From Lampropedia hyalina DSM 16112 (GTDB taxonomy: Bacteria > Pseudomonadota > Gammaproteobacteria > Burkholderiales > Burkholderiaceae_C): a DNA stretch of 64,000 bases. A program made the position numbers and the translations under genes. Below the pieces are notes generated by a model. The model had not been told where the DNA came from. It searched no databases and worked only from the letters and a program-made list of their open reading frames with translations. How positions within the stretch are numbered: the stretch's first letter is position 1; each line of letters opens with the position of its first letter. Below, piece by piece: positions 1 to 64,000 of the stretch. The stretch is taken from contig NZ_FQUZ01000008.1 in assembly GCF_900129055.1 (NCBI RefSeq), forward strand, positions 61,448 through 125,447, written 5' to 3'.

Positions 1-188
1 ACGCGCTGGCGGGCGTGGCGGCCTGTGTGCGCAGTGTGTGCGTCAGTGGCGTGGCGGCACGCAGCGGCAAGGCGCATGAAGAAGTGCTGGAATCCCGGGT
101 GCTGCAAAATGCCGCTGGTGCACGAGGTCGCAAGGGCAAGCCACGCACCTGGGGCTTTCGCCCGCTGGCAGTGGAACGGGTGGAATGA
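1..188 (+). CDS. C-terminal fragment of an unidentified protein (5' end outside window)
   Basis: An open frame enters from the left edge (codons begin at base 3) and closes with TGA at 186-188, giving about 61 residues. Codon third positions are strongly G/C, as in the confident genes nearby. The tail is basic, with an RGRKGKPRTWGF stretch close to the end. I do not recognise the family. It converges on the GDSL lipase gene at 249, leaving 60 bp between the two stops. A competing frame starting at 25 has worse codon bias and I treat it as a shadow. Confidence 0.5.
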   Translation, partial: ALAGVAACVRSVCVSGVAARSGKAHEEVLESRVLQNAAGARGRKGKPRTWGFRPLAVERVE

Positions 189-248
189 TGGCGTGAGGCC
201 GTCGGCGGTGACTGCCTCGCTGTGCGCACCGAGATCGTAAATACGTTC

Positions 249-1448
249 TCAGTGCCAGCCTTTGGCTTGCAATGCACTGCGCACGGCATCGGCCATCAGT
301 TCATGGCCCCGTGGTGTGGGGTGGAAATCGTCCGCGAAGGCGTAGCGGTTCCACCAGCCAGCGGCAAGCTGTTGGGCAGGGGCCAGGGCATCCAGTGCCG
401 TATCGGTGCATTGGCGCACGTCATATACCGGCAATGGATTTTGTGCGCTGGGGGCCTGCACCGGGGGGCAGACCGCTGTGGTGGCATTGTCCAGACCGTA
501 TTGGGCCGGATTGGCTTCCCACTGTCCCAATTGCTCAAAAATATCTGCCACTGCCACCTGCGGATGGTCGGCAAAGTTCGCTTTCAGCTCGTGGTTGAAC
601 GCCAGTACCCAGTTCTGGAACAGGGTTTGCAGACTGGCCGCCTGCTGCTGTGCCTGCAAGGCACTGGCTCCTGCTGTCACCTGACCGGCCACCAGTGCCT
701 GCAAGATGGTGCGCAGACGCGGCGTGCGGCTGAGATCCGGCACAGTGACCACCACCACATGCTGTGCCCCGGCATTCAGCACCTGGGTCTGGATGTCTGC
801 TGTCAAACGCTGTGCCAATGCCTGCATGTAGCTGATTGCAGCCGCTTCGGCACCACCGGGTTGAGCCAGGGCCTGAAGCTGCTGAGGGGCCAGTACCGCA
901 TCGCCCAGCACCGGAGCCAGGAACTGCGCATAGGCATAGACCCCGGCTGCACCCTGTCCCACCAGAGTCGACTGCGCAAGCTGGAGATAAGCCGCGATCA
1001 GATCGCCACCGTCATTGCCACCGCCATTGATGAGCACCAATGCGTGCGCATCAAACCCGGCCTGGCCCACTTGTGCCCGCAGATCGGCCAATTGCTGTGG
1101 GATGGACAGGGCCGTACCCTGGGCAGGGTGCTGGATGCGTCCCCCGGCCACTGCATGGTTGCCACAGCCAGGCAGGGTGTTGAATTGCGTCAGGGCCGTG
1201 GCCTGGTAGAAATTGCAGAGCGGCACTTGCGTGGTGTCGTTGGCGATGAGATCGACCCACAGCGGATAAGGCGTGCCGGTGCTGGATTGAACCGTATTGC
1301 GCAAGCCGTAGGCACCGGTGTCAGAAAGGCTGTCGCCCACAATCTTCACGCTGGTGAACGCAGCAGAGGGCGCGTCGTTGCCGCCGCAGGCGACCAGCAG
1401 CATGGCGGCACAGGCAGAGGCCAACAGGGTTTTGAATGAGGTGGACAT
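249..1448 (-). CDS. GDSL/SGNH-family lipase or esterase, lipoprotein
   Basis: This 399-residue protein has a lipoprotein signal peptide with lipobox LVAC (Cys21), so it should be anchored in the outer membrane facing the periplasm or surface. The SGNH signature is complete: GDSLSD at 38-43 with nucleophile Ser40, a GGND block near 142, and a C-terminal DDFHP segment in which Asp373 and His376 complete the triad. Such enzymes hydrolyse ester bonds of lipids or acylated substrates; the substrate here cannot be read from sequence. It is transcribed alone, downstream of malonyl-CoA decarboxylase on the same strand. The residues after the lipobox (CGGNDAP) recur in another lipoprotein at 43301-44041. 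Confidence 0.85.
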   Translation of the reverse strand: MSTSFKTLLASACAAMLLVACGGNDAPSAAFTSVKIVGDSLSDTGAYGLRNTVQSSTGTPYPLWVDLIANDTTQVPLCNFYQATALTQFNTLPGCGNHAVAGGRIQHPAQGTALSIPQQLADLRAQVGQAGFDAHALVLINGGGNDGGDLIAAYLQLAQSTLVGQGAAGVYAYAQFLAPVLGDAVLAPQQLQALAQPGGAEAAAISYMQALAQRLTADIQTQVLNAGAQHVVVVTVPDLSRTPRLRTILQALVAGQVTAGASALQAQQQAASLQTLFQNWVLAFNHELKANFADHPQVAVADIFEQLGQWEANPAQYGLDNATTAVCPPVQAPSAQNPLPVYDVRQCTDTALDALAPAQQLAAGWWNRYAFADDFHPTPRGHELMADAVRSALQAKGWH

Positions 1449-1505
1449 GGGGTGCTCCGGGTGACAGAAAAAGGAATGAAATGCTGTGCCTGTCGGTCAA
1501 TCGCC

Positions 1506-2993
1506 TCATTTGCGCCGCACCAGTGCCGTTTGCAGCAGCTTGCGCACTTCAGGCGAGGCTTTCAACTGGCCGTTTTCGGCATAGTGGCGATGATTGTCGT
1601 CGATCTCGTCCAGTTGGTAGAGGTAATTCACCATCAGGCCGCAAGACTGGCGCAGGCCATTGGCCGATGTGTCGGCCAGCCAGTTGATGCGGTGCAGGCT
1701 GGCCCCGTTGGAGAAGTGAAAGCGAGCCACCGCATCCAGCGGATGTTGCTGGCGTTTCTCGTGCAGCAGATACCACGCGCACTCGCCTTGCAGCCACTCT
1801 TGCAGGGCCGCCAGAGCGTGCCTGGCAATCGGAGCCTGAGGCTGTAGCCACTGCTGGATGGCCTTGGTGGCCTCTGGTACGGTGGTATCGGCCAGCAGCT
1901 TCTGTATCGCCTTGGGTTGGCTGGCACGGTATTCCGGTTCATTCCACCGGCCTTGCAGCCAGCGATTGAAGCCCGGCACCGGAGAGAGCGTGGCAAAGGT
2001 TTGCAGTTGGGGAAACTCGTGCATGAGTTGCTCCACCACCCGTTTGATGAGGAACTCGCCCATGCTTACACCGCGCAAGCCCTGTTGCGCGTTCGAGATG
2101 GAATAGAAAATGGCAGTGGTGGCGGTGCCAGGGTCTTGCGTGGGTTCGGCCTCGTCCAGCAGGGTCTGGACGCTGGCGGCCACCTGCTGAACCAGAGCCA
2201 CTTCCACGAAAATCAGCGGCTCCTCCGGCATGCGCCCGTGAAAGAACGCATAGCAACGCCGATCCGAATCCAGCCGATTGCGCAAATCGTTCCACGACTT
2301 GATCTCGTGCACTGCTTCGTAGCGGATGACTTTTTCCAGCAGTGAGGCAGGCGAGCCCCAGCCGATGCGGCTCAGCTCCAGAAACCCTGCATCGAACCAC
2401 AGGCTGAACAGGCGAAACAGATCCTGATCCACTCCCGGCCAGCCAGCGGATGCCACATTCTTGCCCTCCTTGCCTGCACCGCTGCTGGGGGTGCTGGTCA
2501 GTTGCAGCAGATCGGCGCGCATCCGCACCAGACTGTCGATGCCGTGGGGCACCAGGTTGAATTGCCGCAAAATGTGCCAACGGGGTGATTCCAGACTCTG
2601 ATCCAGTGCCATTTCCGCCTTGCGCTGTGCCGCTGCATCGGAAGCCTCCAGATATTGCCGGATGCACTCGCGCACCTTGGCATCGTCGGTGCGGTACTCA
2701 TCTTCCAGAACCTGAAAGAATTGCCGTTTGTCCGCATCGTGGGCCTGCTGATAGAAGGCCAGCAACTGTGCAACCCGCTCACGCGCAGCCGTTTCACCTC
2801 CAGCCTGTGCGGCACTGGCCTGCAAGCACTGGCGAATGTTCTTCCAGGTCTTGCTGCTGGCCAGAGCCGGCTCCGGTTCGGCATGCAGAGAACCCGGACT
2901 GTCGGTTGAACCCAGCAAACGCCGCCACAGCCGCAAAACCCGACTATGGCTGGGAACTGGCACAGAAGAAGACGAAGGGTGGAGTGTGGACAT
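1506..2993 (-). CDS. mcd: Malonyl-CoA decarboxylase
   Basis: This enzyme converts malonyl-CoA to acetyl-CoA and CO2. The 495-residue product carries the family blocks: FYSISNAQQGLRG near residue 294, then a FATLSPVPGF stretch, and near the C terminus HRINWLADTSANG and LMVNYLYQLDEID. These belong to the GNAT-like catalytic domain, which follows a helical N-terminal half. I chose ATG at 2993 because AAGGAA lies about 9 bases upstream; a longer TTG-initiated frame from 3062 has no such support. No mat-type malonate genes are adjacent in the window, so regulation and physiological role are open. The gene diverges from the small membrane protein at 3253, with about 260 bp between them. Confidence 0.93.
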   Translation of the reverse strand: MSTLHPSSSSVPVPSHSRVLRLWRRLLGSTDSPGSLHAEPEPALASSKTWKNIRQCLQASAAQAGGETAARERVAQLLAFYQQAHDADKRQFFQVLEDEYRTDDAKVRECIRQYLEASDAAAQRKAEMALDQSLESPRWHILRQFNLVPHGIDSLVRMRADLLQLTSTPSSGAGKEGKNVASAGWPGVDQDLFRLFSLWFDAGFLELSRIGWGSPASLLEKVIRYEAVHEIKSWNDLRNRLDSDRRCYAFFHGRMPEEPLIFVEVALVQQVAASVQTLLDEAEPTQDPGTATTAIFYSISNAQQGLRGVSMGEFLIKRVVEQLMHEFPQLQTFATLSPVPGFNRWLQGRWNEPEYRASQPKAIQKLLADTTVPEATKAIQQWLQPQAPIARHALAALQEWLQGECAWYLLHEKRQQHPLDAVARFHFSNGASLHRINWLADTSANGLRQSCGLMVNYLYQLDEIDDNHRHYAENGQLKASPEVRKLLQTALVRRK

Positions 2994-3252
2994 GGTGCGA
3001 TTCCTTCGGAAGTGTGGCTTTGCAGCAGATAATCCGCTTCTCACAGGGGGATGCTGGGCCAAATACGATCAAAGTGTTTGACTGTTTTGAGAATTTGCAG
3101 ATTAAGCGGTATTTTGCACGCAATTGAAGTTATTTTGAGCGCAAAAGACCGCATGTGTGCAAATTCTTCAGAACTTGAATGCTTCTTGATGGCTTGATGA
3201 AAGCTTCCTTGTGATAATTCCGTTGTCAAACTTCTCAATCTGGGTCAATTCC

Positions 3253-3762
3253 ATGAACATTCGCCTCTTACCCATCATCCTGCTGGCGGCTGCCCTGGGG
3301 GGCATCTCATTTCTGAACTGGAACGCGCTGGTCGCCGCCTCGGATGTGTCGCTGGGCATTACCACCGTGCAGGCCCCGCTGGGTCTGGTATTGCTCGTGC
3401 TGGCCGTGCTGTTGTCGCTGCTCTTTCTGGCCTACATCCTGTGGTTGCAGGGCACAGTGCTGGTAGAAAACCGCCGCCACAACAAAGAGATGCACGCCCA
3501 GCGGGAACTGGCCGACAAGGCAGAAGCCTCCCGCTTCACCGAATTGCGCGAATTCCTGGTGCAGCAGCATGCCGATGGACAGGCCCAGGTGCAGGCCGAG
3601 TTGCAGGCACTGGAGCAACGCCTGCTGGCACGCATTGACGAGGCCGACAACAGCAACGCGGCCTATTGGGGCCAGTTGGAACACCAGTTGCGCACCGGCA
3701 GCAGTTCCCAGCCACCGGTGCAGCAGCCTGCGCCACCTGCCACGTTCTCCGCGCTGGATTGA
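3253..3762 (+). CDS. Small inner-membrane protein with coiled-coil tail (LapA/DUF1049-like)
   Basis: A 169-residue protein with two predicted transmembrane helices: one at about 4-20 and one at about 41-65, rich in Leu and Val. A long charged, Gln- and Ala-rich segment follows that should form a coiled coil in the cytoplasm, and the end is Pro-rich. The two-helix hairpin with a short Trp/Asn-containing loop recalls LapA (DUF1049) proteins, but the match is by pattern only. I start at ATG 3253, because the frame upstream to 3211 has a poor, unsupported start. It lies 45 bp ahead of the GYF_2-domain membrane protein and is probably cotranscribed with it. Function unknown. Confidence 0.6.
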   Translation: MNIRLLPIILLAAALGGISFLNWNALVAASDVSLGITTVQAPLGLVLLVLAVLLSLLFLAYILWLQGTVLVENRRHNKEMHAQRELADKAEASRFTELREFLVQQHADGQAQVQAELQALEQRLLARIDEADNSNAAYWGQLEHQLRTGSSSQPPVQQPAPPATFSALD

Positions 3763-3807
3763 CCTCCCTGTTTTGCACACCCTGTAAAAAAACGAGATAG
3801 TTTTTGT

Positions 3808-4614
3808 ATGAGTTACTCCACTGACAATCCCTGGTTCTATGCCGTTGCGGACGAACGCCGAGGGCCAGTAGGCTTTGCCGATTTGCAGGCCCTGGTAAGC
3901 ACTGGCGAAATCACGGCCAATACCCTGGTCTGGAGCCAGGGCATGGCGGACTGGACATTGGCTTCGAACATCCCCGAACTGTTGCCATCCGTGGGCCTGT
4001 CCGTGGCCACAGAAATACCAGCACCGGCCCAGTTGCCTTCTGTGCAAAGGCCACCTGTCACCACCCCCAGCCGTCGCTTGCGCACGGTCAAGCCCGCCAG
4101 CTTTGGCCTCTGGCTGGGCTTGAGCATCACCGCCGTATTTTTCTACACCCTGGGAATTGCAGGCGCGACCATGAACGAGGAGGTCAGCGCCCAGAGCAGC
4201 GTCTGGATTGCCCTGGGTGCGGTCGGGCTGATTGCATCCACCGTGGTTGGCTCCATCTACATCTACCGGGCATGGCTGGCCATCCAGGACGACGACATCC
4301 CATCCAGAACCACGCCGGGCAAGGCGGTGGGCTTCCTGTTCATTCCCTTGTTCAGCCTGTACTGGATGTTTGTGGCCCTGCATGGCTGGAGCCAGGACTA
4401 CAACCGGCTGGTCTCGGTATACGAATACCGCGATGCCCCCAAAATGCCCGAAGGCCTGTTTCTGGCATTCCCCATTCTGGCACTGGTCAGCATCGTGCCT
4501 GTGGTGGGGGTCATCGCCTCACTGGCCATGATCGTGGTAGGCCCAATGGTCTTCTTCCATATCTGCAAAGCCGTCAATTACTTCGCAGCCAAGGCAGGGC
4601 GGCAGGGGTATTGA
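3808..4614 (+). CDS. Membrane protein with N-terminal GYF_2 (DUF4339) domain
   Basis: This 268-residue protein begins with a GYF_2-type module of about 60 residues: WFYAVADERRGPVGF, then a region ending VWSQGMADW. Such modules are thought to be protein-interaction or sensor heads on bacterial membrane proteins. A Pro-rich linker leads into four or five hydrophobic helices between residues about 100 and 260, with polar loops. The gene follows the LapA-like gene by 45 bp on the same strand, suggesting a two-gene membrane unit. The substrate or partner is not evident. The 190 bp after it separate it from the convergent defence island. Confidence 0.75.
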   Translation: MSYSTDNPWFYAVADERRGPVGFADLQALVSTGEITANTLVWSQGMADWTLASNIPELLPSVGLSVATEIPAPAQLPSVQRPPVTTPSRRLRTVKPASFGLWLGLSITAVFFYTLGIAGATMNEEVSAQSSVWIALGAVGLIASTVVGSIYIYRAWLAIQDDDIPSRTTPGKAVGFLFIPLFSLYWMFVALHGWSQDYNRLVSVYEYRDAPKMPEGLFLAFPILALVSIVPVVGVIASLAMIVVGPMVFFHICKAVNYFAAKAGRQGY

Positions 4615-4807
4615 GGCAATCCAAGGCGAGCGATGAATTGGTAACTCAGTCGCTGGTGCAGGCGTATGGTGAAGTTCCGTACATGGTGCTGTGTCGGCAA
4701 GACTGCTGCGGACAATGAGTTTTGCTTACCATCGTAGAAGGTTGAGCGCACATTCCATACCTTCTGTGGCTTCTTTACACTTCGTGTCTAATCATATTTT
4801 CTTTCGA

Positions 4808-5575
4808 TCAGACACTGAGCAGGACGCGCTCGCGATGCCACTGTAAATAATGCCGGTGCTCGCTGGCCAGCCAGCGCAACGTCATTCCCGAATGAATGCC
4901 AAGCCCAGGTAGATCGCTTTGGGACAGGCGGGTGCTGGTCAGCAGATGCCCGGCATCGTCGAAGCTGATCAGAAAGCGATCGAACAGCGCATCGAGATTG
5001 GCCACCAGCAGAAAGCCGTTGAAGGCATCCAACCGCTCGGCATCGTCGGCACATTCGGCCCAGGGTTTGGCATGGCTGGCACGCAGCGCTTCAGTCACAG
5101 CGACGCCGGTCACTGCGCAGGCACCACCCCAGTAGGTCAGCAAGGCATCGCGGTAACGCTCCTGCCCCACGCGCTGACGTACCAAGCGTTCGACTTCCGT
5201 GCCCCTGGCTTCGGCAGATATCGTCTCGACAGCTTGCGCCACGGCCGTGTGGTAGTCGCGCACTGCCTGATTCGGCAAGGCCTGCGACAGACTGGCCGTG
5301 CGGCGCAGGAGAGCCGCCAAATCGGGCAGGGTCGGCACAAAATACACGTCATCGGCTCCGGCCCAAGGTTGGAAACTGCGCAACAGTTCCGGCAGCAGCG
5401 CGGGCGTGGCAGGTTGAAAGCGCACCTCGAAGCCTCCGACCAATGCTGTCACCGCCGCCTGGCTTCGATGACGAGCCGAAGCCAGTATGACCGCATCGCC
5501 AGAGGATGACAGCACGTGCTCGAAGCCGTTGTCGTGGCCGGCTTTTTCGATGATGGTGCGTTGCAGAGGATTCAT
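4808..5575 (-). CDS. HNH endonuclease, last gene of the defence operon
   Basis: A 255-residue protein whose C-terminal half is an HNH_2-type nuclease. RQRVGQERYRDALL leads into GGACAVTGV, then RASHAKPW (catalytic-site His) and DAFNGFLLVANLDALFD. The N-terminal half, about 130 residues, is unassigned and could sense or bind nucleic acid. I start at ATG 5575 (MNPLQR), which leaves a 55 bp gap after the ATPase gene; a TTG at 5650 would overlap that gene and is less likely. As the final gene of the operon it is a plausible DNA-cleaving effector, controlled by the helicase, methylase and ATPase products. That role is inference; the nuclease fold is read from the motif. Confidence 0.85.
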   Translation of the reverse strand: MNPLQRTIIEKAGHDNGFEHVLSSSGDAVILASARHRSQAAVTALVGGFEVRFQPATPALLPELLRSFQPWAGADDVYFVPTLPDLAALLRRTASLSQALPNQAVRDYHTAVAQAVETISAEARGTEVERLVRQRVGQERYRDALLTYWGGACAVTGVAVTEALRASHAKPWAECADDAERLDAFNGFLLVANLDALFDRFLISFDDAGHLLTSTRLSQSDLPGLGIHSGMTLRWLASEHRHYLQWHRERVLLSV

Positions 5576-5630
5576 GTCCGCGTCCAATCTACCCGGTTCC
5601 ACTCGATGGCGCGCTTGCGCCAGCCCTCTT

Positions 5631-8390
5631 TCACAATGGTATGGTTCCAATGTTTTTCTTCAGTAGGGCCTGCGTGCGTGGTCTCCCTGCTGCTGATGTT
5701 TCGAAACCTAATCCAGACCGATAGATTTCGGGTAGAAACAATCGCTCCTCTCCGAGATTTCCATCTGTATCTTCATAGATTACACCGATCTCTTGCAGCG
5801 CATTTAACAAGGCTGCATCCAGCCCCGCCTGTGCTGCGCTGAATGGGACTTTCACGCTGCGAATCTGTTGCTGAGTCATCTGCTCAGACCATCTCCTGAG
5901 TGGCGCAATCTCGGCTTTGGCCTCTGCCACTTTTTCTTCACTGCACCGGGGGATGGCTTTGCGCATGGATTCAGGTGCCAACAAGCGATCTGGCCATGTT
6001 TGCCCTACACGTGTCGACTCTTCGTCGGCAGAAAACTTAAGGAAGCGTACCAAGTCACGTGCCTGCACATTGCCTTTTAGATCACATAAGGCGGTATATA
6101 CCCATCTTGCCGAGTGCGCCTCCTTGGATTTTTCGTTGCCCAGTTTTTTTCCCCACAGTCGCTCCAGTTCGGTTCTCAACTCTTCGAGATGTAGAGATTC
6201 TGGCGGTTTGGGTGATGGGTGTATCCCTGCCTGACAGCTCAACATGTAAGCGAGTCGTAGGAAACTTTCAGGATTCCAGTGCAAGCGGAATGGCTGAAAG
6301 CGTTGCAGCCATTGGCCCACGTTTTGACGAATTGCAGCCTGCACATAGTCGATACGCACAAACACGAGTACGCCCAAGTGAGGGTTGGGTAGCTCGCTGA
6401 CTCGATTGGTCAGGCGCAGTAGTGCTTGAATGGCTTCACGCGCTTGGGGGTCATCGGCATTGCCAAAAGCATCTTCAATACCATCGAAGACCAGGATTGT
6501 GCGTGCGGATTTTCCAATCAAAATATCGTTAACTGCTGGAAGCCCGCCTTGACTAATACCAAACTGAACTGCAATGAGCTCATCCCAAAAATCATCCCAA
6601 TGATCGGGGGGGGTCATAAGCGCTTTCGCAAGCCGCTTGCGTAGATCAGTACCATTGAGAAGCTTGGTTTTGTCACCGTTGACCAAGTCAAGTGCATGAC
6701 CCTGAGCTTTTTTTATTTCACCATCCGGGGTATCCTGAAGATTGTCAGACCACAGCATTGGGAGGATGGCAGCGTCAGTAGTTTTAGATGAATCAAAACC
6801 CAGCCTTCCCAGAAAGGCTTGCCATGAGCAGGCTTGTACAATCTGACGGAAGGTAAAGGTTTTGCCGGCCCCCTTGGCGCCGATCATCAGTACATTAGGA
6901 AGATCGTTGGCAAAGTGCTTGCCAAGATTGAGCAAAGGTTCGGTAGCGAGGATTGGGCTGGTCTGGCTACTGTCTGCAAACTCAGCCACTTTGCACACTT
7001 CATGCAATTTTTTGGCTGACTCTTGCCTTGATGATGTGCTGGTTTGGCCGTCAACTGCGACCGATACCTCCTGATCAGGCTGGGAGTACAGTGCCTGCGC
7101 CCATTCCGTGGCACTGGCATACAAGCGTTGGGATTGAGGCAGGTTTTCCAATGCCTCACGTACTGAGCCAATGGACATCAACGGACTCAAGAATTCGGCA
7201 TCCAACCATTGTACGGATGGCGTCAGTGGATCCTCTACGGGATAGGAAGAGCCCAAGACTTTCAAAGCATTTTCGTAGTGCCCAGCCTCGCGTAGTTCTT
7301 TCGTCAAAAGGCTTAGTACAACGGTAGGGCGATCTGTTTTTTTCCAATCCCCGGACAACTGGTGATTGCTGGTGTACAAGCGGCGAAGTACCTCTGCCAT
7401 GCCCAAAACAGATTGACGGGCAACGGTACTAACAAAGAAGTGATCAATGCGCGGGTCAAACAGGATCGGGCTGGCCAACTCACTCAAACCCGCTCGCAGG
7501 TCAATGAATACCGCGTCAGCTCCAAGGCGCTTCCCCAGGGCATGCAAATGGTCGCTCAGCTGCCATGGATTATCCGGGTTTCGCGCCAAGTGCTCTGGAG
7601 TAACAGGCATGTCTTGAATCTCGGCTAGATCCAATGCAGCAGGCAACACGAACAGCTCGCGCTGCAATCCTCCCAGGCTCAGTGACGTCTTACGCAACTC
7701 ATCGGCAAAAAAATCCAAGCTTGCATCGACACCATCAGGAGGGTAGTGCAAGGCTTCGAGAAACTGTACAAAAGAGACGGTAGGGCGATTACTGTCATCC
7801 AGCCAGAAACTGATGCCAGGGGCTTCCAGATCAGCATCGACCACGAGGATTTTCCTGACATCTGGGCCAGTATCACGCAAGCATGCTGCCACATAAGTCA
7901 TCAACGTAGTGGTACGCCCCACGCCACCCTTGAATGAATGAAATGACACCAGTTCTGGGCCACCATTAAAACGTGCAGGCATTCGAGATTCAGGGGCACC
8001 TAATGTTTGAGGCTCACCAGGCGGGGTTTCACCATCCCCTCTATCTGTGGGTAAGTAAGTAACATCGCGCCAAAGTGGATAAGTTTGCCCCACAGTTGGC
8101 AAATTTGCTCCCTGCTCCTCCAGCAAATCCATGGGATAGGCAGTGTTGCCAATCCGCAACTGAATGGCTCGCGGATCACGCCGGTAGGCGCGGCCGAAAA
8201 CCTTATCTAACCATGCATCCACATCATGGGCTGACCCAGGTGTGTGACGTATTTCCATGCCATCAGCGAAGCAATCCACTCCCACTATGCATTGAGGGAA
8301 TCGTGTCCACAGCGCCGTGTATTTTTTGAGAAGGCGCTCCACGTCCAACCATGTCAAAAGATGCCCAGCCATTGAAATGTGATCGGTCAT
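5631..8390 (-). CDS. KGGVGR-type ATPase with a second C-terminal P-loop domain
   Basis: A 919-residue protein with two nucleotide-binding modules. A small N-terminal domain of about 120 residues precedes a ParA/MinD-like domain whose deviant Walker A reads FKGGVGRTTT near residue 155, with LVVDADLEAPG about 40 residues later. A second P-loop, GAKGAGKTFTF, lies near residue 500, followed by ILVFDGIEDAFG (Walker B-like), as in AAA/STAND ATPases. Start ATG 8390 overlaps the stop of the HEPN-like gene by 4 bp (ATGA) and has GGAG 7 bases upstream, so translation is coupled. It sits between methylase/HEPN and HNH genes, so it may couple sensing to nuclease activation. KGGVGR ATPases are recurrent in defence loci, but their mechanism is not established to my knowledge. 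Confidence 0.85.
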   Translation of the reverse strand: MTDHISMAGHLLTWLDVERLLKKYTALWTRFPQCIVGVDCFADGMEIRHTPGSAHDVDAWLDKVFGRAYRRDPRAIQLRIGNTAYPMDLLEEQGANLPTVGQTYPLWRDVTYLPTDRGDGETPPGEPQTLGAPESRMPARFNGGPELVSFHSFKGGVGRTTTLMTYVAACLRDTGPDVRKILVVDADLEAPGISFWLDDSNRPTVSFVQFLEALHYPPDGVDASLDFFADELRKTSLSLGGLQRELFVLPAALDLAEIQDMPVTPEHLARNPDNPWQLSDHLHALGKRLGADAVFIDLRAGLSELASPILFDPRIDHFFVSTVARQSVLGMAEVLRRLYTSNHQLSGDWKKTDRPTVVLSLLTKELREAGHYENALKVLGSSYPVEDPLTPSVQWLDAEFLSPLMSIGSVREALENLPQSQRLYASATEWAQALYSQPDQEVSVAVDGQTSTSSRQESAKKLHEVCKVAEFADSSQTSPILATEPLLNLGKHFANDLPNVLMIGAKGAGKTFTFRQIVQACSWQAFLGRLGFDSSKTTDAAILPMLWSDNLQDTPDGEIKKAQGHALDLVNGDKTKLLNGTDLRKRLAKALMTPPDHWDDFWDELIAVQFGISQGGLPAVNDILIGKSARTILVFDGIEDAFGNADDPQAREAIQALLRLTNRVSELPNPHLGVLVFVRIDYVQAAIRQNVGQWLQRFQPFRLHWNPESFLRLAYMLSCQAGIHPSPKPPESLHLEELRTELERLWGKKLGNEKSKEAHSARWVYTALCDLKGNVQARDLVRFLKFSADEESTRVGQTWPDRLLAPESMRKAIPRCSEEKVAEAKAEIAPLRRWSEQMTQQQIRSVKVPFSAAQAGLDAALLNALQEIGVIYEDTDGNLGEERLFLPEIYRSGLGFETSAAGRPRTQALLKKNIGTIPL

Positions 8391-8824
8391 TTGAGTTCTC
8401 CTTGAATCCAGTCCAGCACCTTTTGCAGTTGCTGTTCGCAATCATGGTCGGTAGGTGCTTCGCATTTTCCACCGTAGCGCCATACCTGGTGCAAATCGCC
8501 AAACTTGCCGTTACGGGGAAGTTGCGCTTGGCCACGAAGAGCATTCGGCAATCGAAAGCTTTCCGGGAGGGAAAGGGCTGACCCCACGTTCAGATCCTTG
8601 AGAACTCCACGCAAATCGTGGCCGGTTCGGTTAATGTCCTCGCTGTCAAACAAGGTACGCCCCTTTCGCTTGAGCCAAACCGCTTTCAATCCACACTCCA
8701 CCGCATAAAACAACAATAAGCGATGTGGGTTCTGTCGATCGCCTGCCACCGCAGGCGTTGCAACAACTGATAGTTCGCGCAATGCTCGCGTCAGTTCTCG
8801 ATCCGTAAAAGGCAACGCGCTCAC
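8387..8824 (-). CDS. Small HEPN-like protein
   Basis: A 145-residue helical protein. LLFYAVECGLKAVWLKRKG followed about 20 residues later by RTGHDLRGVL resembles HEPN-type proteins, in which a helix with a Cys/Glu patch precedes a GHDL turn. The canonical Rx4-6H RNase motif is not exact here (R-T-G-H), so catalytic activity is uncertain. It starts with GTG at 8824, overlapping the methylase stop by 4 bp (GTGA) and preceded by a strong AGGAGG six bases away. It ends by overlapping the ATPase start (ATGA). The tight coupling on both sides argues for a stoichiometric partner. It could be an RNase effector or a structural adaptor. Confidence 0.7.
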   Translation of the reverse strand: MSALPFTDRELTRALRELSVVATPAVAGDRQNPHRLLLFYAVECGLKAVWLKRKGRTLFDSEDINRTGHDLRGVLKDLNVGSALSLPESFRLPNALRGQAQLPRNGKFGDLHQVWRYGGKCEAPTDHDCEQQLQKVLDWIQGELK

Positions 8825-11800
8825 ACCAAACCTCCTGTTTCCAATTTATCCCACGCTTCCAGCACCAGCCGTTGAGTGCGGTATTCGCCGAACTCTTTCA
8901 GCTCCTTGTTTTTGAGCACACGGAAGGTTTCGCTGGGGTAGTCGTCGCCCATGACGTCGGTGGGGTCGAGGATGTAGCGGAGTTCTTCGCGGGTGAGGCC
9001 GTAGAGTTTGGCGTACCAGGCGTCGAGTTCGGCGCGCAGGGTGGCGCGGCGGTCGGGGTCGAAGGCGAAGGGCGGGCCTTCGTAGCCCAGATCCTTGGCC
9101 CAGGCGGCGAGGTCATGGGCGGTGTAGGTCAGTTCCATTACGCGTGGGACGATGAACGCGAGGTCAGCTTGGATGTAGCGATCTGGCGGAAAAATCGGAA
9201 GTTGCTTTGTGATGAAGTCCGCTAGATGCGTACCACCAATTTTCTGCCGAGCAACAAAATCAAGCACCAAAGCATTCAAATTTGATACCAAGCAGGCATA
9301 AAACACCGCCAGCCAGGGAGAACCGCCAACGTTTATACGGATAGTGAAATCGGTTCCTAACAACGGCATTACCGATGCAATCACAGTGCGTTCATCTGTA
9401 GCACGGCAGATGTCTCTCCACCCGATCAACCAGCCATGTTGCCAGCCTTTATCGTTGAGGCGTTCTTCTACTTCTCTGCGGTTGGTCCAGTAGCGCGGGA
9501 TGACAGTGAAGTCTGGTGCTTGTTTTTCGGCAATAGCCACATCGCGGCCACGGCCATCGCTGTCGTAGGTGGCCCAGCGGTGGTCGAATTGATGGATGAG
9601 TTTGGCTTCATACATCGGGGAAAATCCAGCCATTGGCTGTCGAACACAACTTCCGACGACCTCGGCTTTCGCCATGTCGAATGCTCTGCGAATTTGGATG
9701 TGCCACGGGTTCTGCACGGGGTTTACTACCTTGGCCTGCTGACCCGCACCTGCAATGACAGCATCGCGCATCAGCACCGGGGCGGCGCGGTAGAGCTTCT
9801 TGGTCAGTTCCGCGTCGCGCTCGCTGCGGAACACTGGGCAGGTGAGCGTGTTGGGGTTGATGAGGCGGAATTCCTCGGGCGTGAGGGTGAAACGGCGGCG
9901 CGGGTCGGCCAGTTGGCTGACCTGGGTGGCGAAGCAGACGAATTCGGCCTGGTCCGCTGCGCCCAGGGTGAGCAGGCAGAACTTCATGCGGCTATCGACG
10001 GCGGGGAACAGCTTTTCGCGGTTCTCGATGTCGTACAGGCTGACCAGCCGCCGGTTCTGGGTGATGTGCCCGAAGTAGGCTTTGGTGCTGTCGTCGGTGG
10101 CGATTCCGGTGGGCACGATGAATCCGGCGCGGCCGCTGTCGGCATGGATTTGCAGGATGGTTTCGGCAAACAGCGCGTAGGTGTTCACGTCGCCCACGCC
10201 GGTGAGTGGATAGCGGCCGCCGTCGGTGCCTTTCACATGGGCGAACACGCTGGCTGCCTCCGCCGTACGGCGGGCGGTGACGAATTCGCGGTAGAGGCGT
10301 TTTTCGGCCTCGTCCTCATGCACCTCGTGGGCCAGGTCGGGGTACAGGTGGCGTGCCAGCATGCCTTCGCTGAGCCACTGGATGCGCTGGGCGCGTTCGG
10401 CCTTATTGCGGGCTTGCGCCACGTCGCGGTGGCGGGTGGCGAAGAATTCTTCTTCTTGCAGCTTGATGCGTTCCCACGGCGGATTACCCAGCACACAGTC
10501 GAAACCACCCTGCGCAAACACCTGCGGGAAGGCCAGCGGCCAGTGGAACACGCGGGCCTGTTCGCAGGCCGCGCGTGCGGCGGCGATGGGCGCGGCGTGC
10601 TCGGTCTGGGCGCGTTGCGGGTCGGTCAGCAGCGCATGCAGGGTGATGCTGGTGGGCACAGTTTCTGCCGTGTCCTCCGTCTTGGGCAGCAGGTAGGCGC
10701 CCACCAGCGCATCGGCGGCGTGGGCCAGCGGGCTGTGGGCGGAGTCTTCCAGAAAGCGGCGCCAGGCCTGTTCCTTGGCGGCCACCTGCTCCGGGGTGTC
10801 AGCGGGCAGGGTTTCGATGGCGCGCAGGGCATCGAGGCCGCTGCAGTTGTCCACGCTCAGCAGCATCTGCCTACCTTGCAGGTCCCTGGCAATCTGCTTG
10901 AGACCGGCGGCGTTGGCCTTGGCCAGTACCTTGCAGACATTCTTGTCGTCGCCGCTCAAGGGCTTGTAGGCGTCCTTGGCGATGCCTTGTTCCAGCGCGT
11001 TCAGGTCGGTCAGGCCCAGCAGGGCGTCGCCCACCTGCAGGTGGTGGTCGAGAAAGCCCAGCGGGCGGCCTTCCTCGTAGCCTTCCAGCCACAGCGCCAT
11101 GCGCGCCAGTTCGATGGCCATGGGGTTGCGGTCCACCCCGTAGATGCAGCAAGTCACCACTTCGCGCAGGGCGTGGCGGTAGTCCTGCGGCTGGATGGCG
11201 CCCTCCTGTCCACCTTCCAGGCTGCGCAACTGGGCCAGTTTTTCCGCCAGCCGGCGGGCGGCGGCGAGCAGGAAGTGGCCGCTGCCACAGGCCGGGTCGA
11301 TGACGCGGATGGCCAGCAGCGCTTCGGTGGGGTTAGCCGGGTTAGCGGACAGACGCTGTTCGATGACGGGGTCGAGCGCGCTCTTGATCAGCTCCTGCAC
11401 CAGGCTGTCGGGGGTGTAGTAGCTGCCGGTGAGTTTGCGGGCGTTGCCGGCGGTGCTGCCTTCCTCGGTGCGGCCGACGAAACCGAAGGTGCGTGCGGGC
11501 AGGTCGATGGCGGGCACCAGTTCCAGCAGGCTTTCGTAGACGCTGCCCAGCTCTTCCGGGCCCATGTTGCGGTAGTCCACCGGCACCAGGCTTTGCGCAC
11601 CGGCTGGCTTGGCCCAGCGCAGGTGTTGCATGGCTGCAAGCAGGTGGGCGTTGTCCAGGCTGGCGGCATCCAGATCGGGGCATTGCCCGAAGGCGAACAG
11701 GCCGCCCAGGGCGGGCAAGGCCAAGCGCGACTCGCCTTGTGCCAGGCTACGGAAGACGATGCGAATGGCCTGCCACTGGTCGTCGTGCCGGGTGCGGGCG

Positions 11801-12837
11801 CGGCGTTTGAGGCACAGCTCGCGCAGGCGGGCCAGGGCATAGCCTTCGGCATAGGCGCGGCGGGCGGCCAGTGCTTCGGCGCTGTCGTCCTGCGGGTGCA
11901 GCACGCCGCGCTCTTCCACGGTGAAAACGAAGATGAGCCGGTAGATCAGGCGCAGCAGTTGTTGGAAATAGTCATCCTTGCTGAGCGTGCCGTCGTTCAG
12001 GGCGGCGCGTAGGGCGTGGTTGGCAGGGTGTTGCAGGAAACCTGCGCCGAAGGTCAGCAGGGCCTGCTCGACGCCGTTGCGTAGGCCATCGCGCACCCGA
12101 GTGCCTTCCTGCTGGCCTTCGCTGCGCCATTGTTCCCAGATGCACGCCGTAGCGCCCTGGCCGGGGCGGGATGCGCGGCTGGCGTGCAGTAGACGCCAGA
12201 CGTTGGCGAATTCGGCATAGCGCTGGCCGCCGAGCAGATCGGCCAGATCGACTTCGAGAAAGCTGGGACGGGTGAGCGAGGCAGCGTCGCGCAGCAGCCG
12301 CAGCTGTCTGCCGTTGCTGACGATGCCCCATTGCAGCGGTTCGCTGGCGTTGAGCAATTCCTGCATGGCCTGGAACGGGGCTTTCTTGCGGTTGCCGCCG
12401 CCTTGCACGGCAAACCGCGCGTCAGCCTCGTCCAGGCCCAGAGAGTGTGGTGCCACCAAGACGGGCAAGGTACCAGCCATGAGGCTGACCGGGTAACGCA
12501 GTTCACCCACTTGCTGTGCTGCCGCGGCTTGCGAGGTGGCGTAGCCAAAGGCATCGCGCAGCAGTTCGTGGACGAAGGCGGTGGTGAGCTGCGCGGCATC
12601 GACGTCGGCGCGTTCCATCTGCGCGGCGAAGTGCTGCCATTGGGCGCAGGCGATCTGGAAAGCGCGGCTGTATTCGTCCTTGAGCTTGACGCCCTTGGGG
12701 GTACCGTAGTCGGCCTCGCTCTGGGCGCTGGCGCGGCCCTGAGCGGCTTTTTCCAGTTGATCGGGCAGGAATAGCCCGCCTTCGAGCTTGAGGGTGGGAA
12801 GGTTCAGCGTGGTCTGGGCCTTGCGGATGCGTTTCAT
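8821..12837 (-). CDS. N6-adenine DNA methyltransferase, Eco57I/PglX/DrmMI type
   Basis: A 1338-residue protein. SAM-binding motif I, DPACGSGHF, lies near residue 514, and the catalytic motif NPPWERI near 783 marks it as an N6-adenine methylase. VDRNPMAIELARMALWLEG between them is typical of Eco57I/PglX-like enzymes. The N-terminal 480 residues and C-terminal 500 residues are likely recognition and interaction regions; no nuclease motif was found, so it is not an obvious type IIG enzyme. Length and neighbours match DISARM class 1 DrmMI better than a stand-alone methylase. Start ATG 12837 has GGAGAAGAA upstream and lies 24 bp after the SNF2 gene stop. Expected role: mark host DNA so that the island spares it. 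Confidence 0.9.
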   Translation of the reverse strand: MKRIRKAQTTLNLPTLKLEGGLFLPDQLEKAAQGRASAQSEADYGTPKGVKLKDEYSRAFQIACAQWQHFAAQMERADVDAAQLTTAFVHELLRDAFGYATSQAAAAQQVGELRYPVSLMAGTLPVLVAPHSLGLDEADARFAVQGGGNRKKAPFQAMQELLNASEPLQWGIVSNGRQLRLLRDAASLTRPSFLEVDLADLLGGQRYAEFANVWRLLHASRASRPGQGATACIWEQWRSEGQQEGTRVRDGLRNGVEQALLTFGAGFLQHPANHALRAALNDGTLSKDDYFQQLLRLIYRLIFVFTVEERGVLHPQDDSAEALAARRAYAEGYALARLRELCLKRRARTRHDDQWQAIRIVFRSLAQGESRLALPALGGLFAFGQCPDLDAASLDNAHLLAAMQHLRWAKPAGAQSLVPVDYRNMGPEELGSVYESLLELVPAIDLPARTFGFVGRTEEGSTAGNARKLTGSYYTPDSLVQELIKSALDPVIEQRLSANPANPTEALLAIRVIDPACGSGHFLLAAARRLAEKLAQLRSLEGGQEGAIQPQDYRHALREVVTCCIYGVDRNPMAIELARMALWLEGYEEGRPLGFLDHHLQVGDALLGLTDLNALEQGIAKDAYKPLSGDDKNVCKVLAKANAAGLKQIARDLQGRQMLLSVDNCSGLDALRAIETLPADTPEQVAAKEQAWRRFLEDSAHSPLAHAADALVGAYLLPKTEDTAETVPTSITLHALLTDPQRAQTEHAAPIAAARAACEQARVFHWPLAFPQVFAQGGFDCVLGNPPWERIKLQEEEFFATRHRDVAQARNKAERAQRIQWLSEGMLARHLYPDLAHEVHEDEAEKRLYREFVTARRTAEAASVFAHVKGTDGGRYPLTGVGDVNTYALFAETILQIHADSGRAGFIVPTGIATDDSTKAYFGHITQNRRLVSLYDIENREKLFPAVDSRMKFCLLTLGAADQAEFVCFATQVSQLADPRRRFTLTPEEFRLINPNTLTCPVFRSERDAELTKKLYRAAPVLMRDAVIAGAGQQAKVVNPVQNPWHIQIRRAFDMAKAEVVGSCVRQPMAGFSPMYEAKLIHQFDHRWATYDSDGRGRDVAIAEKQAPDFTVIPRYWTNRREVEERLNDKGWQHGWLIGWRDICRATDERTVIASVMPLLGTDFTIRINVGGSPWLAVFYACLVSNLNALVLDFVARQKIGGTHLADFITKQLPIFPPDRYIQADLAFIVPRVMELTYTAHDLAAWAKDLGYEGPPFAFDPDRRATLRAELDAWYAKLYGLTREELRYILDPTDVMGDDYPSETFRVLKNKELKEFGEYRTQRLVLEAWDKLETGGLV

Positions 12838-12861
12838 GGTTGTTCTTCTCCAGGCCGAGGC

Positions 12862-15651
12862 TTATAGCGAGTCAGGCAGCAGCACGTACACGCCCATCAC
12901 ATCCACCGGCAGGCAGGGGCTGACGCTGTACTGGCCGACGTCACGGGTGGCCTCGCGCACGCGCTGATGGTCGGCCAGCAGGGCATCAGCCCGCTGTTGG
13001 GCCACCGCTTGCAGTTGCTGCGGGTGCGCGGCGAGGAAGTCGAGCGCGGTGCGGATTTCGCGCTGTACCGCCTCTGGCGGCAGGTTGCCGCTGGGTGTGC
13101 ATTCGAGCAGGCGACTCACGCCATCGTCGGCCAGCCATTGGGGAGCGTTGCGGCCCTGCACCGCAAGGGCAACGGTTTCCTCCGCCATCATTTGGAAGGG
13201 TTCGCGACGGCGTACGTAGCTGAGCTGGTGGCGCAGGCGCAGAAGATAGAGGGTGGTGATGACCTCCACGTCATTGGTAAGAGTGGCAGCACAACGGGCG
13301 GCCAGCGGACGTTCGCCTCCAAGTGCGTCTTCCAACAGGTGCTGGGCCAGCAGGCCAACCAGCGGGTGACTGCGATGCAGTTCGCTGAAGTCGATGAGCT
13401 GGAGTTTGTCGATGCCCTCGTCGGCCAAGCGTTGGCGCAGGGCTTCGGGGAGGTGCTGCGGCAAGAAGCGTGCAGTCTGCTTGCGACCGATTTCCAGTGG
13501 TGACCCTAATCGCACGCAAGCGCTTTGCAGGAAACGCTGCACGTCAGCCTGGATGCCCAGAGCCTGCTGCTGTTTGTGCCATTCGGGCAGCACCTCGTCT
13601 GGCTTGATGCGACGCTGGGCGAACACGGTGCGATTGGCCTTGGCTTTTTCCAGCGCGTCGCGCCATTGGGCTTGCAGAGGAGCGAGCAATTGCTCCGACT
13701 CACCGAAGTCGAATGCGACCTGCGGCGATGTGGTGCGACTGTCGCTGCGTTTCATCAATGCCGCCTTGACCAGGGCCTGATTGATGCGGGCTTCGTCCTC
13801 GGGCATGGGAACGAGCACGCCGAGCTCCTTCTGAATGGCCTCGCCCTTCTTGAGGATGACGTTGAGCACGAAGCCATCCACCGGGTTGTCTTGCCCGTAG
13901 AGCATGGTGCAGCGCACTTCATCGGCCTGCTGACCGAAACGATCGACGCGGCCTTCGCGCTGTTCGTGGCGAGTGGGGTTCCAGGCCAGGTCGTAGTGGA
14001 CGACAGCGGTGAACAGATGTTGCAGGTTGATGCCTTCGGAGAGGCAGTCGGTGGCGACCAGGATGCGTTGCTCGGCATCCTCCATGTCGTCCACGCGCTC
14101 GCGGCGTTCTTCGGGGGTGAGTTCGCCGGTGACGGCATCGACGGTGGCTTTGGGGAAAGCGGCCTTGAGGTGTTCGGCCACGTAATGGGCGGTGGCGATG
14201 TAGCGGCAGAACACCACCGGGTGGTAGCCATCCTTCACCAGGAGGCCAATATGCCGGATGAGCGCAGCCAGCTTTGGATCACCGGCCTTGCCGGAAAGAC
14301 GTTGCGCGTCGGCGATCAGGGCTTGCAGGCGCGGCGCGGCGTCCTGCACCTGGGCAGGCGGCTCCAGATCACTGCCGGAGAGGTCATCGGCCTCGCCATC
14401 ATGCAAGCGTTCATCGCTGAGGAGGGGGGCGTCAGGCAGGGTTCCTTCCAGCCTCGTGGTCAGAGCCTTGACAGCGGCAGCGGGCGACGACGCCACGCAG
14501 CGCAGCAATGCCAGGGTGGCGTACCAGATGAGGCGGGCGCCGCCTTGCTGTTCTTTCTGCTCGACGGTTTCAGCCAGTTCGCGGCAGTAATCCTGCACGG
14601 CGTCGAAGAACGCGCCCCATTCGCCGCTGAGCTGGTAGGTGAGCTCGGTTTTCATGCGACGGGGAAAACCTCGTCCGTCATGGGTCTCGGCCTGCCATTC
14701 AACGATATCCTTGCGACGGCGCTGGACGAAGTGGCGGGCCAGTTCCTGACGCAGCGGGTCGGAGGCCGTCATGCGGCCTTGCAAGGCCGCAAAGCGCGGA
14801 TCGAGCAGCGACAGCAAGTTGTAGAAGGCGGTTTCGTCACCGGAGTGAGGGGTGGCGGTCAGCAGGATCAGGTGTCGCTGCGCGTCACGGGCAAGGCGTT
14901 GCAGCAACTCGAAGCGCAATTGCTTGCCTGCGCCGCTGCTGGCGCAGGTGTGAGCCTCGTCAACGATGATGCATTCGGGGGCGGTGGCGAGAAACTGTTC
15001 GCGGTGGCGTTCGCTCTTGATGTAATCCAGGCTGACGACCACCACGGGATGATGGTCGAACAGGCGCACACCATGCGGAAGATCACGTTCGATGCGGGAG
15101 GCCGAAGCCGAAGTCAACGCCACGGCCTGAAGGTTGAAGCGGGTTTCCAACTCACTTTGCCATTGCTCGACAAGGTGTGGCGGGCAGAGGATGGCCAGGC
15201 GGGCGATTTCGCCACGGTCCATGAGCTCGCGTGCGATCAGGCCGGCCTCGATGGTCTTGCCGATGCCTACGTCATCAGCAATCAGTAGGCGCACAGTGGA
15301 CAGGCGCAGCGCCATCAGCAGCGGCACAAGCTGATAGCCGCGAGGCTCCACGGCGATATTGCCAAAAGAGCGGAACGGGCCGGCGCCGGCGCGCAGGGTC
15401 AGGCGCAAGGCATCGCGTAGCAACAGCGCGGCGGCGTGGTTGCCGGCGCGCGCGGGATCGGGCCAGTCGAAGGTGGCAGGTTCGACGGGATGCAGTTCCA
15501 ACTCGGGGATCAGGGCAATGCTTTCGTCATCGGCACCGCTCAATGGGCGCAGGCGCAGCCAGTCGCGGCGGGAGTCGCTTTGCACCACCCATTCGCGGCC
15601 TCGGGCGCGCACCAGGTTGCCGGGCAGAAAGTCGTGTTCGAGGATCGTCAT
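12862..15651 (-). CDS. SNF2-like helicase, DrmD type
   Basis: A 929-residue superfamily 2 translocase with all main motifs visible. Walker A DDVGIGKTIEAG lies near residue 125 and the DEAH box (VDEAHTC) near 228. LTATPHSG follows about 35 residues later, and motif VI HEQREGRVDRFGQ is near 560. A long C-terminal tail of about 350 residues has no recognised domain. DrmD of DISARM class 1 is a SNF2-like protein of similar size next to a methylase, as here. The start ATG 15651 has AAAGG six bases upstream and is six bases from the stop of the large helicase gene. It probably translocates on invading DNA together with the 1757-residue helicase. Confidence 0.88.
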   Translation of the reverse strand: MTILEHDFLPGNLVRARGREWVVQSDSRRDWLRLRPLSGADDESIALIPELELHPVEPATFDWPDPARAGNHAAALLLRDALRLTLRAGAGPFRSFGNIAVEPRGYQLVPLLMALRLSTVRLLIADDVGIGKTIEAGLIARELMDRGEIARLAILCPPHLVEQWQSELETRFNLQAVALTSASASRIERDLPHGVRLFDHHPVVVVSLDYIKSERHREQFLATAPECIIVDEAHTCASSGAGKQLRFELLQRLARDAQRHLILLTATPHSGDETAFYNLLSLLDPRFAALQGRMTASDPLRQELARHFVQRRRKDIVEWQAETHDGRGFPRRMKTELTYQLSGEWGAFFDAVQDYCRELAETVEQKEQQGGARLIWYATLALLRCVASSPAAAVKALTTRLEGTLPDAPLLSDERLHDGEADDLSGSDLEPPAQVQDAAPRLQALIADAQRLSGKAGDPKLAALIRHIGLLVKDGYHPVVFCRYIATAHYVAEHLKAAFPKATVDAVTGELTPEERRERVDDMEDAEQRILVATDCLSEGINLQHLFTAVVHYDLAWNPTRHEQREGRVDRFGQQADEVRCTMLYGQDNPVDGFVLNVILKKGEAIQKELGVLVPMPEDEARINQALVKAALMKRSDSRTTSPQVAFDFGESEQLLAPLQAQWRDALEKAKANRTVFAQRRIKPDEVLPEWHKQQQALGIQADVQRFLQSACVRLGSPLEIGRKQTARFLPQHLPEALRQRLADEGIDKLQLIDFSELHRSHPLVGLLAQHLLEDALGGERPLAARCAATLTNDVEVITTLYLLRLRHQLSYVRRREPFQMMAEETVALAVQGRNAPQWLADDGVSRLLECTPSGNLPPEAVQREIRTALDFLAAHPQQLQAVAQQRADALLADHQRVREATRDVGQYSVSPCLPVDVMGVYVLLPDSL

Positions 15652-15657
15652 GCGCCT

Positions 15658-18600
15658 TTATTCCTTGGAACCGAACACATCGGCGTGCGCGGCGAATTGT
15701 TGTGGCCAGCGTGAAGCGTCCGAAAAATCGAGCACCTGCCAGCCTTTGTCCTGCAATACGCTGGTGGTCTGCTCATCCACCGCTGACAGAAACACCAAAG
15801 CACGAGATGCCTTGTACTGGGCCGCTGCGGTGGCTGCGCCATTGTTGACGGACACGTTGACCGCATCAGGTTGTATAGCCCCCGCCTGGCGGAGCGCGGA
15901 CAGCCAAGCATCAAGTGGCTCGTCAGCTGAAGTCGTCGAGGCAACGGTGACCGGGCTGCTCGTTACGGGCTGTACCTGGGCATTGGCCAGCGCGACCAGC
16001 AGCTTGAGCGCATCCGCATTGCGGCGGTTGATGTGTTCGTGGTCCGGCTGGTTGAAGTAGGACAGCAGGCACTGGTAGCAGCCGGCTTCACACTGATGAT
16101 TGCCAAGCACATCGGTCTGTTCCAGTGACGGCAGATCGTCCAGCGTCCAAATGCCGCTCTGCGGTAAGCGATAGTGAATCAGTTGCAGGGCATTACTAGC
16201 TACGAGTGCAAGGTCGTCGCGATTGTTTGCCAGGCGAGTGAGCACACCCGCACCGCCTTCGGTCGCTTCGTAAAACAGCAAGGCGCGGCGCTCGTCGGAC
16301 TTTGGCAGTGGCTCGACCACCAGTTCGGATTCCTCGATCTGGAAGGTCATTTCGATGCCGCGCTTGAGTGCGGCCTGCAACGTCGCCATGGCCTCCAGAG
16401 ACAGGGCATGTATGGGAGCGAAGATCAACAGATTGCGATGATCTTCCACAAAGGGAACGATGCGCTGGTTGGGCACCTTCTCCAGCAAAGCATCGTCGCC
16501 GCCCTTGTCCTCTTCCGCATCCGGTGCGTCCTGCTTGCTCCAGGTGCCCGTGATGGGGTTGATGTAGAAGCCCAGTTGCTCCTTGTCCTTGCGCCTGCGC
16601 CAGCCGCGGTTGATGCGCCAGATTTGCGCAGCGGGCGCGTAGGTGAGTTCGCCCAGCACGTCCTCGCCTTGTTGGATCGTGGCCTTCTGCTGCTGGATAC
16701 GACCATCGGGCCCGGGCAGGAAGCGGTAGGTAGTTTGCAGTTCGAAGCCCTGACGCTGGCGCTCCTCGTCGTTGATGGAGATGCGCTCGGTGGCCACGGT
16801 CTCCACGGTTTCGATGCGGTAGAGCTCGCGCACCCAATCGTGCTCGGTGAGCAAGGCGTCGCAGTTCTCGCAGCGATTGACCAGCGGCTGTTCGCCGCCA
16901 GGCTCGCCGAGATGGCCGTAGCCGCACTGGCTGCACACCAGCGAGGCAATGGTGGCCAACTGGCTGTTGCCGGAAATGTGGTCTGTATTCCCTACGTTGA
17001 GTTTGGCACGCACCACGCGGTACATGCGGCCCTGGTGATAAATGAGGCTGCGGGGGCCGAATTCGGACAGGGCCAGGAAGCGTGGCCGGCTGACCATGCT
17101 GCCTTCGTCATCCTTGCCATTGACGGCCTGGCCGCCACGGGCGGGAATCCAGGCCATCAGCGGCAGGCGCGGGAAGTTGTAGCCGGGCAGGAAGCCTTGG
17201 CTGGCCAAGTAGCGATAGGTGTAGAAGTCGTTGTTCTGGCCGTTGCCGGACTTGAGCAACACGGCGTACTGGCGCGCGGCGTCGCCGTAACGGCGCTGGG
17301 CATTTTGGCGCTCAGTGTGCGAGGCGGTATGGCTCTTGACGATGCGATCAGCCATATCCATCTGTTGGCGGGTGGCATCGAACAGCACGCGCCAGCGCTC
17401 CAGCGCCCCAGAGAACGCTTGCGCCGCGTTGTCGATGACCTGGCGCACATAGTCAGGCGTGAACCAGGCGCTGCCTTCAAGCTCGCCCTCAAGCTGGTTG
17501 ATGACCCGGTCGGCACTGGCCAAGGCCCGGTGCTGTACAGCCTGCGCCCGCAGTGCTTCGTGCAAGGGCTGTTTCAGTGGTTTTTCGGGTTGGTCGAGAT
17601 CCAGCATGGGCGCAATGCTGTCGTCCAGCGGCACCTGGGTGCTGGCCAGCCAGACCGCTTGCAGATGGCTGTCGATGAGATCGCGATTGCTCAGGTCGAG
17701 GGTTGGCGCACGCACTACGCCATGCACCATTTGCTCGGCATTGTGGAAGAACCACTGGTCATGCGGACTGAGCGCCGCGCAATAGGTGATGACCAGCGCC
17801 TGCTGACCCGAGCGACCGGCACGGCCGCTGCGCTGAGCGTAGTTGGCGGGGGTCGGCGGCACATTACGCAGGTACACGGTGTTGAGCGCGGAGATATCCA
17901 CGCCCAGCTCCATCGTGGGGGAGCAGAATATCACCGGTAGCCGCTCCAGTGGCGTTTCGTGGGCTGGGTTCTGCGCCCAATCCTGCCTGTCCTTTTCGGT
18001 GTAGCGAAAACGCTGCTCCAGCAGTTGCCGGCGTGGTGCATCTACCTGGGCGGTATGTTCCTGGGCCTCGAAGTCGAACAGCGGATGCGAGGGTCGACGC
18101 AGCAGGTCGGCGATGCTGAGATATAGGGCTCGGAAGTACTGGTTGATGCGATTGCTTTCTGCCTGCTGTTCATCGGCAATCAGGCACCAGTCGAGGGCTG
18201 CCGCGTTTAAACGCCAGCCTGCAAGCTGGGAGTCAACGGCGTGTTTTTGCACGTAACCATAGTTCCCGGCTGCTTTAAGCAGCTCTTCGATCAGCTCGGC
18301 CCACTCGGCATCTTTCCACTGCGCGATCTCGCCAGCGCAGGCGCTGTCGCGCCAGAATTTTGCGGTCTTGATGTCCCGTAACAGGCGGGAGCGCGGGCCG
18401 CCCGGCACTAGGTCGGTACGCGGCTTGCCCTTGTATTCCGGGCGCTTACCGAAGATGAGATAGCGGCCGGTATCGAGCTTCTCATCGGCAGCGAAGGCCC
18501 AGCGTTCATTGAGGTAGGTATGGGCGCTGGTGCGTGCCTTGTCCTGCTCGACCGGATCGAGGTAACGACTTTCCAGGCACAGGTGGCGGCGCAGGGCGTC

Positions 18601-20931
18601 GAACAACAACTCGTACAGACCGGCCCGTTGTGCTGCCGTCAACTTGTTCAAGGTGCCGCTGGCAGCAAAGATGCTGGCGTCGGCGCAGAAGGCATCCAAA
18701 TCTCGATACCGAATCTGCAACAGGCCGAGTTGATCCAGATTCGGGTTGTTGAAACGCCAGCCACGCCGCAGATCACGCAGCAGTCGGTAGGCGATGATGA
18801 AGCGCAATGTGCGTTGCGCCTCTTGTCGGGCCAGTCCCATGAGCTTGGGGGTGCGCAGATACTCCACCAAGGTCGCTTCATCGACCCCTTGAAAGCCGAG
18901 GGCCTTGAAGACGCTTTCAGCCAAGTGTTCTTCATCGAGTTGGCCGCCGCTGCCCTGTAGTGCGCCGATCAAGCCGGCACGCAGCGTCAGCAGGAAAATG
19001 AAGTCATTGAAATGCCCCGCCTGCAGAGCGGCATCCTGGCGGTTGTCGGTAAACCCAAGCAACTTGCGTGGGTCAGGCTGCCCTGGCGCAGGTTCGGAAA
19101 ATGCGAACAATTGCTGCAAGGCCGCCAGGGCAATCATGGTGGTGGCCGAGGAGCGGCCTTCGCCGGACAGGCTGGAGAGGCGGTTGGCATCCTTGCCGTG
19201 GGCTTCGTGTGTCGTGCCGCAGTTCAGGCAGAAGCGGAACTTGCCTGGGATGAACCAGAACTCGGCCCCTGAGCCCGTTTTTCCCTCGGCATCGACCGTG
19301 ACCACATAGGGGACGGCATTTTTGTAGGCTTGCTTGACTTTGGGTTCACTACGGCTGAGGTCGATCCAGGTCTCCGGCAGGTCTTCGAGCAGACCACCGT
19401 ATTGCTGACCAGATACCAAGGGGCACAGAAAGCCATAGCTGGCGTCGTCTTCCGCTGCGATGTCGTCGATTTCACGCGAACTGAAGCTGACAGGTTTCTG
19501 TGTGTGCCAGACAGGCAGGTATTCCTGGCCACAATCGCGGCAGAAATGCGTGGGGTAAAGCAGCACATTCTCTTGCTGTCGCCCTGGCGCGAAACGCTGG
19601 GCATCGAGCGTGACATGGCGCTTACCTCGCGCCTCCAGCGTGGTGAGTACCTTGCCGGGACCGCTGATGAACTGGTGCAGCTTGAACGCGAAAGGCGGCC
19701 TGCCCTGGGGCGTGCGCACATCATGGGCAGCCACTAGGAAGCGCTGCAGGGCGGTGCGGGCGGCTTCAGGCTGGCAACCCGCGTCTTCGGCGAGACAGCG
19801 GCTGGCCTCTTCCAACATCATGGGTCTCGCCCGCCTGGGAGGCTCGTCGGCAGGTAGTTCGATACCCAGGTTCAATTCCACCCAGATGGATAACGGATCA
19901 TTGCGAAAGGCGTCGAAGTCAGCCCAGATATCCTGCTTTCGCGTAATGGCCTCCGGTAGTTCCGTGCGGATGGCGTTGACGTCCTTGAGCGGGTTGGTGA
20001 CGCGCTCCAAGGTCTCGCCGATGACGTCATGCTCGCTGATCCGGGTACCAAAAAGTTTGCTGGCCACATCGGCCACCACGCGGTTGCGGTCGGCTTGGCT
20101 ACCTGTGCTGGACATGGTGGCCGACGTGCCGATGCAGACCAGTTGCTCGGCTTTCAAGCGTTCTCGCAGACGCCGCACCAGCAAGGCAACGTCCGCCCCT
20201 TGACGGCCACGATAGGTATGCAACTCATCCAGCACCAGAAACTCAAGCCCCTCGCAATGCTCCACCACGCGCCGATCCACTTCGTCGAAGCGCGTGAGGA
20301 TGTACTCCAGCATCATGAAGTTGGTCAGCAGGATGTCGGGGGGGGCATCTGCGATGGCGCTGCGTTCCGCCCGGCTTTCCTGGCCGGTGTAGCGCTTGAC
20401 GGTGAAGGGACGATGCTCTGGCGCATAGCCATGCAGAAACTTGTCAAGTTCTTCCAGCTGGCTGTTGGCCAGAGCATTCATCGGATAGATGACAATGGCC
20501 CTGGTACGCGCTTTGCCATCAGATTGCTTGGCCTTGAGAATGCGGTCGATGATCGGGATGAAAAAGGACAGGGACTTCCCCGACCCCGTTCCGGTCGTGA
20601 CCACATAGCTTTGGCGTTCCTGGCCTTTGGCCAAGGCTTCCATCTGGTGCTTGTAAAGATGCAGGGGTTCTGGCGAACCTTCAGACTTCCCGACCTGGAA
20701 GATCTCTGCGCAGGCAGCGTGTAAGACCCCCTGCGCCGCCAGGTTCTGCACCGTGCCCTGGCGTTGGTAATTCGGGTTGATCTGCACCAGCGGCTCAGGC
20801 CAATAGCGGCCTTGCGCATATTGGTGTTCGACCTCGGCTTGGATATCAGGCGCAGCGATACGAACGAAACTGCGGGAAAAGCTTCCGTATCGTTCGATGA
20901 GCTGGTCGCGGAATTGGAAAACGTTATCCAT
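15658..20931 (-). CDS. Giant DEAD/DEAH helicase with C-terminal DUF1998 module (DrmA+DrmB-like or DruE-like)
   Basis: A 1757-residue superfamily 2 helicase. Visible motifs are Walker A TTGTGSGKS near 115, a DELH box (LDELHTYRG) near 230, GTSATM shortly after, and motif VI QRSGRAGRSG near 1034. Behind the helicase core lie Cys pairs (CSQCGYGH; CENCDALL) and near 1610 a CEAGCYQCLLSYF cluster, the DUF1998 signature of MrfA-like helicases. In DISARM the helicase (DrmA) and DUF1998 protein (DrmB) are usually separate genes; Druantia DruE is a single giant protein of this kind. This gene is therefore either a DrmA-DrmB fusion or a DruE relative. It lies 49 bp after fic and 6 bp before the SNF2 gene. 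Confidence 0.9.
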   Translation of the reverse strand: MDNVFQFRDQLIERYGSFSRSFVRIAAPDIQAEVEHQYAQGRYWPEPLVQINPNYQRQGTVQNLAAQGVLHAACAEIFQVGKSEGSPEPLHLYKHQMEALAKGQERQSYVVTTGTGSGKSLSFFIPIIDRILKAKQSDGKARTRAIVIYPMNALANSQLEELDKFLHGYAPEHRPFTVKRYTGQESRAERSAIADAPPDILLTNFMMLEYILTRFDEVDRRVVEHCEGLEFLVLDELHTYRGRQGADVALLVRRLRERLKAEQLVCIGTSATMSSTGSQADRNRVVADVASKLFGTRISEHDVIGETLERVTNPLKDVNAIRTELPEAITRKQDIWADFDAFRNDPLSIWVELNLGIELPADEPPRRARPMMLEEASRCLAEDAGCQPEAARTALQRFLVAAHDVRTPQGRPPFAFKLHQFISGPGKVLTTLEARGKRHVTLDAQRFAPGRQQENVLLYPTHFCRDCGQEYLPVWHTQKPVSFSSREIDDIAAEDDASYGFLCPLVSGQQYGGLLEDLPETWIDLSRSEPKVKQAYKNAVPYVVTVDAEGKTGSGAEFWFIPGKFRFCLNCGTTHEAHGKDANRLSSLSGEGRSSATTMIALAALQQLFAFSEPAPGQPDPRKLLGFTDNRQDAALQAGHFNDFIFLLTLRAGLIGALQGSGGQLDEEHLAESVFKALGFQGVDEATLVEYLRTPKLMGLARQEAQRTLRFIIAYRLLRDLRRGWRFNNPNLDQLGLLQIRYRDLDAFCADASIFAASGTLNKLTAAQRAGLYELLFDALRRHLCLESRYLDPVEQDKARTSAHTYLNERWAFAADEKLDTGRYLIFGKRPEYKGKPRTDLVPGGPRSRLLRDIKTAKFWRDSACAGEIAQWKDAEWAELIEELLKAAGNYGYVQKHAVDSQLAGWRLNAAALDWCLIADEQQAESNRINQYFRALYLSIADLLRRPSHPLFDFEAQEHTAQVDAPRRQLLEQRFRYTEKDRQDWAQNPAHETPLERLPVIFCSPTMELGVDISALNTVYLRNVPPTPANYAQRSGRAGRSGQQALVITYCAALSPHDQWFFHNAEQMVHGVVRAPTLDLSNRDLIDSHLQAVWLASTQVPLDDSIAPMLDLDQPEKPLKQPLHEALRAQAVQHRALASADRVINQLEGELEGSAWFTPDYVRQVIDNAAQAFSGALERWRVLFDATRQQMDMADRIVKSHTASHTERQNAQRRYGDAARQYAVLLKSGNGQNNDFYTYRYLASQGFLPGYNFPRLPLMAWIPARGGQAVNGKDDEGSMVSRPRFLALSEFGPRSLIYHQGRMYRVVRAKLNVGNTDHISGNSQLATIASLVCSQCGYGHLGEPGGEQPLVNRCENCDALLTEHDWVRELYRIETVETVATERISINDEERQRQGFELQTTYRFLPGPDGRIQQQKATIQQGEDVLGELTYAPAAQIWRINRGWRRRKDKEQLGFYINPITGTWSKQDAPDAEEDKGGDDALLEKVPNQRIVPFVEDHRNLLIFAPIHALSLEAMATLQAALKRGIEMTFQIEESELVVEPLPKSDERRALLFYEATEGGAGVLTRLANNRDDLALVASNALQLIHYRLPQSGIWTLDDLPSLEQTDVLGNHQCEAGCYQCLLSYFNQPDHEHINRRNADALKLLVALANAQVQPVTSSPVTVASTTSADEPLDAWLSALRQAGAIQPDAVNVSVNNGAATAAAQYKASRALVFLSAVDEQTTSVLQDKGWQVLDFSDASRWPQQFAAHADVFGSKE

Positions 20932-20980
20932 GGAGAGTCCTCACTGATCCATCTTGTGGCCAATCGCCAGAACCGCTGTA

Positions 20981-22048
20981 CTACCGGAGGTGCCTGCTGT
21001 AATGCGCTTCCATTTCGCCCCTCGCCCCTCGCCCCTTGCCCGTTGATTCGATCAACCCCTCTGATTTCATCGCCCGCAGCACTAGCCGCATCATGTCCCT
21101 GCTCACGCCTGGGCAGGCCTCTTCAATCTCGGAAATCGCGAACGGCAGGGTGCGCCCCAGAACTTCCGTCCGCACCCGGTCGCCCTTGCTGCCACGGCCA
21201 CGCTCAATGGTGCCGACACGCTCCTCGAACTCACGGTAGGCCCGTAGCAAGGCGCCCCAGAAGTAGTCGAGCCAGGGCTTTACGTCGTGCTGCCCCTGGT
21301 GCCAGCCCTGCGAGCTTGCTTCAAAAGCGTTTCGTGAGCCTTCCTTGGTATCTTCGAAGATGCGCTCCAGGCTGATGTAGCGACCCACGGCATAGTCGAA
21401 GTGGTAGAGCAGCAGCAAGGTCAGCAAGCGGGACATGCGGCCGTTGCCGTCGGGAAACGGGTGGATGCACAGGAAGTCGAGCATCGCCAGCGGTGCCAAC
21501 ACCAGAGGGTCGGCCAGATGCTGGTCCAGTGCGGTGGCGTAGTGCCCGGTCAGATCGGCCATTGCCATGGGCGTGAGGTGCGCAGCGACTGGCTGGAAGC
21601 GCAGACGCGAAGTGCCGTCTGAGTGACGCTCGATGATGTCGTTGTTCGTAGCCTTCCAGCGCCCGCCCGCCTGCGGCATATAGCGGTACAGCAGGGTGTG
21701 CAGTTGCAGCACTACGCCTTCGCTGAAGGGCATGTGCGCGGCCGATTCGTGGATCAGCGCCAGGGCGTCACGGTAGCCGGCGATCTCCTGTTCGGAACGG
21801 CTCTTTGGCGTTGCATTGCGGATGACCAGAGACTTCAGCCGCGAGGGTGCGACGACAACGCCTTCCAGGCGGTTGGATGACTCGGTGGATTCGACTACCG
21901 CGATCTGGCGTAGCCCTTTGAGGGCTTCGGGCGACTGCGCGGCGTAGAGTTGCTGCTTACCCTGATACTCGCCCAGTGTGCGCAACGTGGCAGCCTGAAT
22001 GCCATCGAAGCGAAGCGCGGCAAGGTAATCGAGTGTGAGCGAGTGCAT
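20981..22048 (-). CDS. Fic-family AMP/NMP-transferase, first gene of the island
   Basis: A 355-residue Fic protein. The catalytic motif HPFPDGNGRMSR is complete, with the His general base and the GNGR phosphate loop. An N-terminal (S/T)xxxEG inhibitory motif is visible as SNRLEG near residues 58-63, making this a self-inhibited (class II) Fic; its Glu would block ATP until displaced. A winged-helix-like C-terminal part (SEIEEACPGVSRDMMRLVLRAM) may bind DNA or mediate regulation. Such proteins modify target proteins, often as toxins. It starts the minus-strand island behind an AT-rich inverted-repeat region, 49 bp ahead of the giant helicase. It may be an operon regulator, an added toxin or an unrelated passenger. 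Confidence 0.9.
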   Translation of the reverse strand: MHSLTLDYLAALRFDGIQAATLRTLGEYQGKQQLYAAQSPEALKGLRQIAVVESTESSNRLEGVVVAPSRLKSLVIRNATPKSRSEQEIAGYRDALALIHESAAHMPFSEGVVLQLHTLLYRYMPQAGGRWKATNNDIIERHSDGTSRLRFQPVAAHLTPMAMADLTGHYATALDQHLADPLVLAPLAMLDFLCIHPFPDGNGRMSRLLTLLLLYHFDYAVGRYISLERIFEDTKEGSRNAFEASSQGWHQGQHDVKPWLDYFWGALLRAYREFEERVGTIERGRGSKGDRVRTEVLGRTLPFAISEIEEACPGVSRDMMRLVLRAMKSEGLIESTGKGRGARGEMEAHYSRHLR

Positions 22049-22059
22049 GGTAATGTAAG

Positions 22060-22125
22060 TAAAAGCTATCTAAATGAGGTAATAATAGCTTTTAAATAGG
22101 GAATTTTTTCTCAAAATACCTCATT
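22060..22125 (-). promoter_or_regulatory. Inverted-repeat operator/promoter region ahead of the defence island
   Basis: This AT-rich stretch lies 12-77 bp upstream of the fic start. A perfect 10-bp inverted repeat, TAAAAGCTAT at 22060-22069 and ATAGCTTTTA at 22085-22094, has a 15-base spacer. A second repeat, AATGAGGTA at 22073-22081 and TACCTCATT at 22117-22125, interleaves with it. Two nested palindromes just upstream of a start codon suggest repressor binding sites. No dedicated regulator gene lies in the island, though the Fic C terminus is winged-helix-like. Exact -35 and -10 boxes are not clear. Confidence 0.55.
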
Positions 22126-22220
22126 AATGGGACATTTCTACCCCATTTTTTGAACATAGAACCAATTGCAATGAGCCAGAATGAGCGGCTCTAAACGCCA
22201 CCGAGATCCAACAAAATTCG

Positions 22221-23315
22221 TCACACGTTGAACAGGAAGTTCAATACGTCGCCATCCTTGACCACGTATTCTTTGCCTTCGGCGCGCATCTTGCCTGCTT
22301 CCTTGGCTCCCTGTTCGCCCTTGTACTGGATGAAGTCGTCGAAGGCGATGGTTTGGGCGCGGATGAAGCCGCGTTCAAAATCGCCGTGGATCACGCCGGC
22401 TGCTTGCGGGGCGGTGTCGCCTTTTTTGATGGTCCAGGCGCGCACTTCCTTCACGCCAGCGGTGAAGTAGGTTTGCAGGCCCAGCAATTGGTAGGCGGCG
22501 CGGATGAGGCGGTTCAGGCCGGGTTCGCTCTGGCCGAGTTCTTCGAGGAAGAGGGCGCGGTCGTCGGGTTCCATGCCGGCCAGTTCGGCTTCGATTCTGG
22601 CCGAGATGGCGACCACCGGGGCGTTCTGGCTGTCGGCGTAGGCTTGCAGGCGTTCGAGCAGCGGGTTGTTCTCGAAGCCGTCTTCGCTGACGTTGCCCAC
22701 GAACATGGCCGGTTTGGCGGTGATGAGCGAGAGGGGCTTGAGCAGGGCCAGTTCGTCGGCGGTCAATTCCAGTGTACGGATGGGGCGAGCCTCGTTCAGT
22801 GCGGGCTGGATGCGTTGCAGCAGCGCGAGTATCTTGGCGGCTTCCTTGTCGTTGCCGGATTTGGCGATCTTGCCGTAACGCTGGATGGATTTGTCCACGG
22901 TGCCCAGGTCGGCCAGGCACAGCTCGGTCTGGATGACTTCGATGTCGGCAATGGGATCGACCTTGCCTGCGACGTGGATGACGTTGGCATCTTCAAAGCA
23001 GCGCACGACGTTGATGATGGCATTGGTTTCGCGGATGTGGGCGAGGAACTGGTTGCCCAGTCCTTCGCCTTTGCTGGCTCCGGCGACCAGTCCGGCGATA
23101 TCGACGAATTCCACCACGGCAGGCAGGACGCGCTCGGGCTTGACGATGTCGGCCAGTTGCAGCAGGCGCGGATCGGGCACTTCAACCACGCCTTCATTGG
23201 GTTCGATGGTGCAGAACGGGTAGTTTTCGGCGGCGATTCCGGCGTTGGTCAGGGCGTTGAACAGGGTGGACTTGCCGACGTTGGGCAGTCCCACGATGCC
23301 GCATTGCAGGCTCAT
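22221..23315 (-). CDS. ychF: Redox-/ribosome-associated P-loop ATPase YchF (OBG family)
   Basis: A 364-residue YchF/Ola1 protein, the full family length. G1 reads [15 protein letters not shown] at the N terminus, followed by the family's [10 protein letters not shown] switch region and [20 protein letters not shown]. The C terminus has the TGS-like segment containing [11 protein letters not shown] and [11 protein letters not shown]. YchF hydrolyses ATP in preference to GTP and associates with ribosomes. Start ATG 23315 gives the conserved N terminus MSLQCGIVG; in-frame sequence further upstream is not conserved-looking and overlaps the promoter region of the divergent hydroxylase gene. Confidence 0.96.
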
Positions 23316-23422
23316 GGCGTGTCTTTCTTCTTTCGGAGGGGGAAATGGAGTGTGAACCCGCCATTCTAAGAGCTTCACGGTGCTGGCCGGGGCAGGGGTT
23401 GCTTCCCCTACAATGGGCAGCC

Positions 23423-24670
23423 ATGAATTCAACCTTTGCTTTTGATGTGTGTATTCGCGGTGCGGGCATTGTCGGCAAGACGCTGGCACTGACGCTGGCG
23501 CGGGAGAAACTGCGCGTGGCCCTGGTGGCAGCCCCCCCCGCAGTGGCCACCCAGGCGGGCCAGGAACCGGCACGCGAGCGTGATGTGCGGGCCTACGCGC
23601 TCAACCATGCCTCGCACCAGTTGTTGCAGAGTTTGCGCTGCTGGCCTGCGGCGGCCGTGACGCCGGTGCAGGGCATGCGCATCTGGGGCGATGGTGCCGG
23701 TATGGTGGCGTTTGCCGCAGAGGCTCTGGCCGATGCAGCCGGTACGGCACCGCAGGCCCACGCGCCCCTGAACTGGATTGTGGATGTGCCCGCGCTGGAG
23801 GATGTGCTCGACAGTGCCGTGCATTTCCAGCCATCCATCGAGTGGGTGGATGCCCCGGTGCCTGCTGCACTGACGGCGATTTGCGAAGGCCGCCAGAGTG
23901 CGACCCGCACCGCGCTGGGCGTGGAGTACGAGACGCTGGCCTATGCGCAACATGCGGTGGCGACGCGGGTGCGCGCCCGTGTGCCGCACCAGGGCGTGGC
24001 ACGCCAGTGGTTCCAGGGCGACGACATTCTGGCACTGTTGCCCTTGGGGGGCACGGACGGGCATGAGTATGCGGTTGTCTGGTCCACCACGCCTGAGCAT
24101 GCGCGCCAGTTGCTGCTGGTGGAGGAAGATGAGTTTGTGACGCAGTTGCAGGCGATAGTGCAGCATGGCCATGCCGGCGAGGCAGATGAGGGCAATGCCT
24201 CTGAAGCGGGTGCGGATGAACTGGGCTTCACCCTGACGGCTTCCCGGCACCGCTGGCCGCTGCGCCTGTCGCGTGCGCAGCACTGGACGGGGGCCATGCC
24301 TGCCGCATGGGCCGGGGCCTATACCGCAGGCGTTGCGCAGAATTGGGTGCTGCTGGGCGATGCGGCCCACACGGTGCATCCGCTGTCGGGTTCCGGGCTG
24401 AATCTGGGACTGGGCGATGTGCGGGAGCTGGCGCAGCAGATTGCCCAGCGGCCCCTGTGGCGTTCGGCAGGCGACAGGCGGCTGTTGCGGAACTACGAGC
24501 GTGCACGCAAGTCTGCCTTGGTGCCTTTCGTGCTGGCCACCGATGGCTTGCAGCAATTGTTCGCGCACCATGAAGGCGCGGTGCATGCACTGCGCAACTG
24601 GGGCATGAACCAGTTCGATCGTTCGGCTGGCCTCAAATCCTGGCTGGTGCGTCAGGCCAGCGGTCTGTAG
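23423..24670 (+). CDS. FAD-dependent ubiquinone-biosynthesis-type hydroxylase (UbiH/COQ6 family)
   Basis: A 415-residue flavoprotein monooxygenase. The N-terminal dinucleotide-binding GAGIVG (13-18) and the C-terminal FAD motif [21 protein letters not shown] near residue 311 identify the UbiH/UbiF/UbiI/COQ6 family, which hydroxylates the ubiquinone ring using O2 and NADPH. Which ring position it acts on cannot be told from sequence. Start ATG 23423 gives a normal N terminus. It diverges from ychF and is followed by dsbC with about 105 bp between, holding a weak terminator-like hairpin. Confidence 0.9.
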
Positions 24671-24723
24671 CTGGCTGCCATTCTCCCGCCTTGTTTCGGT
24701 TTTCGATCATCACTTCAGAATGG

Positions 24724-24752
24724 AACGACGGGCTGCCTGGCCCAGTCGTTTT
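24724..24752 (+). terminator. Weak intrinsic terminator after the UbiH-type gene
   Basis: AACGAC at 24724-24729 pairs with GTCGTT at 24745-24750, with additional GGC/GCC pairing inside and a run of four T at the end. It lies 54 bases after the hydroxylase stop and 24 before the dsbC start. The short U-tract makes it a candidate only. Confidence 0.35.
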
Positions 24753-24775
24753 CTGACTCACCATTCACATACACC

Positions 24776-25543
24776 ATGACCTTTCGCGCTTTTTCCTCTA
24801 CCGCTGCCCGCACCTGGGTTCCATTGCTTGTTGCAGGTGTTCTCTCGGTGGGCCTGCCCGCACACGCCGCCAAGACCGATGATGCCCAGTCTGCCAAGAT
24901 TCGCCAGGCATTGACCGAGCGCATTCCCCAGCTCAGCGACATTGAGGAGATCCGCGCCACGCCCATGAAAGGGCTGTACGAGGTGCGCATGGGCACCGAT
25001 GTGTTCTATACCGATGCCACGGGGGATTTTCTGATTCAGGGTGAGCTGTTCGATACCAAGGCCAAGCACAACCTGACCGAAGAGCGCATCAACCAACTGA
25101 CGCAGATCGATTTTGCCAGCCTGCGTTTTGACGATGCCTTCAAGCTGGTGCGTGGCGACGGCAGCCGCCAGATTGCCGTGTTTGAAGACCCCAACTGTGG
25201 TTACTGCAAACGCTTCGAGCGCGATATGCGCGAGCTGGACAACGTGACCGTGCATATCTTCCTCTACCCGATTCTCAGCCCGGATTCCTTCGAGAAGTCG
25301 CGTGACATCTGGTGTGCTGCCAATCCCGAGAAGGCCTGGAACGACTGGATGTTGAACGACAAAAAACCTGCCACCAAGGAGTGCGAAACCATCGACGCGC
25401 TGCAACGCAATCTGGCATTTGGCAAGCAGTACAAGATCACCGGAACGCCTACCATTGTTTTTGAGGATGGCACGCGCGTGCCCGGTGCCGTGCCGCGCCA
25501 GCAGGTCGAGAAAAAACTCGCCTCGCTGCAAGCCAAGTCCTGA
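24776..25543 (+). CDS. dsbC: Periplasmic thiol:disulfide isomerase DsbC
   Basis: A 255-residue protein with a signal peptide ending near AHA. An N-terminal DsbC/G dimerisation domain (about 35-95) is followed by a thioredoxin fold with active site CGYC at Cys141-Cys144, and the cis-Pro loop TGTPT near residue 222. A second Cys pair (WCA and ECE) matches the structural disulfide of DsbC. It reshuffles wrong disulfides in the periplasm and is kept reduced by DsbD, which is not in the window. It lies 23 bp ahead of the M61 peptidase gene and may share its transcript. Confidence 0.95.
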   Translation: MTFRAFSSTAARTWVPLLVAGVLSVGLPAHAAKTDDAQSAKIRQALTERIPQLSDIEEIRATPMKGLYEVRMGTDVFYTDATGDFLIQGELFDTKAKHNLTEERINQLTQIDFASLRFDDAFKLVRGDGSRQIAVFEDPNCGYCKRFERDMRELDNVTVHIFLYPILSPDSFEKSRDIWCAANPEKAWNDWMLNDKKPATKECETIDALQRNLAFGKQYKITGTPTIVFEDGTRVPGAVPRQQVEKKLASLQAKS

Positions 25544-25566
25544 TTTTTCCACACCCACCGTCCGCC

Positions 25567-27393
25567 ATGCAGAGCCTGCCCGCACCCACCCTTGCTGCTC
25601 CCGCAGCGGTGAGCTACACGATCACCGCCGCCCATCTGCACGCCCACCTCTATCAGGTGGAACTGCGCATTCCCGCACCGGTAGTGGGGCAGACCTTGTC
25701 GTTGCCGGTGTGGATTCCGGGCAGTTATCTGGTGCGGGAATTCTCCCGCCATCTGCAAAACGTGCAGGCCTGGCAGCATGGTCTGCCTGTGGCCGTGCAG
25801 GCACGCAATAAAAACACCTGGCAGATCGACAGCGAAGCCGGTGCCTGCCTGACCGTGCAATACCAGGTCTATGCTTTCGACAACTCGGTGCGCACGGCCT
25901 GGCTGGATGGGGCGCGAGGCTTCTTCAACCCCACCAGCCTGTGTCTGCGGGTGCATGGCCAGACCGGGCAGACCCACACGCTGCATATTCCTGCCGACCC
26001 ATGGCCGAGCGACTGGCAACTGGCCACGGCCTTGCAGGCTGACCCATCGGCCTCGCCGGATGCGCGTGGCTTTGGCAGCTACCGTGCCGATGACTACGAT
26101 GCACTGGCCGACGCTCCGGTGGAAATGGGCGCGTTCTGGAGCGGAGCCTTTGAGGCAGGCGGCATACCGCACCGTTTCGTGGTGGCTGGCGCGACGGCCA
26201 CGTTCGATGGCGAACGCCTGCTGGCCGATACGCAGAAGATCGTCGAGGCACAACTGCACTTCTGGCACCCCGATGGTTCCCGCGCCCCGCACGACCGCTA
26301 TGTGTTCCTGCTCAACGCCGTGGGCAATGGCTACGGCGGGCTGGAGCATCGCTACAGCACGGCCCTGATCTGCAACCGCAGCGACCTGCCGCGCCTGGAC
26401 AGCCCCCAGCAGCCCGAAGGCTACAACACCCTGTTGGGGCTGATCAGCCACGAATATTTCCACACCTGGAACGTCAAGCGGATGCGCCCGGCCGAGTTCG
26501 CCCGCTACGACTACGGGCAGGAAAACTACACGGAACTGCTGTGGTTTTTTGAAGGCTTCACCAGCTATTACGACGATCTGCTGCTGTACCGTGCCGGTTT
26601 GCTCAGTCAGGAGCAATACCTCAAGGCACTGGCCAAAACCATCGAGCAGGTGCAGGCCACACCGGGGCGGTTGCTGCAAACCGTGGCACAGGCCAGCTTC
26701 GATGCCTGGGTCAAATACTACCGCCAGGATGAGAACACCGCCAACGCCACCGTCAGCTACTACACCAAGGGCGCATTGGTGGCACTGTGCCTGGACCTGA
26801 CCCTGCGCCACGAAGGGCAGGGCGATCCGCAGCGCAATCTCGATGCCCTGATGCGCCAGCTCTGGCAGCACAGTGCCGCTGGCCCGATGGATCAACAGGA
26901 CGTGCTGGATGCGCTGGAGCGGGTCGGCGGGCGTTCCTTCCAGCCGGAAATCGACACCTGGGTGCACAGCACCCAGCCGCTGCCATTGCAGCCCTTGCTG
27001 ACCCAGCATGGCGTGGAATTGGGCGGCAAAGAGCCAAGCTGGGCACAACGCCTGGGTCTGCTGGTGACCGAACAGCCCGGTGCGGGCATCAGCATCCGGC
27101 GCATTCTGCGCGGTGGCCTTGCCGAAGCGGCGGGTCTGGCGGTACACGACGAATGGCTGGGCATTGAAGTGGCCGGGCAGGGCTGGCGCATCCGCAAGCT
27201 CGACGAACTCGGGCTGTACCTGTCAGCACAGGCAGCAGAGTTTGCGGCCCTGGTGGCACGGGATGGGCGCATGTTGCGCATTCCTGTCCTGCTGGGCCAA
27301 TCCACAGAAACCGCCCAAAGCGGCGAAGCGCAGTGCCTGATTCGGGAGCAGGATGCCCTGAATGCGTGGCTAGGGCGTGTCGCTCAAGCGTGA
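25567..27393 (+). CDS. M61-family metallopeptidase with PDZ domain
   Basis: A 608-residue glycyl-aminopeptidase-like M61 enzyme. The zinc site is HEYFH with His295, Glu296 and His299, continuing into TWNVKRMRP. The third ligand is expected in [10 protein letters not shown] about 30 residues on. N-terminal beta domains contain the family's [11 protein letters not shown] block, and the C terminus holds a PDZ-like region ([18 protein letters not shown]). No signal peptide is apparent, so a cytosolic location is likely. It follows dsbC by 23 bp and precedes the enoyl-CoA hydratase. Confidence 0.92.
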
Positions 27394-27491
27394 CAGTTTG
27401 GTTTATAGTGCGGTGCGCACAATTGTTGCGCGGCCAGTCATTGCCGCCGGGCAACGCGCCGATTCATCAAACCCTGAAAGGAAATCTTCTG

Positions 27492-28271
27492 ATGGCATAC
27501 GAAAACATCATCGTCAGCACCGAAGCCGAAAAAGTGGGCATCATCACCCTCAACCGTCCCAAGCAGCTCAACGCGCTCAACGAGGAACTGATGGTGGAGC
27601 TGGGGCAGGCCTTGCGTGCTTTCGATGCCGATGAAAAGATTGGCTGCATCATCATCACCGGCAGCGAAAAAGCCTTTGCCGCTGGTGCCGACATTGCCGC
27701 CATGGCCGAGTACACGTTCAACGAGGTGTACAAGAACGAATACATCACCCGCAGCTGGGAGACCATCCGCTCCATCCGCAAGCCGGTGATTGCCGCAGTC
27801 AGTGGCTTTGCACTGGGCGGTGGCTGTGAACTGGCGATGATGTGTGACTTCATCATCGCCGCCGACAACGCCAAGTTTGGCCAGCCCGAAATCAAGCTGG
27901 GCGTGATTCCCGGTGCGGGCGGAACCCAGCGTCTGCCGCGTGCCGTGGGCAAGGCCAAGGCCATGGACCTGGTGCTGACAGGCCGCTTCATCGATGCCGC
28001 CGAAGCCGAGCGCGTCGGTCTGGTCAGCCGTGTCGTGCCCCTGGACAAGCTCAAGGACGAAGTCCTGGCCGCTGCCCTGACGATTGCCGGATACTCCCAG
28101 ATCACGGTGATTGCCGCCAAGGAATCGGTGAACCAGTCCTTTGAAACCTCGCTGGCCGAAGGCGTGCACTTTGAGCGTCGCATCTTCCACGCGCTGTTCG
28201 CCACCGAAGACCAGAAGGAAGGCATGAAGGCTTTCCTGGAAAAACGCGCTCCAGAATTCAAGAACCGTTGA
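27492..28271 (+). CDS. Enoyl-CoA hydratase
   Basis: A 259-residue crotonase-fold protein. The oxyanion-hole segment [11 protein letters not shown] and the [15 protein letters not shown] block are present, followed by [22 protein letters not shown], which contains the catalytic Glu residues of short-chain enoyl-CoA hydratase. It hydrates trans-2-enoyl-CoA in beta-oxidation, with crotonyl-type chains likely preferred. Start ATG 27492 has AAAGGAA about 10 bases upstream. A strong terminator at 28309-28344 closes the transcript. The gene symbol among several paralogues cannot be set. Confidence 0.94.
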
Positions 28272-28308
28272 TCCAGCGGCCTGCTGTGTCAGGCAAAGCC
28301 TGAAATTG

Positions 28309-28344
28309 AAAAGGGAGATGCCTTGATGGAATCTCCCTTTTTTG
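28309..28344. terminator. Bidirectional intrinsic terminator between enoyl-CoA hydratase and lysC
   Basis: AAAAGGGAGAT at 28309-28319 pairs with ATCTCCCTTTT from 28331, with an 11-base loop. T-runs follow on the plus strand and A-runs precede the stem, so it can stop transcription from both the hydratase (plus) and lysC (minus). Confidence 0.85.
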
Positions 28345-28398
28345 TCTGCTCCTTCCGGCAGAGCATGGGCATGCTCTGCTTCAGGGGGATGGTGTGTT

Positions 28399-29694
28399 TC
28401 AGCCGTTGCGCTGTGGCACTTCGATGCGGGTGTCGCCGTCCAGGCCAAAGGCGGTGTGCAGGCTGCGCACGGCCAGTTCCACATACTTCTCATCGATCAC
28501 GACAGAGGTCTTGATTTCCGAGGTGGTAATCATCTGGATGTTCACGTTTTCCTGGCTCAGGGTGCGGAACATGGTGCTGGCCACGCCGGAATGGCTGCGC
28601 ATGCCGATGCCGACGATGCTGACCTTGCTGATGTTCGGGTTGCCCACGACCTTGGTGCCTTCGCCCAGCTTGGGCACGACCTTGTCTTGCAGCAGTTGCA
28701 GGGTGCGCTCGTAATCGCCGCGTGTGACGGTGAAGCTCAGGTCGGTCTTGCCATCCTTGCTCAGGTTCTGGATGATGACATCGACTTCGATGTTGGCATC
28801 TGCCACTGCGCCCAGAATCTGGTAGGCGATGCCGGGGGTGTCGGGCACGCCCAGTACGGAGATTTTGGCTTCATCGCGGGTAAAGGCGATACCGGACACA
28901 ACGGCTTTTTCCATTTTTTCGTCTTCCTCGAAAGTGATGAGTGTTCCTGAACGGGCTTCTTCGGCCAGATCGATGTCCCAGGGGGTGAAGCTGGAGAGCA
29001 CGCGCAGTGGCACGCGGTACTTGCCGGCGAACTCCACGGAGCGGATTTGCAGCACCTTGGAACCCAGCGAGGCCAGTTCCAGCATTTCCTCGAAGCTGAT
29101 GCTCTTGAGGCGTTTGGCATTGGCCACCACGCGCGGGTCGGTGGTGTACACGCCATCCACGTCCGTGTAGATCAGGCATTCGTCGGCTTGCAGGGCAGCG
29201 GCAATGGCCACGGCGGAGGTGTCGGAGCCACCGCGTCCCAGTGTGGTGATGTTGTGATCGGCATCGATGCCCTGGAAGCCGGTAACGATGACCACCTTGC
29301 CCTGTTGCAGTTGCTGGCGGATGTTCTCGCCGTCGATGGATTCGATGCGGGCCTTGGTGTAGGAGCTGTCGGTGCGCACCGGCACTTGCCAGCCGGTGAA
29401 GCTGATGGAACCCAGCCCTTCGGCTTGCAGCGCGATGGCCAGCAGCGCGGAGGATGCCTGTTCGCCAGTGGCTGCCAGTGCATCGAGTTCACGGCGAATG
29501 CCGTCGGTGCGCTGGGCGGGTTCCAGTTCGGCGGCGAGGGCCAGCAGGCGGTTGGTTTCGCCGCTCATGGCACTGGGAACCACGACGATCTGGTGTCCGG
29601 CCTTGACCCATTTGGCCACGCGCCGGGCGACGTTGCGAATGCGTTCGGTGGATCCCATCGAGGTTCCGCCGTATTTGTGAACAATTAATGCCAT
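28399..29694 (-). CDS. lysC: Aspartate kinase
   Basis: A 431-residue aspartokinase that phosphorylates aspartate at the start of the lysine, threonine and methionine pathways. The N terminus has KYGGTSMGS, and the kinase domain contains GRGGSDTSAVA and TDVDGVYTTDPR. Two ACT domains follow from about residue 265 (KISVLGVPDTPGIAYQIL and VSIVGIGMRSHSGVA), the site of feedback inhibition by lysine and threonine. In related genomes tilS usually lies next to lysC; here a TnpB element separates them. Confidence 0.97.
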   Translation of the reverse strand: MALIVHKYGGTSMGSTERIRNVARRVAKWVKAGHQIVVVPSAMSGETNRLLALAAELEPAQRTDGIRRELDALAATGEQASSALLAIALQAEGLGSISFTGWQVPVRTDSSYTKARIESIDGENIRQQLQQGKVVIVTGFQGIDADHNITTLGRGGSDTSAVAIAAALQADECLIYTDVDGVYTTDPRVVANAKRLKSISFEEMLELASLGSKVLQIRSVEFAGKYRVPLRVLSSFTPWDIDLAEEARSGTLITFEEDEKMEKAVVSGIAFTRDEAKISVLGVPDTPGIAYQILGAVADANIEVDVIIQNLSKDGKTDLSFTVTRGDYERTLQLLQDKVVPKLGEGTKVVGNPNISKVSIVGIGMRSHSGVASTMFRTLSQENVNIQMITTSEIKTSVVIDEKYVELAVRSLHTAFGLDGDTRIEVPQRNG

Positions 29695-29982
29695 GCTGGA
29701 CTGTGCGCGACCGCAGCCGCTCTCCTTTGGGTGGTTGTCGGAAAAGGCATGGACTGTGTCGCTCGGGACGACGCTGTATCAGCGTCGCCTCCATCCTGCT
29801 GGGGCAGGGGTTTCGACAAGCCAAGCCGATTATTTTACCTGATTGCCCTGAAAGCCCCGTCGTTCACAGCCTGCCCCGTACTGGATACGGGGATGGAGAT
29901 GCAGAGCGCGGAACCCGAAGGGTTCCATGTTGGTCAATGGATAACGCATTGAGAATACACCCTCTCTGTTAAAGTCAGCACC
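29695..29982. other. Region upstream of tnpB with two subterminal hairpins (probable IS left end)
   Basis: No gene was found in these 288 bases. Two short perfect hairpins are visible: CCCCGTA/TACGGGG at 29874-29892 with a 5-base loop, and GGAACCC/GGGTTCC at 29910-29926 with a GAA loop. Subterminal hairpins of this kind are typical of IS200/IS605-family ends. The exact left boundary cannot be fixed because the second copy is cut by the window edge before its left end. The bases nearest 29695 should hold the lysC promoter. Confidence 0.45.
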
Positions 29983-31044
29983 ATGCCGACCGTGGTCAAA
30001 ACCCTGAAGCTTCGCGTGAAGGACAAGCACGCGCCGCTGCTGTTGCAGATGGCGCGGCAGGTCAATTTCGTCTGGAATTTCATCAATGCGCTCTCCAGCC
30101 GCTCGATTCGGGAGCGTGGCAAGTGGCTGTCCGCCTACGACATCCAAAAGTACACCGATGGAGCGTCCAAGGAATTGGGCTTGCACAGCCAAACAGTGCA
30201 ACGGGTTTCTGTGGAATATGTCACGCGCCGCCGTCAATTCAAACGCACCCGCCTGAACTGGCGCAAATCCACCGGCAGCAAACGTAGCCTGGGCTGGATA
30301 CCGATAAACACCGGTGCGGCCAGTTGGAAGAATGGGCAGGTCTATCACAACGGCCACTATTTCGGCGTATGGGATTCCTACGGCTTGAGCCAGTACAAAT
30401 TCAAAACTGCCAGCTTCAACGAAGATGCACGCGGTCGCTGGTATTTCAACGTGGCAGTACAGGTTGAAGTCCAAGCGGGTGAAGGTACGGCCTCGGTCGG
30501 CATCGACCTGGGCCTGAAAGACTGCGCCACCACCAGCACGGGCCAGAAGCTGCATGGCCGCTGGTATCGGGAACTGGAGCCACAGCTTGTCATTGCACAA
30601 CGGGCACGCAAGAAAAAGCGTGTCAGGGCGATTCACGCAAAAATAGCCAACCGCCGAAAAGACGAAATTCACAAATTCACGACGAACCTTGTAAAGAACA
30701 ACGCCGCCATCTTCGTGGGCGACGTGGCCAGCGCGAAGCTGGTCAAAACCAGGATAGCCAAGTCCACGCTGGACGCGGGCTGGTCATCGCTGAAAACTGC
30801 TTTGGAATACAAGTGCCATCAGGCCGGAGTGGTTTTTGAGGAAGTGAACGAAGCGTATTCAACCCAGACCTGTTCGGCTTGTGGCGCGTTGGCACAGTCG
30901 AGGCCGAAAGGTATCGCAGGTCTTGGAATAAGAGAATGGACGTGCAGCGAATGCGGGGCGGTACACGAGCGCGACGTGAACGCAGCACGGAACATTCTCG
31001 CGGCAGGGCATTGCCGTCTCGCAGGAGGAATCCCCTGTCTTTAG
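29983..31044 (+). CDS. tnpB: TnpB RNA-guided nuclease (OrfB of IS200/IS605 family)
   Basis: Full length, 353 residues. RuvC-I is GIDLGLK (Asp175). The C-terminal zinc ribbon has CSAC (Cys297, Cys300) and CSEC (Cys321, Cys324). RuvC-III is ERDVNAARN (Asp331). The RuvC-II position, normally Glu in an ED(L) context, reads FVGDV with Gly246. A Glu pair sits instead at FEEVNE (Glu286/Glu287), so the acid may be displaced rather than lost. TnpB cuts DNA guided by an RNA made from the element's right end, favouring element retention. The stop overlaps that of the convergent tilS gene inside the right-end hairpin. Confidence 0.93.
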   Translation: MPTVVKTLKLRVKDKHAPLLLQMARQVNFVWNFINALSSRSIRERGKWLSAYDIQKYTDGASKELGLHSQTVQRVSVEYVTRRRQFKRTRLNWRKSTGSKRSLGWIPINTGAASWKNGQVYHNGHYFGVWDSYGLSQYKFKTASFNEDARGRWYFNVAVQVEVQAGEGTASVGIDLGLKDCATTSTGQKLHGRWYRELEPQLVIAQRARKKKRVRAIHAKIANRRKDEIHKFTTNLVKNNAAIFVGDVASAKLVKTRIAKSTLDAGWSSLKTALEYKCHQAGVVFEEVNEAYSTQTCSACGALAQSRPKGIAGLGIREWTCSECGAVHERDVNAARNILAAGHCRLAGGIPCL

Positions 31045-31080
31045 GCAGGGGAGGATGTCAACCAATGCAGCCAGGCGTTG
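30900..31080 (+). ncRNA. Probable omega/reRNA from the tnpB 3' end, guide reading into tilS
   Basis: In known TnpB systems the guide RNA scaffold is the 3' part of tnpB plus the right end, and the guide is the next 16-20 bases of flanking DNA. Here the right-end hairpin at 31032-31052 ends at tip 31061, so the guide would begin at 31062 within tilS (antisense). The hairpin shows compensatory changes against the copy at 63673. The 5' boundary is a guess; no promoter was assigned. Confidence 0.45.
31032..31061 (+). repeat. Right-end hairpin and tip of the TnpB element, copy 1
   Basis: The stem pairs CCCCTGTCT with GGCAGGGG-side bases (9 pairs, one G-T) around a TTA loop, followed by AGGATGTCAA. 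The stops of tnpB (31042-31044, plus) and tilS (31041-31043, minus) lie in its loop, reading CTTTAG/CTAAAG. The second copy at 63673-63704 has the same hairpin with two paired substitutions, indicating selection for structure. Confidence 0.8.
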
Positions 31081-32021
31081 TGCCGTTGCACATGGCCGTT
31101 TGCAATCTTGAGGTGGATTTGGTGGCCGCGTGTGGTACAGGCCATGATTTGCCGTTGCAGCTCCTGCATCTGGCGGTGCTGGGCGGCGATGCCGTGGTGC
31201 TGTTTGAGCCAGTGGCGCAGCACGTTGGCCTGACGTGGTGCAGAGAGGGCTTGCAGTGCCCGGATGCTGGGGGGCACGCCGACCACGGCCAGATCGGCCT
31301 GGGCGACTTCTTCGAGAATCTGCTGGGCCTGCTGGGCGTGCGCACTGCTGCGGGCCAGGGTCTGGCGAAAGGCCGGGAATGCCTGCTCCAGCACAGGCAC
31401 GATACGGTGGCGGATGCGGTTGCGGGTGTAGTGCAGGTCGAGGTTGCTGGGGTCTTCTACCCAGTTTTGCCCCTGCTGTTGCAGCCAGTGGCGCAATTGT
31501 GGGCCGGGCACGGTCAGCCAGGGGCGCAGCCAGAGCAGGCCGTTGCGTTCCCACTGGCGGGGCATGGCCGCCAGACCGGGCAGGCCCGCGCCGCGCGAGA
31601 GGGCCAGCAGCAGGGTTTCGACCTGGTCGTCGGCGTGCTGTGCCAGGGCAATGCTGGCAATCGGCTGTGGCAGGGTCTGGGCTTGGTTCAGTGCCTGTAC
31701 GCCGCGTGCCAGGGCGGCATAGCGGGCCTTGCGGGCCGCGTCTTCCGGGCTTTCGCCGCTGGCGTGCCGGGCATGGGGATATTCGATGTGCAGCGGAATG
31801 CCGCGAGCGGTGCAGAACTGGCGGGCAAAGGCTTCAAAGCCGGCGGCCGCCTCTTGCAGGCCGTGATTGACGTGAATGGCCGCCACCTGTTGTGGCCAGC
31901 GTTGCCAGCACGCCAGCAGCAGCGCGGTGGAGTCTGCGCCCCCGCTGAATGCCACGGCCAGCGGCAGGTGCGGTGCAAGGCCGTGCAGGGCTTCGTTCAA
32001 TGCACGGGGCAGTGTGGACAT
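31041..32021 (-). CDS. tilS: tRNA(Ile)-lysidine synthase, C terminus rebuilt by IS insertion
   Basis: This enzyme attaches lysine to C34 of tRNA-Ile(CAU), making it read AUA. The N-type PP-loop SGGADS lies at 26-31, and DDQVETLLLALSRGAGLPGL and NWVEDPSN are family blocks. The 326-residue product is shorter than the 432-residue E. coli enzyme and lacks a recognisable C-terminal TilS_C domain. The last six codons (LTSSPA) and the TAA stop are encoded by the right end of the TnpB element, so the native 3' end was replaced on insertion. The catalytic domain looks intact. It follows accA by 26 bp in a cysS-alkA-accA-tilS run. Confidence 0.93.
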   Translation of the reverse strand: MSTLPRALNEALHGLAPHLPLAVAFSGGADSTALLLACWQRWPQQVAAIHVNHGLQEAAAGFEAFARQFCTARGIPLHIEYPHARHASGESPEDAARKARYAALARGVQALNQAQTLPQPIASIALAQHADDQVETLLLALSRGAGLPGLAAMPRQWERNGLLWLRPWLTVPGPQLRHWLQQQGQNWVEDPSNLDLHYTRNRIRHRIVPVLEQAFPAFRQTLARSSAHAQQAQQILEEVAQADLAVVGVPPSIRALQALSAPRQANVLRHWLKQHHGIAAQHRQMQELQRQIMACTTRGHQIHLKIANGHVQRHNAWLHWLTSSPA

Positions 32022-32047
32022 GCCGGTGGCAGGTTCTAAGAACGTAT

Positions 32048-33028
32048 TTACGCGCTGGCGGCCTTGGTGTCGGTGAATTTGCCGTAGCTCAGCAGGCGTT
32101 GGTAGCGTTGCTCCACCAGATCGGCGGTTTTCAGCTCTTGCAGGCCATGCAGCGATTCTTCGAGTGCGCGGCGCAGGTGCACGGCCATCTGGGCGTGGTC
32201 GCGGTGCGCGCCACCGGTGGGTTCGGTCACCACTTTGTCCACCAGCCCCAGGGTCTTGAGGCGCGGGGCGGTGATGCCCAGGGCCTGGGCGGCTTCTTCG
32301 GCCTTGTCGCTGGTTTTCCAGAGGATGGAGGCGCAGCCTTCCGGGCTGATGACGGAATAGACCGAGTATTGCAGCATGACGACCACATCGGCAACGCTGA
32401 TGGCCAGCGCGCCGCCGGAGCCACCTTCGCCGATGATGGTGCTGATGATGGGGGTTTGCAGTTGCGCCATCTCGAAGATGTTGCGGCCAATCGCCTCGGA
32501 CTGGTTGCGCTCCTCGGCATCGATGCCGGGATAGGCTCCGGGGGTATCGACGAAGGTGAAGACGGGCAGCCTGAACTTCTCGGCCAGCTTCATCAGTCGC
32601 AGGGCCTTGCGGTAGCCTTCGGGCTTGCTCATGCCGAAGTTGCGGCGTGCGCGTTCCTTGGTGTCGCGGCCTTTCTGGTGGCCCAGCACCACGCAGGCCG
32701 TGCCGTCAAAGCGCGCCAGCCCGCCGATGATGGAGGCATCGTCGGCAATGTGGCGGTCGCCGTGCAGTTCGGTGAAGTCGGTGAACAGGGCGTTCACATA
32801 GTCCATCGTGTAGGGGCGTTCGGCATGGCGTGCCACCTTGGTGATCTGCCAGGGGGTGAGGTTCTTGTAGATGTCCTTGGTGAGCTGCTGGCTTTTCTTT
32901 TGCAACTGCTCGATTTCGGCACCGATATTGACCCCCGGTGTGCCGTTCTGCATGGCCTGAAGTTCTTCGATCTTCAGTTCCAGTTCGGCGATGGGCTGTT
33001 CAAAATCCAGGAATGTTCGTTTTGCCAT
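32048..33028 (-). CDS. accA: Acetyl-CoA carboxylase carboxyltransferase subunit alpha
   Basis: A 326-residue AccA. It starts [17 protein letters not shown] and has the carboxyltransferase blocks [29 protein letters not shown] and [12 protein letters not shown]. With AccD (not in the window) it moves the carboxyl group from biotin to acetyl-CoA, giving malonyl-CoA for fatty acid synthesis. Start ATG 33028 matches the usual family N terminus; in-frame sequence upstream to 33445 is non-homologous. The window also encodes malonyl-CoA decarboxylase (1506), which reverses this step. It lies 135 bp after alkA on the same strand. Confidence 0.96.
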
Positions 33029-33162
33029 AGGGTGTGCTTGGGGTTCGGGGCCAGCACAGGCTGGCGGAAACCGGGGTTGGAGCGGACAGGGCGATTGTAC
33101 TGTGCCGGGTCTGTCGCCCGAAAACGCCGGCAGGGCGAAGGGTTTGCGGGAGCAGGGGGCGG

Positions 33163-33846
33163 TCAGTAGTTCTGCGGTTGTGGGGCCAGCGACCGCCAGA
33201 TGTACCAGGTGGCAACGCTGCGCCAGGGCTTCCAGGCTTGTGCGACTTCGCGCGCATCGATGCGGCTGACCGGCTCCCCGGAGAAGTAATTGCGGCTGAT
33301 GCCCTGAATCAGCCCGGCATCGTCCAGCGGCAACACATTGGGGCGCAGCAGGTGGAACATCAGGAACATTTCTGCTGTCCAGCGGCCAATGCCACGCACG
33401 GCGATCAATTCCTTGATGATGGCCTCGTCGGGCCACGCCGCCCACTCCTGCACATGCAGGCTGCCATCTTCAAAGTGCGTGCAGAGGCTTTGCAGGTATT
33501 CGACCTTGCGGCCGGACAGCCCGGCCGCGCGCATGGCATCGGCGGGCAGTTCCTGAATGCTGGCCGGGCTGGGGCTGGCATTGCCGGGCAGGGCGATGAA
33601 ACGCTTCCAGACGGTTTGTGCGGCACTGGTGGAAATCTGCTGACCGACGATGCTGCGTGCCAGGGTGCCGAAGGCATCCCCGCGCGATTGCAGGAACAGC
33701 CCTGGATGTTCGGGAATGATGCGCCGCAGGATGCGGTCCTTGCGCATCAGGTGGCGGCAGGCTTCGTCCCAGTAGGGCGGGGCCATGCTCTCGGTCGCTG
33801 GCTCGGTGGCTTCAGAGGGCGTACCGTCCGTGCTGCTGCTGTTCAT
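33163..33846 (-). CDS. DNA-3-methyladenine glycosylase II (AlkA-type, HhH-GPD)
   Basis: A 227-residue HhH-GPD base-excision glycosylase removing alkylated purines. SIVGQQIS opens the domain, and the helix-hairpin-helix reads [18 protein letters not shown]. The catalytic Asp is expected in VLPLDDAGL. No iron-sulfur Cys cluster is seen, consistent with AlkA/MagIII rather than EndoIII. Start ATG 33846 overlaps the cysS stop by 4 bp (ATGA), so the two are translationally coupled. Other glycosylases of this superfamily remain possible for substrate range. Confidence 0.9.
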
Positions 33847-35240
33847 ACCCGGGCCGCCATTTCCCATGTCGTGCCTTGCGGGGAGTCCTTGAGCGTGATG
33901 CCCTGAGCCAGCAGGTCGGCGCGAATCTGGTCGGCGCGGGCAAAGTCGCGGGCGGCCTTGGCAGCGGCGCGTTCGGCGATTTGCCGTTCGATGGCCGCTG
34001 CATCCACCTGCGCCCCGGCTTGCAGGAATGCGCTGGCCGGGCGTTGCAGAATGCCCAGCGTGCCACCCAGTGCCTGCAACATCTGCGACAGGGCCGGGTT
34101 GTGGCTGCGGTTGATTTCTCCGGCCAGCTCGAACAGCACGGCAATGGCCTCGGGCGTGCCGAAGTCCTCGTTCATGGCGGCCTGGAAACGGGCCGCATGG
34201 GGCTGGCTCCAGTCGATGGCTGCGGGGGGCGTGGTGGTTGCCGGTGGTGGCACCAGTTCCAGCGCGGTGTAGAGCCGCTTGAGCGCGGCGTGTGCATCCT
34301 TCAGGTGCACGTCGCTGTAGTTCAGCGGGCTGCGGTAGTGGCTGCGCAGGATGAAGAAACGCACGGTTTCGGCATCGAAGCTCTGGAGCACGTCGCGAAT
34401 GGTGAAGAAGTTGCCCAGGCTCTTGGACATTTTTTCGTTGTCCACGTTGATGAAGCCGTTGTGCATCCAGAACCGCGCGAATTCTGTGCCATTGGCCCCT
34501 TCGCTCTGGGCGATCTCGTTTTCGTGGTGTGGAAAGGTCAGATCGGCCCCGCCGCCGTGAATGTCGAAGGTCTGGCCCAGCAGCGTGCAGCCCATGGCCG
34601 AGCATTCAATGTGCCAGCCGGGGCGGCCCTCGCCGAACGGGCCTTGCCAGCGCACGTCGGCGGGTTCGTCGGGCTTGGCACTTTTCCAGAGCACGAAGTC
34701 CAGCGGGTCCTGTTTGCCGTCCAGCACGGCCACGCGTTCACCGGCCTGCAATTCGTCCAGCGACTTGCCCGAGAGCCTGCCGTAACCGGGGAACTTGCGC
34801 ACGGCATAGTTCATGTCGCCATTGCTGCTGCGATAGGCCAGGCCCTTGCGCTCCAGCGTCTCGATCATGCCCAGCATCTGCGGCACATATTCGGTGGCGC
34901 GTGGCTCGTGGGTGGGGCGTTCGATGCCCAGCGCGTCGGCATCTTCGTGCAGCGCGGCGATCATGCGGTCGGTGAGGCTGCGGATGGTTTCGCCATTTTC
35001 CAGCGCGCGCCGGATGATCTTGTCGTCGATGTCGGTGATGTTGCGCACAAAGGTCACGCGGTAGCCCTGCACCTTCAGCCAGCGTTGCACCACGTCGAAT
35101 GCCACCATCGAACGGGCATGGCCCAGGTGGCTGAGGTCGTACACCGTCATGCCGCAAACGTACATGCGCACATGCCCTGGCTCCAGCGGCTCGAAAGGCT
35201 GGAGGGTGCGCGCCATCGTGTTGTAGATTTTCAGACTCAT
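33843..35240 (-). CDS. cysS: Cysteinyl-tRNA synthetase
   Basis: A 465-residue class I synthetase that charges tRNA-Cys. The HIGH-type motif HLGH lies at 38-41 after Cys29 (zinc ligand). WHIECSAMG and FPHHENE carry the other zinc ligands, and KMSKS lies near 270. The C-terminal DALR-type tRNA-binding region is present. Start ATG 35240 gives the family N terminus MSLKIYNT; upstream in-frame sequence is non-homologous. It heads the cysS-alkA-accA-tilS gene run and is divergent from the short-chain dehydrogenase. Confidence 0.96.
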
Positions 35241-35439
35241 GGAGGGGAGAGAAACAGGGGAAAATGGCCGGGGCGGCAGTTCGGGTGCGGGGGCTGGTCG
35301 AAGCCGGAAGGTTCGCGTGCCGCGCCATCGGTCAGTGGGCAAAGCGGCAATTGTTTCACAACTTGGCCTGCTGCATGACCATGCGCGGCATGGAATCTGT
35401 GTGGCCGCCAGCTTCAGCTGTGGCGGCCATAGCCGGTGA

Positions 35440-36809
<1,370 letters not shown>

Positions 36810-36812
36810 TGA

Positions 36813-37349
36813 TTAAACGATGATGCGCCACAGCGCAAACACCAGCAGGGTGCAGAATGCCGCGACCAGGTCGTCCCACAGAATCCCCAGGCCGCCGCGC
36901 CAGCCAAAGCCCTTGAACAGTCCGTCTGCCCAGGCCACCGGGCCGGGCTTGGCCGCATCGAAGTAACGGAACAGCGCGAAGGCCAGTGCCTGTTGCCAGA
37001 AGCCCGCAGGCTCCAGCAGCCACAGCACCAGCCAGAATGCCAGCACCTCGTCCCAGACGATGCTGCCGGGGTCGGCCACGTCCATGTGCCGCGCCGTCAG
37101 CGTGCAGGCCCACCAGCCGAGCACAAACGCGGCGGGCATCAGCCAGAACATCAGCGCGTCGGAACAGTGCGTCAGCACCAGCGCATACGTCAGCCAGGCC
37201 CACAGCGTTCCGGCGGTGCCCGGAGCCACCCGGCTGAGGCCGCTGCCAAAGCCCAGCGCGATCCAGTGTGCTGGATGCGACTGCATGAACTGCCACGATG
37301 GGCGGCGGGCGGGGAGCGGGGGAGGCGTGGAGGGCGTGCGCAAGGTCAT
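36813..37349 (-). CDS. pgpA: Phosphatidylglycerophosphatase A
   Basis: A 178-residue membrane enzyme that dephosphorylates phosphatidylglycerol phosphate. The family signatures are GSGLSRVAPGTAGTL, DPGSIVWDEVLAFWL and RYFDAAKPGPVAWAD, then a GGLGILWDDLVA end with acidic metal ligands. Four hydrophobic helices fit the inner membrane. Translation probably couples to pncC, which begins 3 bases after the stop. It lies about 45 bp downstream of dtd, suggesting a dtd-pgpA-pncC transcript. Confidence 0.95.
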   Translation of the reverse strand: MTLRTPSTPPPLPARRPSWQFMQSHPAHWIALGFGSGLSRVAPGTAGTLWAWLTYALVLTHCSDALMFWLMPAAFVLGWWACTLTARHMDVADPGSIVWDEVLAFWLVLWLLEPAGFWQQALAFALFRYFDAAKPGPVAWADGLFKGFGWRGGLGILWDDLVAAFCTLLVFALWRIIV

Positions 37350-37394
37350 GCGCGCGATTGTATCGGGCCGGGTGCTGGCCCGTGAATCGCCCGT

Positions 37395-37865
37395 TCAGGC
37401 TGTGCTGGAGATGGACGGCTGAATGGGCGGTACATGCAGCGCAATGGTCACCGGCCCGTCATTGACCAGATGCACTTTCATTTCTGCGCCGAAGATGCCG
37501 CATGCCACATCCGGCATGGCGGCACGCGCCCGTGCCACCACATAGTCGTACCATTTGCGTCCTTCGTCGGGTGCGGCCGCGCGGGAGAAGCCGGGGCGGT
37601 TGCCACTGGCCAGATCGGCTGCCAGTGTGAACTGGCTCACCAGCAGCAGCGCGCCCTGTACATCCTGCACACTGCGGTTCATGCGTCCCTGGGCATCGGC
37701 AAAAATGCGCAGCTTGAGGATTTTGTCCAGCATCTTGTCGGCCTGTGCCTTCCCATCACCGCGTTCGGCGCACAGCAGCACCAGCAGACCGGTGCCAATC
37801 TGCCCAATGGTCTGCCCTGCCACCACGACATGGGCAGATTCCACCCGTTGAATCAAGGCCAGCAT
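37395..37865 (-). CDS. dtd: D-aminoacyl-tRNA deacylase
   Basis: A 156-residue DTD that hydrolyses D-amino acids (and Gly) from mischarged tRNA. The active-site motifs SQFTL and NDGPVT are present, with IQRVESAHV at the N terminus. Start ATG 37865 is preferred over an in-frame GTG at 37874. The gene begins 19 bases after the stop of the TonB-dependent receptor on the same strand; read-through is possible but the functions are unrelated. Confidence 0.95.
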
Positions 37866-37884
37866 GGATGACACGCCCTGGCAA

Positions 37885-40179
37885 TCAGAAGCTGCCGGTC
37901 AGGCTGACGAAGAACGAGCGTCCATGCTCGTTGTAGGTGCGCGCGCCTGCACCGCGCACGTTGGCAACGTTCACCGTGTTGTGCATGCCGCTGTTCAGGC
38001 CGGTGCGGTAGATTTTCTTGTCGAACAGGTTGTTCACGCCCACACGCAGTTGCAGGTGCTGGTTGATTTTGTAACCTGCATTGAGGCCTGCCAGCGCGTA
38101 GGCTCCCAGGGCACCACCGGAATCGGCAATCTCCTGCTCGATGCGGGTGTCATAGGTGGCAGGTTCCTGTTGTCCATAGAGCGTGGCCGAAGCCTGCAAC
38201 GACAGGGCGTTGCTGACCTGCCAGTCCAGCGTGGTGTTGATCGTGTATTCGGGGATGATGCTCAGCGGCTGGTGGTAGGTCTTGTCCTTGGAGTCGATCA
38301 TGTAGGTCAGGTTGGTGTTCCAGTCCAGGCTTTCGCTCAGGGCGACGAACAGATTGCCTTCCAGGCCGGATACCACGGCTTTCGGGGTGTTCGTCCAGCG
38401 CACCACATCGGCGGAGCGGCCCGCGTATTGCGTCTGGGCGACCGGGTTCACGCCAGCGACGATCTTGTTGCGGTAGTCGTTGTGGAAATAGGCAAAGCTG
38501 CCACGCAACCGGCCACCGGCATCGTAGGCAATGCCGATTTCCTTGTTGATGCTGGTTTCGCTCTTGAGATCGGCATCGCCTTGCAGGTAGCAGGGGGTGC
38601 CACTGCGGCAGCCGCCGCCCAGGCTGAAGAGCAGGTAGTTCGGATTGGACTGGTAGAGGCTGGGGGTTTTGTAGGCGCGTGCCACACCGCCCTTGAGCGT
38701 CCAAGCCGAATCCAGCGCGTAGGAGGCCGAGATTCCGGGGCTGGCATTGAAGCCGAATTCCTCATGCTGGTTCAGGCGCAGGGCCGGGGTGAGTATCAGG
38801 GCATCGCCCAGGGCGATGTTGTTCTCGACAAAGACGGCCATGCTGGTGTAGGAGAGCTTGCTGTTGCCATCGTCTCCAGGCAGATTGGCCGGGTCCAGGC
38901 TGATGCCTGTGCTGGGGTGAACCAGGTTGCGGGTGCTGCCTGCATCGTCCAGCGATTCGTGTGTGACCTCACCCCCCACCGTCAGCAACTGGCTGACGCC
39001 GAACCAGCGCAGTGGCAGGTTCACTTCGCCATCCAGCCGCGCTTCCTTCAGGTCGGCGGTGTAGCGGGTGGGCTGGCCCTTGGTGCCCGATTCCGAGAGG
39101 AATGCCCCTTCGGGGCCGCCGAACAGCCCTTCGGTGGCGCGGGAGTTGCGGGTGTCGGCATAGGACAGGCCCACGCGCGACGTGCCCCAGTCCCAGTCGC
39201 CCCGGTGCGTCAGGGCCACGTCGGAGCGATGCACCACGGTGGTTTCGCTGCCATACAGGTCGAGTACCGAGTCGAATGCCGCAGAACTGACCGATTCGCC
39301 TGCCACCAGATTCTGGGTGTCGCCGGAATACAGATCGCTCTTGCGGTTGTAGCCCAGCGACAGATCCAGCTTCTGCTGTGGAGTCACGTCCAGCGTCAGC
39401 AGGGCGTTGATGAACTTGTTGCGGTTGCCGGTCTTGCCCGAGGCCGCTGCCACGCCATTGACCACATGGGAATGCTCGGCATTGATGTTCAGCGCGTCTG
39501 GCTGGGTTCTGGCATAGCCGCCATAGACGCGAAAGCCCAGCCGGTCGCCTGCCGGGCCTGCCAGATTGAAGGTGGTGCGGTAGCTGTCGCCTTCGTCCGA
39601 ATCTTGCTGGAAGTTGCCGTAGTAGGTGACGGAGCCGCTCAACTGCTCTGCCGGTCGCTTGGTGATGATATTCACCACGCCGCCCATTGCCCCCGAGCCG
39701 TAGCGGGCGGCAGAAGGGCCGCGCAGCACTTCGACCCGCTCGATGGCTTCGGGAGGAATCCAGCCGGTGTCGCCATCGGTATCGCGCTCGCCCGTCCAGC
39801 CCTGGCGCGAGGCATTGCGCGAACGTGCCGGGCGACCGTCGATCAGTACCAGCGTGTTGTCCGGCCCCATGCCGCGCAGGTCGATCTGGCGGCGGTTGCC
39901 GCGCATGCCGGAATTGGCACTGCCGGTCAAATTGACACCGGGTTCGCGCCGCAGCACTTCTGCCAGATCGGTAGCCGGAGGGTTCTTTTCCAGGTCTTCG
40001 GCGGTGATGACCGATACGCCCAGGGAACGCTTGTTTTCTTCTTCGGCCGTGGCCGTCACCACCACTTCAGGCAGCGTCTGGCTGTCACTGTTCTGGGCCA
40101 GGCCCCATGGACTGAAAAACAGCGCAGACACCGCAACAGCGATGCGACTGAGCGCGAACGAGGATGGTTGAACCGGCAT
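37885..40179 (-). CDS. TonB-dependent siderophore receptor, FepA/PfeA-like
   Basis: A 764-residue outer-membrane receptor. A signal peptide ends near LAQ (about 29), followed by a TonB-box-like LPEVVVTA. The plug domain has [27 protein letters not shown] and a Trp/Asp-rich loop typical of enterobactin receptors (FepA/PfeA/BfrA), then [25 protein letters not shown]. The beta barrel ends with terminal Phe. Start ATG 40179 has GGAG seven bases upstream; an in-frame TTG at 40191 lacks support. A Fur-box-like sequence covers its promoter. It probably imports ferric catecholates, but ligand assignment is by similarity only. Confidence 0.9.
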
Positions 40180-40196
40180 GGGCCACTCCAATATAT

Positions 40197-40224
40197 GTTA
40201 TTAAGTATCATTATTATATATACT
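40197..40224. promoter_or_regulatory. Fur-box-like operator in the shared receptor/YncE-like promoter
   Basis: On the minus strand the 19 bases of 40215-40197 match the classical Fur consensus at 14 of 19 positions (core AATAATGATA). A minus-strand TATAAT (40213-40218) overlaps it and could be the receptor -10 box. A plus-strand TATACT (40219-40224) could serve the YncE-like gene. One bound Fur dimer would therefore cover both promoters. Confidence 0.65.
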
Positions 40225-40273
40225 GCTTTTTTGCTTTTCGTTCTGTGAGCCATTGAAAAACATCCCAAGCACC

Positions 40274-41461
40274 ATGAAAAAAATACCAGCCATTCTTGCC
40301 AGCGCACTGGTGGCATGCGCCATTGCAGGCTGTGCCCAAAAGCCTCTCGCTCCCACGGTCGATGGGGCGCAACTGGTACCGGCCATGCAGCGTGCCGCCC
40401 TGGCCCCCAGCGTGTACGAACTGGTGTACAGCGCAAGGCAGCAGGCGGTGTTCGTGGCCGCACCCGATGTCACACCGGATGACGCGAAGTGCGGTGTCTC
40501 GAAGCTGTTGCGCCTGCATCCCCGCACGCTGGCCGTGCAGGCCGAGGTCGTGTTGCCGCACCGGGGCTTTGGTCTGGCTCTGGACGAGGACGCTGGCCGT
40601 GTCTATGTGGGGCATGGTTTCGATGGCGCAGTCAGTGCCGTGGACATCGCGAGCAACCAGGTGATTGCCACGATTGCGGTGGTGCCGAAAATTGACGGTT
40701 CCACCGCGCCACGCCCCTATGCGCACAGCCTGCGCCAGTTGCTGTTCGACCCGGTTCATCACCGCCTGTACCTGCCCGCGCTGGCCAACGGTGGCAAGTC
40801 CGACAGCCTGCTGTATGTGATCGATACCACCACGTTCACGCTGGAGAAGACCGTTGCGGGCCTGGGCTTCGAGTCCACCGGCATTGCACTGGACACCGCT
40901 GGCCAGCGGCTGTTCGTTTCCAATTTGCAGGCGCAGTTGATGACCATCGACACGCAGACCCTGAACCTGACACACACTGCCGAAATCGAGGTCGATCAGC
41001 CCATCAATCTGGCCTACGATGCCGAGGGGCAGCGCATCTTTGCCACCGATCAGGGCATCGGCTTTCGCCCGATCTGGCGCAACAAGGGATTGGGGCGGCA
41101 CATGCAGCCGCGCAGCAAGGGCCATCAGGTCGTGGTGCTGGATGCCGCATCGGGCCGCAGTCTTGCACGCATTCCCACCGACCGCAATCCGCTGGGCGTG
41201 TTGCTCGATGCAAAACGCCAACGTCTTTATGTCACCAATTTCAATGGCATCCGGGTGGCCGAAGGACAGGGTTCGCTGACGGTGTTCGACAGCCAAACCC
41301 ATGCGTTGCTGCATGTCGTGCCATTGCCGCCACACCCCAACAGCATGGCCCTGGATGCCGATGCCAATGTGCTCTACGTTTCGGTGAAGAATGATGAGAA
41401 CGGCAGCAAGGCAGGTACACCCGAGAGCGTGGTGCGCATTGATCTGAATGCTCTGGATTGA
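40274..41461 (+). CDS. YncE-like beta-propeller lipoprotein
   Basis: A 395-residue lipoprotein (lipobox IAGC, Cys20) made of repeated blades of the YncE/YVTN type, such as LALDEDAGRVYVGHG, IALDTAGQRLFVSN, LLDAKRQRLYVTN and MALDADANVLYVS. E. coli YncE is a periplasmic propeller under iron control, encoded divergently from the TonB receptor gene yncD; the same arrangement is seen here. It may assist substrate handling in the periplasm, but no activity is established. Start ATG 40274 follows the alternate TTG frame by 21 bases and gives a proper signal peptide. Confidence 0.85.
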   Translation: MKKIPAILASALVACAIAGCAQKPLAPTVDGAQLVPAMQRAALAPSVYELVYSARQQAVFVAAPDVTPDDAKCGVSKLLRLHPRTLAVQAEVVLPHRGFGLALDEDAGRVYVGHGFDGAVSAVDIASNQVIATIAVVPKIDGSTAPRPYAHSLRQLLFDPVHHRLYLPALANGGKSDSLLYVIDTTTFTLEKTVAGLGFESTGIALDTAGQRLFVSNLQAQLMTIDTQTLNLTHTAEIEVDQPINLAYDAEGQRIFATDQGIGFRPIWRNKGLGRHMQPRSKGHQVVVLDAASGRSLARIPTDRNPLGVLLDAKRQRLYVTNFNGIRVAEGQGSLTVFDSQTHALLHVVPLPPHPNSMALDADANVLYVSVKNDENGSKAGTPESVVRIDLNALD

Positions 41462-41476
41462 CGGGGCGTTGCCCCG

Positions 41477-41506
41477 CCAAGCCCTGCCGCTGTGCTCAGG
41501 GCTTGG
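41477..41506. terminator. Hairpin between the convergent YncE-like gene and ftsB
   Basis: CCAAGCCCTG (41477-41486) and CAGGGCTTGG (41497-41506) form a perfect 10-bp stem with a 10-base loop. The right arm includes the last codons of ftsB. A smaller CGGGGC/GCCCCG hairpin precedes it. There is no U-tract, so it may act as an RNA 3'-end stabiliser or Rho-linked signal rather than a classical terminator. Confidence 0.4.
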
Positions 41507-41963
41507 TGTACTGCACGAAGATTTCGTTGGGCTTGATCATGCCCAGTTCCTGGCGGGCGATTTCTTCCATCTTGTCCTGGCCTTCGCGCAGGTCGGCAAT
41601 GTCGGAGGCCAGCCGCTCGTTGTCCTGGCGCATCAGTTCATTGGAGGCCTTTTGCACCTGGATTTCCTCGCGCATGGTCTGGACATTGAGCAGGTTGCCC
41701 CGCCCGAACCAGATCTGGTACTGAAACCAGCCGATCAGTGCCAGCAGCATGAGCGCGGCAATGTGCCGCCAGCGTATCCGCAGCCTGGTGCCAGACCGCC
41801 GGGGCCGGGATTGGGACGACGGCTCCTGCGTACCAGCGGCCGAGGCATCGTCGAGAGAGGCTTGCGAGAGCAGGGTCAAGGGAGGGCCGTTCTGTGCGTC
41901 GGGTGGAAGAAATGGTGGGCAGTGAATCCATCGGCAGCGGCAGGCGACGGGTGCCATCGCCAT
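41496..41963 (-). CDS. ftsB: Cell-division protein FtsB with long N-terminal extension
   Basis: The 155-residue frame has the FtsB core in its second half. A single membrane helix (IAALMLLALIGWFQYQIWF) is followed by the coiled coil beginning GRGNLLNVQTMREEIQ, and it ends with IFVQYTKP. FtsB links FtsL and FtsQ in the divisome. The 65 residues before the helix are Pro/Ser/Arg-rich and exceed the few residues usual in FtsB. A TTG near codon 29 could be the true start, but the only ATG starts are at 41963 and 41957. It follows eno by 23 bp, the usual eno-ftsB order. Confidence 0.9.
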   Translation of the reverse strand: MAMAPVACRCRWIHCPPFLPPDAQNGPPLTLLSQASLDDASAAGTQEPSSQSRPRRSGTRLRIRWRHIAALMLLALIGWFQYQIWFGRGNLLNVQTMREEIQVQKASNELMRQDNERLASDIADLREGQDKMEEIARQELGMIKPNEIFVQYTKP

Positions 41964-41986
41964 GCCGCAGGGTTGTGCCGCCGGAA

Positions 41987-43294
<1,308 letters not shown>

Positions 43295-43300
43295 TCAGAA

Positions 43301-44041
43301 TCAGTACGGTTGCCCGTTGAGTTCGATTTTCTGCACCCGGTAGCTCTCGGTCTCTCCGGTGAGGGCTTTGAGCACGGCTCCCCGGTAGACCCACTCGGTG
43401 CGCTCATTGATGGTGAACTTGCAGGCAGTGAATTCGCCTGCCGGAACCGAGATTTTCTCGTCGCCCAGGTAGCGGGCGGTGACTTTGCTCTCGATATGCC
43501 GGTCGTATTCATAGGGGGAGACATTCTGCTGGATGTGCACGTTGCCGGTCTGGGTGTACTCCAGCGTTTCATCCTTTTTCAGCAGCCGCAGGCTATCCCG
43601 ATAAGCCGGTGTATAGACCGTGGTGCTGCGCGACCAAGCCAGTGCCTGGCCACTTTCATAGGTACTGCCATACACGGTATGGGATTGATCTTCGTGAGGG
43701 CGCATGAACAGATGGCGCGTGTAGTTGCCCCATCCCATGGTAAAGAAGGCTTGGCGAACGACTTTTTCCTCGATTTGCTTCAAGCCCGTTTCCCCGGCGA
43801 ATTCGGCATTGTCGCTGAGGGTCTGGATGGTTTTCGTGAAGACGTTCACGGAAGCGTCCTGCTGGGGGTCTTGGTAGGTCACCACCAGAGTGTTGCCCGG
43901 CGTGTGCAGCGCATCGTCGAAACAGTGTGCGGCAGTGTCGTCCAGTGCCGGCGCGTCATTGCCGCCGCAGCCAGCCAGAGCAGCCACGGCCAGCAGGAAC
44001 AGGCAGGAGAGTCGGATGGGGGATGGAATCGAAGTTTTCAT
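43301..44041 (-). CDS. Hypothetical lipoprotein between kdsA and eno
   Basis: A 246-residue protein with lipobox LAGC (Cys25) and mature start CGGNDAP. The rest is a mixed alpha/beta sequence with many aromatic residues (VYGSTYESG, TVYTPAYRDSL) and an end (SVPAGEFTACKFTIN, TEWVYRGAVLKAL) that looks like a beta-rich periplasmic fold. I recognise no family. Start ATG 44041 has AAAGGC upstream. It interrupts the otherwise conserved kdsA-eno junction, so it may be a lineage-specific insertion. The post-lipobox sequence matches that of the GDSL lipase at 249. Confidence 0.75.
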   Translation of the reverse strand: MKTSIPSPIRLSCLFLLAVAALAGCGGNDAPALDDTAAHCFDDALHTPGNTLVVTYQDPQQDASVNVFTKTIQTLSDNAEFAGETGLKQIEEKVVRQAFFTMGWGNYTRHLFMRPHEDQSHTVYGSTYESGQALAWSRSTTVYTPAYRDSLRLLKKDETLEYTQTGNVHIQQNVSPYEYDRHIESKVTARYLGDEKISVPAGEFTACKFTINERTEWVYRGAVLKALTGETESYRVQKIELNGQPY

Positions 44042-44147
44042 GGCATTGCCTTTCATGCAGGGGTTGAAACACCATGATACTTTTGTTTCCATCGGGCGCG
44101 AAATAGGACTGGCAGTATTTTGCAGCGTTTCCCTAAGGCTTTCTGTT

Positions 44148-46852
<2,705 letters not shown>

Positions 46853-46936
46853 TTACCCCGACATTCCATGCGCCGGTACCGCTGCCCGGTGAACGCGCGC
46901 GGCGATTGTGTGGCAATAGGTTGCCCGGCTTCAGTT

Positions 46937-48127
46937 TCAGCCCAGTGCCCGTGCCAGTCGGCTCACGCCTTCGATGATCCTGTCTTCCGCCACGGTGGCA
47001 TAGCTCATGCGGAAGGTGGCGGTATCGGGTGCGCTGGCGTAGAACGGCGTGCCGGGCACGACCGCCACGCCTTGCGCAATGGCGCGCTGCACGAAGGCGG
47101 CAGCATCCGTGCTGGTGCCGTTGGCTCCGGTCAGGCGTGCCCAGATGAACATGCCCCCCTGGGGCTGGGTGAAGGCCAGCGCGTTGCCCAGTTCACGGCG
47201 CAGGCATTCGCCCATCAGCGTGGCGCGGCGGGCGTAGGTCTGCTGCACCTGGCGCAGGGTTGCGGTCTGCCGTCCCGTTTGCCAATACTCGCTGGTGCTC
47301 ACCTGTGCCAGCATGCTGGAGTTGGCATCGCTGAATTGCTTGCACATCACGGCATTGGCCAGCAATGCAGCGGGAGCGACCAGCCAGCCCAGGCGCAGGC
47401 CGGGCGAAAGGGTCTTGCTGAAGCTGCCGCAATAAGCCAGGTAATCGCGGCTTCCGGCCACTTCGGTACTCAAGGCCAGCAGGCTGGGCGGCGGCGGGGC
47501 ATCGAAGTACAGTTCGCCATAGGGATTGTCTTCCACCACCAGCACCTGGTGCGCGGCGGCCAGTTCCAGCACCTTGCGCCGCCGCTCCAGCGGCAACAAG
47601 GCCCCGCTGGGGTTGCCGAAGGTGGGAATCAGATAGACCAGCCGGGGCTGGTGCTCCACGATGAGCCGCTCCAGCGCGTCGGTCTGCACACCATGCTCGT
47701 CGATGGGCACGGAAATCACCTCCGCGCCATACAGGCGGAAACACTGGATGGTGGCCAGGAACGTCGGGCCTTCCACCAGCACCTTGTCACCGGGCGAAAG
47801 CATGATCTTGCCCAGCAGATCGAGTGCCTGCTGGCTGCCGGTGGTGACGATCAAATCCTGCGGCTGCACCTGTGCCCCTTCGGTCTGCATGTGGCGGGCG
47901 ATCTGTTCGCGCAGTGGCTGGTAGCCTTCGGTCGGGCCGTATTGCAGGGCGGCTGCCGGGTGTTGCTCGATGGCGCGACGCGTGGCTTGGGCAATGCCGG
48001 TGGCATCGAACAGGCTGGCATCGGGAAATCCGCCCGCAAAGCTGATGATGCCAGGGCGGCCCAGCAGCTTGAAGATTTCACGAATGGCAGAGGTTTCGAC
48101 ATTTTGCAGGCGTTGTGCAAATTGCAT
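46937..48127 (-). CDS. PLP-dependent aminotransferase (2-aminoadipate/LysN-type, class I/II)
   Basis: A 396-residue fold-type I aminotransferase. The cofactor Lys lies in SFSKTLSPGLRLGW near residue 234. ISFAGGFPDASLFD and YGPTEGYQPLREQIA at the N terminus and IPTFGNPSG in the centre fit the 2-aminoadipate / aromatic aminotransferase subfamily. There is no N-terminal GntR helix-turn-helix, so it is not a MocR regulator. The substrate cannot be assigned. It ends 240 bp upstream of pyrG's start, on the same strand. Confidence 0.92.
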   Translation of the reverse strand: MQFAQRLQNVETSAIREIFKLLGRPGIISFAGGFPDASLFDATGIAQATRRAIEQHPAAALQYGPTEGYQPLREQIARHMQTEGAQVQPQDLIVTTGSQQALDLLGKIMLSPGDKVLVEGPTFLATIQCFRLYGAEVISVPIDEHGVQTDALERLIVEHQPRLVYLIPTFGNPSGALLPLERRRKVLELAAAHQVLVVEDNPYGELYFDAPPPPSLLALSTEVAGSRDYLAYCGSFSKTLSPGLRLGWLVAPAALLANAVMCKQFSDANSSMLAQVSTSEYWQTGRQTATLRQVQQTYARRATLMGECLRRELGNALAFTQPQGGMFIWARLTGANGTSTDAAAFVQRAIAQGVAVVPGTPFYASAPDTATFRMSYATVAEDRIIEGVSRLARALG

Positions 48128-48585
48128 GGCAGTTCCTTGAAGCAGGGGTGGGGCGGAGACACAAAGCCTGCCAGTTTAATCAATATGGCATGCCCCAGGG
48201 CGTGTCTCGTCCATCAAATTAGCAGGGCGATCGCACTATGTCAGAAGCATCCGATACGCACCTATTTCTGCCAAACGCAAACGCCACTACCCCGTCATGC
48301 CGCGTTGAGCACGGCATGACGCTGTGAGTGGGCTTCACCATCACACAATCCGACTAACGAATGGAACCCCTTGTGCGCGTCTTTCATCAGGGTTTGCAGC
48401 CAGCAAACGAAGGCTGCGTCAATGACCGTTTGTAGTCACGCCGTCCACAGCCCTTTACCGAGACATCATTGACCCAGGCCCCAAACAGGGTATGGGTGGA
48501 AATGAGAGACAGGCAAGTCCGCTTGAGCGCAGGCGGCGAACACTGCGCGAGCTACAAAGCATATGATCGGCGTGTCCGGTAGGCG
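48128..48585. other. Gene-free accessory sequence with a perfect 10-bp hairpin
   Basis: No intact gene was found in these 458 bases. CGTCATGCCG (48293-48302) and CGGCATGACG (48312-48321) form a perfect hairpin with a 9-base loop. Minus-strand translation of 48330-48540 gives short coding-like stretches broken by stops in different frames, suggesting a decayed gene, possibly a mobile-element remnant, but I could not name it. Confidence 0.4.
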
Positions 48586-49335
48586 TCACTGCACGATACC
48601 AAGGTGCGCCAGAACGCGGGCGCGCTGTTCCCTTGGCAGGCAGTAGCCCATTGTGGCGTCATACAGCGCAAGCAGAGGTAGGAGCGCTTGCAATAAAGCT
48701 GCCTCGGTCGCCGAGTGGCCGAACTCGCATTGGATGGAGAATGTGTTCTCGTTGTCAATTTCGTTCTCGTAGTATAGGGACAGCTTTTCGAAAGCTGTGG
48801 CCTTCCGTGCCCGATCGACGTTGTCGAACACACAAGACGTGGAGAACGTACCTTTCGAAGCGAGAACAAGTTGCTCTACCAGGTAGCGATGCTCCCTGAG
48901 CAGGTCGTGGAAACGAGTACGCTCAAATTCACCCCAAATCTGAAAATCGATCGACAGGAGTGGTCGCCGAACAAACTGGCTCGCGGGGTAGCCGCGACAC
49001 AAGGTGATCGATACCTCCAAGCCTGTAGCATCTGTCCCCTTCGGGTCTTCTGGACGGGGCGGACGGCGACGCATCTTTGTGAAGTAACCAGACTGTGGCC
49101 GAAAGCGAAACTCGGCGACAGTCGTCGTAGGTTGCCTGGTGACCAAGTACTCTTGCTTCGACTCCTTGAAGATGCGCTTCGGGATAGCAATGGAAGCCGT
49201 TGCGAGAAGTGCTTCAACGACGCTGCATAGCTCTATACTGAACTGGTGGGTCAGTTCCGGCCAGGTGGCGGAGTCGGCATGTAGCAACTCCGGCGGGAAT
49301 GCTTGTTCGAGTTGAATAAGAAGGGCTTTGAGCAT
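48586..49335 (-). CDS. Hypothetical protein, orphan in accessory patch
   Basis: A 249-residue product from ATG 49335 (MLKALLIQLEQAF). Features visible: a basic RPQSGYFTKMRRRPPRP stretch, a mid-region with RTRFHDLLREHRYLVEQLVLASKG, and a Leu-rich end. There is no signal peptide, membrane helix or motif I can match. Codon use is less G/C-biased than in neighbouring housekeeping genes, and the gene sits between decayed DNA and an IS110 remnant, consistent with acquisition by transfer. An alternative longer frame begins at 49461. Confidence 0.55.
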   Translation of the reverse strand: MLKALLIQLEQAFPPELLHADSATWPELTHQFSIELCSVVEALLATASIAIPKRIFKESKQEYLVTRQPTTTVAEFRFRPQSGYFTKMRRRPPRPEDPKGTDATGLEVSITLCRGYPASQFVRRPLLSIDFQIWGEFERTRFHDLLREHRYLVEQLVLASKGTFSTSCVFDNVDRARKATAFEKLSLYYENEIDNENTFSIQCEFGHSATEAALLQALLPLLALYDATMGYCLPREQRARVLAHLGIVQ

Positions 49336-49459
49336 CGGTCGAGTTGCGCAGTGATGTTTGTGACACTTAACGAATGAAAGGGCCCTCCCCATCCCAAGCG
49401 ATACAAGCAACAGTATCGCAAAAGCACCATCATCGTGTCCAGCCGGGGAGTACATGCAC

Positions 49460-49688
49460 ACAGGGCAATCGGGTGAAGATTTCCGTCATTCCGGGCTTGA
49501 CCCGGAATCCAGTTATGCCGCATCCAATGGCAGCAACGGCCTATACAGGAACGGCCCCGCCACCTGGATTGCCGCCTGCGCGGGAATGACGGCTCTGGAG
49601 TGAAAAGGGCCAAAGCGTCCTCCAGACACGAAATCATGCGTTCATGACCTTATGCCCGAGAAGGGGGGCATTCACCCGATTGCCCTGT
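49460..49688. repeat. MITE-like segment bounded by an 18-bp inverted repeat and containing CCGTCATTCC palindromes
   Basis: ACAGGGCAATCGGGTGAA (49460-49477) is exactly inverted at 49671-49688. Between them, CCGTCATTCC (49483-49492) is inverted at 49583-49592 (GGAATGACGG). The left half has its own perfect hairpin, ATTCCGGG/CCCGGAAT. CGTCATTCC-type palindromes are widespread dispersed repeats in proteobacteria. The whole looks like a small non-coding mobile unit placed next to the IS110 remnant. Confidence 0.6.
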
Positions 49689-49733
49689 ACACGCACTCAC
49701 CCGATTCACTTTGCAGCAGGAGGGGGAAAGAAA

Positions 49734-49959
49734 ATGGCAATTATCACCGTAGGAATCGACCTGGCCAAGAACATCTTTGCCGTGCATGGCATCAATGCCG
49801 CAGGCAAATCCGAATTGGTACGCCCCAGCGTCAGTCGCGCCAAACTGCTCGACCTTCTTGCCAGCCTGCCACCTTGCCTGGTTGGCATGGAGGCATGTTC
49901 CGGTGCCCATCAAGAGCGAAGAACAGCAAGGCCAGCTCACGGTGCATCGCGCACGGTAA
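49734..49959 (+). pseudogene. IS110-family transposase remnant
   Basis: The frame from ATG 49734 reads TVGIDLAKNIFAVHGI and PPCLVGMEACSGAH, the N-terminal DEDD-type start of IS110 transposases. At about 49905 the homology jumps to another frame (PIKSEEQQGQLTVHRAR, stop at 49957-49959), which in intact family members lies roughly 60 residues further on. An internal deletion with frameshift has therefore removed the middle, and everything after HRAR is missing. Not functional. Confidence 0.85.
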
Positions 49960-50069
49960 GCCGTAAGATCACAGTTCTAGGCTGTTGGAAATCGTGATTC
50001 GACCAGCCTCTTGCCAACGCATGGCCAGTGGTACAGTGCGCCTTTGCTTTTGCTTGGGGAGCCATCAGG

Positions 50070-50675
50070 ATGAATATGTTTGTGGGTTTGCTGGCCCTGT
50101 TGCTGGGGTTTCACTGGGTGCGCAGCCAGTACCAGAAGCAACACATGGCTTTGCTGGGCGGGCATCTGGGTCGCTTTCAGGTGGAAAAGCACATGCAGAC
50201 CCTGCACGAGGGGTATCTGCGGGCACTGCGCGAAGACAGCGAGGTGCGTCGCCAGCAAATCTGGGAGCTGTTCGCCGCTACCGAGCACGCGCTGGCTGCG
50301 CAGTTTCGCCAGGTGGCCGATGGACTGGCCAAGGAAGCCGAGGCAAACACCCGCATCAGCAAGCTGCCGCTGTGTGTGCCGTATCTGGAGCGTTTCCTGC
50401 CCGCTGCCACGCGCGACTTTCGGGAACTGATGCAGATTCATGCTGCTGGGTTTGACACCGTGGTGCGCAACACCGCCCAGTTGAATCCACAGGAGCGCGC
50501 CTACCAGCTTTCCGCCGAGCTGTTGCTGATGCAGCACAGTTGCCACTGGTTCTGCAAATCGCGCAACCTTGCCAACGCCCGCCTGATGGCCCGCCACAAG
50601 GTCACGCACGAGAAGGTGCTGGAATCCGTTTCACCGCAAACCCGCCAGAAATATCGGGCGTGGTTGCAGGGCTGA
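50070..50675 (+). CDS. Hypothetical protein with N-terminal membrane anchor
   Basis: A 201-residue protein. A short N-terminal hydrophobic segment (MFVGLLALLLGFHW) is followed by a long helical, Gln/Glu/Arg-rich body (HMQTLHEGYLRALREDSEVRRQQI) and a Cys/His-containing end (LLMQHSCHWFCKSRN). It looks like a single-pass cytoplasmic coiled-coil protein. I recognise no family. ATG 50070 is preceded by GGGGAG at a long distance; ATG 50076 is an alternative. It converges on the alpha/beta hydrolase gene, 13 bp away. Confidence 0.65.
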   Translation: MNMFVGLLALLLGFHWVRSQYQKQHMALLGGHLGRFQVEKHMQTLHEGYLRALREDSEVRRQQIWELFAATEHALAAQFRQVADGLAKEAEANTRISKLPLCVPYLERFLPAATRDFRELMQIHAAGFDTVVRNTAQLNPQERAYQLSAELLLMQHSCHWFCKSRNLANARLMARHKVTHEKVLESVSPQTRQKYRAWLQG

Positions 50676-50688
50676 GACGCGGGCCAGC

Positions 50689-51516
50689 CTATGCCGCCGC
50701 ATTCAACCCGGCATGGATGGCCTTGAGGGTTTCTTCCGGGGCTTCGGTCATCAGGTTGTGGCCGACGTTCAGTTGCTCCACGCGCACGCTCAGGCCTGCA
50801 TCCTGGGCGATGCGCGCCAATGCCTGACCGGACTTGGCCGGAGTCATCTGGTCGTGTGTGCCGAGGATGAACAGCACGGGGGCTTTCACCTGGGTGATGG
50901 CGGTGGCGGCGTTGCTGTAGCGGTCGCAGGCCGTGAAGCCCTTGTGGAAGACGTTTTCGTGCGGATTGCTGCGCAGTACGCGGCGGTTCAGGGCCATGCC
51001 CAGCCCATACACCCAGGTGCCGGGGCCAAGGCCAGAGGGCGGGGCGGCCAGGGTGTTGCGCGAGAACACGTTCACCAGGTGCATGGCTTTTTCCGGGGCG
51101 TTCTGTGACATCTCCAGCAGGGCTGGCGAGACTTTCATGGGCGCGGCAGTGCCGATCAGGATGAGGTGGCTCACGCGCGTGCCCAGACGGGAGGCCGCTT
51201 CCAGTGCGATCAGTGAGCCCCAACTGTGCCCGGCCAGCGCGGCGCGTTCGATGCCCAGTGCAGCCAGCAGGGCGATGATGGCTTCGGCGGCTTCTTCCAC
51301 GCTGGCCGGGGCCGTGCCCTTGCTGCGGCTGTGGCCGGGCAGGTCGATGGCCAGCACGTTCCAGCCGTGGTTGGCCAGGTGGCGGCTCTGCAAGGCCCAG
51401 ACGCTGTGGTCGTTGAGGACACCATGAATCAGCACGATGGTGGGCTGTGCCGAGTTGAAGGGCTTGCCGCCGGTGTAGGCGTACAGTTCGTGCCCGTGGA
51501 CGGAAACTTGCATCAT
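50689..51516 (-). CDS. Alpha/beta hydrolase
   Basis: A 275-residue alpha/beta hydrolase. The triad is readable as Ser in GHSWGS, Asp in LGTHDQM and His in VGHNL. The oxyanion segment IHGVLNDHSVW precedes them. There is no signal peptide. Substrate unknown; homoserine-type and ester hydrolases share this pattern. Start ATG 51516 overlaps the metY stop by 4 bp (ATGA), so it is coupled to a sulfur-assimilation enzyme. Confidence 0.88.
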   Translation of the reverse strand: MMQVSVHGHELYAYTGGKPFNSAQPTIVLIHGVLNDHSVWALQSRHLANHGWNVLAIDLPGHSRSKGTAPASVEEAAEAIIALLAALGIERAALAGHSWGSLIALEAASRLGTRVSHLILIGTAAPMKVSPALLEMSQNAPEKAMHLVNVFSRNTLAAPPSGLGPGTWVYGLGMALNRRVLRSNPHENVFHKGFTACDRYSNAATAITQVKAPVLFILGTHDQMTPAKSGQALARIAQDAGLSVRVEQLNVGHNLMTEAPEETLKAIHAGLNAAA

Positions 51517-52826
51517 GCACCTGCCTTTCCTGCGGCTTTTTCGGCGGCCTTGAGTGCGCGCTTGAGGTCGTCGATCAGATCATCGGCATCTTCCAGGCCA
51601 ATGGACAGGCGGATGGTGCCCTGCCCGATGCCTGCTCCGGCCAGGGCTTCGTCGCTCATGCGGAAGTGGGTGGTGCTGGCGGGATGGATGACCAGGCTGC
51701 GGCAGTCGCCCACGTTGGCCAGGTGGCTGAAGATTTTCAGGGCTTCGATGAATGCCTTGCCCTGGGCGCGGTTGCCCTTGATGTCGAAGCTGAACACCGA
51801 GGCAACGCCGCGTGGCAGCAGCTTTTGTGCCAGTTGGTGGCTGGGGTGCGACTCCAGCAGCGGGTGGCCAACGCAGCTGACCAGTGGGTGGCTGGCGAGG
51901 AATTCCACCACTTTCTCGGTGTTGCGAATGTGCTGCTGCATGCGCAGTGGCAGGGTTTCGATGCCTTGCAGAATCAGCCAGGCACTGTGCGGACTCAGGC
52001 ACGCGCCAAAGTCGCGCAGTCCTTCGCGGCGGGCGCGCAGCAGGAAGGCCCCGGCGGTGGCTTCCTCGCTGAAGACCATGTTGTGAAAACCGTCGTAGGG
52101 TTGGCTGAGTTCGGCGAATTTCCCGCTGGCATCCCAGTCGAAGCTGCCGCCATCGACCACCACGCCGCCAATGACCGTGCCGTGGCCGGAGAGGAACTTG
52201 GTGGCGGAGTGGTAAACGATGTCTGCACCCAGCGACAGCGGCTGCATCAGGTAGGGTGTGGTGAAGGTGGAATCGACCAGCAGCGGCACACCGGCATCGT
52301 GGGCGATTTGCGCCACGGTGGGAATGTCCAGCACGTCCAGACCGGGGTTGCCGACGGTCTCGCCAAACAGCAGCCTGGTGTTGGGGCGGATGGCGTTGCG
52401 CCAGCCGTCGATGTCGCCGGGATGCACGAAGGTGGTGTCGATGCCGAAACGCCGCATCGTGTAGTGCAGCAGGTTCTGCGAGCCGCCGTAGATGGCGGTG
52501 CTGGCGACGATGTGCGAACCCGCTCCCATCAGCGTGGCAATGCTCAGGTGCAGCGCGGCCTGGCCGCTGGCGGTGGCAATGGCTCCCACGCCGCCTTCCA
52601 GCGCGGCCATGCGCTGCTCGAACACGGCGTTGGTGGGGTTGCTGATGCGGGAATAGACGTGGCCACCGCGTTCCAGGTTGAACAGCGAGGCAGCCTGATC
52701 CGAGGATTCGAAGACGAACGAGGTTGTCAGGTGAATCGGAACGGCGCGCGCGCCGGTGGCCGGGTCGGGGGCTGCACCGGCGTGCAGCGCGAGGGTGTCG
52801 AAGCCGGGGTCTGAATGGCCGGGCAT
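51513..52826 (-). CDS. metY: O-acetylhomoserine sulfhydrylase (aminocarboxypropyltransferase)
   Basis: A 437-residue Cys/Met-metabolism PLP enzyme. The cofactor Lys lies in SATKFLSGHG near residue 208. YSRISNPTNAVFEQRMAALEGG and SLVIHPASTTH are family blocks, and the length fits MetY rather than the shorter MetB/MetC. It makes homocysteine from O-acetylhomoserine and sulfide. Start ATG 52826 has AGGAGA about 9 bases upstream. It diverges from the CBS-domain gene and is followed without gap by an alpha/beta hydrolase. Confidence 0.9.
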   Translation of the reverse strand: MPGHSDPGFDTLALHAGAAPDPATGARAVPIHLTTSFVFESSDQAASLFNLERGGHVYSRISNPTNAVFEQRMAALEGGVGAIATASGQAALHLSIATLMGAGSHIVASTAIYGGSQNLLHYTMRRFGIDTTFVHPGDIDGWRNAIRPNTRLLFGETVGNPGLDVLDIPTVAQIAHDAGVPLLVDSTFTTPYLMQPLSLGADIVYHSATKFLSGHGTVIGGVVVDGGSFDWDASGKFAELSQPYDGFHNMVFSEEATAGAFLLRARREGLRDFGACLSPHSAWLILQGIETLPLRMQQHIRNTEKVVEFLASHPLVSCVGHPLLESHPSHQLAQKLLPRGVASVFSFDIKGNRAQGKAFIEALKIFSHLANVGDCRSLVIHPASTTHFRMSDEALAGAGIGQGTIRLSIGLEDADDLIDDLKRALKAAEKAAGKAGA

Positions 52827-52961
52827 GGTGAAAATCTCCTTGAATCGGTGCAAATCCGGGTGATTGCGCGTGGTGTGGCGCGCATTGTCGGCTATATTTT
52901 GCACGGATTGTCACCCGGCCCCGCCGACGGCGCGGCACAGAACCATACAGGAGAGCCACCG

Positions 52962-53414
52962 ATGAAAGTCAGCGATATTCTCAGAATCAAGGGCAACACC
53001 CTCTACACCGTCCACGCCGATCAGCCCCTGCTGGAAGCCGTCACCGCCATGGCCGAGAAAGACATCGGCTCCCTGATCGTGGTGGAGTTTGGCGAGGTTG
53101 TCGGCATCCTGACCTTTCGGGAGGTCATTCAGGCGATTGTGCAGGCAGGCGGCCAACTGGAAAACGTCAGTTCCGTGCGCTCGGTGATGGATCGGGAGCC
53201 GATGAGCTGCACGCCCGAAACCTCGCTGGACGAGGTGCGCCGCATGATGCTGGAGAAACACGCCCGCTACCTGCCGGTGCTGGAAAACAAGATTCTGATG
53301 GGCGTCATCAGCTTCTACGATGTCGCCAAGACCGTGGTGGACAGCCAGAACCTGGAAAACAAGCTGCTCAAGGCCTACATCCGCGACTGGCCCGAAGAAG
53401 GCACGGCCCCCTGA
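52962..53414 (+). CDS. Two-CBS-domain protein
   Basis: A 150-residue protein consisting of a tandem CBS pair (Bateman module). The first repeat has LLEAVTAMAEKDIGSLIVV and the second SLDEVRRMMLEKHARYLPVLE. Such modules bind adenosine nucleotides and regulate partners. Start ATG 52962 has a strong AGGAG nine bases upstream. It is monocistronic, between divergent metY and the downstream sodA. Partner unknown. Confidence 0.9.
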   Translation: MKVSDILRIKGNTLYTVHADQPLLEAVTAMAEKDIGSLIVVEFGEVVGILTFREVIQAIVQAGGQLENVSSVRSVMDREPMSCTPETSLDEVRRMMLEKHARYLPVLENKILMGVISFYDVAKTVVDSQNLENKLLKAYIRDWPEEGTAP

Positions 53415-53614
53415 CACGGCAGGCATCCGCAGCAGATAACCGGCACAGCCCATGAGGGTTTTTCGGCCTGCCTGTGGGGCTGCCGGTGAAATACACGACA
53501 ATCAATCGTGCCTTCCGTCCTGTGGTATGTTGCATGAAACTGCACATGCCACCATCCGGCAGGCATTGCAGAATTCTCTTTGTCCAACCCACCATCGAAC
53601 TCCAAAGGAAAAAA

Positions 53615-54250
53615 ATGAGCTACACACTGCCCGCATTGCCTTATGCCTACGATGCCCTGGAGCCGCATATCGATGCGCAAACCATGGAAATCCACCACAC
53701 CAAGCACCACCAGACCTACATCAACAATCTGGTGGCCGCAGTCAAGGGAACCGAGTTTGACGGCAAGGCAGCCGAGGAGCTGATCGTCGATCTGAACCAA
53801 CTGCCCGAGAACATCCGCACTGCCGTGCGCAACAACGGCGGTGGCCACGCCAACCATAGCCTGTTCTGGACGGTGCTGGCTCCTGCCGGTCAAGGTGGCG
53901 GTGGTCTGCCTGAGGGCGACCTGGCCGCTGCCATTGAGCGCGACCTGGGCGGCTTTGAGCAATTCAAGGACGCCTTCACCAAGGCGGCACTGACGCGCTT
54001 TGGCAGCGGCTGGGCCTGGCTGTCCACCGACAAGAGCGGCAAGCTGCTGGTGGAAAGCTCCGCCAACCAGGACAGCCCGCTGAACCAGGGCATCGGCTCC
54101 GGCAATGCCCCGATCCTGGGTCTGGACGTGTGGGAACACGCCTACTACCTGAAATACCAGAACCGTCGCCCCGAGTACATCGGCGCGTTCTTCAATGTGG
54201 TGAACTGGGCCGAAGTGGCCCGCCGCTACCAGGAAGCCACTGGCAAGTAA
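53615..54250 (+). CDS. sodA: Superoxide dismutase, Mn-type
   Basis: A 211-residue Fe/Mn superoxide dismutase. [22 protein letters not shown] (the Gln position of Mn enzymes) and [15 protein letters not shown] point to the Mn-dependent or cambialistic type rather than FeSOD, which has Gln in the first block. No signal peptide, so cytosolic. Start ATG 53615 has AAAGGA about 8 bases upstream. A terminator follows at 54298-54335. Confidence 0.93.
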
Positions 54251-54297
54251 TCCGAACCGCGCACCGGGAATGCGGCCACAGCATTCCCTTGTGATCG

Positions 54298-54335
54298 AAA
54301 AGCCGCATTTCCTTTCGAGGAATGCGGCTTTTTCT
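54298..54335. terminator. Intrinsic terminator after sodA
   Basis: AAAGCCGCATTTCCT pairs with AGGAATGCGGCTTTT (one-base bulge, TTCG loop), followed by TTTTTC on the plus strand. A-runs on the other side allow action on the convergent YdhR-like gene too. Confidence 0.85.
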
Positions 54336-54337
54336 TT

Positions 54338-54652
54338 TCATTCGGCCTGTTCGATGGCTCCCTGAATGTTGTCCACGGTGACGGGGGTGTGGGCGAAGAA
54401 GATTTCGGGTGCGGCTCCATATTTCTCGGTGACGGTGGCACGCCATTCGTCGGTGTAGCAGGCATCGGCATCCGCTCTGGATTGCCAGAAGTAAATGCCG
54501 CCGGCCCGACGGCCATCTTCGGCGATGTAGTAATGCTTGCGCAGCAGTCCGGGTCTGTGCAGGTATTTGGGGGCGGTGGACTCGAACACGGCTTGCGCCT
54601 GCGCGACGCTCCAGGGTTGGGTGAGTGAGAAGGTGACGATGCTGACCAGCAT
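54338..54652 (-). CDS. YdhR-like putative monooxygenase
   Basis: A 104-residue ferredoxin-like protein starting MLVSIVTFSLTQPW. The PGLLRKHYYIAEDGRRAGGIYFWQS segment matches YdhR-type proteins, small dimeric alpha/beta-barrel monooxygenase candidates. Start ATG 54652 has AAAGGC about 10 bases upstream; longer in-frame sequence runs through an 18-bp palindrome and is unlikely to be coding. Function unproven. Confidence 0.8.
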   Translation of the reverse strand: MLVSIVTFSLTQPWSVAQAQAVFESTAPKYLHRPGLLRKHYYIAEDGRRAGGIYFWQSRADADACYTDEWRATVTEKYGAAPEIFFAHTPVTVDNIQGAIEQAE

Positions 54653-54694
54653 GGAATGGCCTTTCTGAAGCAACAGGAAGAATGAATACGGCTG

Positions 54695-54736
54695 TGCGTG
54701 GCCATGCTGCATGGGGAAATGCAGCATGGCCACGCA
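54695..54736. repeat. Perfect 18-bp inverted repeat (long hairpin)
   Basis: TGCGTGGCCATGCTGCAT (54695-54712) is exactly inverted at 54719-54736 with a GGGGAA loop. It lies between the YeaC-like and YdhR-like genes, 24 bases beyond the YeaC-like stop. No U-tract follows on either strand. It may be an mRNA 3'-end stabiliser or a small repeat element. Confidence 0.85.
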
Positions 54737-54760
54737 GGCATTGCCGGGTGGATGACAGGA

Positions 54761-55027
54761 TTATCCGACGGTCTGGCCGACGCGGGCCATGATACCGCCC
54801 GCCGTCATGTGGCTGTGGCGCAAGGCTTGCCAGTGGTCGAGGGCGTTCTGGCAGGCCTGTCTCTGGGATGGCGTCAGGATATTGCCGTTGTCCCAGATGC
54901 CCACCTGCAAGGCGCGCTGGAAGTGTTGCACCACGGCCGTGGGCAGTTCATGGATGCGTTGCTGGTAGCGTGTCGGGCGATGCCTGCCGCACAGAGGTCG
55001 AGCGGTGGATGATGCCGGGTGTGTCAT
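54761..55027 (-). CDS. YeaC-like (DUF1315) small protein
   Basis: An 88-residue protein whose central part (FQRALQVGIWDNGNILTPSQRQACQNALDHWQALR) follows the DUF1315/YeaC pattern of RALELGKWPDG-LT-EQ. Function unknown in the family. Start ATG 55027 overlaps the dihydroorotate dehydrogenase stop by 4 bp (ATGA), supporting it as real and coupled. Confidence 0.75.
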   Translation of the reverse strand: MTHPASSTARPLCGRHRPTRYQQRIHELPTAVVQHFQRALQVGIWDNGNILTPSQRQACQNALDHWQALRHSHMTAGGIMARVGQTVG

Positions 55028-56232
55028 GCGGCTTTCTTTCCGGTGATGGATGTGATGCGCCCTGTGTCGGAGTGCTGCTGGAGCAGCGGGCTGGCGAAAC
55101 GCTCATCCAGCGGGTTGCGCAAGCCTACGGCCTCGCTGATGGTGTTCAGGCCATCTTTCTTCAGGTACTTCACCAACCCCTGGTTGATTTCGGCCATCAC
55201 CTGCGGGCCATCGAAGATCATGCCGGTAATCATCTGGCACAGGTGTGCGCCTGAGGTGATTTTCTCGTAGGCATCGCGGGCGGTGAAGATGCCGCCGACG
55301 GCAATCAGGGTGATTTTGCCCTGGGCACGCTGGTGGATGTGGCGCACGAGGTTGGTGGCGATTTTCTGCAGCGGCAGGCCGCTCATGGCTCCCTTCGGGT
55401 AGGGCACTTCATCCTTGAACACTTCCGGGTTGTCGCGTGGCTTGGTCAGGTTGGCCAGCACCATGCCGTCGATTTTGTAGCGCAACACGGTATCGACGAT
55501 GCTGTTCACTTCGTCGATGCTCATGTCGGCGGCAATCTTGACGTACACCGGTTTGTTGGGCACCCGTTCGCGGTTGATGGCCTCGAAGAGCTTGCCGAGG
55601 TTGTCGGGATCGGCAAAGGGTTCGCCGTCCTGCGTGTTGGGGCAGGAGATGTTGATCGTGTAGTAATCGCCAATGTCGCGGAAGGCGCGGTAGGTGGTCA
55701 TGTAGTCGGCAATCGAGCGGTCGATGTCGAAGCAGTCGGTGTTGTTGGTCTTGGCCGCCGAGATGCCAATGGGCAGTTTGAATCGGGCCTTGGCCAGACG
55801 CTGGGCAATGCGCTCGGCTCCCTGGTTGTTCAGGCCGTACCAGACCAGGATGGATTTGGACTTTTTCAGCCGCCACAGCCGCCGTCCGGGGTTGCCAGGG
55901 CAGACCTGGCCGGTGAAGGAGCCGAGTTCCGCAAAACCGAAGCTGATGCAGGGGTACATCTTGGTGAGTTCGCCATCCTTGTCGAAACCGGCAGACAGTC
56001 CAATCGGGTTGTCGTACTGGATGCCATCGACCACGGTGTTCAGACGCTGGTTCCGGTAGCTGAACAGCAGGCGGGAGATGCCTCGGAACAGGAAGTTGGA
56101 CGACATGAATTTACCCAGGCTCTTGAGCTTGTCGTGCGCGTCTTCCGGCTCCCACAGGAAGACCAATGGCTTGGCAATGAAGCGGTAGGACAGGCGCAGG
56201 ACGAAGTTGCGTGTGCTGTAGATGATGTTCAT
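55024..56232 (-). CDS. Dihydroorotate dehydrogenase, class-2-like with a class-1-type catalytic Cys
   Basis: A 402-residue FMN enzyme of the PyrD superfamily. The N terminus (FLWEPEDAHDKL, LLFSYRNQRL) and GLNNQGAE fit membrane-associated class 2 enzymes, which use quinone. The catalytic-base block, however, reads NISCPNTQ with Cys197, as in cytosolic class 1, where class 2 normally has NISSPNT with Ser. KIAADMSID and IAVGGIFTARDAYEKI complete the FMN site. It may be a second or divergent DHODH, or a related dehydrogenase. The downstream YeaC-like gene overlaps it by 4 bp. Start ATG 56232. Confidence 0.85.
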   Translation of the reverse strand: MNIIYSTRNFVLRLSYRFIAKPLVFLWEPEDAHDKLKSLGKFMSSNFLFRGISRLLFSYRNQRLNTVVDGIQYDNPIGLSAGFDKDGELTKMYPCISFGFAELGSFTGQVCPGNPGRRLWRLKKSKSILVWYGLNNQGAERIAQRLAKARFKLPIGISAAKTNNTDCFDIDRSIADYMTTYRAFRDIGDYYTINISCPNTQDGEPFADPDNLGKLFEAINRERVPNKPVYVKIAADMSIDEVNSIVDTVLRYKIDGMVLANLTKPRDNPEVFKDEVPYPKGAMSGLPLQKIATNLVRHIHQRAQGKITLIAVGGIFTARDAYEKITSGAHLCQMITGMIFDGPQVMAEINQGLVKYLKKDGLNTISEAVGLRNPLDERFASPLLQQHSDTGRITSITGKKAA

Positions 56233-56308
56233 GATTGTGTTCTTTCTTGGATTGGCAGGCCGCAGCCTGCAAGGGAGTGGATGCACAGGGCGGGATGAAT
56301 GGCATTTC

Positions 56309-56800
56309 CTACGGCGGAACAGGACTGCCCCGGCTGTGGCGCGCAATGGTCTCGGGCGTGCGCACCTGTGCGCGGTGCCGGGCCAGACTCTGGCGACACA
56401 GGGCGGCTTGCTCCAGACAGGCTGGCGGGGCTGGCCGTGACAGCTCCTGTGACTCGCCCAGCAGGCCCAGCAGCCATGTTTCGTGCTGTGTCAGCCGTGG
56501 GTGATCCAGCAGGTGGGCAGCCATGACATGGTCGGCTCCGCATGCCCGGAAAAACCGGAACAGGTGCGCCAGAAGTTCCAGCAGCCGGTCGTGGTGCAGC
56601 AGTCCGGCCAGCCGGTGTTCGGCCAGCACAGGGGCAGTAGGGTCGAATTGCCAGCAGCGGAATGCCCAGAGGATGAAAGCTTCGTCATCGTTCAAGTCCT
56701 GAAAGCCCAGGCCGCTCCACTGTGCCTGCGGCTGGACATGGCCCCGCAAGGCATTTGCGGCAGGCAGGTGGGAGCCATCGGGCAAAGCGGGGCGGTTCAT
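56309..56800 (-). CDS. Hypothetical protein, His/Leu-rich
   Basis: A 163-residue product from ATG 56800. It is helical with many His, Leu and Arg (LAGLLHHDRLLELLAHLFRFFRACGADH), three Cys and an Arg/Pro-rich end. No family recognised. It begins 25 bp after the ComA-like gene and 76 bp before the dehydrogenase, so it may be the third gene of the PrpD-like operon. Coding bias supports it moderately. Confidence 0.6.
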   Translation of the reverse strand: MNRPALPDGSHLPAANALRGHVQPQAQWSGLGFQDLNDDEAFILWAFRCWQFDPTAPVLAEHRLAGLLHHDRLLELLAHLFRFFRACGADHVMAAHLLDHPRLTQHETWLLGLLGESQELSRPAPPACLEQAALCRQSLARHRAQVRTPETIARHSRGSPVPP

Positions 56801-56825
56801 GGGAAAAGATTGGGGCGTGCCCGCA

Positions 56826-57671
56826 TCATTCACGGTGGGTGGTGATGCGCCCGAAGGTGCTCTTGGTGCCCCAGATGCCACGGCGCAGGCATTCGAGCTG
56901 CACGATCTGGCTGTGATCGACGAACAGGTTCACATCGATGCCGTAGTTCTTGATGTACCACTGGAACACCTGCGGATCGGCGGCCTCGAACATGACGTTT
57001 TCCATGCCCACCTGCTTCATGATCTTGGCGGCCACGTCGGTGCGCCACGGATCGGCGTTTTCGGTGATGCCTTCGGATTCGATCATGATGATGCTGGCTC
57101 CGGCATTCAGGCACTCATTGGCGGTGTCGATCAGAATCTGTGGGTCGCGCGTGCCTTCGGCTTCCAGCTCGGCCTTGCTGGTGTCGCCGCCCGCGCCGAA
57201 CTGGATGCCGATCTCGGGCTTGGGCTTCAGGCCCGCTTTCTTCACTTTTTCGATCAGACGCAGCAGATCGGGGACGGGTAACTGGATGAAGCCGGTGGAG
57301 AGTTCGATCATGTCGAATTCCAGGCTCTTGACTTCGGCGATGTAGTCGTCAATGTGTCCGGGGGCACGCGAGAGCAGATTCTCGATCCAGCCGCCGGTGG
57401 AGACATACACGCCGTGGTCGTGACAGATGCGGTTGAGTTTTCGGACGTAGTCCGCAGGCATCAGGGAAAAGGAGCCACCCGCATACTTGAAACCATCGAC
57501 ATGTTCGCCCACGCCTTCGAGCAGTTCCCTGGTGTAGGTGGGTGTGACCATCGCATAGTAGGGGCCACGGATTTCGGTGATGGATTTGTCGCGCGGCTTG
57601 TGGTCGCGCTCGTTCATCGGTACATAGGGGAAGGAGCGGTTTTTCCAGATTTCCGATTTTTCCTTGCTCAT
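56826..57671 (-). CDS. Phosphosulfolactate synthase-like (ComA family) TIM-barrel protein
   Basis: A 281-residue protein with the ComA pattern: YVSTGGWIENLL, MIELSTGF, GLKPKPEIGIQFGAGGD and SIIMIESEGIT. ComA adds sulfite to phosphoenolpyruvate in coenzyme M synthesis, a pathway not expected in this bacterium, so a related addition reaction on another acid is more likely. Start ATG 57671 has a strong AAGGAGA. It follows the MmgE/PrpD gene by 126 bp on the same strand, and a Fur-like promoter precedes the pair. Confidence 0.85.
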   Translation of the reverse strand: MSKEKSEIWKNRSFPYVPMNERDHKPRDKSITEIRGPYYAMVTPTYTRELLEGVGEHVDGFKYAGGSFSLMPADYVRKLNRICHDHGVYVSTGGWIENLLSRAPGHIDDYIAEVKSLEFDMIELSTGFIQLPVPDLLRLIEKVKKAGLKPKPEIGIQFGAGGDTSKAELEAEGTRDPQILIDTANECLNAGASIIMIESEGITENADPWRTDVAAKIMKQVGMENVMFEAADPQVFQWYIKNYGIDVNLFVDHSQIVQLECLRRGIWGTKSTFGRITTHRE

Positions 57672-57797
57672 GCTGATCTCCTTGGAGGAAAGGCGAGTCG
57701 GACGAGCACACCCGACCCGCTGCATGCCGTGGCATGCGGGTGAAAAAACAGGGGAAGCAATCCGGGCAGCGGCGCAGGTACTGCCGGGAGGGTGATG

Positions 57798-59189
57798 TCA
57801 GGCCTTCAGGTCGGCCAGGATGGCGGTGAGTTCGCTCACCCGGATATGCTCCAGGTTGCGCACCGCATCGACGATCTGGTCGCGTACCTTCTCGCTGGTG
57901 AAGGGCGTGGCCAGGCCGGTGAACTTGGCAATCACCGTCTCCCAGCCCATCGGTCGGGTGTGGAAGCCCTCGTAGTCGGTTTTGGTGATCCGGTGCTGCG
58001 AGCCGTCCTTGAGCGTAAAGGTCAGCGTGGTGACGACTTCGCCGGGGAAGCGGTCGGTGTATTCCTGCTTCGGCCTGACCTTCACGCGGTGCAGCAAATC
58101 CTGCACGTCGGCGCGGACAATGCGTTCCTGCTCGTACTGCGCGGGCAGCACGTTGCCATCCAGCAGGGCCACGGCCACCATGTATTGCAGCGAGTGGTCG
58201 GCTTCTTCCTTGTTGCGGATGATGGTTTTGTCGCCTTCCTCGCCGCCGCCGATGATGTGGTAGGCCACATCGAAAATCTCGATGTCCAGACGTTCGATGT
58301 CACTGCCGTTGAACCCTTTTGCGGCCTGCAACTCGATCGCGCCCTCGATGCTGGACTGGGAGTGAATCTCGGCGTTGTAGCGTTTGATGATGGACTTGCG
58401 CACGTTCTCCAGGTCTTCCTTGCGCCAGTCGATCTCGAACGGCCCGGCAATCGCCTCCTTGAAACCCTTGTTGCCCTCGAACACTTCAGCCGGGCCGGTG
58501 ATGCCACGGTAGGCCAGGAATGCGGCATGTGTGCCAATGAACGCGGTGTGCGGGTAGGCCAGCCCCTTCCAGTGTGACAGCGCGCCGGTGCGGGTGACAC
58601 GCAGCGCATTGTTGCTGGTGCCGGAGATGGCGATGGCATTGGCGGTCTTGACGGCATCCAGCCCCAGTGCACGGGCCACGCCTGCCGCTACGGCATAGGC
58701 TCCCTGCACGGTGTGGTCGAAGCCCTTGGCACGCACGGGGGCTACGTCGCACAGCCGCCCCTGCACCTGATAGGCCACGGCCAGTGCGGAGAGAAGCACA
58801 TCACCGTCCTGGTTCGCATATTCGGCAGCGGCCAGCACCGCGCCCAGGTTGTCGCTCTGGTGGCAGGTCTCGCCTTTGGCGAGGTAGCTGTCCATGAAGT
58901 CGAGGTAGCGCACCAGTGCGCCGTTGTAGAAGGCGGCACGATCCGGTGCGGTCTTGCCGCCACCAATCAGCGTACACAGCGGGTTACCGCCAAAATCCTC
59001 CTGATGGGTGCGGATGTAGCCAATCGGCTTCCCATCCAGCGCGCCGATGGCGACACCGATGCTGTCGAGAATGCGCTTTTTGAGTTCTTCGCGTGCGGCA
59101 TCCGACATGTTGCGATGGTCGGCGGATGCGACGAATTCGGCGAGTTGGGCAACTTCGGTTGCCTGGTGAGCGGGAGCGGCATGTGCCAT
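57798..59189 (-). CDS. MmgE/PrpD-family dehydratase or related lyase
   Basis: A 463-residue MmgE/PrpD protein. RYLDFMDSYLAKGETCHQSDN and VYPHTAFIGTHAA-like segments, with SQSSIEGAIELQAAKG, are family landmarks. Members dehydrate 2-methylcitrate, decarboxylate cis-aconitate or epimerise iminodisuccinate. No prpB/prpC/acnD genes are here, so the methylcitrate cycle is not the obvious role. Start ATG 59189 has a perfect AGGAGG. The pairing with a ComA-like enzyme suggests a short pathway on a sulfonated or carboxylated C3-C6 acid, as an inference. Confidence 0.85.
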   Translation of the reverse strand: MAHAAPAHQATEVAQLAEFVASADHRNMSDAAREELKKRILDSIGVAIGALDGKPIGYIRTHQEDFGGNPLCTLIGGGKTAPDRAAFYNGALVRYLDFMDSYLAKGETCHQSDNLGAVLAAAEYANQDGDVLLSALAVAYQVQGRLCDVAPVRAKGFDHTVQGAYAVAAGVARALGLDAVKTANAIAISGTSNNALRVTRTGALSHWKGLAYPHTAFIGTHAAFLAYRGITGPAEVFEGNKGFKEAIAGPFEIDWRKEDLENVRKSIIKRYNAEIHSQSSIEGAIELQAAKGFNGSDIERLDIEIFDVAYHIIGGGEEGDKTIIRNKEEADHSLQYMVAVALLDGNVLPAQYEQERIVRADVQDLLHRVKVRPKQEYTDRFPGEVVTTLTFTLKDGSQHRITKTDYEGFHTRPMGWETVIAKFTGLATPFTSEKVRDQIVDAVRNLEHIRVSELTAILADLKA

Positions 59190-59312
59190 GAACGAACCTC
59201 CTGAGAAGGGGTGGAAAAAACCGTGTTCAATGGCTGGATGCGCACGCCGCGCATTGGCTGTCTAGTCGGGATGATCTGGTTCGTGGGAAAAATTATGTAT
59301 CGGGCGAGGCAG

Positions 59313-59343
59313 ATCATACCTCTGCATTAATAATAATTCTCAA
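59313..59343 (-). promoter_or_regulatory. Fur-like box overlapping a promoter for the PrpD-like operon
   Basis: On the minus strand TTGAGA (59338-59343) and TATGAT (59313-59318) resemble -35 and -10 boxes, with a long 19-base spacer. The 15 bases of 59328-59342 match the 7-1-7 Fur motif TGATAATnATTATCA at 12 of 14 positions, covering the -35 region. The predicted leader to the start codon at 59189 is about 117 bases. Confidence 0.5.
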
Positions 59344-59406
59344 CATCAACGAAGAGGATATGGTTACTGCCATCGAGATGGTAGCACTCGCCAAACCGGA
59401 TGGCTT

Positions 59407-60207
59407 TTACAGCATCTGCCGCAGGAATGCCTGACTGCGCGGGTGGCGCGGGTTGGCAAAGAACTCGTGTGAAGGGGCCTGCTCCACCAACTGGCCTTCA
59501 TCCATGAACACGACGCGGCTGGCCACTTCGCGTGCGAAGCCCATTTCGTGCGTCACCACCAGCATGGTCATGTGCTCCTGTGCCAGCTCGCGCATGGTGC
59601 GCAGCACCTCCACCGTCAGCTCTGGGTCGAGGGCCGAAGTGGGTTCATCGAACAGCATGATGTCCGGCTCCATCGCCAGTGCCCGGGCAATCGCCACGCG
59701 CTGTTTCTGTCCACCAGAGAGGCGGGCCGGGTAGTTGTCGCGCTTGTTCAGCAGCCCGACCTTGCGCAGCAGGGTTTCTGCTTTGGCGGTGGCCGCTTCA
59801 CGGGCAACGCCTTGCACCTGCACCGGGGCTTCGATGATGTTTTGCAGCACCGTCATGTGCGGGAACAGGTTGAAGGACTGGAACACCATGCCCATGTGGC
59901 GGCAGATGCGGCGCGCTTCGCGCTCGGGTGCATAGACACTGTGCCCACCGGCCTGCGCCGTGGCCAGCATCTCACCACAGATGGCGATGCTGCCTTCGTC
60001 GATGGTTTCCAAATGGTTGAGACAGCGCAGGAAGGTGCTTTTGCCGGAGCCGGATGGGCCGATCACGGCCACCACTTCGCCCTTGTGCAATTGCAGCGAT
60101 ACATTGCGCAGCACGCGCTGGGAGCCGAAGCTCTTGCCAATGCCTTGTGCATCGATCACCACTGTGGCTGCATGGGCGGGTTGCGGCTCATTCGTCGTAG
60201 CGGGCAT
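59407..60207 (-). CDS. Polar amino-acid ABC transporter ATP-binding protein (GlnQ-like)
   Basis: A 266-residue ABC ATPase. Walker A is GPSGSGKST, the signature is RLSGGQKQRVAIARAL, and Walker B is IMLFDEPTSALDPE with the His switch VTHEMGF. MGMVFQSFNLFPHMTVL is the polar amino-acid subfamily mark. Its start overlaps the permease stop by 20 bp. No periplasmic binding protein gene is adjacent, so substrate is set elsewhere. Confidence 0.93.
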   Translation of the reverse strand: MPATTNEPQPAHAATVVIDAQGIGKSFGSQRVLRNVSLQLHKGEVVAVIGPSGSGKSTFLRCLNHLETIDEGSIAICGEMLATAQAGGHSVYAPEREARRICRHMGMVFQSFNLFPHMTVLQNIIEAPVQVQGVAREAATAKAETLLRKVGLLNKRDNYPARLSGGQKQRVAIARALAMEPDIMLFDEPTSALDPELTVEVLRTMRELAQEHMTMLVVTHEMGFAREVASRVVFMDEGQLVEQAPSHEFFANPRHPRSQAFLRQML

Positions 60208-60841
60208 AGTGTTTCTCCACGCGCTGGAAGCCCCAGGTCAGGATCAGGGTCATGATGAGGTAGAAGCCGGCGGCCACGATGAATGGTGTGGTGCTGAAAT
60301 CGCGTTGCACGATGCCTCGCGCGGCACGCAGCAGGTCATTGAGGGCCAGCACATAGATCAGCGAGGTGTCTTTCACCAGCGTGATGGTTTCGTTGCTCAT
60401 GGGCGGCAGAATGCGGCGCACCATCTGCGGCAGCACGATGCGCCGCATGGTCTGCGGGTAGCTCATGCCCAGCACCTTCGCACCTTCGTACTGGCCCCGG
60501 TCGATGGACTGGATACCTGCGCGAAAGATTTCGGCAAAGTAGGCCGCGTAGTTGAGGGCAAATGCCACGACCGCCGCCGGAAAATCCGGCAGCCGTACAC
60601 CGATGACGGGCACGAAGGGCAGGGCGAAGTAGATGAACAGCATTTGCAGCATCAGCGGCGTGCCGCGCATCAGCCAGATGTAGCCATTGACCAGCCCGCT
60701 TAGCCAGCCCCAGCGCGAAAGCCGCCCCAGGGCCAGCAGCAGCCCCAATGGAATGGCCAGCACCAGTGTGATGGCAAACAGCCGCAGCGTGACTTGCGCC
60801 CCTTGCCACAAGGGAGGAAGAATGGAGAGAACGTAATCCAT
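60188..60841 (-). CDS. Polar amino-acid ABC transporter permease
   Basis: A 217-residue HisM/GlnP-type permease with about five membrane helices. The EAA loop reads EGAKVLGMSYPQTMRRIVLPQ, which docks the ATPase. NGYIWLMRGTPLMLQ is the usual His/Glu/Gln/Arg subfamily mark. It overlaps the ATPase gene by 20 bp. A terminator-like hairpin lies 43 bp upstream of its start, which could attenuate its expression. Confidence 0.93.
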   Translation of the reverse strand: MDYVLSILPPLWQGAQVTLRLFAITLVLAIPLGLLLALGRLSRWGWLSGLVNGYIWLMRGTPLMLQMLFIYFALPFVPVIGVRLPDFPAAVVAFALNYAAYFAEIFRAGIQSIDRGQYEGAKVLGMSYPQTMRRIVLPQMVRRILPPMSNETITLVKDTSLIYVLALNDLLRAARGIVQRDFSTTPFIVAAGFYLIMTLILTWGFQRVEKHYARYDE

Positions 60842-60883
60842 GCAGTCGGTTCTGCCTGTGAGGACGGCAGATGGCGTGATTGC

Positions 60884-60920
60884 AACAAAAAAACCAGCGG
60901 ATTCATGACACCGCTGGTTT
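60884..60920 (-). terminator. Intrinsic terminator or attenuator ahead of the ABC permease
   Basis: On the minus strand AAACCAGCGG and CCGCTGGTTT form a perfect 10-bp stem (60891-60920, 10-base loop), followed directly by seven T. It ends 43 bases before the permease start at 60841, so it either ends an upstream RNA or attenuates the ABC operon. Confidence 0.75.
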
Positions 60921-61020
60921 CACAGAACTGCCATTTTAGAACATCTTCGATCCCGATGGGCTTTCGGGTCGGAGCACTTGAGCGTTCCTGAGACACAGAG
61001 AAGGTCGCTGTGTGATGGGC

Positions 61021-61049
61021 AAAAAAAAAGCGCGTACGCGCTTTTTTTC
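61021..61049. terminator. Bidirectional intrinsic terminator
   Basis: The palindrome AAAAAAAGCGCGTACGCGCTTTTTTT (61023-61048) gives a GC-rich stem with A-run and T-run on both sides. It should end transcription coming from rodA on the minus strand. Confidence 0.8.
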
Positions 61050-61193
61050 CGTTTTTGATTGTTGAACGAACCGCTTTGTCTCCTTACCTTCCCGAACCGG
61101 GGCATTGGCATGCCCCGATCAAGTGTCAAAAGTATAAAGGGAATTGATCAGATACAAACCCGTGAATACCCTTATGCTGTAGAAGCATAATCA

Positions 61194-62375
61194 TCAGCGT
61201 TTGTCAAACACGGAGTCATCTTCGGTGCGCTCCCGCGCACAGGAAATCGACATCAGCACCCCCAGGGCCAGTCCCAGCGTAATCATGGCGGTGCCGCCAT
61301 AGCTGATGAAGGGCAGGGGTACTCCCACCACGGGCAGGATGCCTATCACCATGCCGATGTTCACAAAACTGTAGGTGAAGAAGATCATGCCCACCGCCGC
61401 TGCCATCAGTCGGTTGAAATGGGTCTGTGCCTGTGCTGCAATGATGAAGGATCGGTAGATGAGCAGCAGGAATCCCAGCAGCAGGGCCAGATTGCCCACC
61501 AGTCCGAATTCTTCGGAATAGGCTGCAAAAATGAAATCGGTGGTGCGTTCGGGGATGAATTCCAGGTGGGTCTGGGTGCCTGCCATGAAGCCTTTGCCCC
61601 ACAGCCCGCCCGCACCAATCGCAATCATGCCCTGAATGATGTGAAAGCCGCTTCCCAGCGGATCCCTGTGCGGGTCCAGCAGGGTGCAGACGCGGGTTTT
61701 CTGGTAGTCATGCAGGACTACCCAGTCCACGCCATCCACGCACAGGCGCGGCTCGAACATGACGATCAGCACGATTCCGATGCCTGCCGCCAGTACCGGG
61801 GGCAGTATCAGTGCCCACGACAGTCCCGCAAAGAACAGCACCGACAAACCGGCAGCCAGCACCAGCAGCGAGGTCCCCAGATCGGGCTGGCGCAGAATCA
61901 GGGCCACGGGGATGGCCAGAATCGCCCCTGCAACCACAAAGTCCAGTGCCCGTATCTGGCCGGCGCGTTTCTCGAACCACCAGGCCAGCATCAGCGGCAT
62001 GGCAATCTTCATCAGTTCGCTGGGCTGGATCACCATGCCCACGTTCAGCCAGCGTTGTGCGCCCTTGCGGGTAATGCCGACAAACTCCACGCCCAGCAGC
62101 AGCACCACACCCAGCACATACAGGGGCACGGCCAGTGCCATCAGCAGCCGGGGGGGCACCTGTGTCACTATCCACATGACCAATGCGGCCAGCAGCATAT
62201 TGCGCCCGTGCATGGCAAAACGGCTGCCGTGGTCGAACCCGGCGGAATACATGGCCACCAGGCCCAGCCCTGCCATGAACAGCACGATGAGCAATAGCCA
62301 GCCATCGAAGCGCAACAGCAATGGCAGGGCCTGCGTGTACCAGGGGGGTCTGTTGAAGTCGAGCGGTGCGGCCAT
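61194..62375 (-). CDS. rodA: Rod-shape peptidoglycan polymerase RodA (SEDS family)
   Basis: A 393-residue SEDS glycosyltransferase with about ten membrane helices. ALILRQPDLGTSLLVLAAG and GFMAGTQTHLEFIPERTTDFIFA are family blocks, and the end LPFISYGGTAMITLGLALG is typical of RodA/FtsW. With PBP2 it builds the cylindrical cell wall. Start ATG 62375 gives the normal N terminus. No mre or mrdA gene is adjacent in the window. It diverges from the phosphodiesterase gene. Confidence 0.93.
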   Translation of the reverse strand: MAAPLDFNRPPWYTQALPLLLRFDGWLLLIVLFMAGLGLVAMYSAGFDHGSRFAMHGRNMLLAALVMWIVTQVPPRLLMALAVPLYVLGVVLLLGVEFVGITRKGAQRWLNVGMVIQPSELMKIAMPLMLAWWFEKRAGQIRALDFVVAGAILAIPVALILRQPDLGTSLLVLAAGLSVLFFAGLSWALILPPVLAAGIGIVLIVMFEPRLCVDGVDWVVLHDYQKTRVCTLLDPHRDPLGSGFHIIQGMIAIGAGGLWGKGFMAGTQTHLEFIPERTTDFIFAAYSEEFGLVGNLALLLGFLLLIYRSFIIAAQAQTHFNRLMAAAVGMIFFTYSFVNIGMVIGILPVVGVPLPFISYGGTAMITLGLALGVLMSISCARERTEDDSVFDKR

Positions 62376-62500
62376 GAATGGGGGCAGGGACGGGCAAAAA
62401 GGTGAGCGAGAAGCTGTATTCAAACTGAAACAGCCGGTCAGTATAAAGGCAGGACTATCCCACCCTGCCATCGCCTGCCTTTCACCCAAAAGAACGTCCC

Positions 62501-63676
62501 ATGAAAAAAACCTGTCATTTTCTCGCCCTGTTTTCTGCGGCGGCCGTCCTGACGGCCTGTAATGGTTCCGACGAAAACCCTGCTTTTCCCACGCTTACCG
62601 GTGAGCCGCCCTTGGTCATTGGACACCGGGGAGCCAGTGGCTACCTGCCCGACCACACGCTGGAGAGCTACCGCAGGGCCATCGAAATGGGGGCTGACTT
62701 CATCGAGCCGGATCTGGTGGTGACGCGCGATGGCCATCTGGTCAGCCGCCACGAACCCAATATCACCACCACCACCGATGTGGCCAGCCGTGCCGAATTT
62801 GCCAGCCGCAAGCGCAAGGCGATGGTGGACGGCGTGGAAGAAGAGGGCTGGTTCGCATCGGACTTCACACTTGCGGAAATACAGAAATTGCGTGCCGTGC
62901 AACCCATGTCGCAACGCGACCAGTCCCACAACGGACGCTACCAGATTCCCACCTTGCAGCAGGTGCTGGAGCTGGCACAGGAGGAGGGCCGCAAGCAGGG
63001 CCGCCAGATTGGTGTGTACATCGAAACCAAGCACCCCACCTACCATGTCAATCTGGGCCTGCGCATCGAAGACCGCCTGATTGCCGTGCTGCAACAGTAT
63101 GGCTATACGCAGAAAAACCATCCGATCATTCTCCAGTCGTTCGAGGTGGGCAACCTCCAGTATCTGCGCACCCAAACCCAACTGCGGCTGGTGCAGTTGA
63201 TGGATGGCAGCGACCAGAATCCCGATGGCAGCATCGACATGTCCCCGCCCTGGGGACAGCCCTATGACTTCGCCGTGGCAGGCGATTCCCGCAGTTATGT
63301 GGACATGCTCGCCCCGGCCCAGTTGCAGCAGATTCGCACCTATGCCGATGGCATCGGCCCCTGGAAAGCCCATATTGTCAGCAGCCGTCTGGTCGATCGC
63401 AACAACGATGGCCAGTGGGACGACCTGAATGGCGATGGCAAGATCGACCAGCGCGACCGCGTACTGTTGCCCGCCAGCACCGTGGTGCAGGATGCCCATG
63501 CCGCTGGCTTGTTCGTACACCCCTACACGTTCCGCAGCGATGCCCAGTATCTGGCATCCGATTTTGCTGGAGACCCTGCCAAGGAATACCAGTTGTTTTA
63601 TGAACTGGGGGTGGATGCCGTGTTCAGCGACTTCCCCAACCATGCGATTGCGGCACGGCAGGCATTGACGCATTGA
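62501..63676 (+). CDS. Glycerophosphodiester phosphodiesterase lipoprotein with EF-hand-like insert
   Basis: A 391-residue GDPD. Lipobox LTAC (Cys20) anchors it, the catalytic [12 protein letters not shown] starts at His42, IEPDLV supplies metal ligands, and ETKHP follows. It releases glycerol-3-phosphate from deacylated phospholipids in the periplasm. A segment near 298-318 reads [21 protein letters not shown], two calcium-binding-like loops not needed for the GDPD fold. The stop TGA (63674-63676) lies inside the right tip of a TnpB element, so the end of the gene was set by that insertion. Confidence 0.93.
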
Positions 63677-64000
63677 CATCCTCTCCTGCCTAAAGGCAGG
63701 AGATTCCTCCAGCGAGACGGCAATGCCCTGCCGCGAGAATGTTGCGTGCTGCGTTCACGTCACGGTCGTGTGCCGCTCCACATTCGCTGCATGTCCATTC
63801 CCTTATTCCAAGACCTGCGATACCTTTGGGCCTCGACTGTGGCAACGCGCCACAAGCCGAACAGGTCTGGGTTGAATACGCTTCGTTCACTTCCTCAAAA
63901 ACCACTCCGGCCTGATGGCACTTGTATTCCAAAGCGGTTTTCAGCGATGACCAGCCCGCGTCCAGCGTGGACTTGGCCATCCTGGTTTTGACCAGCTTCG
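63673..64000 (-). mobile_element. Second TnpB (IS1341-type) element, truncated by window edge
   Basis: The right tip begins at 63673 (TTGACATCC), followed by the right-end hairpin CTCCTGCCT/AGGCAGGAG with TTA-type loop (63682-63703), then the end of tnpB. It is a near copy of the element at 29874-31061 in opposite orientation, and the rest lies beyond 64000. The hairpin differs from copy 1 by compensating substitutions. Confidence 0.85.
63690..64000 (-). CDS. tnpB: TnpB nuclease, C-terminal part (5' end outside window)
   Basis: About 103 C-terminal residues, starting within the segment after the RuvC-II region and running to stop at 63690-63692. Compared with copy 1 it differs at only a few positions (for example GALPQ for GALAQ, AAHDRD for AVHERD, GGISCL for GGIPCL). 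The zinc-ribbon Cys pairs, the FEEVNE segment and the RuvC-III Asp are intact. The frame continues to base 64000 without a stop. Confidence 0.92.
   Translation of the reverse strand, partial: KLVKTRMAKSTLDAGWSSLKTALEYKCHQAGVVFEEVNEAYSTQTCSACGALPQSRPKGIAGLGIREWTCSECGAAHDRDVNAARNILAAGHCRLAGGISCL

Follow-up and report, generated by a model that had tools for sequence, protein, structure and literature searches.

The window analysed here is a stretch of 64,000 nucleotides of Lampropedia hyalina DSM 16112 (contig NZ_FQUZ01000008.1, positions 61,448 to 125,447), and all positions below are those of the window. It carries an island of seven minus-strand ORFs, for which the initial annotation had noted gaps of 49, 6 and 24 bp and two 4-bp overlaps. 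The ORFs, the gaps and the overlap between the methylase and HEPN-like genes (8821-8824) are present as claimed. The ORF of the KGGVGR gene opens at 8441; judging from sequence comparison, the most likely start is the ATG at 8390, which overlaps the HEPN-like stop by 4 bp as in a related locus, L005. Within the ORF of the HNH gene (4808-5650), the most likely start is the ATG at 5575, which gives a protein of 255 aa as in its relatives and leaves a gap of ~55 bp before the gene. The features are as follows.

20981..22048 (-): Fic/AMPylase-type gene, 355 aa (Pfam Fic, 2.1e-14)
15658..20931 (-): YprA/DruE-like helicase (ArmC-type), 1757 aa, with DEAD, Helicase_C and MZB/DUF1998 in one protein
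15661..16014 (-): C-terminal domain of this helicase, site of a Vsr-like nuclease in relatives; catalytic motif absent
12862..15651 (-): SNF2/BrxHII/DrmD-like helicase (ArmA-type), 929 aa
8821..12837 (-): PglX/DrmMI-like N6-adenine methylase (ArmB-type), 1338 aa
9090..10433 (-): C-terminal half of the methylase, variable and predicted to recognise the target
8387..8824 (-): HEPN-like small protein, partner of the KGGVGR protein, slot insert
5631..8390 (-), likely extent (ORF 5631-8441): KGGVGR-type double P-loop ATPase, slot insert
5576..8848 (-): exchange slot, from the methylase 3' end to the HNH gene
4808..5575 (-), likely extent (ORF 4808-5650): terminal HNH_2 nuclease, 255 aa, with VcaM4I-type active-site residues

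On the chromosome the island is flanked by ychF (YchF GTPase, 22221-23573) and a malonyl-CoA decarboxylase gene (1506-3062), and the DNA match to the corresponding unit of relatives starts ~100 bp from the ychF stop. Two short ORFs elsewhere in the window (49644-49997 and 63690-63980) resemble, by eye, pieces of IS110-type and TnpB-type genes.

The large helicase contains DEAD, Helicase_C and MZB (residues 1518-1622) domains according to Pfam, retains intact DELH and QRSGRAGR motifs, and has 9tu7 and 9wae as its closest solved sequences. DruE was its best PADLOC match (4.4e-93, 311 bits), as against 64 bits (1.1e-18) for DrmA. The SNF2 protein, whose DEAH and QREGRVDRFGQ motifs are intact, matched the PADLOC model PDLC02853 (named DpdE) over its full length with 690 bits and DrmD with 289 bits; its NCBIfam DrmD score of 330 bits lies under the cut-off of 610. 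A custom Walker A pattern was unmatched in both helicases, and TGTGSGKS and DVGIGKT are readable in their translations. The methylase matched DrmMI of PADLOC (2.6e-71) and Eco57I of Pfam (5.3e-19), with DPACGSG and NPPW intact. No other Dpd gene stands out near the SNF2 gene (12862-15651), and because the full-length match comes without another conspicuous Dpd gene, PDLC02853 may mix DpdE and ARMADA-type proteins.

In the sections of the ARMADA preprint covered here (Bell et al., 2025; PMC12458937), Type I is described as frequent in Pseudomonadota and Actinomycetota, with the general order YprA, BrxHII-like helicase and PglX-like methylase, and with a predicted active Vsr nuclease as the YprA tail. 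The Lampropedia locus has the YprA-like, SNF2 and PglX-like genes in the same content and order, and its helicase fits the ARMADA/Druantia branch by its best-scoring models and carries DUF1998 in the same protein; by gene content and order, the core (helicase, SNF2 protein and methylase) fits ARMADA Type I. The Lampropedia helicase, however, lacks the Vsr-type nuclease motif, and for this reason we class the locus as a variant that is ARMADA Type I-like rather than canonical. ARMADA Type II, which the same sections report to defend E. coli against phages without growth arrest (PMC12458937), shares the three core families, but differs in the order of its genes and in having a RelE-GajB fusion protein, which Lampropedia lacks: a GajB-like helicase with an N-terminal RelE-like domain was not found among the seven genes with PADLOC, Pfam or NCBIfam. 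In the main text of the preprint, Fic and HEPN occur 0 times, and the single occurrence of HNH is in the title of a cited work; the sections covered make no mention of an exchange slot, and literature searches at the level of listings returned no other account of an HNH-bearing ARMADA.

The initial annotation had seen a hybrid of DISARM class 1 and Druantia, a view that gives way to ARMADA Type I as far as the core is concerned. Its other observations hold: DrmA- and DrmB-like parts are fused in one protein, drmC is absent (no PLD-nuclease was among the matches listed for the seven proteins), an ATPase-HNH module forms the end, and the island is of defence type with a recently described relative, namely ARMADA Type I. 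The matches of the methylase to DrmMI and of the SNF2 protein to DrmD would favour a subtype of DISARM class 1 in which drmA and drmB are fused. This reading is very unlikely in view of the DruE and DrmA scores of the helicase, the missed NCBIfam DrmD cut-off, and the lack of a separate drmB and of a listed PLD-nuclease. In Druantia type III, druH adjoins druE; no DruH was among the PADLOC matches listed for the seven proteins, and this candidate was rejected.

Related loci were collected by whole-genome SNF2 searches, which, with the genome itself counted, were positive in 16/399 genomes of the order, 7/369 of the class, 13/398 of the phylum and 24/399 of the family, samples that may overlap (one phylum match was already in the set). 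The new loci numbered 15, 6, 11 and 23, respectively; 20 plasmid loci from 64 matching records and one further locus, L007, brought the set to 77 including Lampropedia, in all of which the genes were assigned with profile HMMs derived from the Lampropedia proteins. The HNH gene recurs across the lineage, and Fic is limited to the nearest subclade. The Fic protein has intact HPFPDGNGR and SNRLEG motifs, the latter being the class II inhibitory motif. An intact Fic gene adjoins the YprA gene in six loci (Lampropedia, L026, L027, L079, L080 and L081) and a broken one is found in L029; these seven Fic loci form one subclade of the helicase tree, so that Fic marks a single subclade, that of the nearest relatives of Lampropedia.

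The two genes before HNH have a different distribution. The KGGVGR protein scored 158 bits with NCBIfam AAA_KGGVGR (cut-off 90) and has KGGVGRTT and a second Walker A, GAKGAGKT. A HEPN-like gene adjoins the KGGVGR gene in all eight loci found by KGGVGR. Its product had no match in Pfam, PADLOC or NCBIfam, although UniRef names one homologue, P0196, a HEPN domain-containing protein; HRLLLFYAVECGLK and WRYGG are conserved among the homologues. The HEPN superfamily has a helical fold with an Rx4-6H motif; no plain Rx4-6H lies among the conserved columns, and the structure model is poor (pLDDT 55). At six of the eight loci (L001-L003, L005, L006 and L008) none of the other five Lampropedia genes was found, although an HNH gene is possible at L008, which ends inside KGGVGR, and at L003, which ends ~0.7 kb beyond it. 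The neighbours named there by Pfam are a DNA polymerase beta clamp (L001), a class I tRNA synthetase and methionine synthase (L002), an HTH gene (L003), an SBF-like transporter and MutS (L005), SufBD and isocitrate dehydrogenase (L006), and IPP transferase (L008). The remaining two loci are L007, with the order SNF2-MTase-three genes-ATPase fragment-HEPN-KGGVGR-HNH, and L004, where the end of a methylase gene only is followed by HEPN-KGGVGR-HNH. Because no ARMADA gene lies nearby in 6/8 other loci, the pair is likely a guest in the Lampropedia operon, and we infer an autonomous two-gene module. The pairs without nearby ARMADA genes mostly lie beside housekeeping genes and make a candidate two-gene defence module.

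The initial annotation had treated the seven genes as one, perhaps undescribed, system; in such a system the HEPN-like/KGGVGR pair and Fic would be essential. The tight operon with its overlaps speaks for it, as do the partial repetition of the order in L007 and the fact that the SNF2 (97%) and HEPN-like (81%) proteins both have relatives in Achromobacter ruhlandii, both with a longest contig of 732,494 bases. However, all seven genes occurred together in none of the 76 other loci found by or holding SNF2, and the pair in only one of these (L007, which is cut upstream of SNF2). The pair also differs in GC3, with 0.50-0.53 (KGGVGR 0.50) versus 0.74-0.78 for Fic and the core (HNH, 0.68). Together with the six loci in which the pair stands without ARMADA genes, this makes a single seven-gene system most improbable.

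The pair occupies a place at which gene content changes. In L026, L027 and L079 the DNA matches that of Lampropedia from ~22105-22120 to the end of the methylase gene, with 88-93% identity over long stretches, and the match resumes over HNH (84-90%), stopping at 4797-4804. Between ~8826 and ~5618 there is no DNA match to Lampropedia in these three, and their slots hold other genes, for an SMC-like protein or GAPS4-related. The methylase proteins of the three are 93-96% identical to that of Lampropedia over residues 461-800, and over residues 801-1250 the identity is 64% (L026), 77% (L027) and 54% (L079).

Slot contents were grouped by BLAST, and ten proteins were named through family libraries (eight slot proteins from four loci, a methylase tail and one protein of L057); where HNH is missing, what is called the "slot" is plain downstream DNA. 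An SMC-like protein of ~650 aa with weak LmuB/DUF2326 similarity is present in 26 loci (e.g., L026:16272-18215), 25 of which have a related methylase C-terminal tail. A DUF3696-type AAA ATPase occurs in nine loci, and as a fragment in L007; an RNA ligase-like protein occurs in four. The slot of L007 scored 305 bits for GapS4a and 354 bits for GapS4b (NCBIfam cut-offs 270 and 300), and GapS4a/GapS4b-related pieces are found in L079, PDC-M25A/B in L049 and a UvrD/HelD-like protein in L057. The slot is short, with <350 bp between methylase and HNH, in L030, L031, L037, L038, L047, L051, L056, L075 and L088. The SMC-like protein is a frequent partner of the ARMADA-type operon, and L007:6264-9340 places an NA37-like gene, GapS4a and GapS4b within such an operon.

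The aligned helicase tails are of two kinds, one with the motif [P/A]DF.Y ... DGPxH and one without. The motif is absent in the Lampropedia clade and in a second large clade, and present elsewhere. When eight tails were compared with Pfam at a loose limit, DUF559 was matched by 5/5 intact tails, four of them above the Pfam cut-off and the fifth at 20.4 versus 20.6, and MTES_1575 by three intact tails under its cut-off; the three degenerate tails, including that of Lampropedia, matched neither. Sixteen of the 77 loci, with no usable helicase end, a helicase below 400 bits or short downstream DNA, were left out of the comparison with the HNH gene. In the other 61 loci, HNH follows the methylase gene in 30/32 with a degenerate tail, 5/27 with an intact one and 0/2 with a partial motif (30:2 vs 5:24; Fisher p 5e-10, computed without regard to kinship). 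Among the family loci, collected after the motif rule had been set, HNH was present in 6/7 degenerate versus 4/10 intact loci. The degenerate loci without HNH are L055, with IS21 genes directly after the methylase, and L097; L048, counted as degenerate, has its helicase in pieces, and L095, scored as partial, is intact by eye (SDFFY, FIDGPHH). The distant loci L098-L101, left out for weak helicase scores, are all without HNH, and three of the four are degenerate by pattern yet retain DF; counting them gives 30/35.

A tree of 64 helicases without tails requires two changes (three in another count) for the degenerate state and eight for HNH, and a single origin of the degenerate state was not rejected (p-AU 0.22). 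Because the loci are related and the tree needs only two Vsr-state changes, 30:2 does not represent 32 independent events. We read this distribution as an HNH gene that was present before or at the loss of the motif and has been retained since, that is, as retention throughout a lineage, with a tree that allows as few as one loss of the motif, and not as many independent swaps. The idea of compensation is not new as such, since there is a precedent in the DUF499-centred BREX-related systems (Hma): in the part of that study considered here, where these systems lack a fused helicase nuclease, the nucleases in their vicinity, HNH among them, are described as compensatory (PMC12839542). Hma has a helicase-methylase-ATPase arrangement like the Lampropedia locus, but is a different system with a DUF499 ATPase (PMC12839542).

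The HNH protein matched Pfam HNH_2 (1.5e-10), and its motif ASH...NG...D..FD is intact. Its closest solved protein is VcaM4I (6yex, 7.2e-20, a match that covers only residues 135-277 of 280 in the longer ORF). The passages of the VcaM4I study used here name H224, N241, D250 and D254 as active-site residues, and alanine changes of H224, D250 and D254 impaired the enzyme (PMC7897488). The corresponding residues of the Lampropedia protein, H168, N186, D195 and D199, are conserved in 37, 37, 36 and 37 of 37 sequences. In the structure model (mean pLDDT 71, but <50 over residues 152-189, which include H168), VcaM4I again came first in the structure search. The two enzymes share the four active-site residues of the HNH domain. 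At the N-terminus they differ: VcaM4I reads modified cytosine there through an EVE domain (PMC7897488), and the Lampropedia protein has, in the model, an alpha/beta domain with no clear match.

By analogy with VcaM4I, the HNH protein might act alone, as an enzyme that depends on DNA modification. It would then be an independent restriction enzyme and mere right edge of a mobile unit, with the core either free of a nuclease or served by one of the host, such as RecBCD. The modification dependence of its closest solved relative, its presence also with intact-motif helicases (the 5/27 loci) and the end of the DNA match at HNH in three genomes are consistent with this. Against it, HNH is kept in 30/32 degenerate loci and only 5/27 intact ones, and the degenerate loci span the order of Lampropedia and plasmids of alpha- and gammaproteobacteria, Acidithiobacillus and Hydrogenimonas (Campylobacterota); as weak evidence, no EVE-type reader was matched in the N-terminal part. 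We regard an independent HNH enzyme as unlikely, while still giving it some weight.

With moderate confidence, we prefer to see the island as part of an ARMADA Type I-like lineage in which the helicase lacks the nuclease motif, a separate HNH protein likely does the cutting, and a slot holds the likely independent HEPN-like/KGGVGR module. In the putative defence mechanism, methylation would label the host's own DNA, with the variable C-terminal half of the methylase choosing the site. The two helicases, SNF2 and YprA, would engage phage DNA that lacks the label, or its replication intermediates, and the HNH protein, probably in place of the lost nuclease, would cut the DNA that they expose. 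The slot module may provide a second, independent layer: on sensing infection, the double ATPase would set free the HEPN-like protein, which would then act as a toxin. Fic, confined to one subclade, would serve there as a regulated accessory. A comparable division of labour is described, in the part of the study cited here, for Druantia III with Zorya II, where DruE, a relative of YprA, and RecBCD together promote the formation of DNA structures, which are cut by ZorE, an HNH nuclease (PMC13192584). ZorE, however, belongs to another system, and DruE carries its own nuclease (PMC13192584).

More tentatively, the HNH-bearing branch of ARMADA Type I may be a large one that works as a chassis: the helicase nuclease would have been lost, HNH would have taken over the cutting, and the slot would swap complete, independent modules (GAPS4, SMC/Lamassu-like, AAA-RNA ligase and HEPN-like/KGGVGR) within one operon, with the target half of the methylase changing too. 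If these readings are true, a branch with HNH and a degenerate helicase nuclease would be added to a class of systems described in 2025, and it would allow one to test directly whether the cutting can pass from a YprA helicase to a separate nuclease. Defence modules would then be exchanged at one place inside a single defence operon, and the slot could be a source of modules not yet described, with the HEPN-like/KGGVGR pair, which also occurs away from ARMADA genes, as one candidate.
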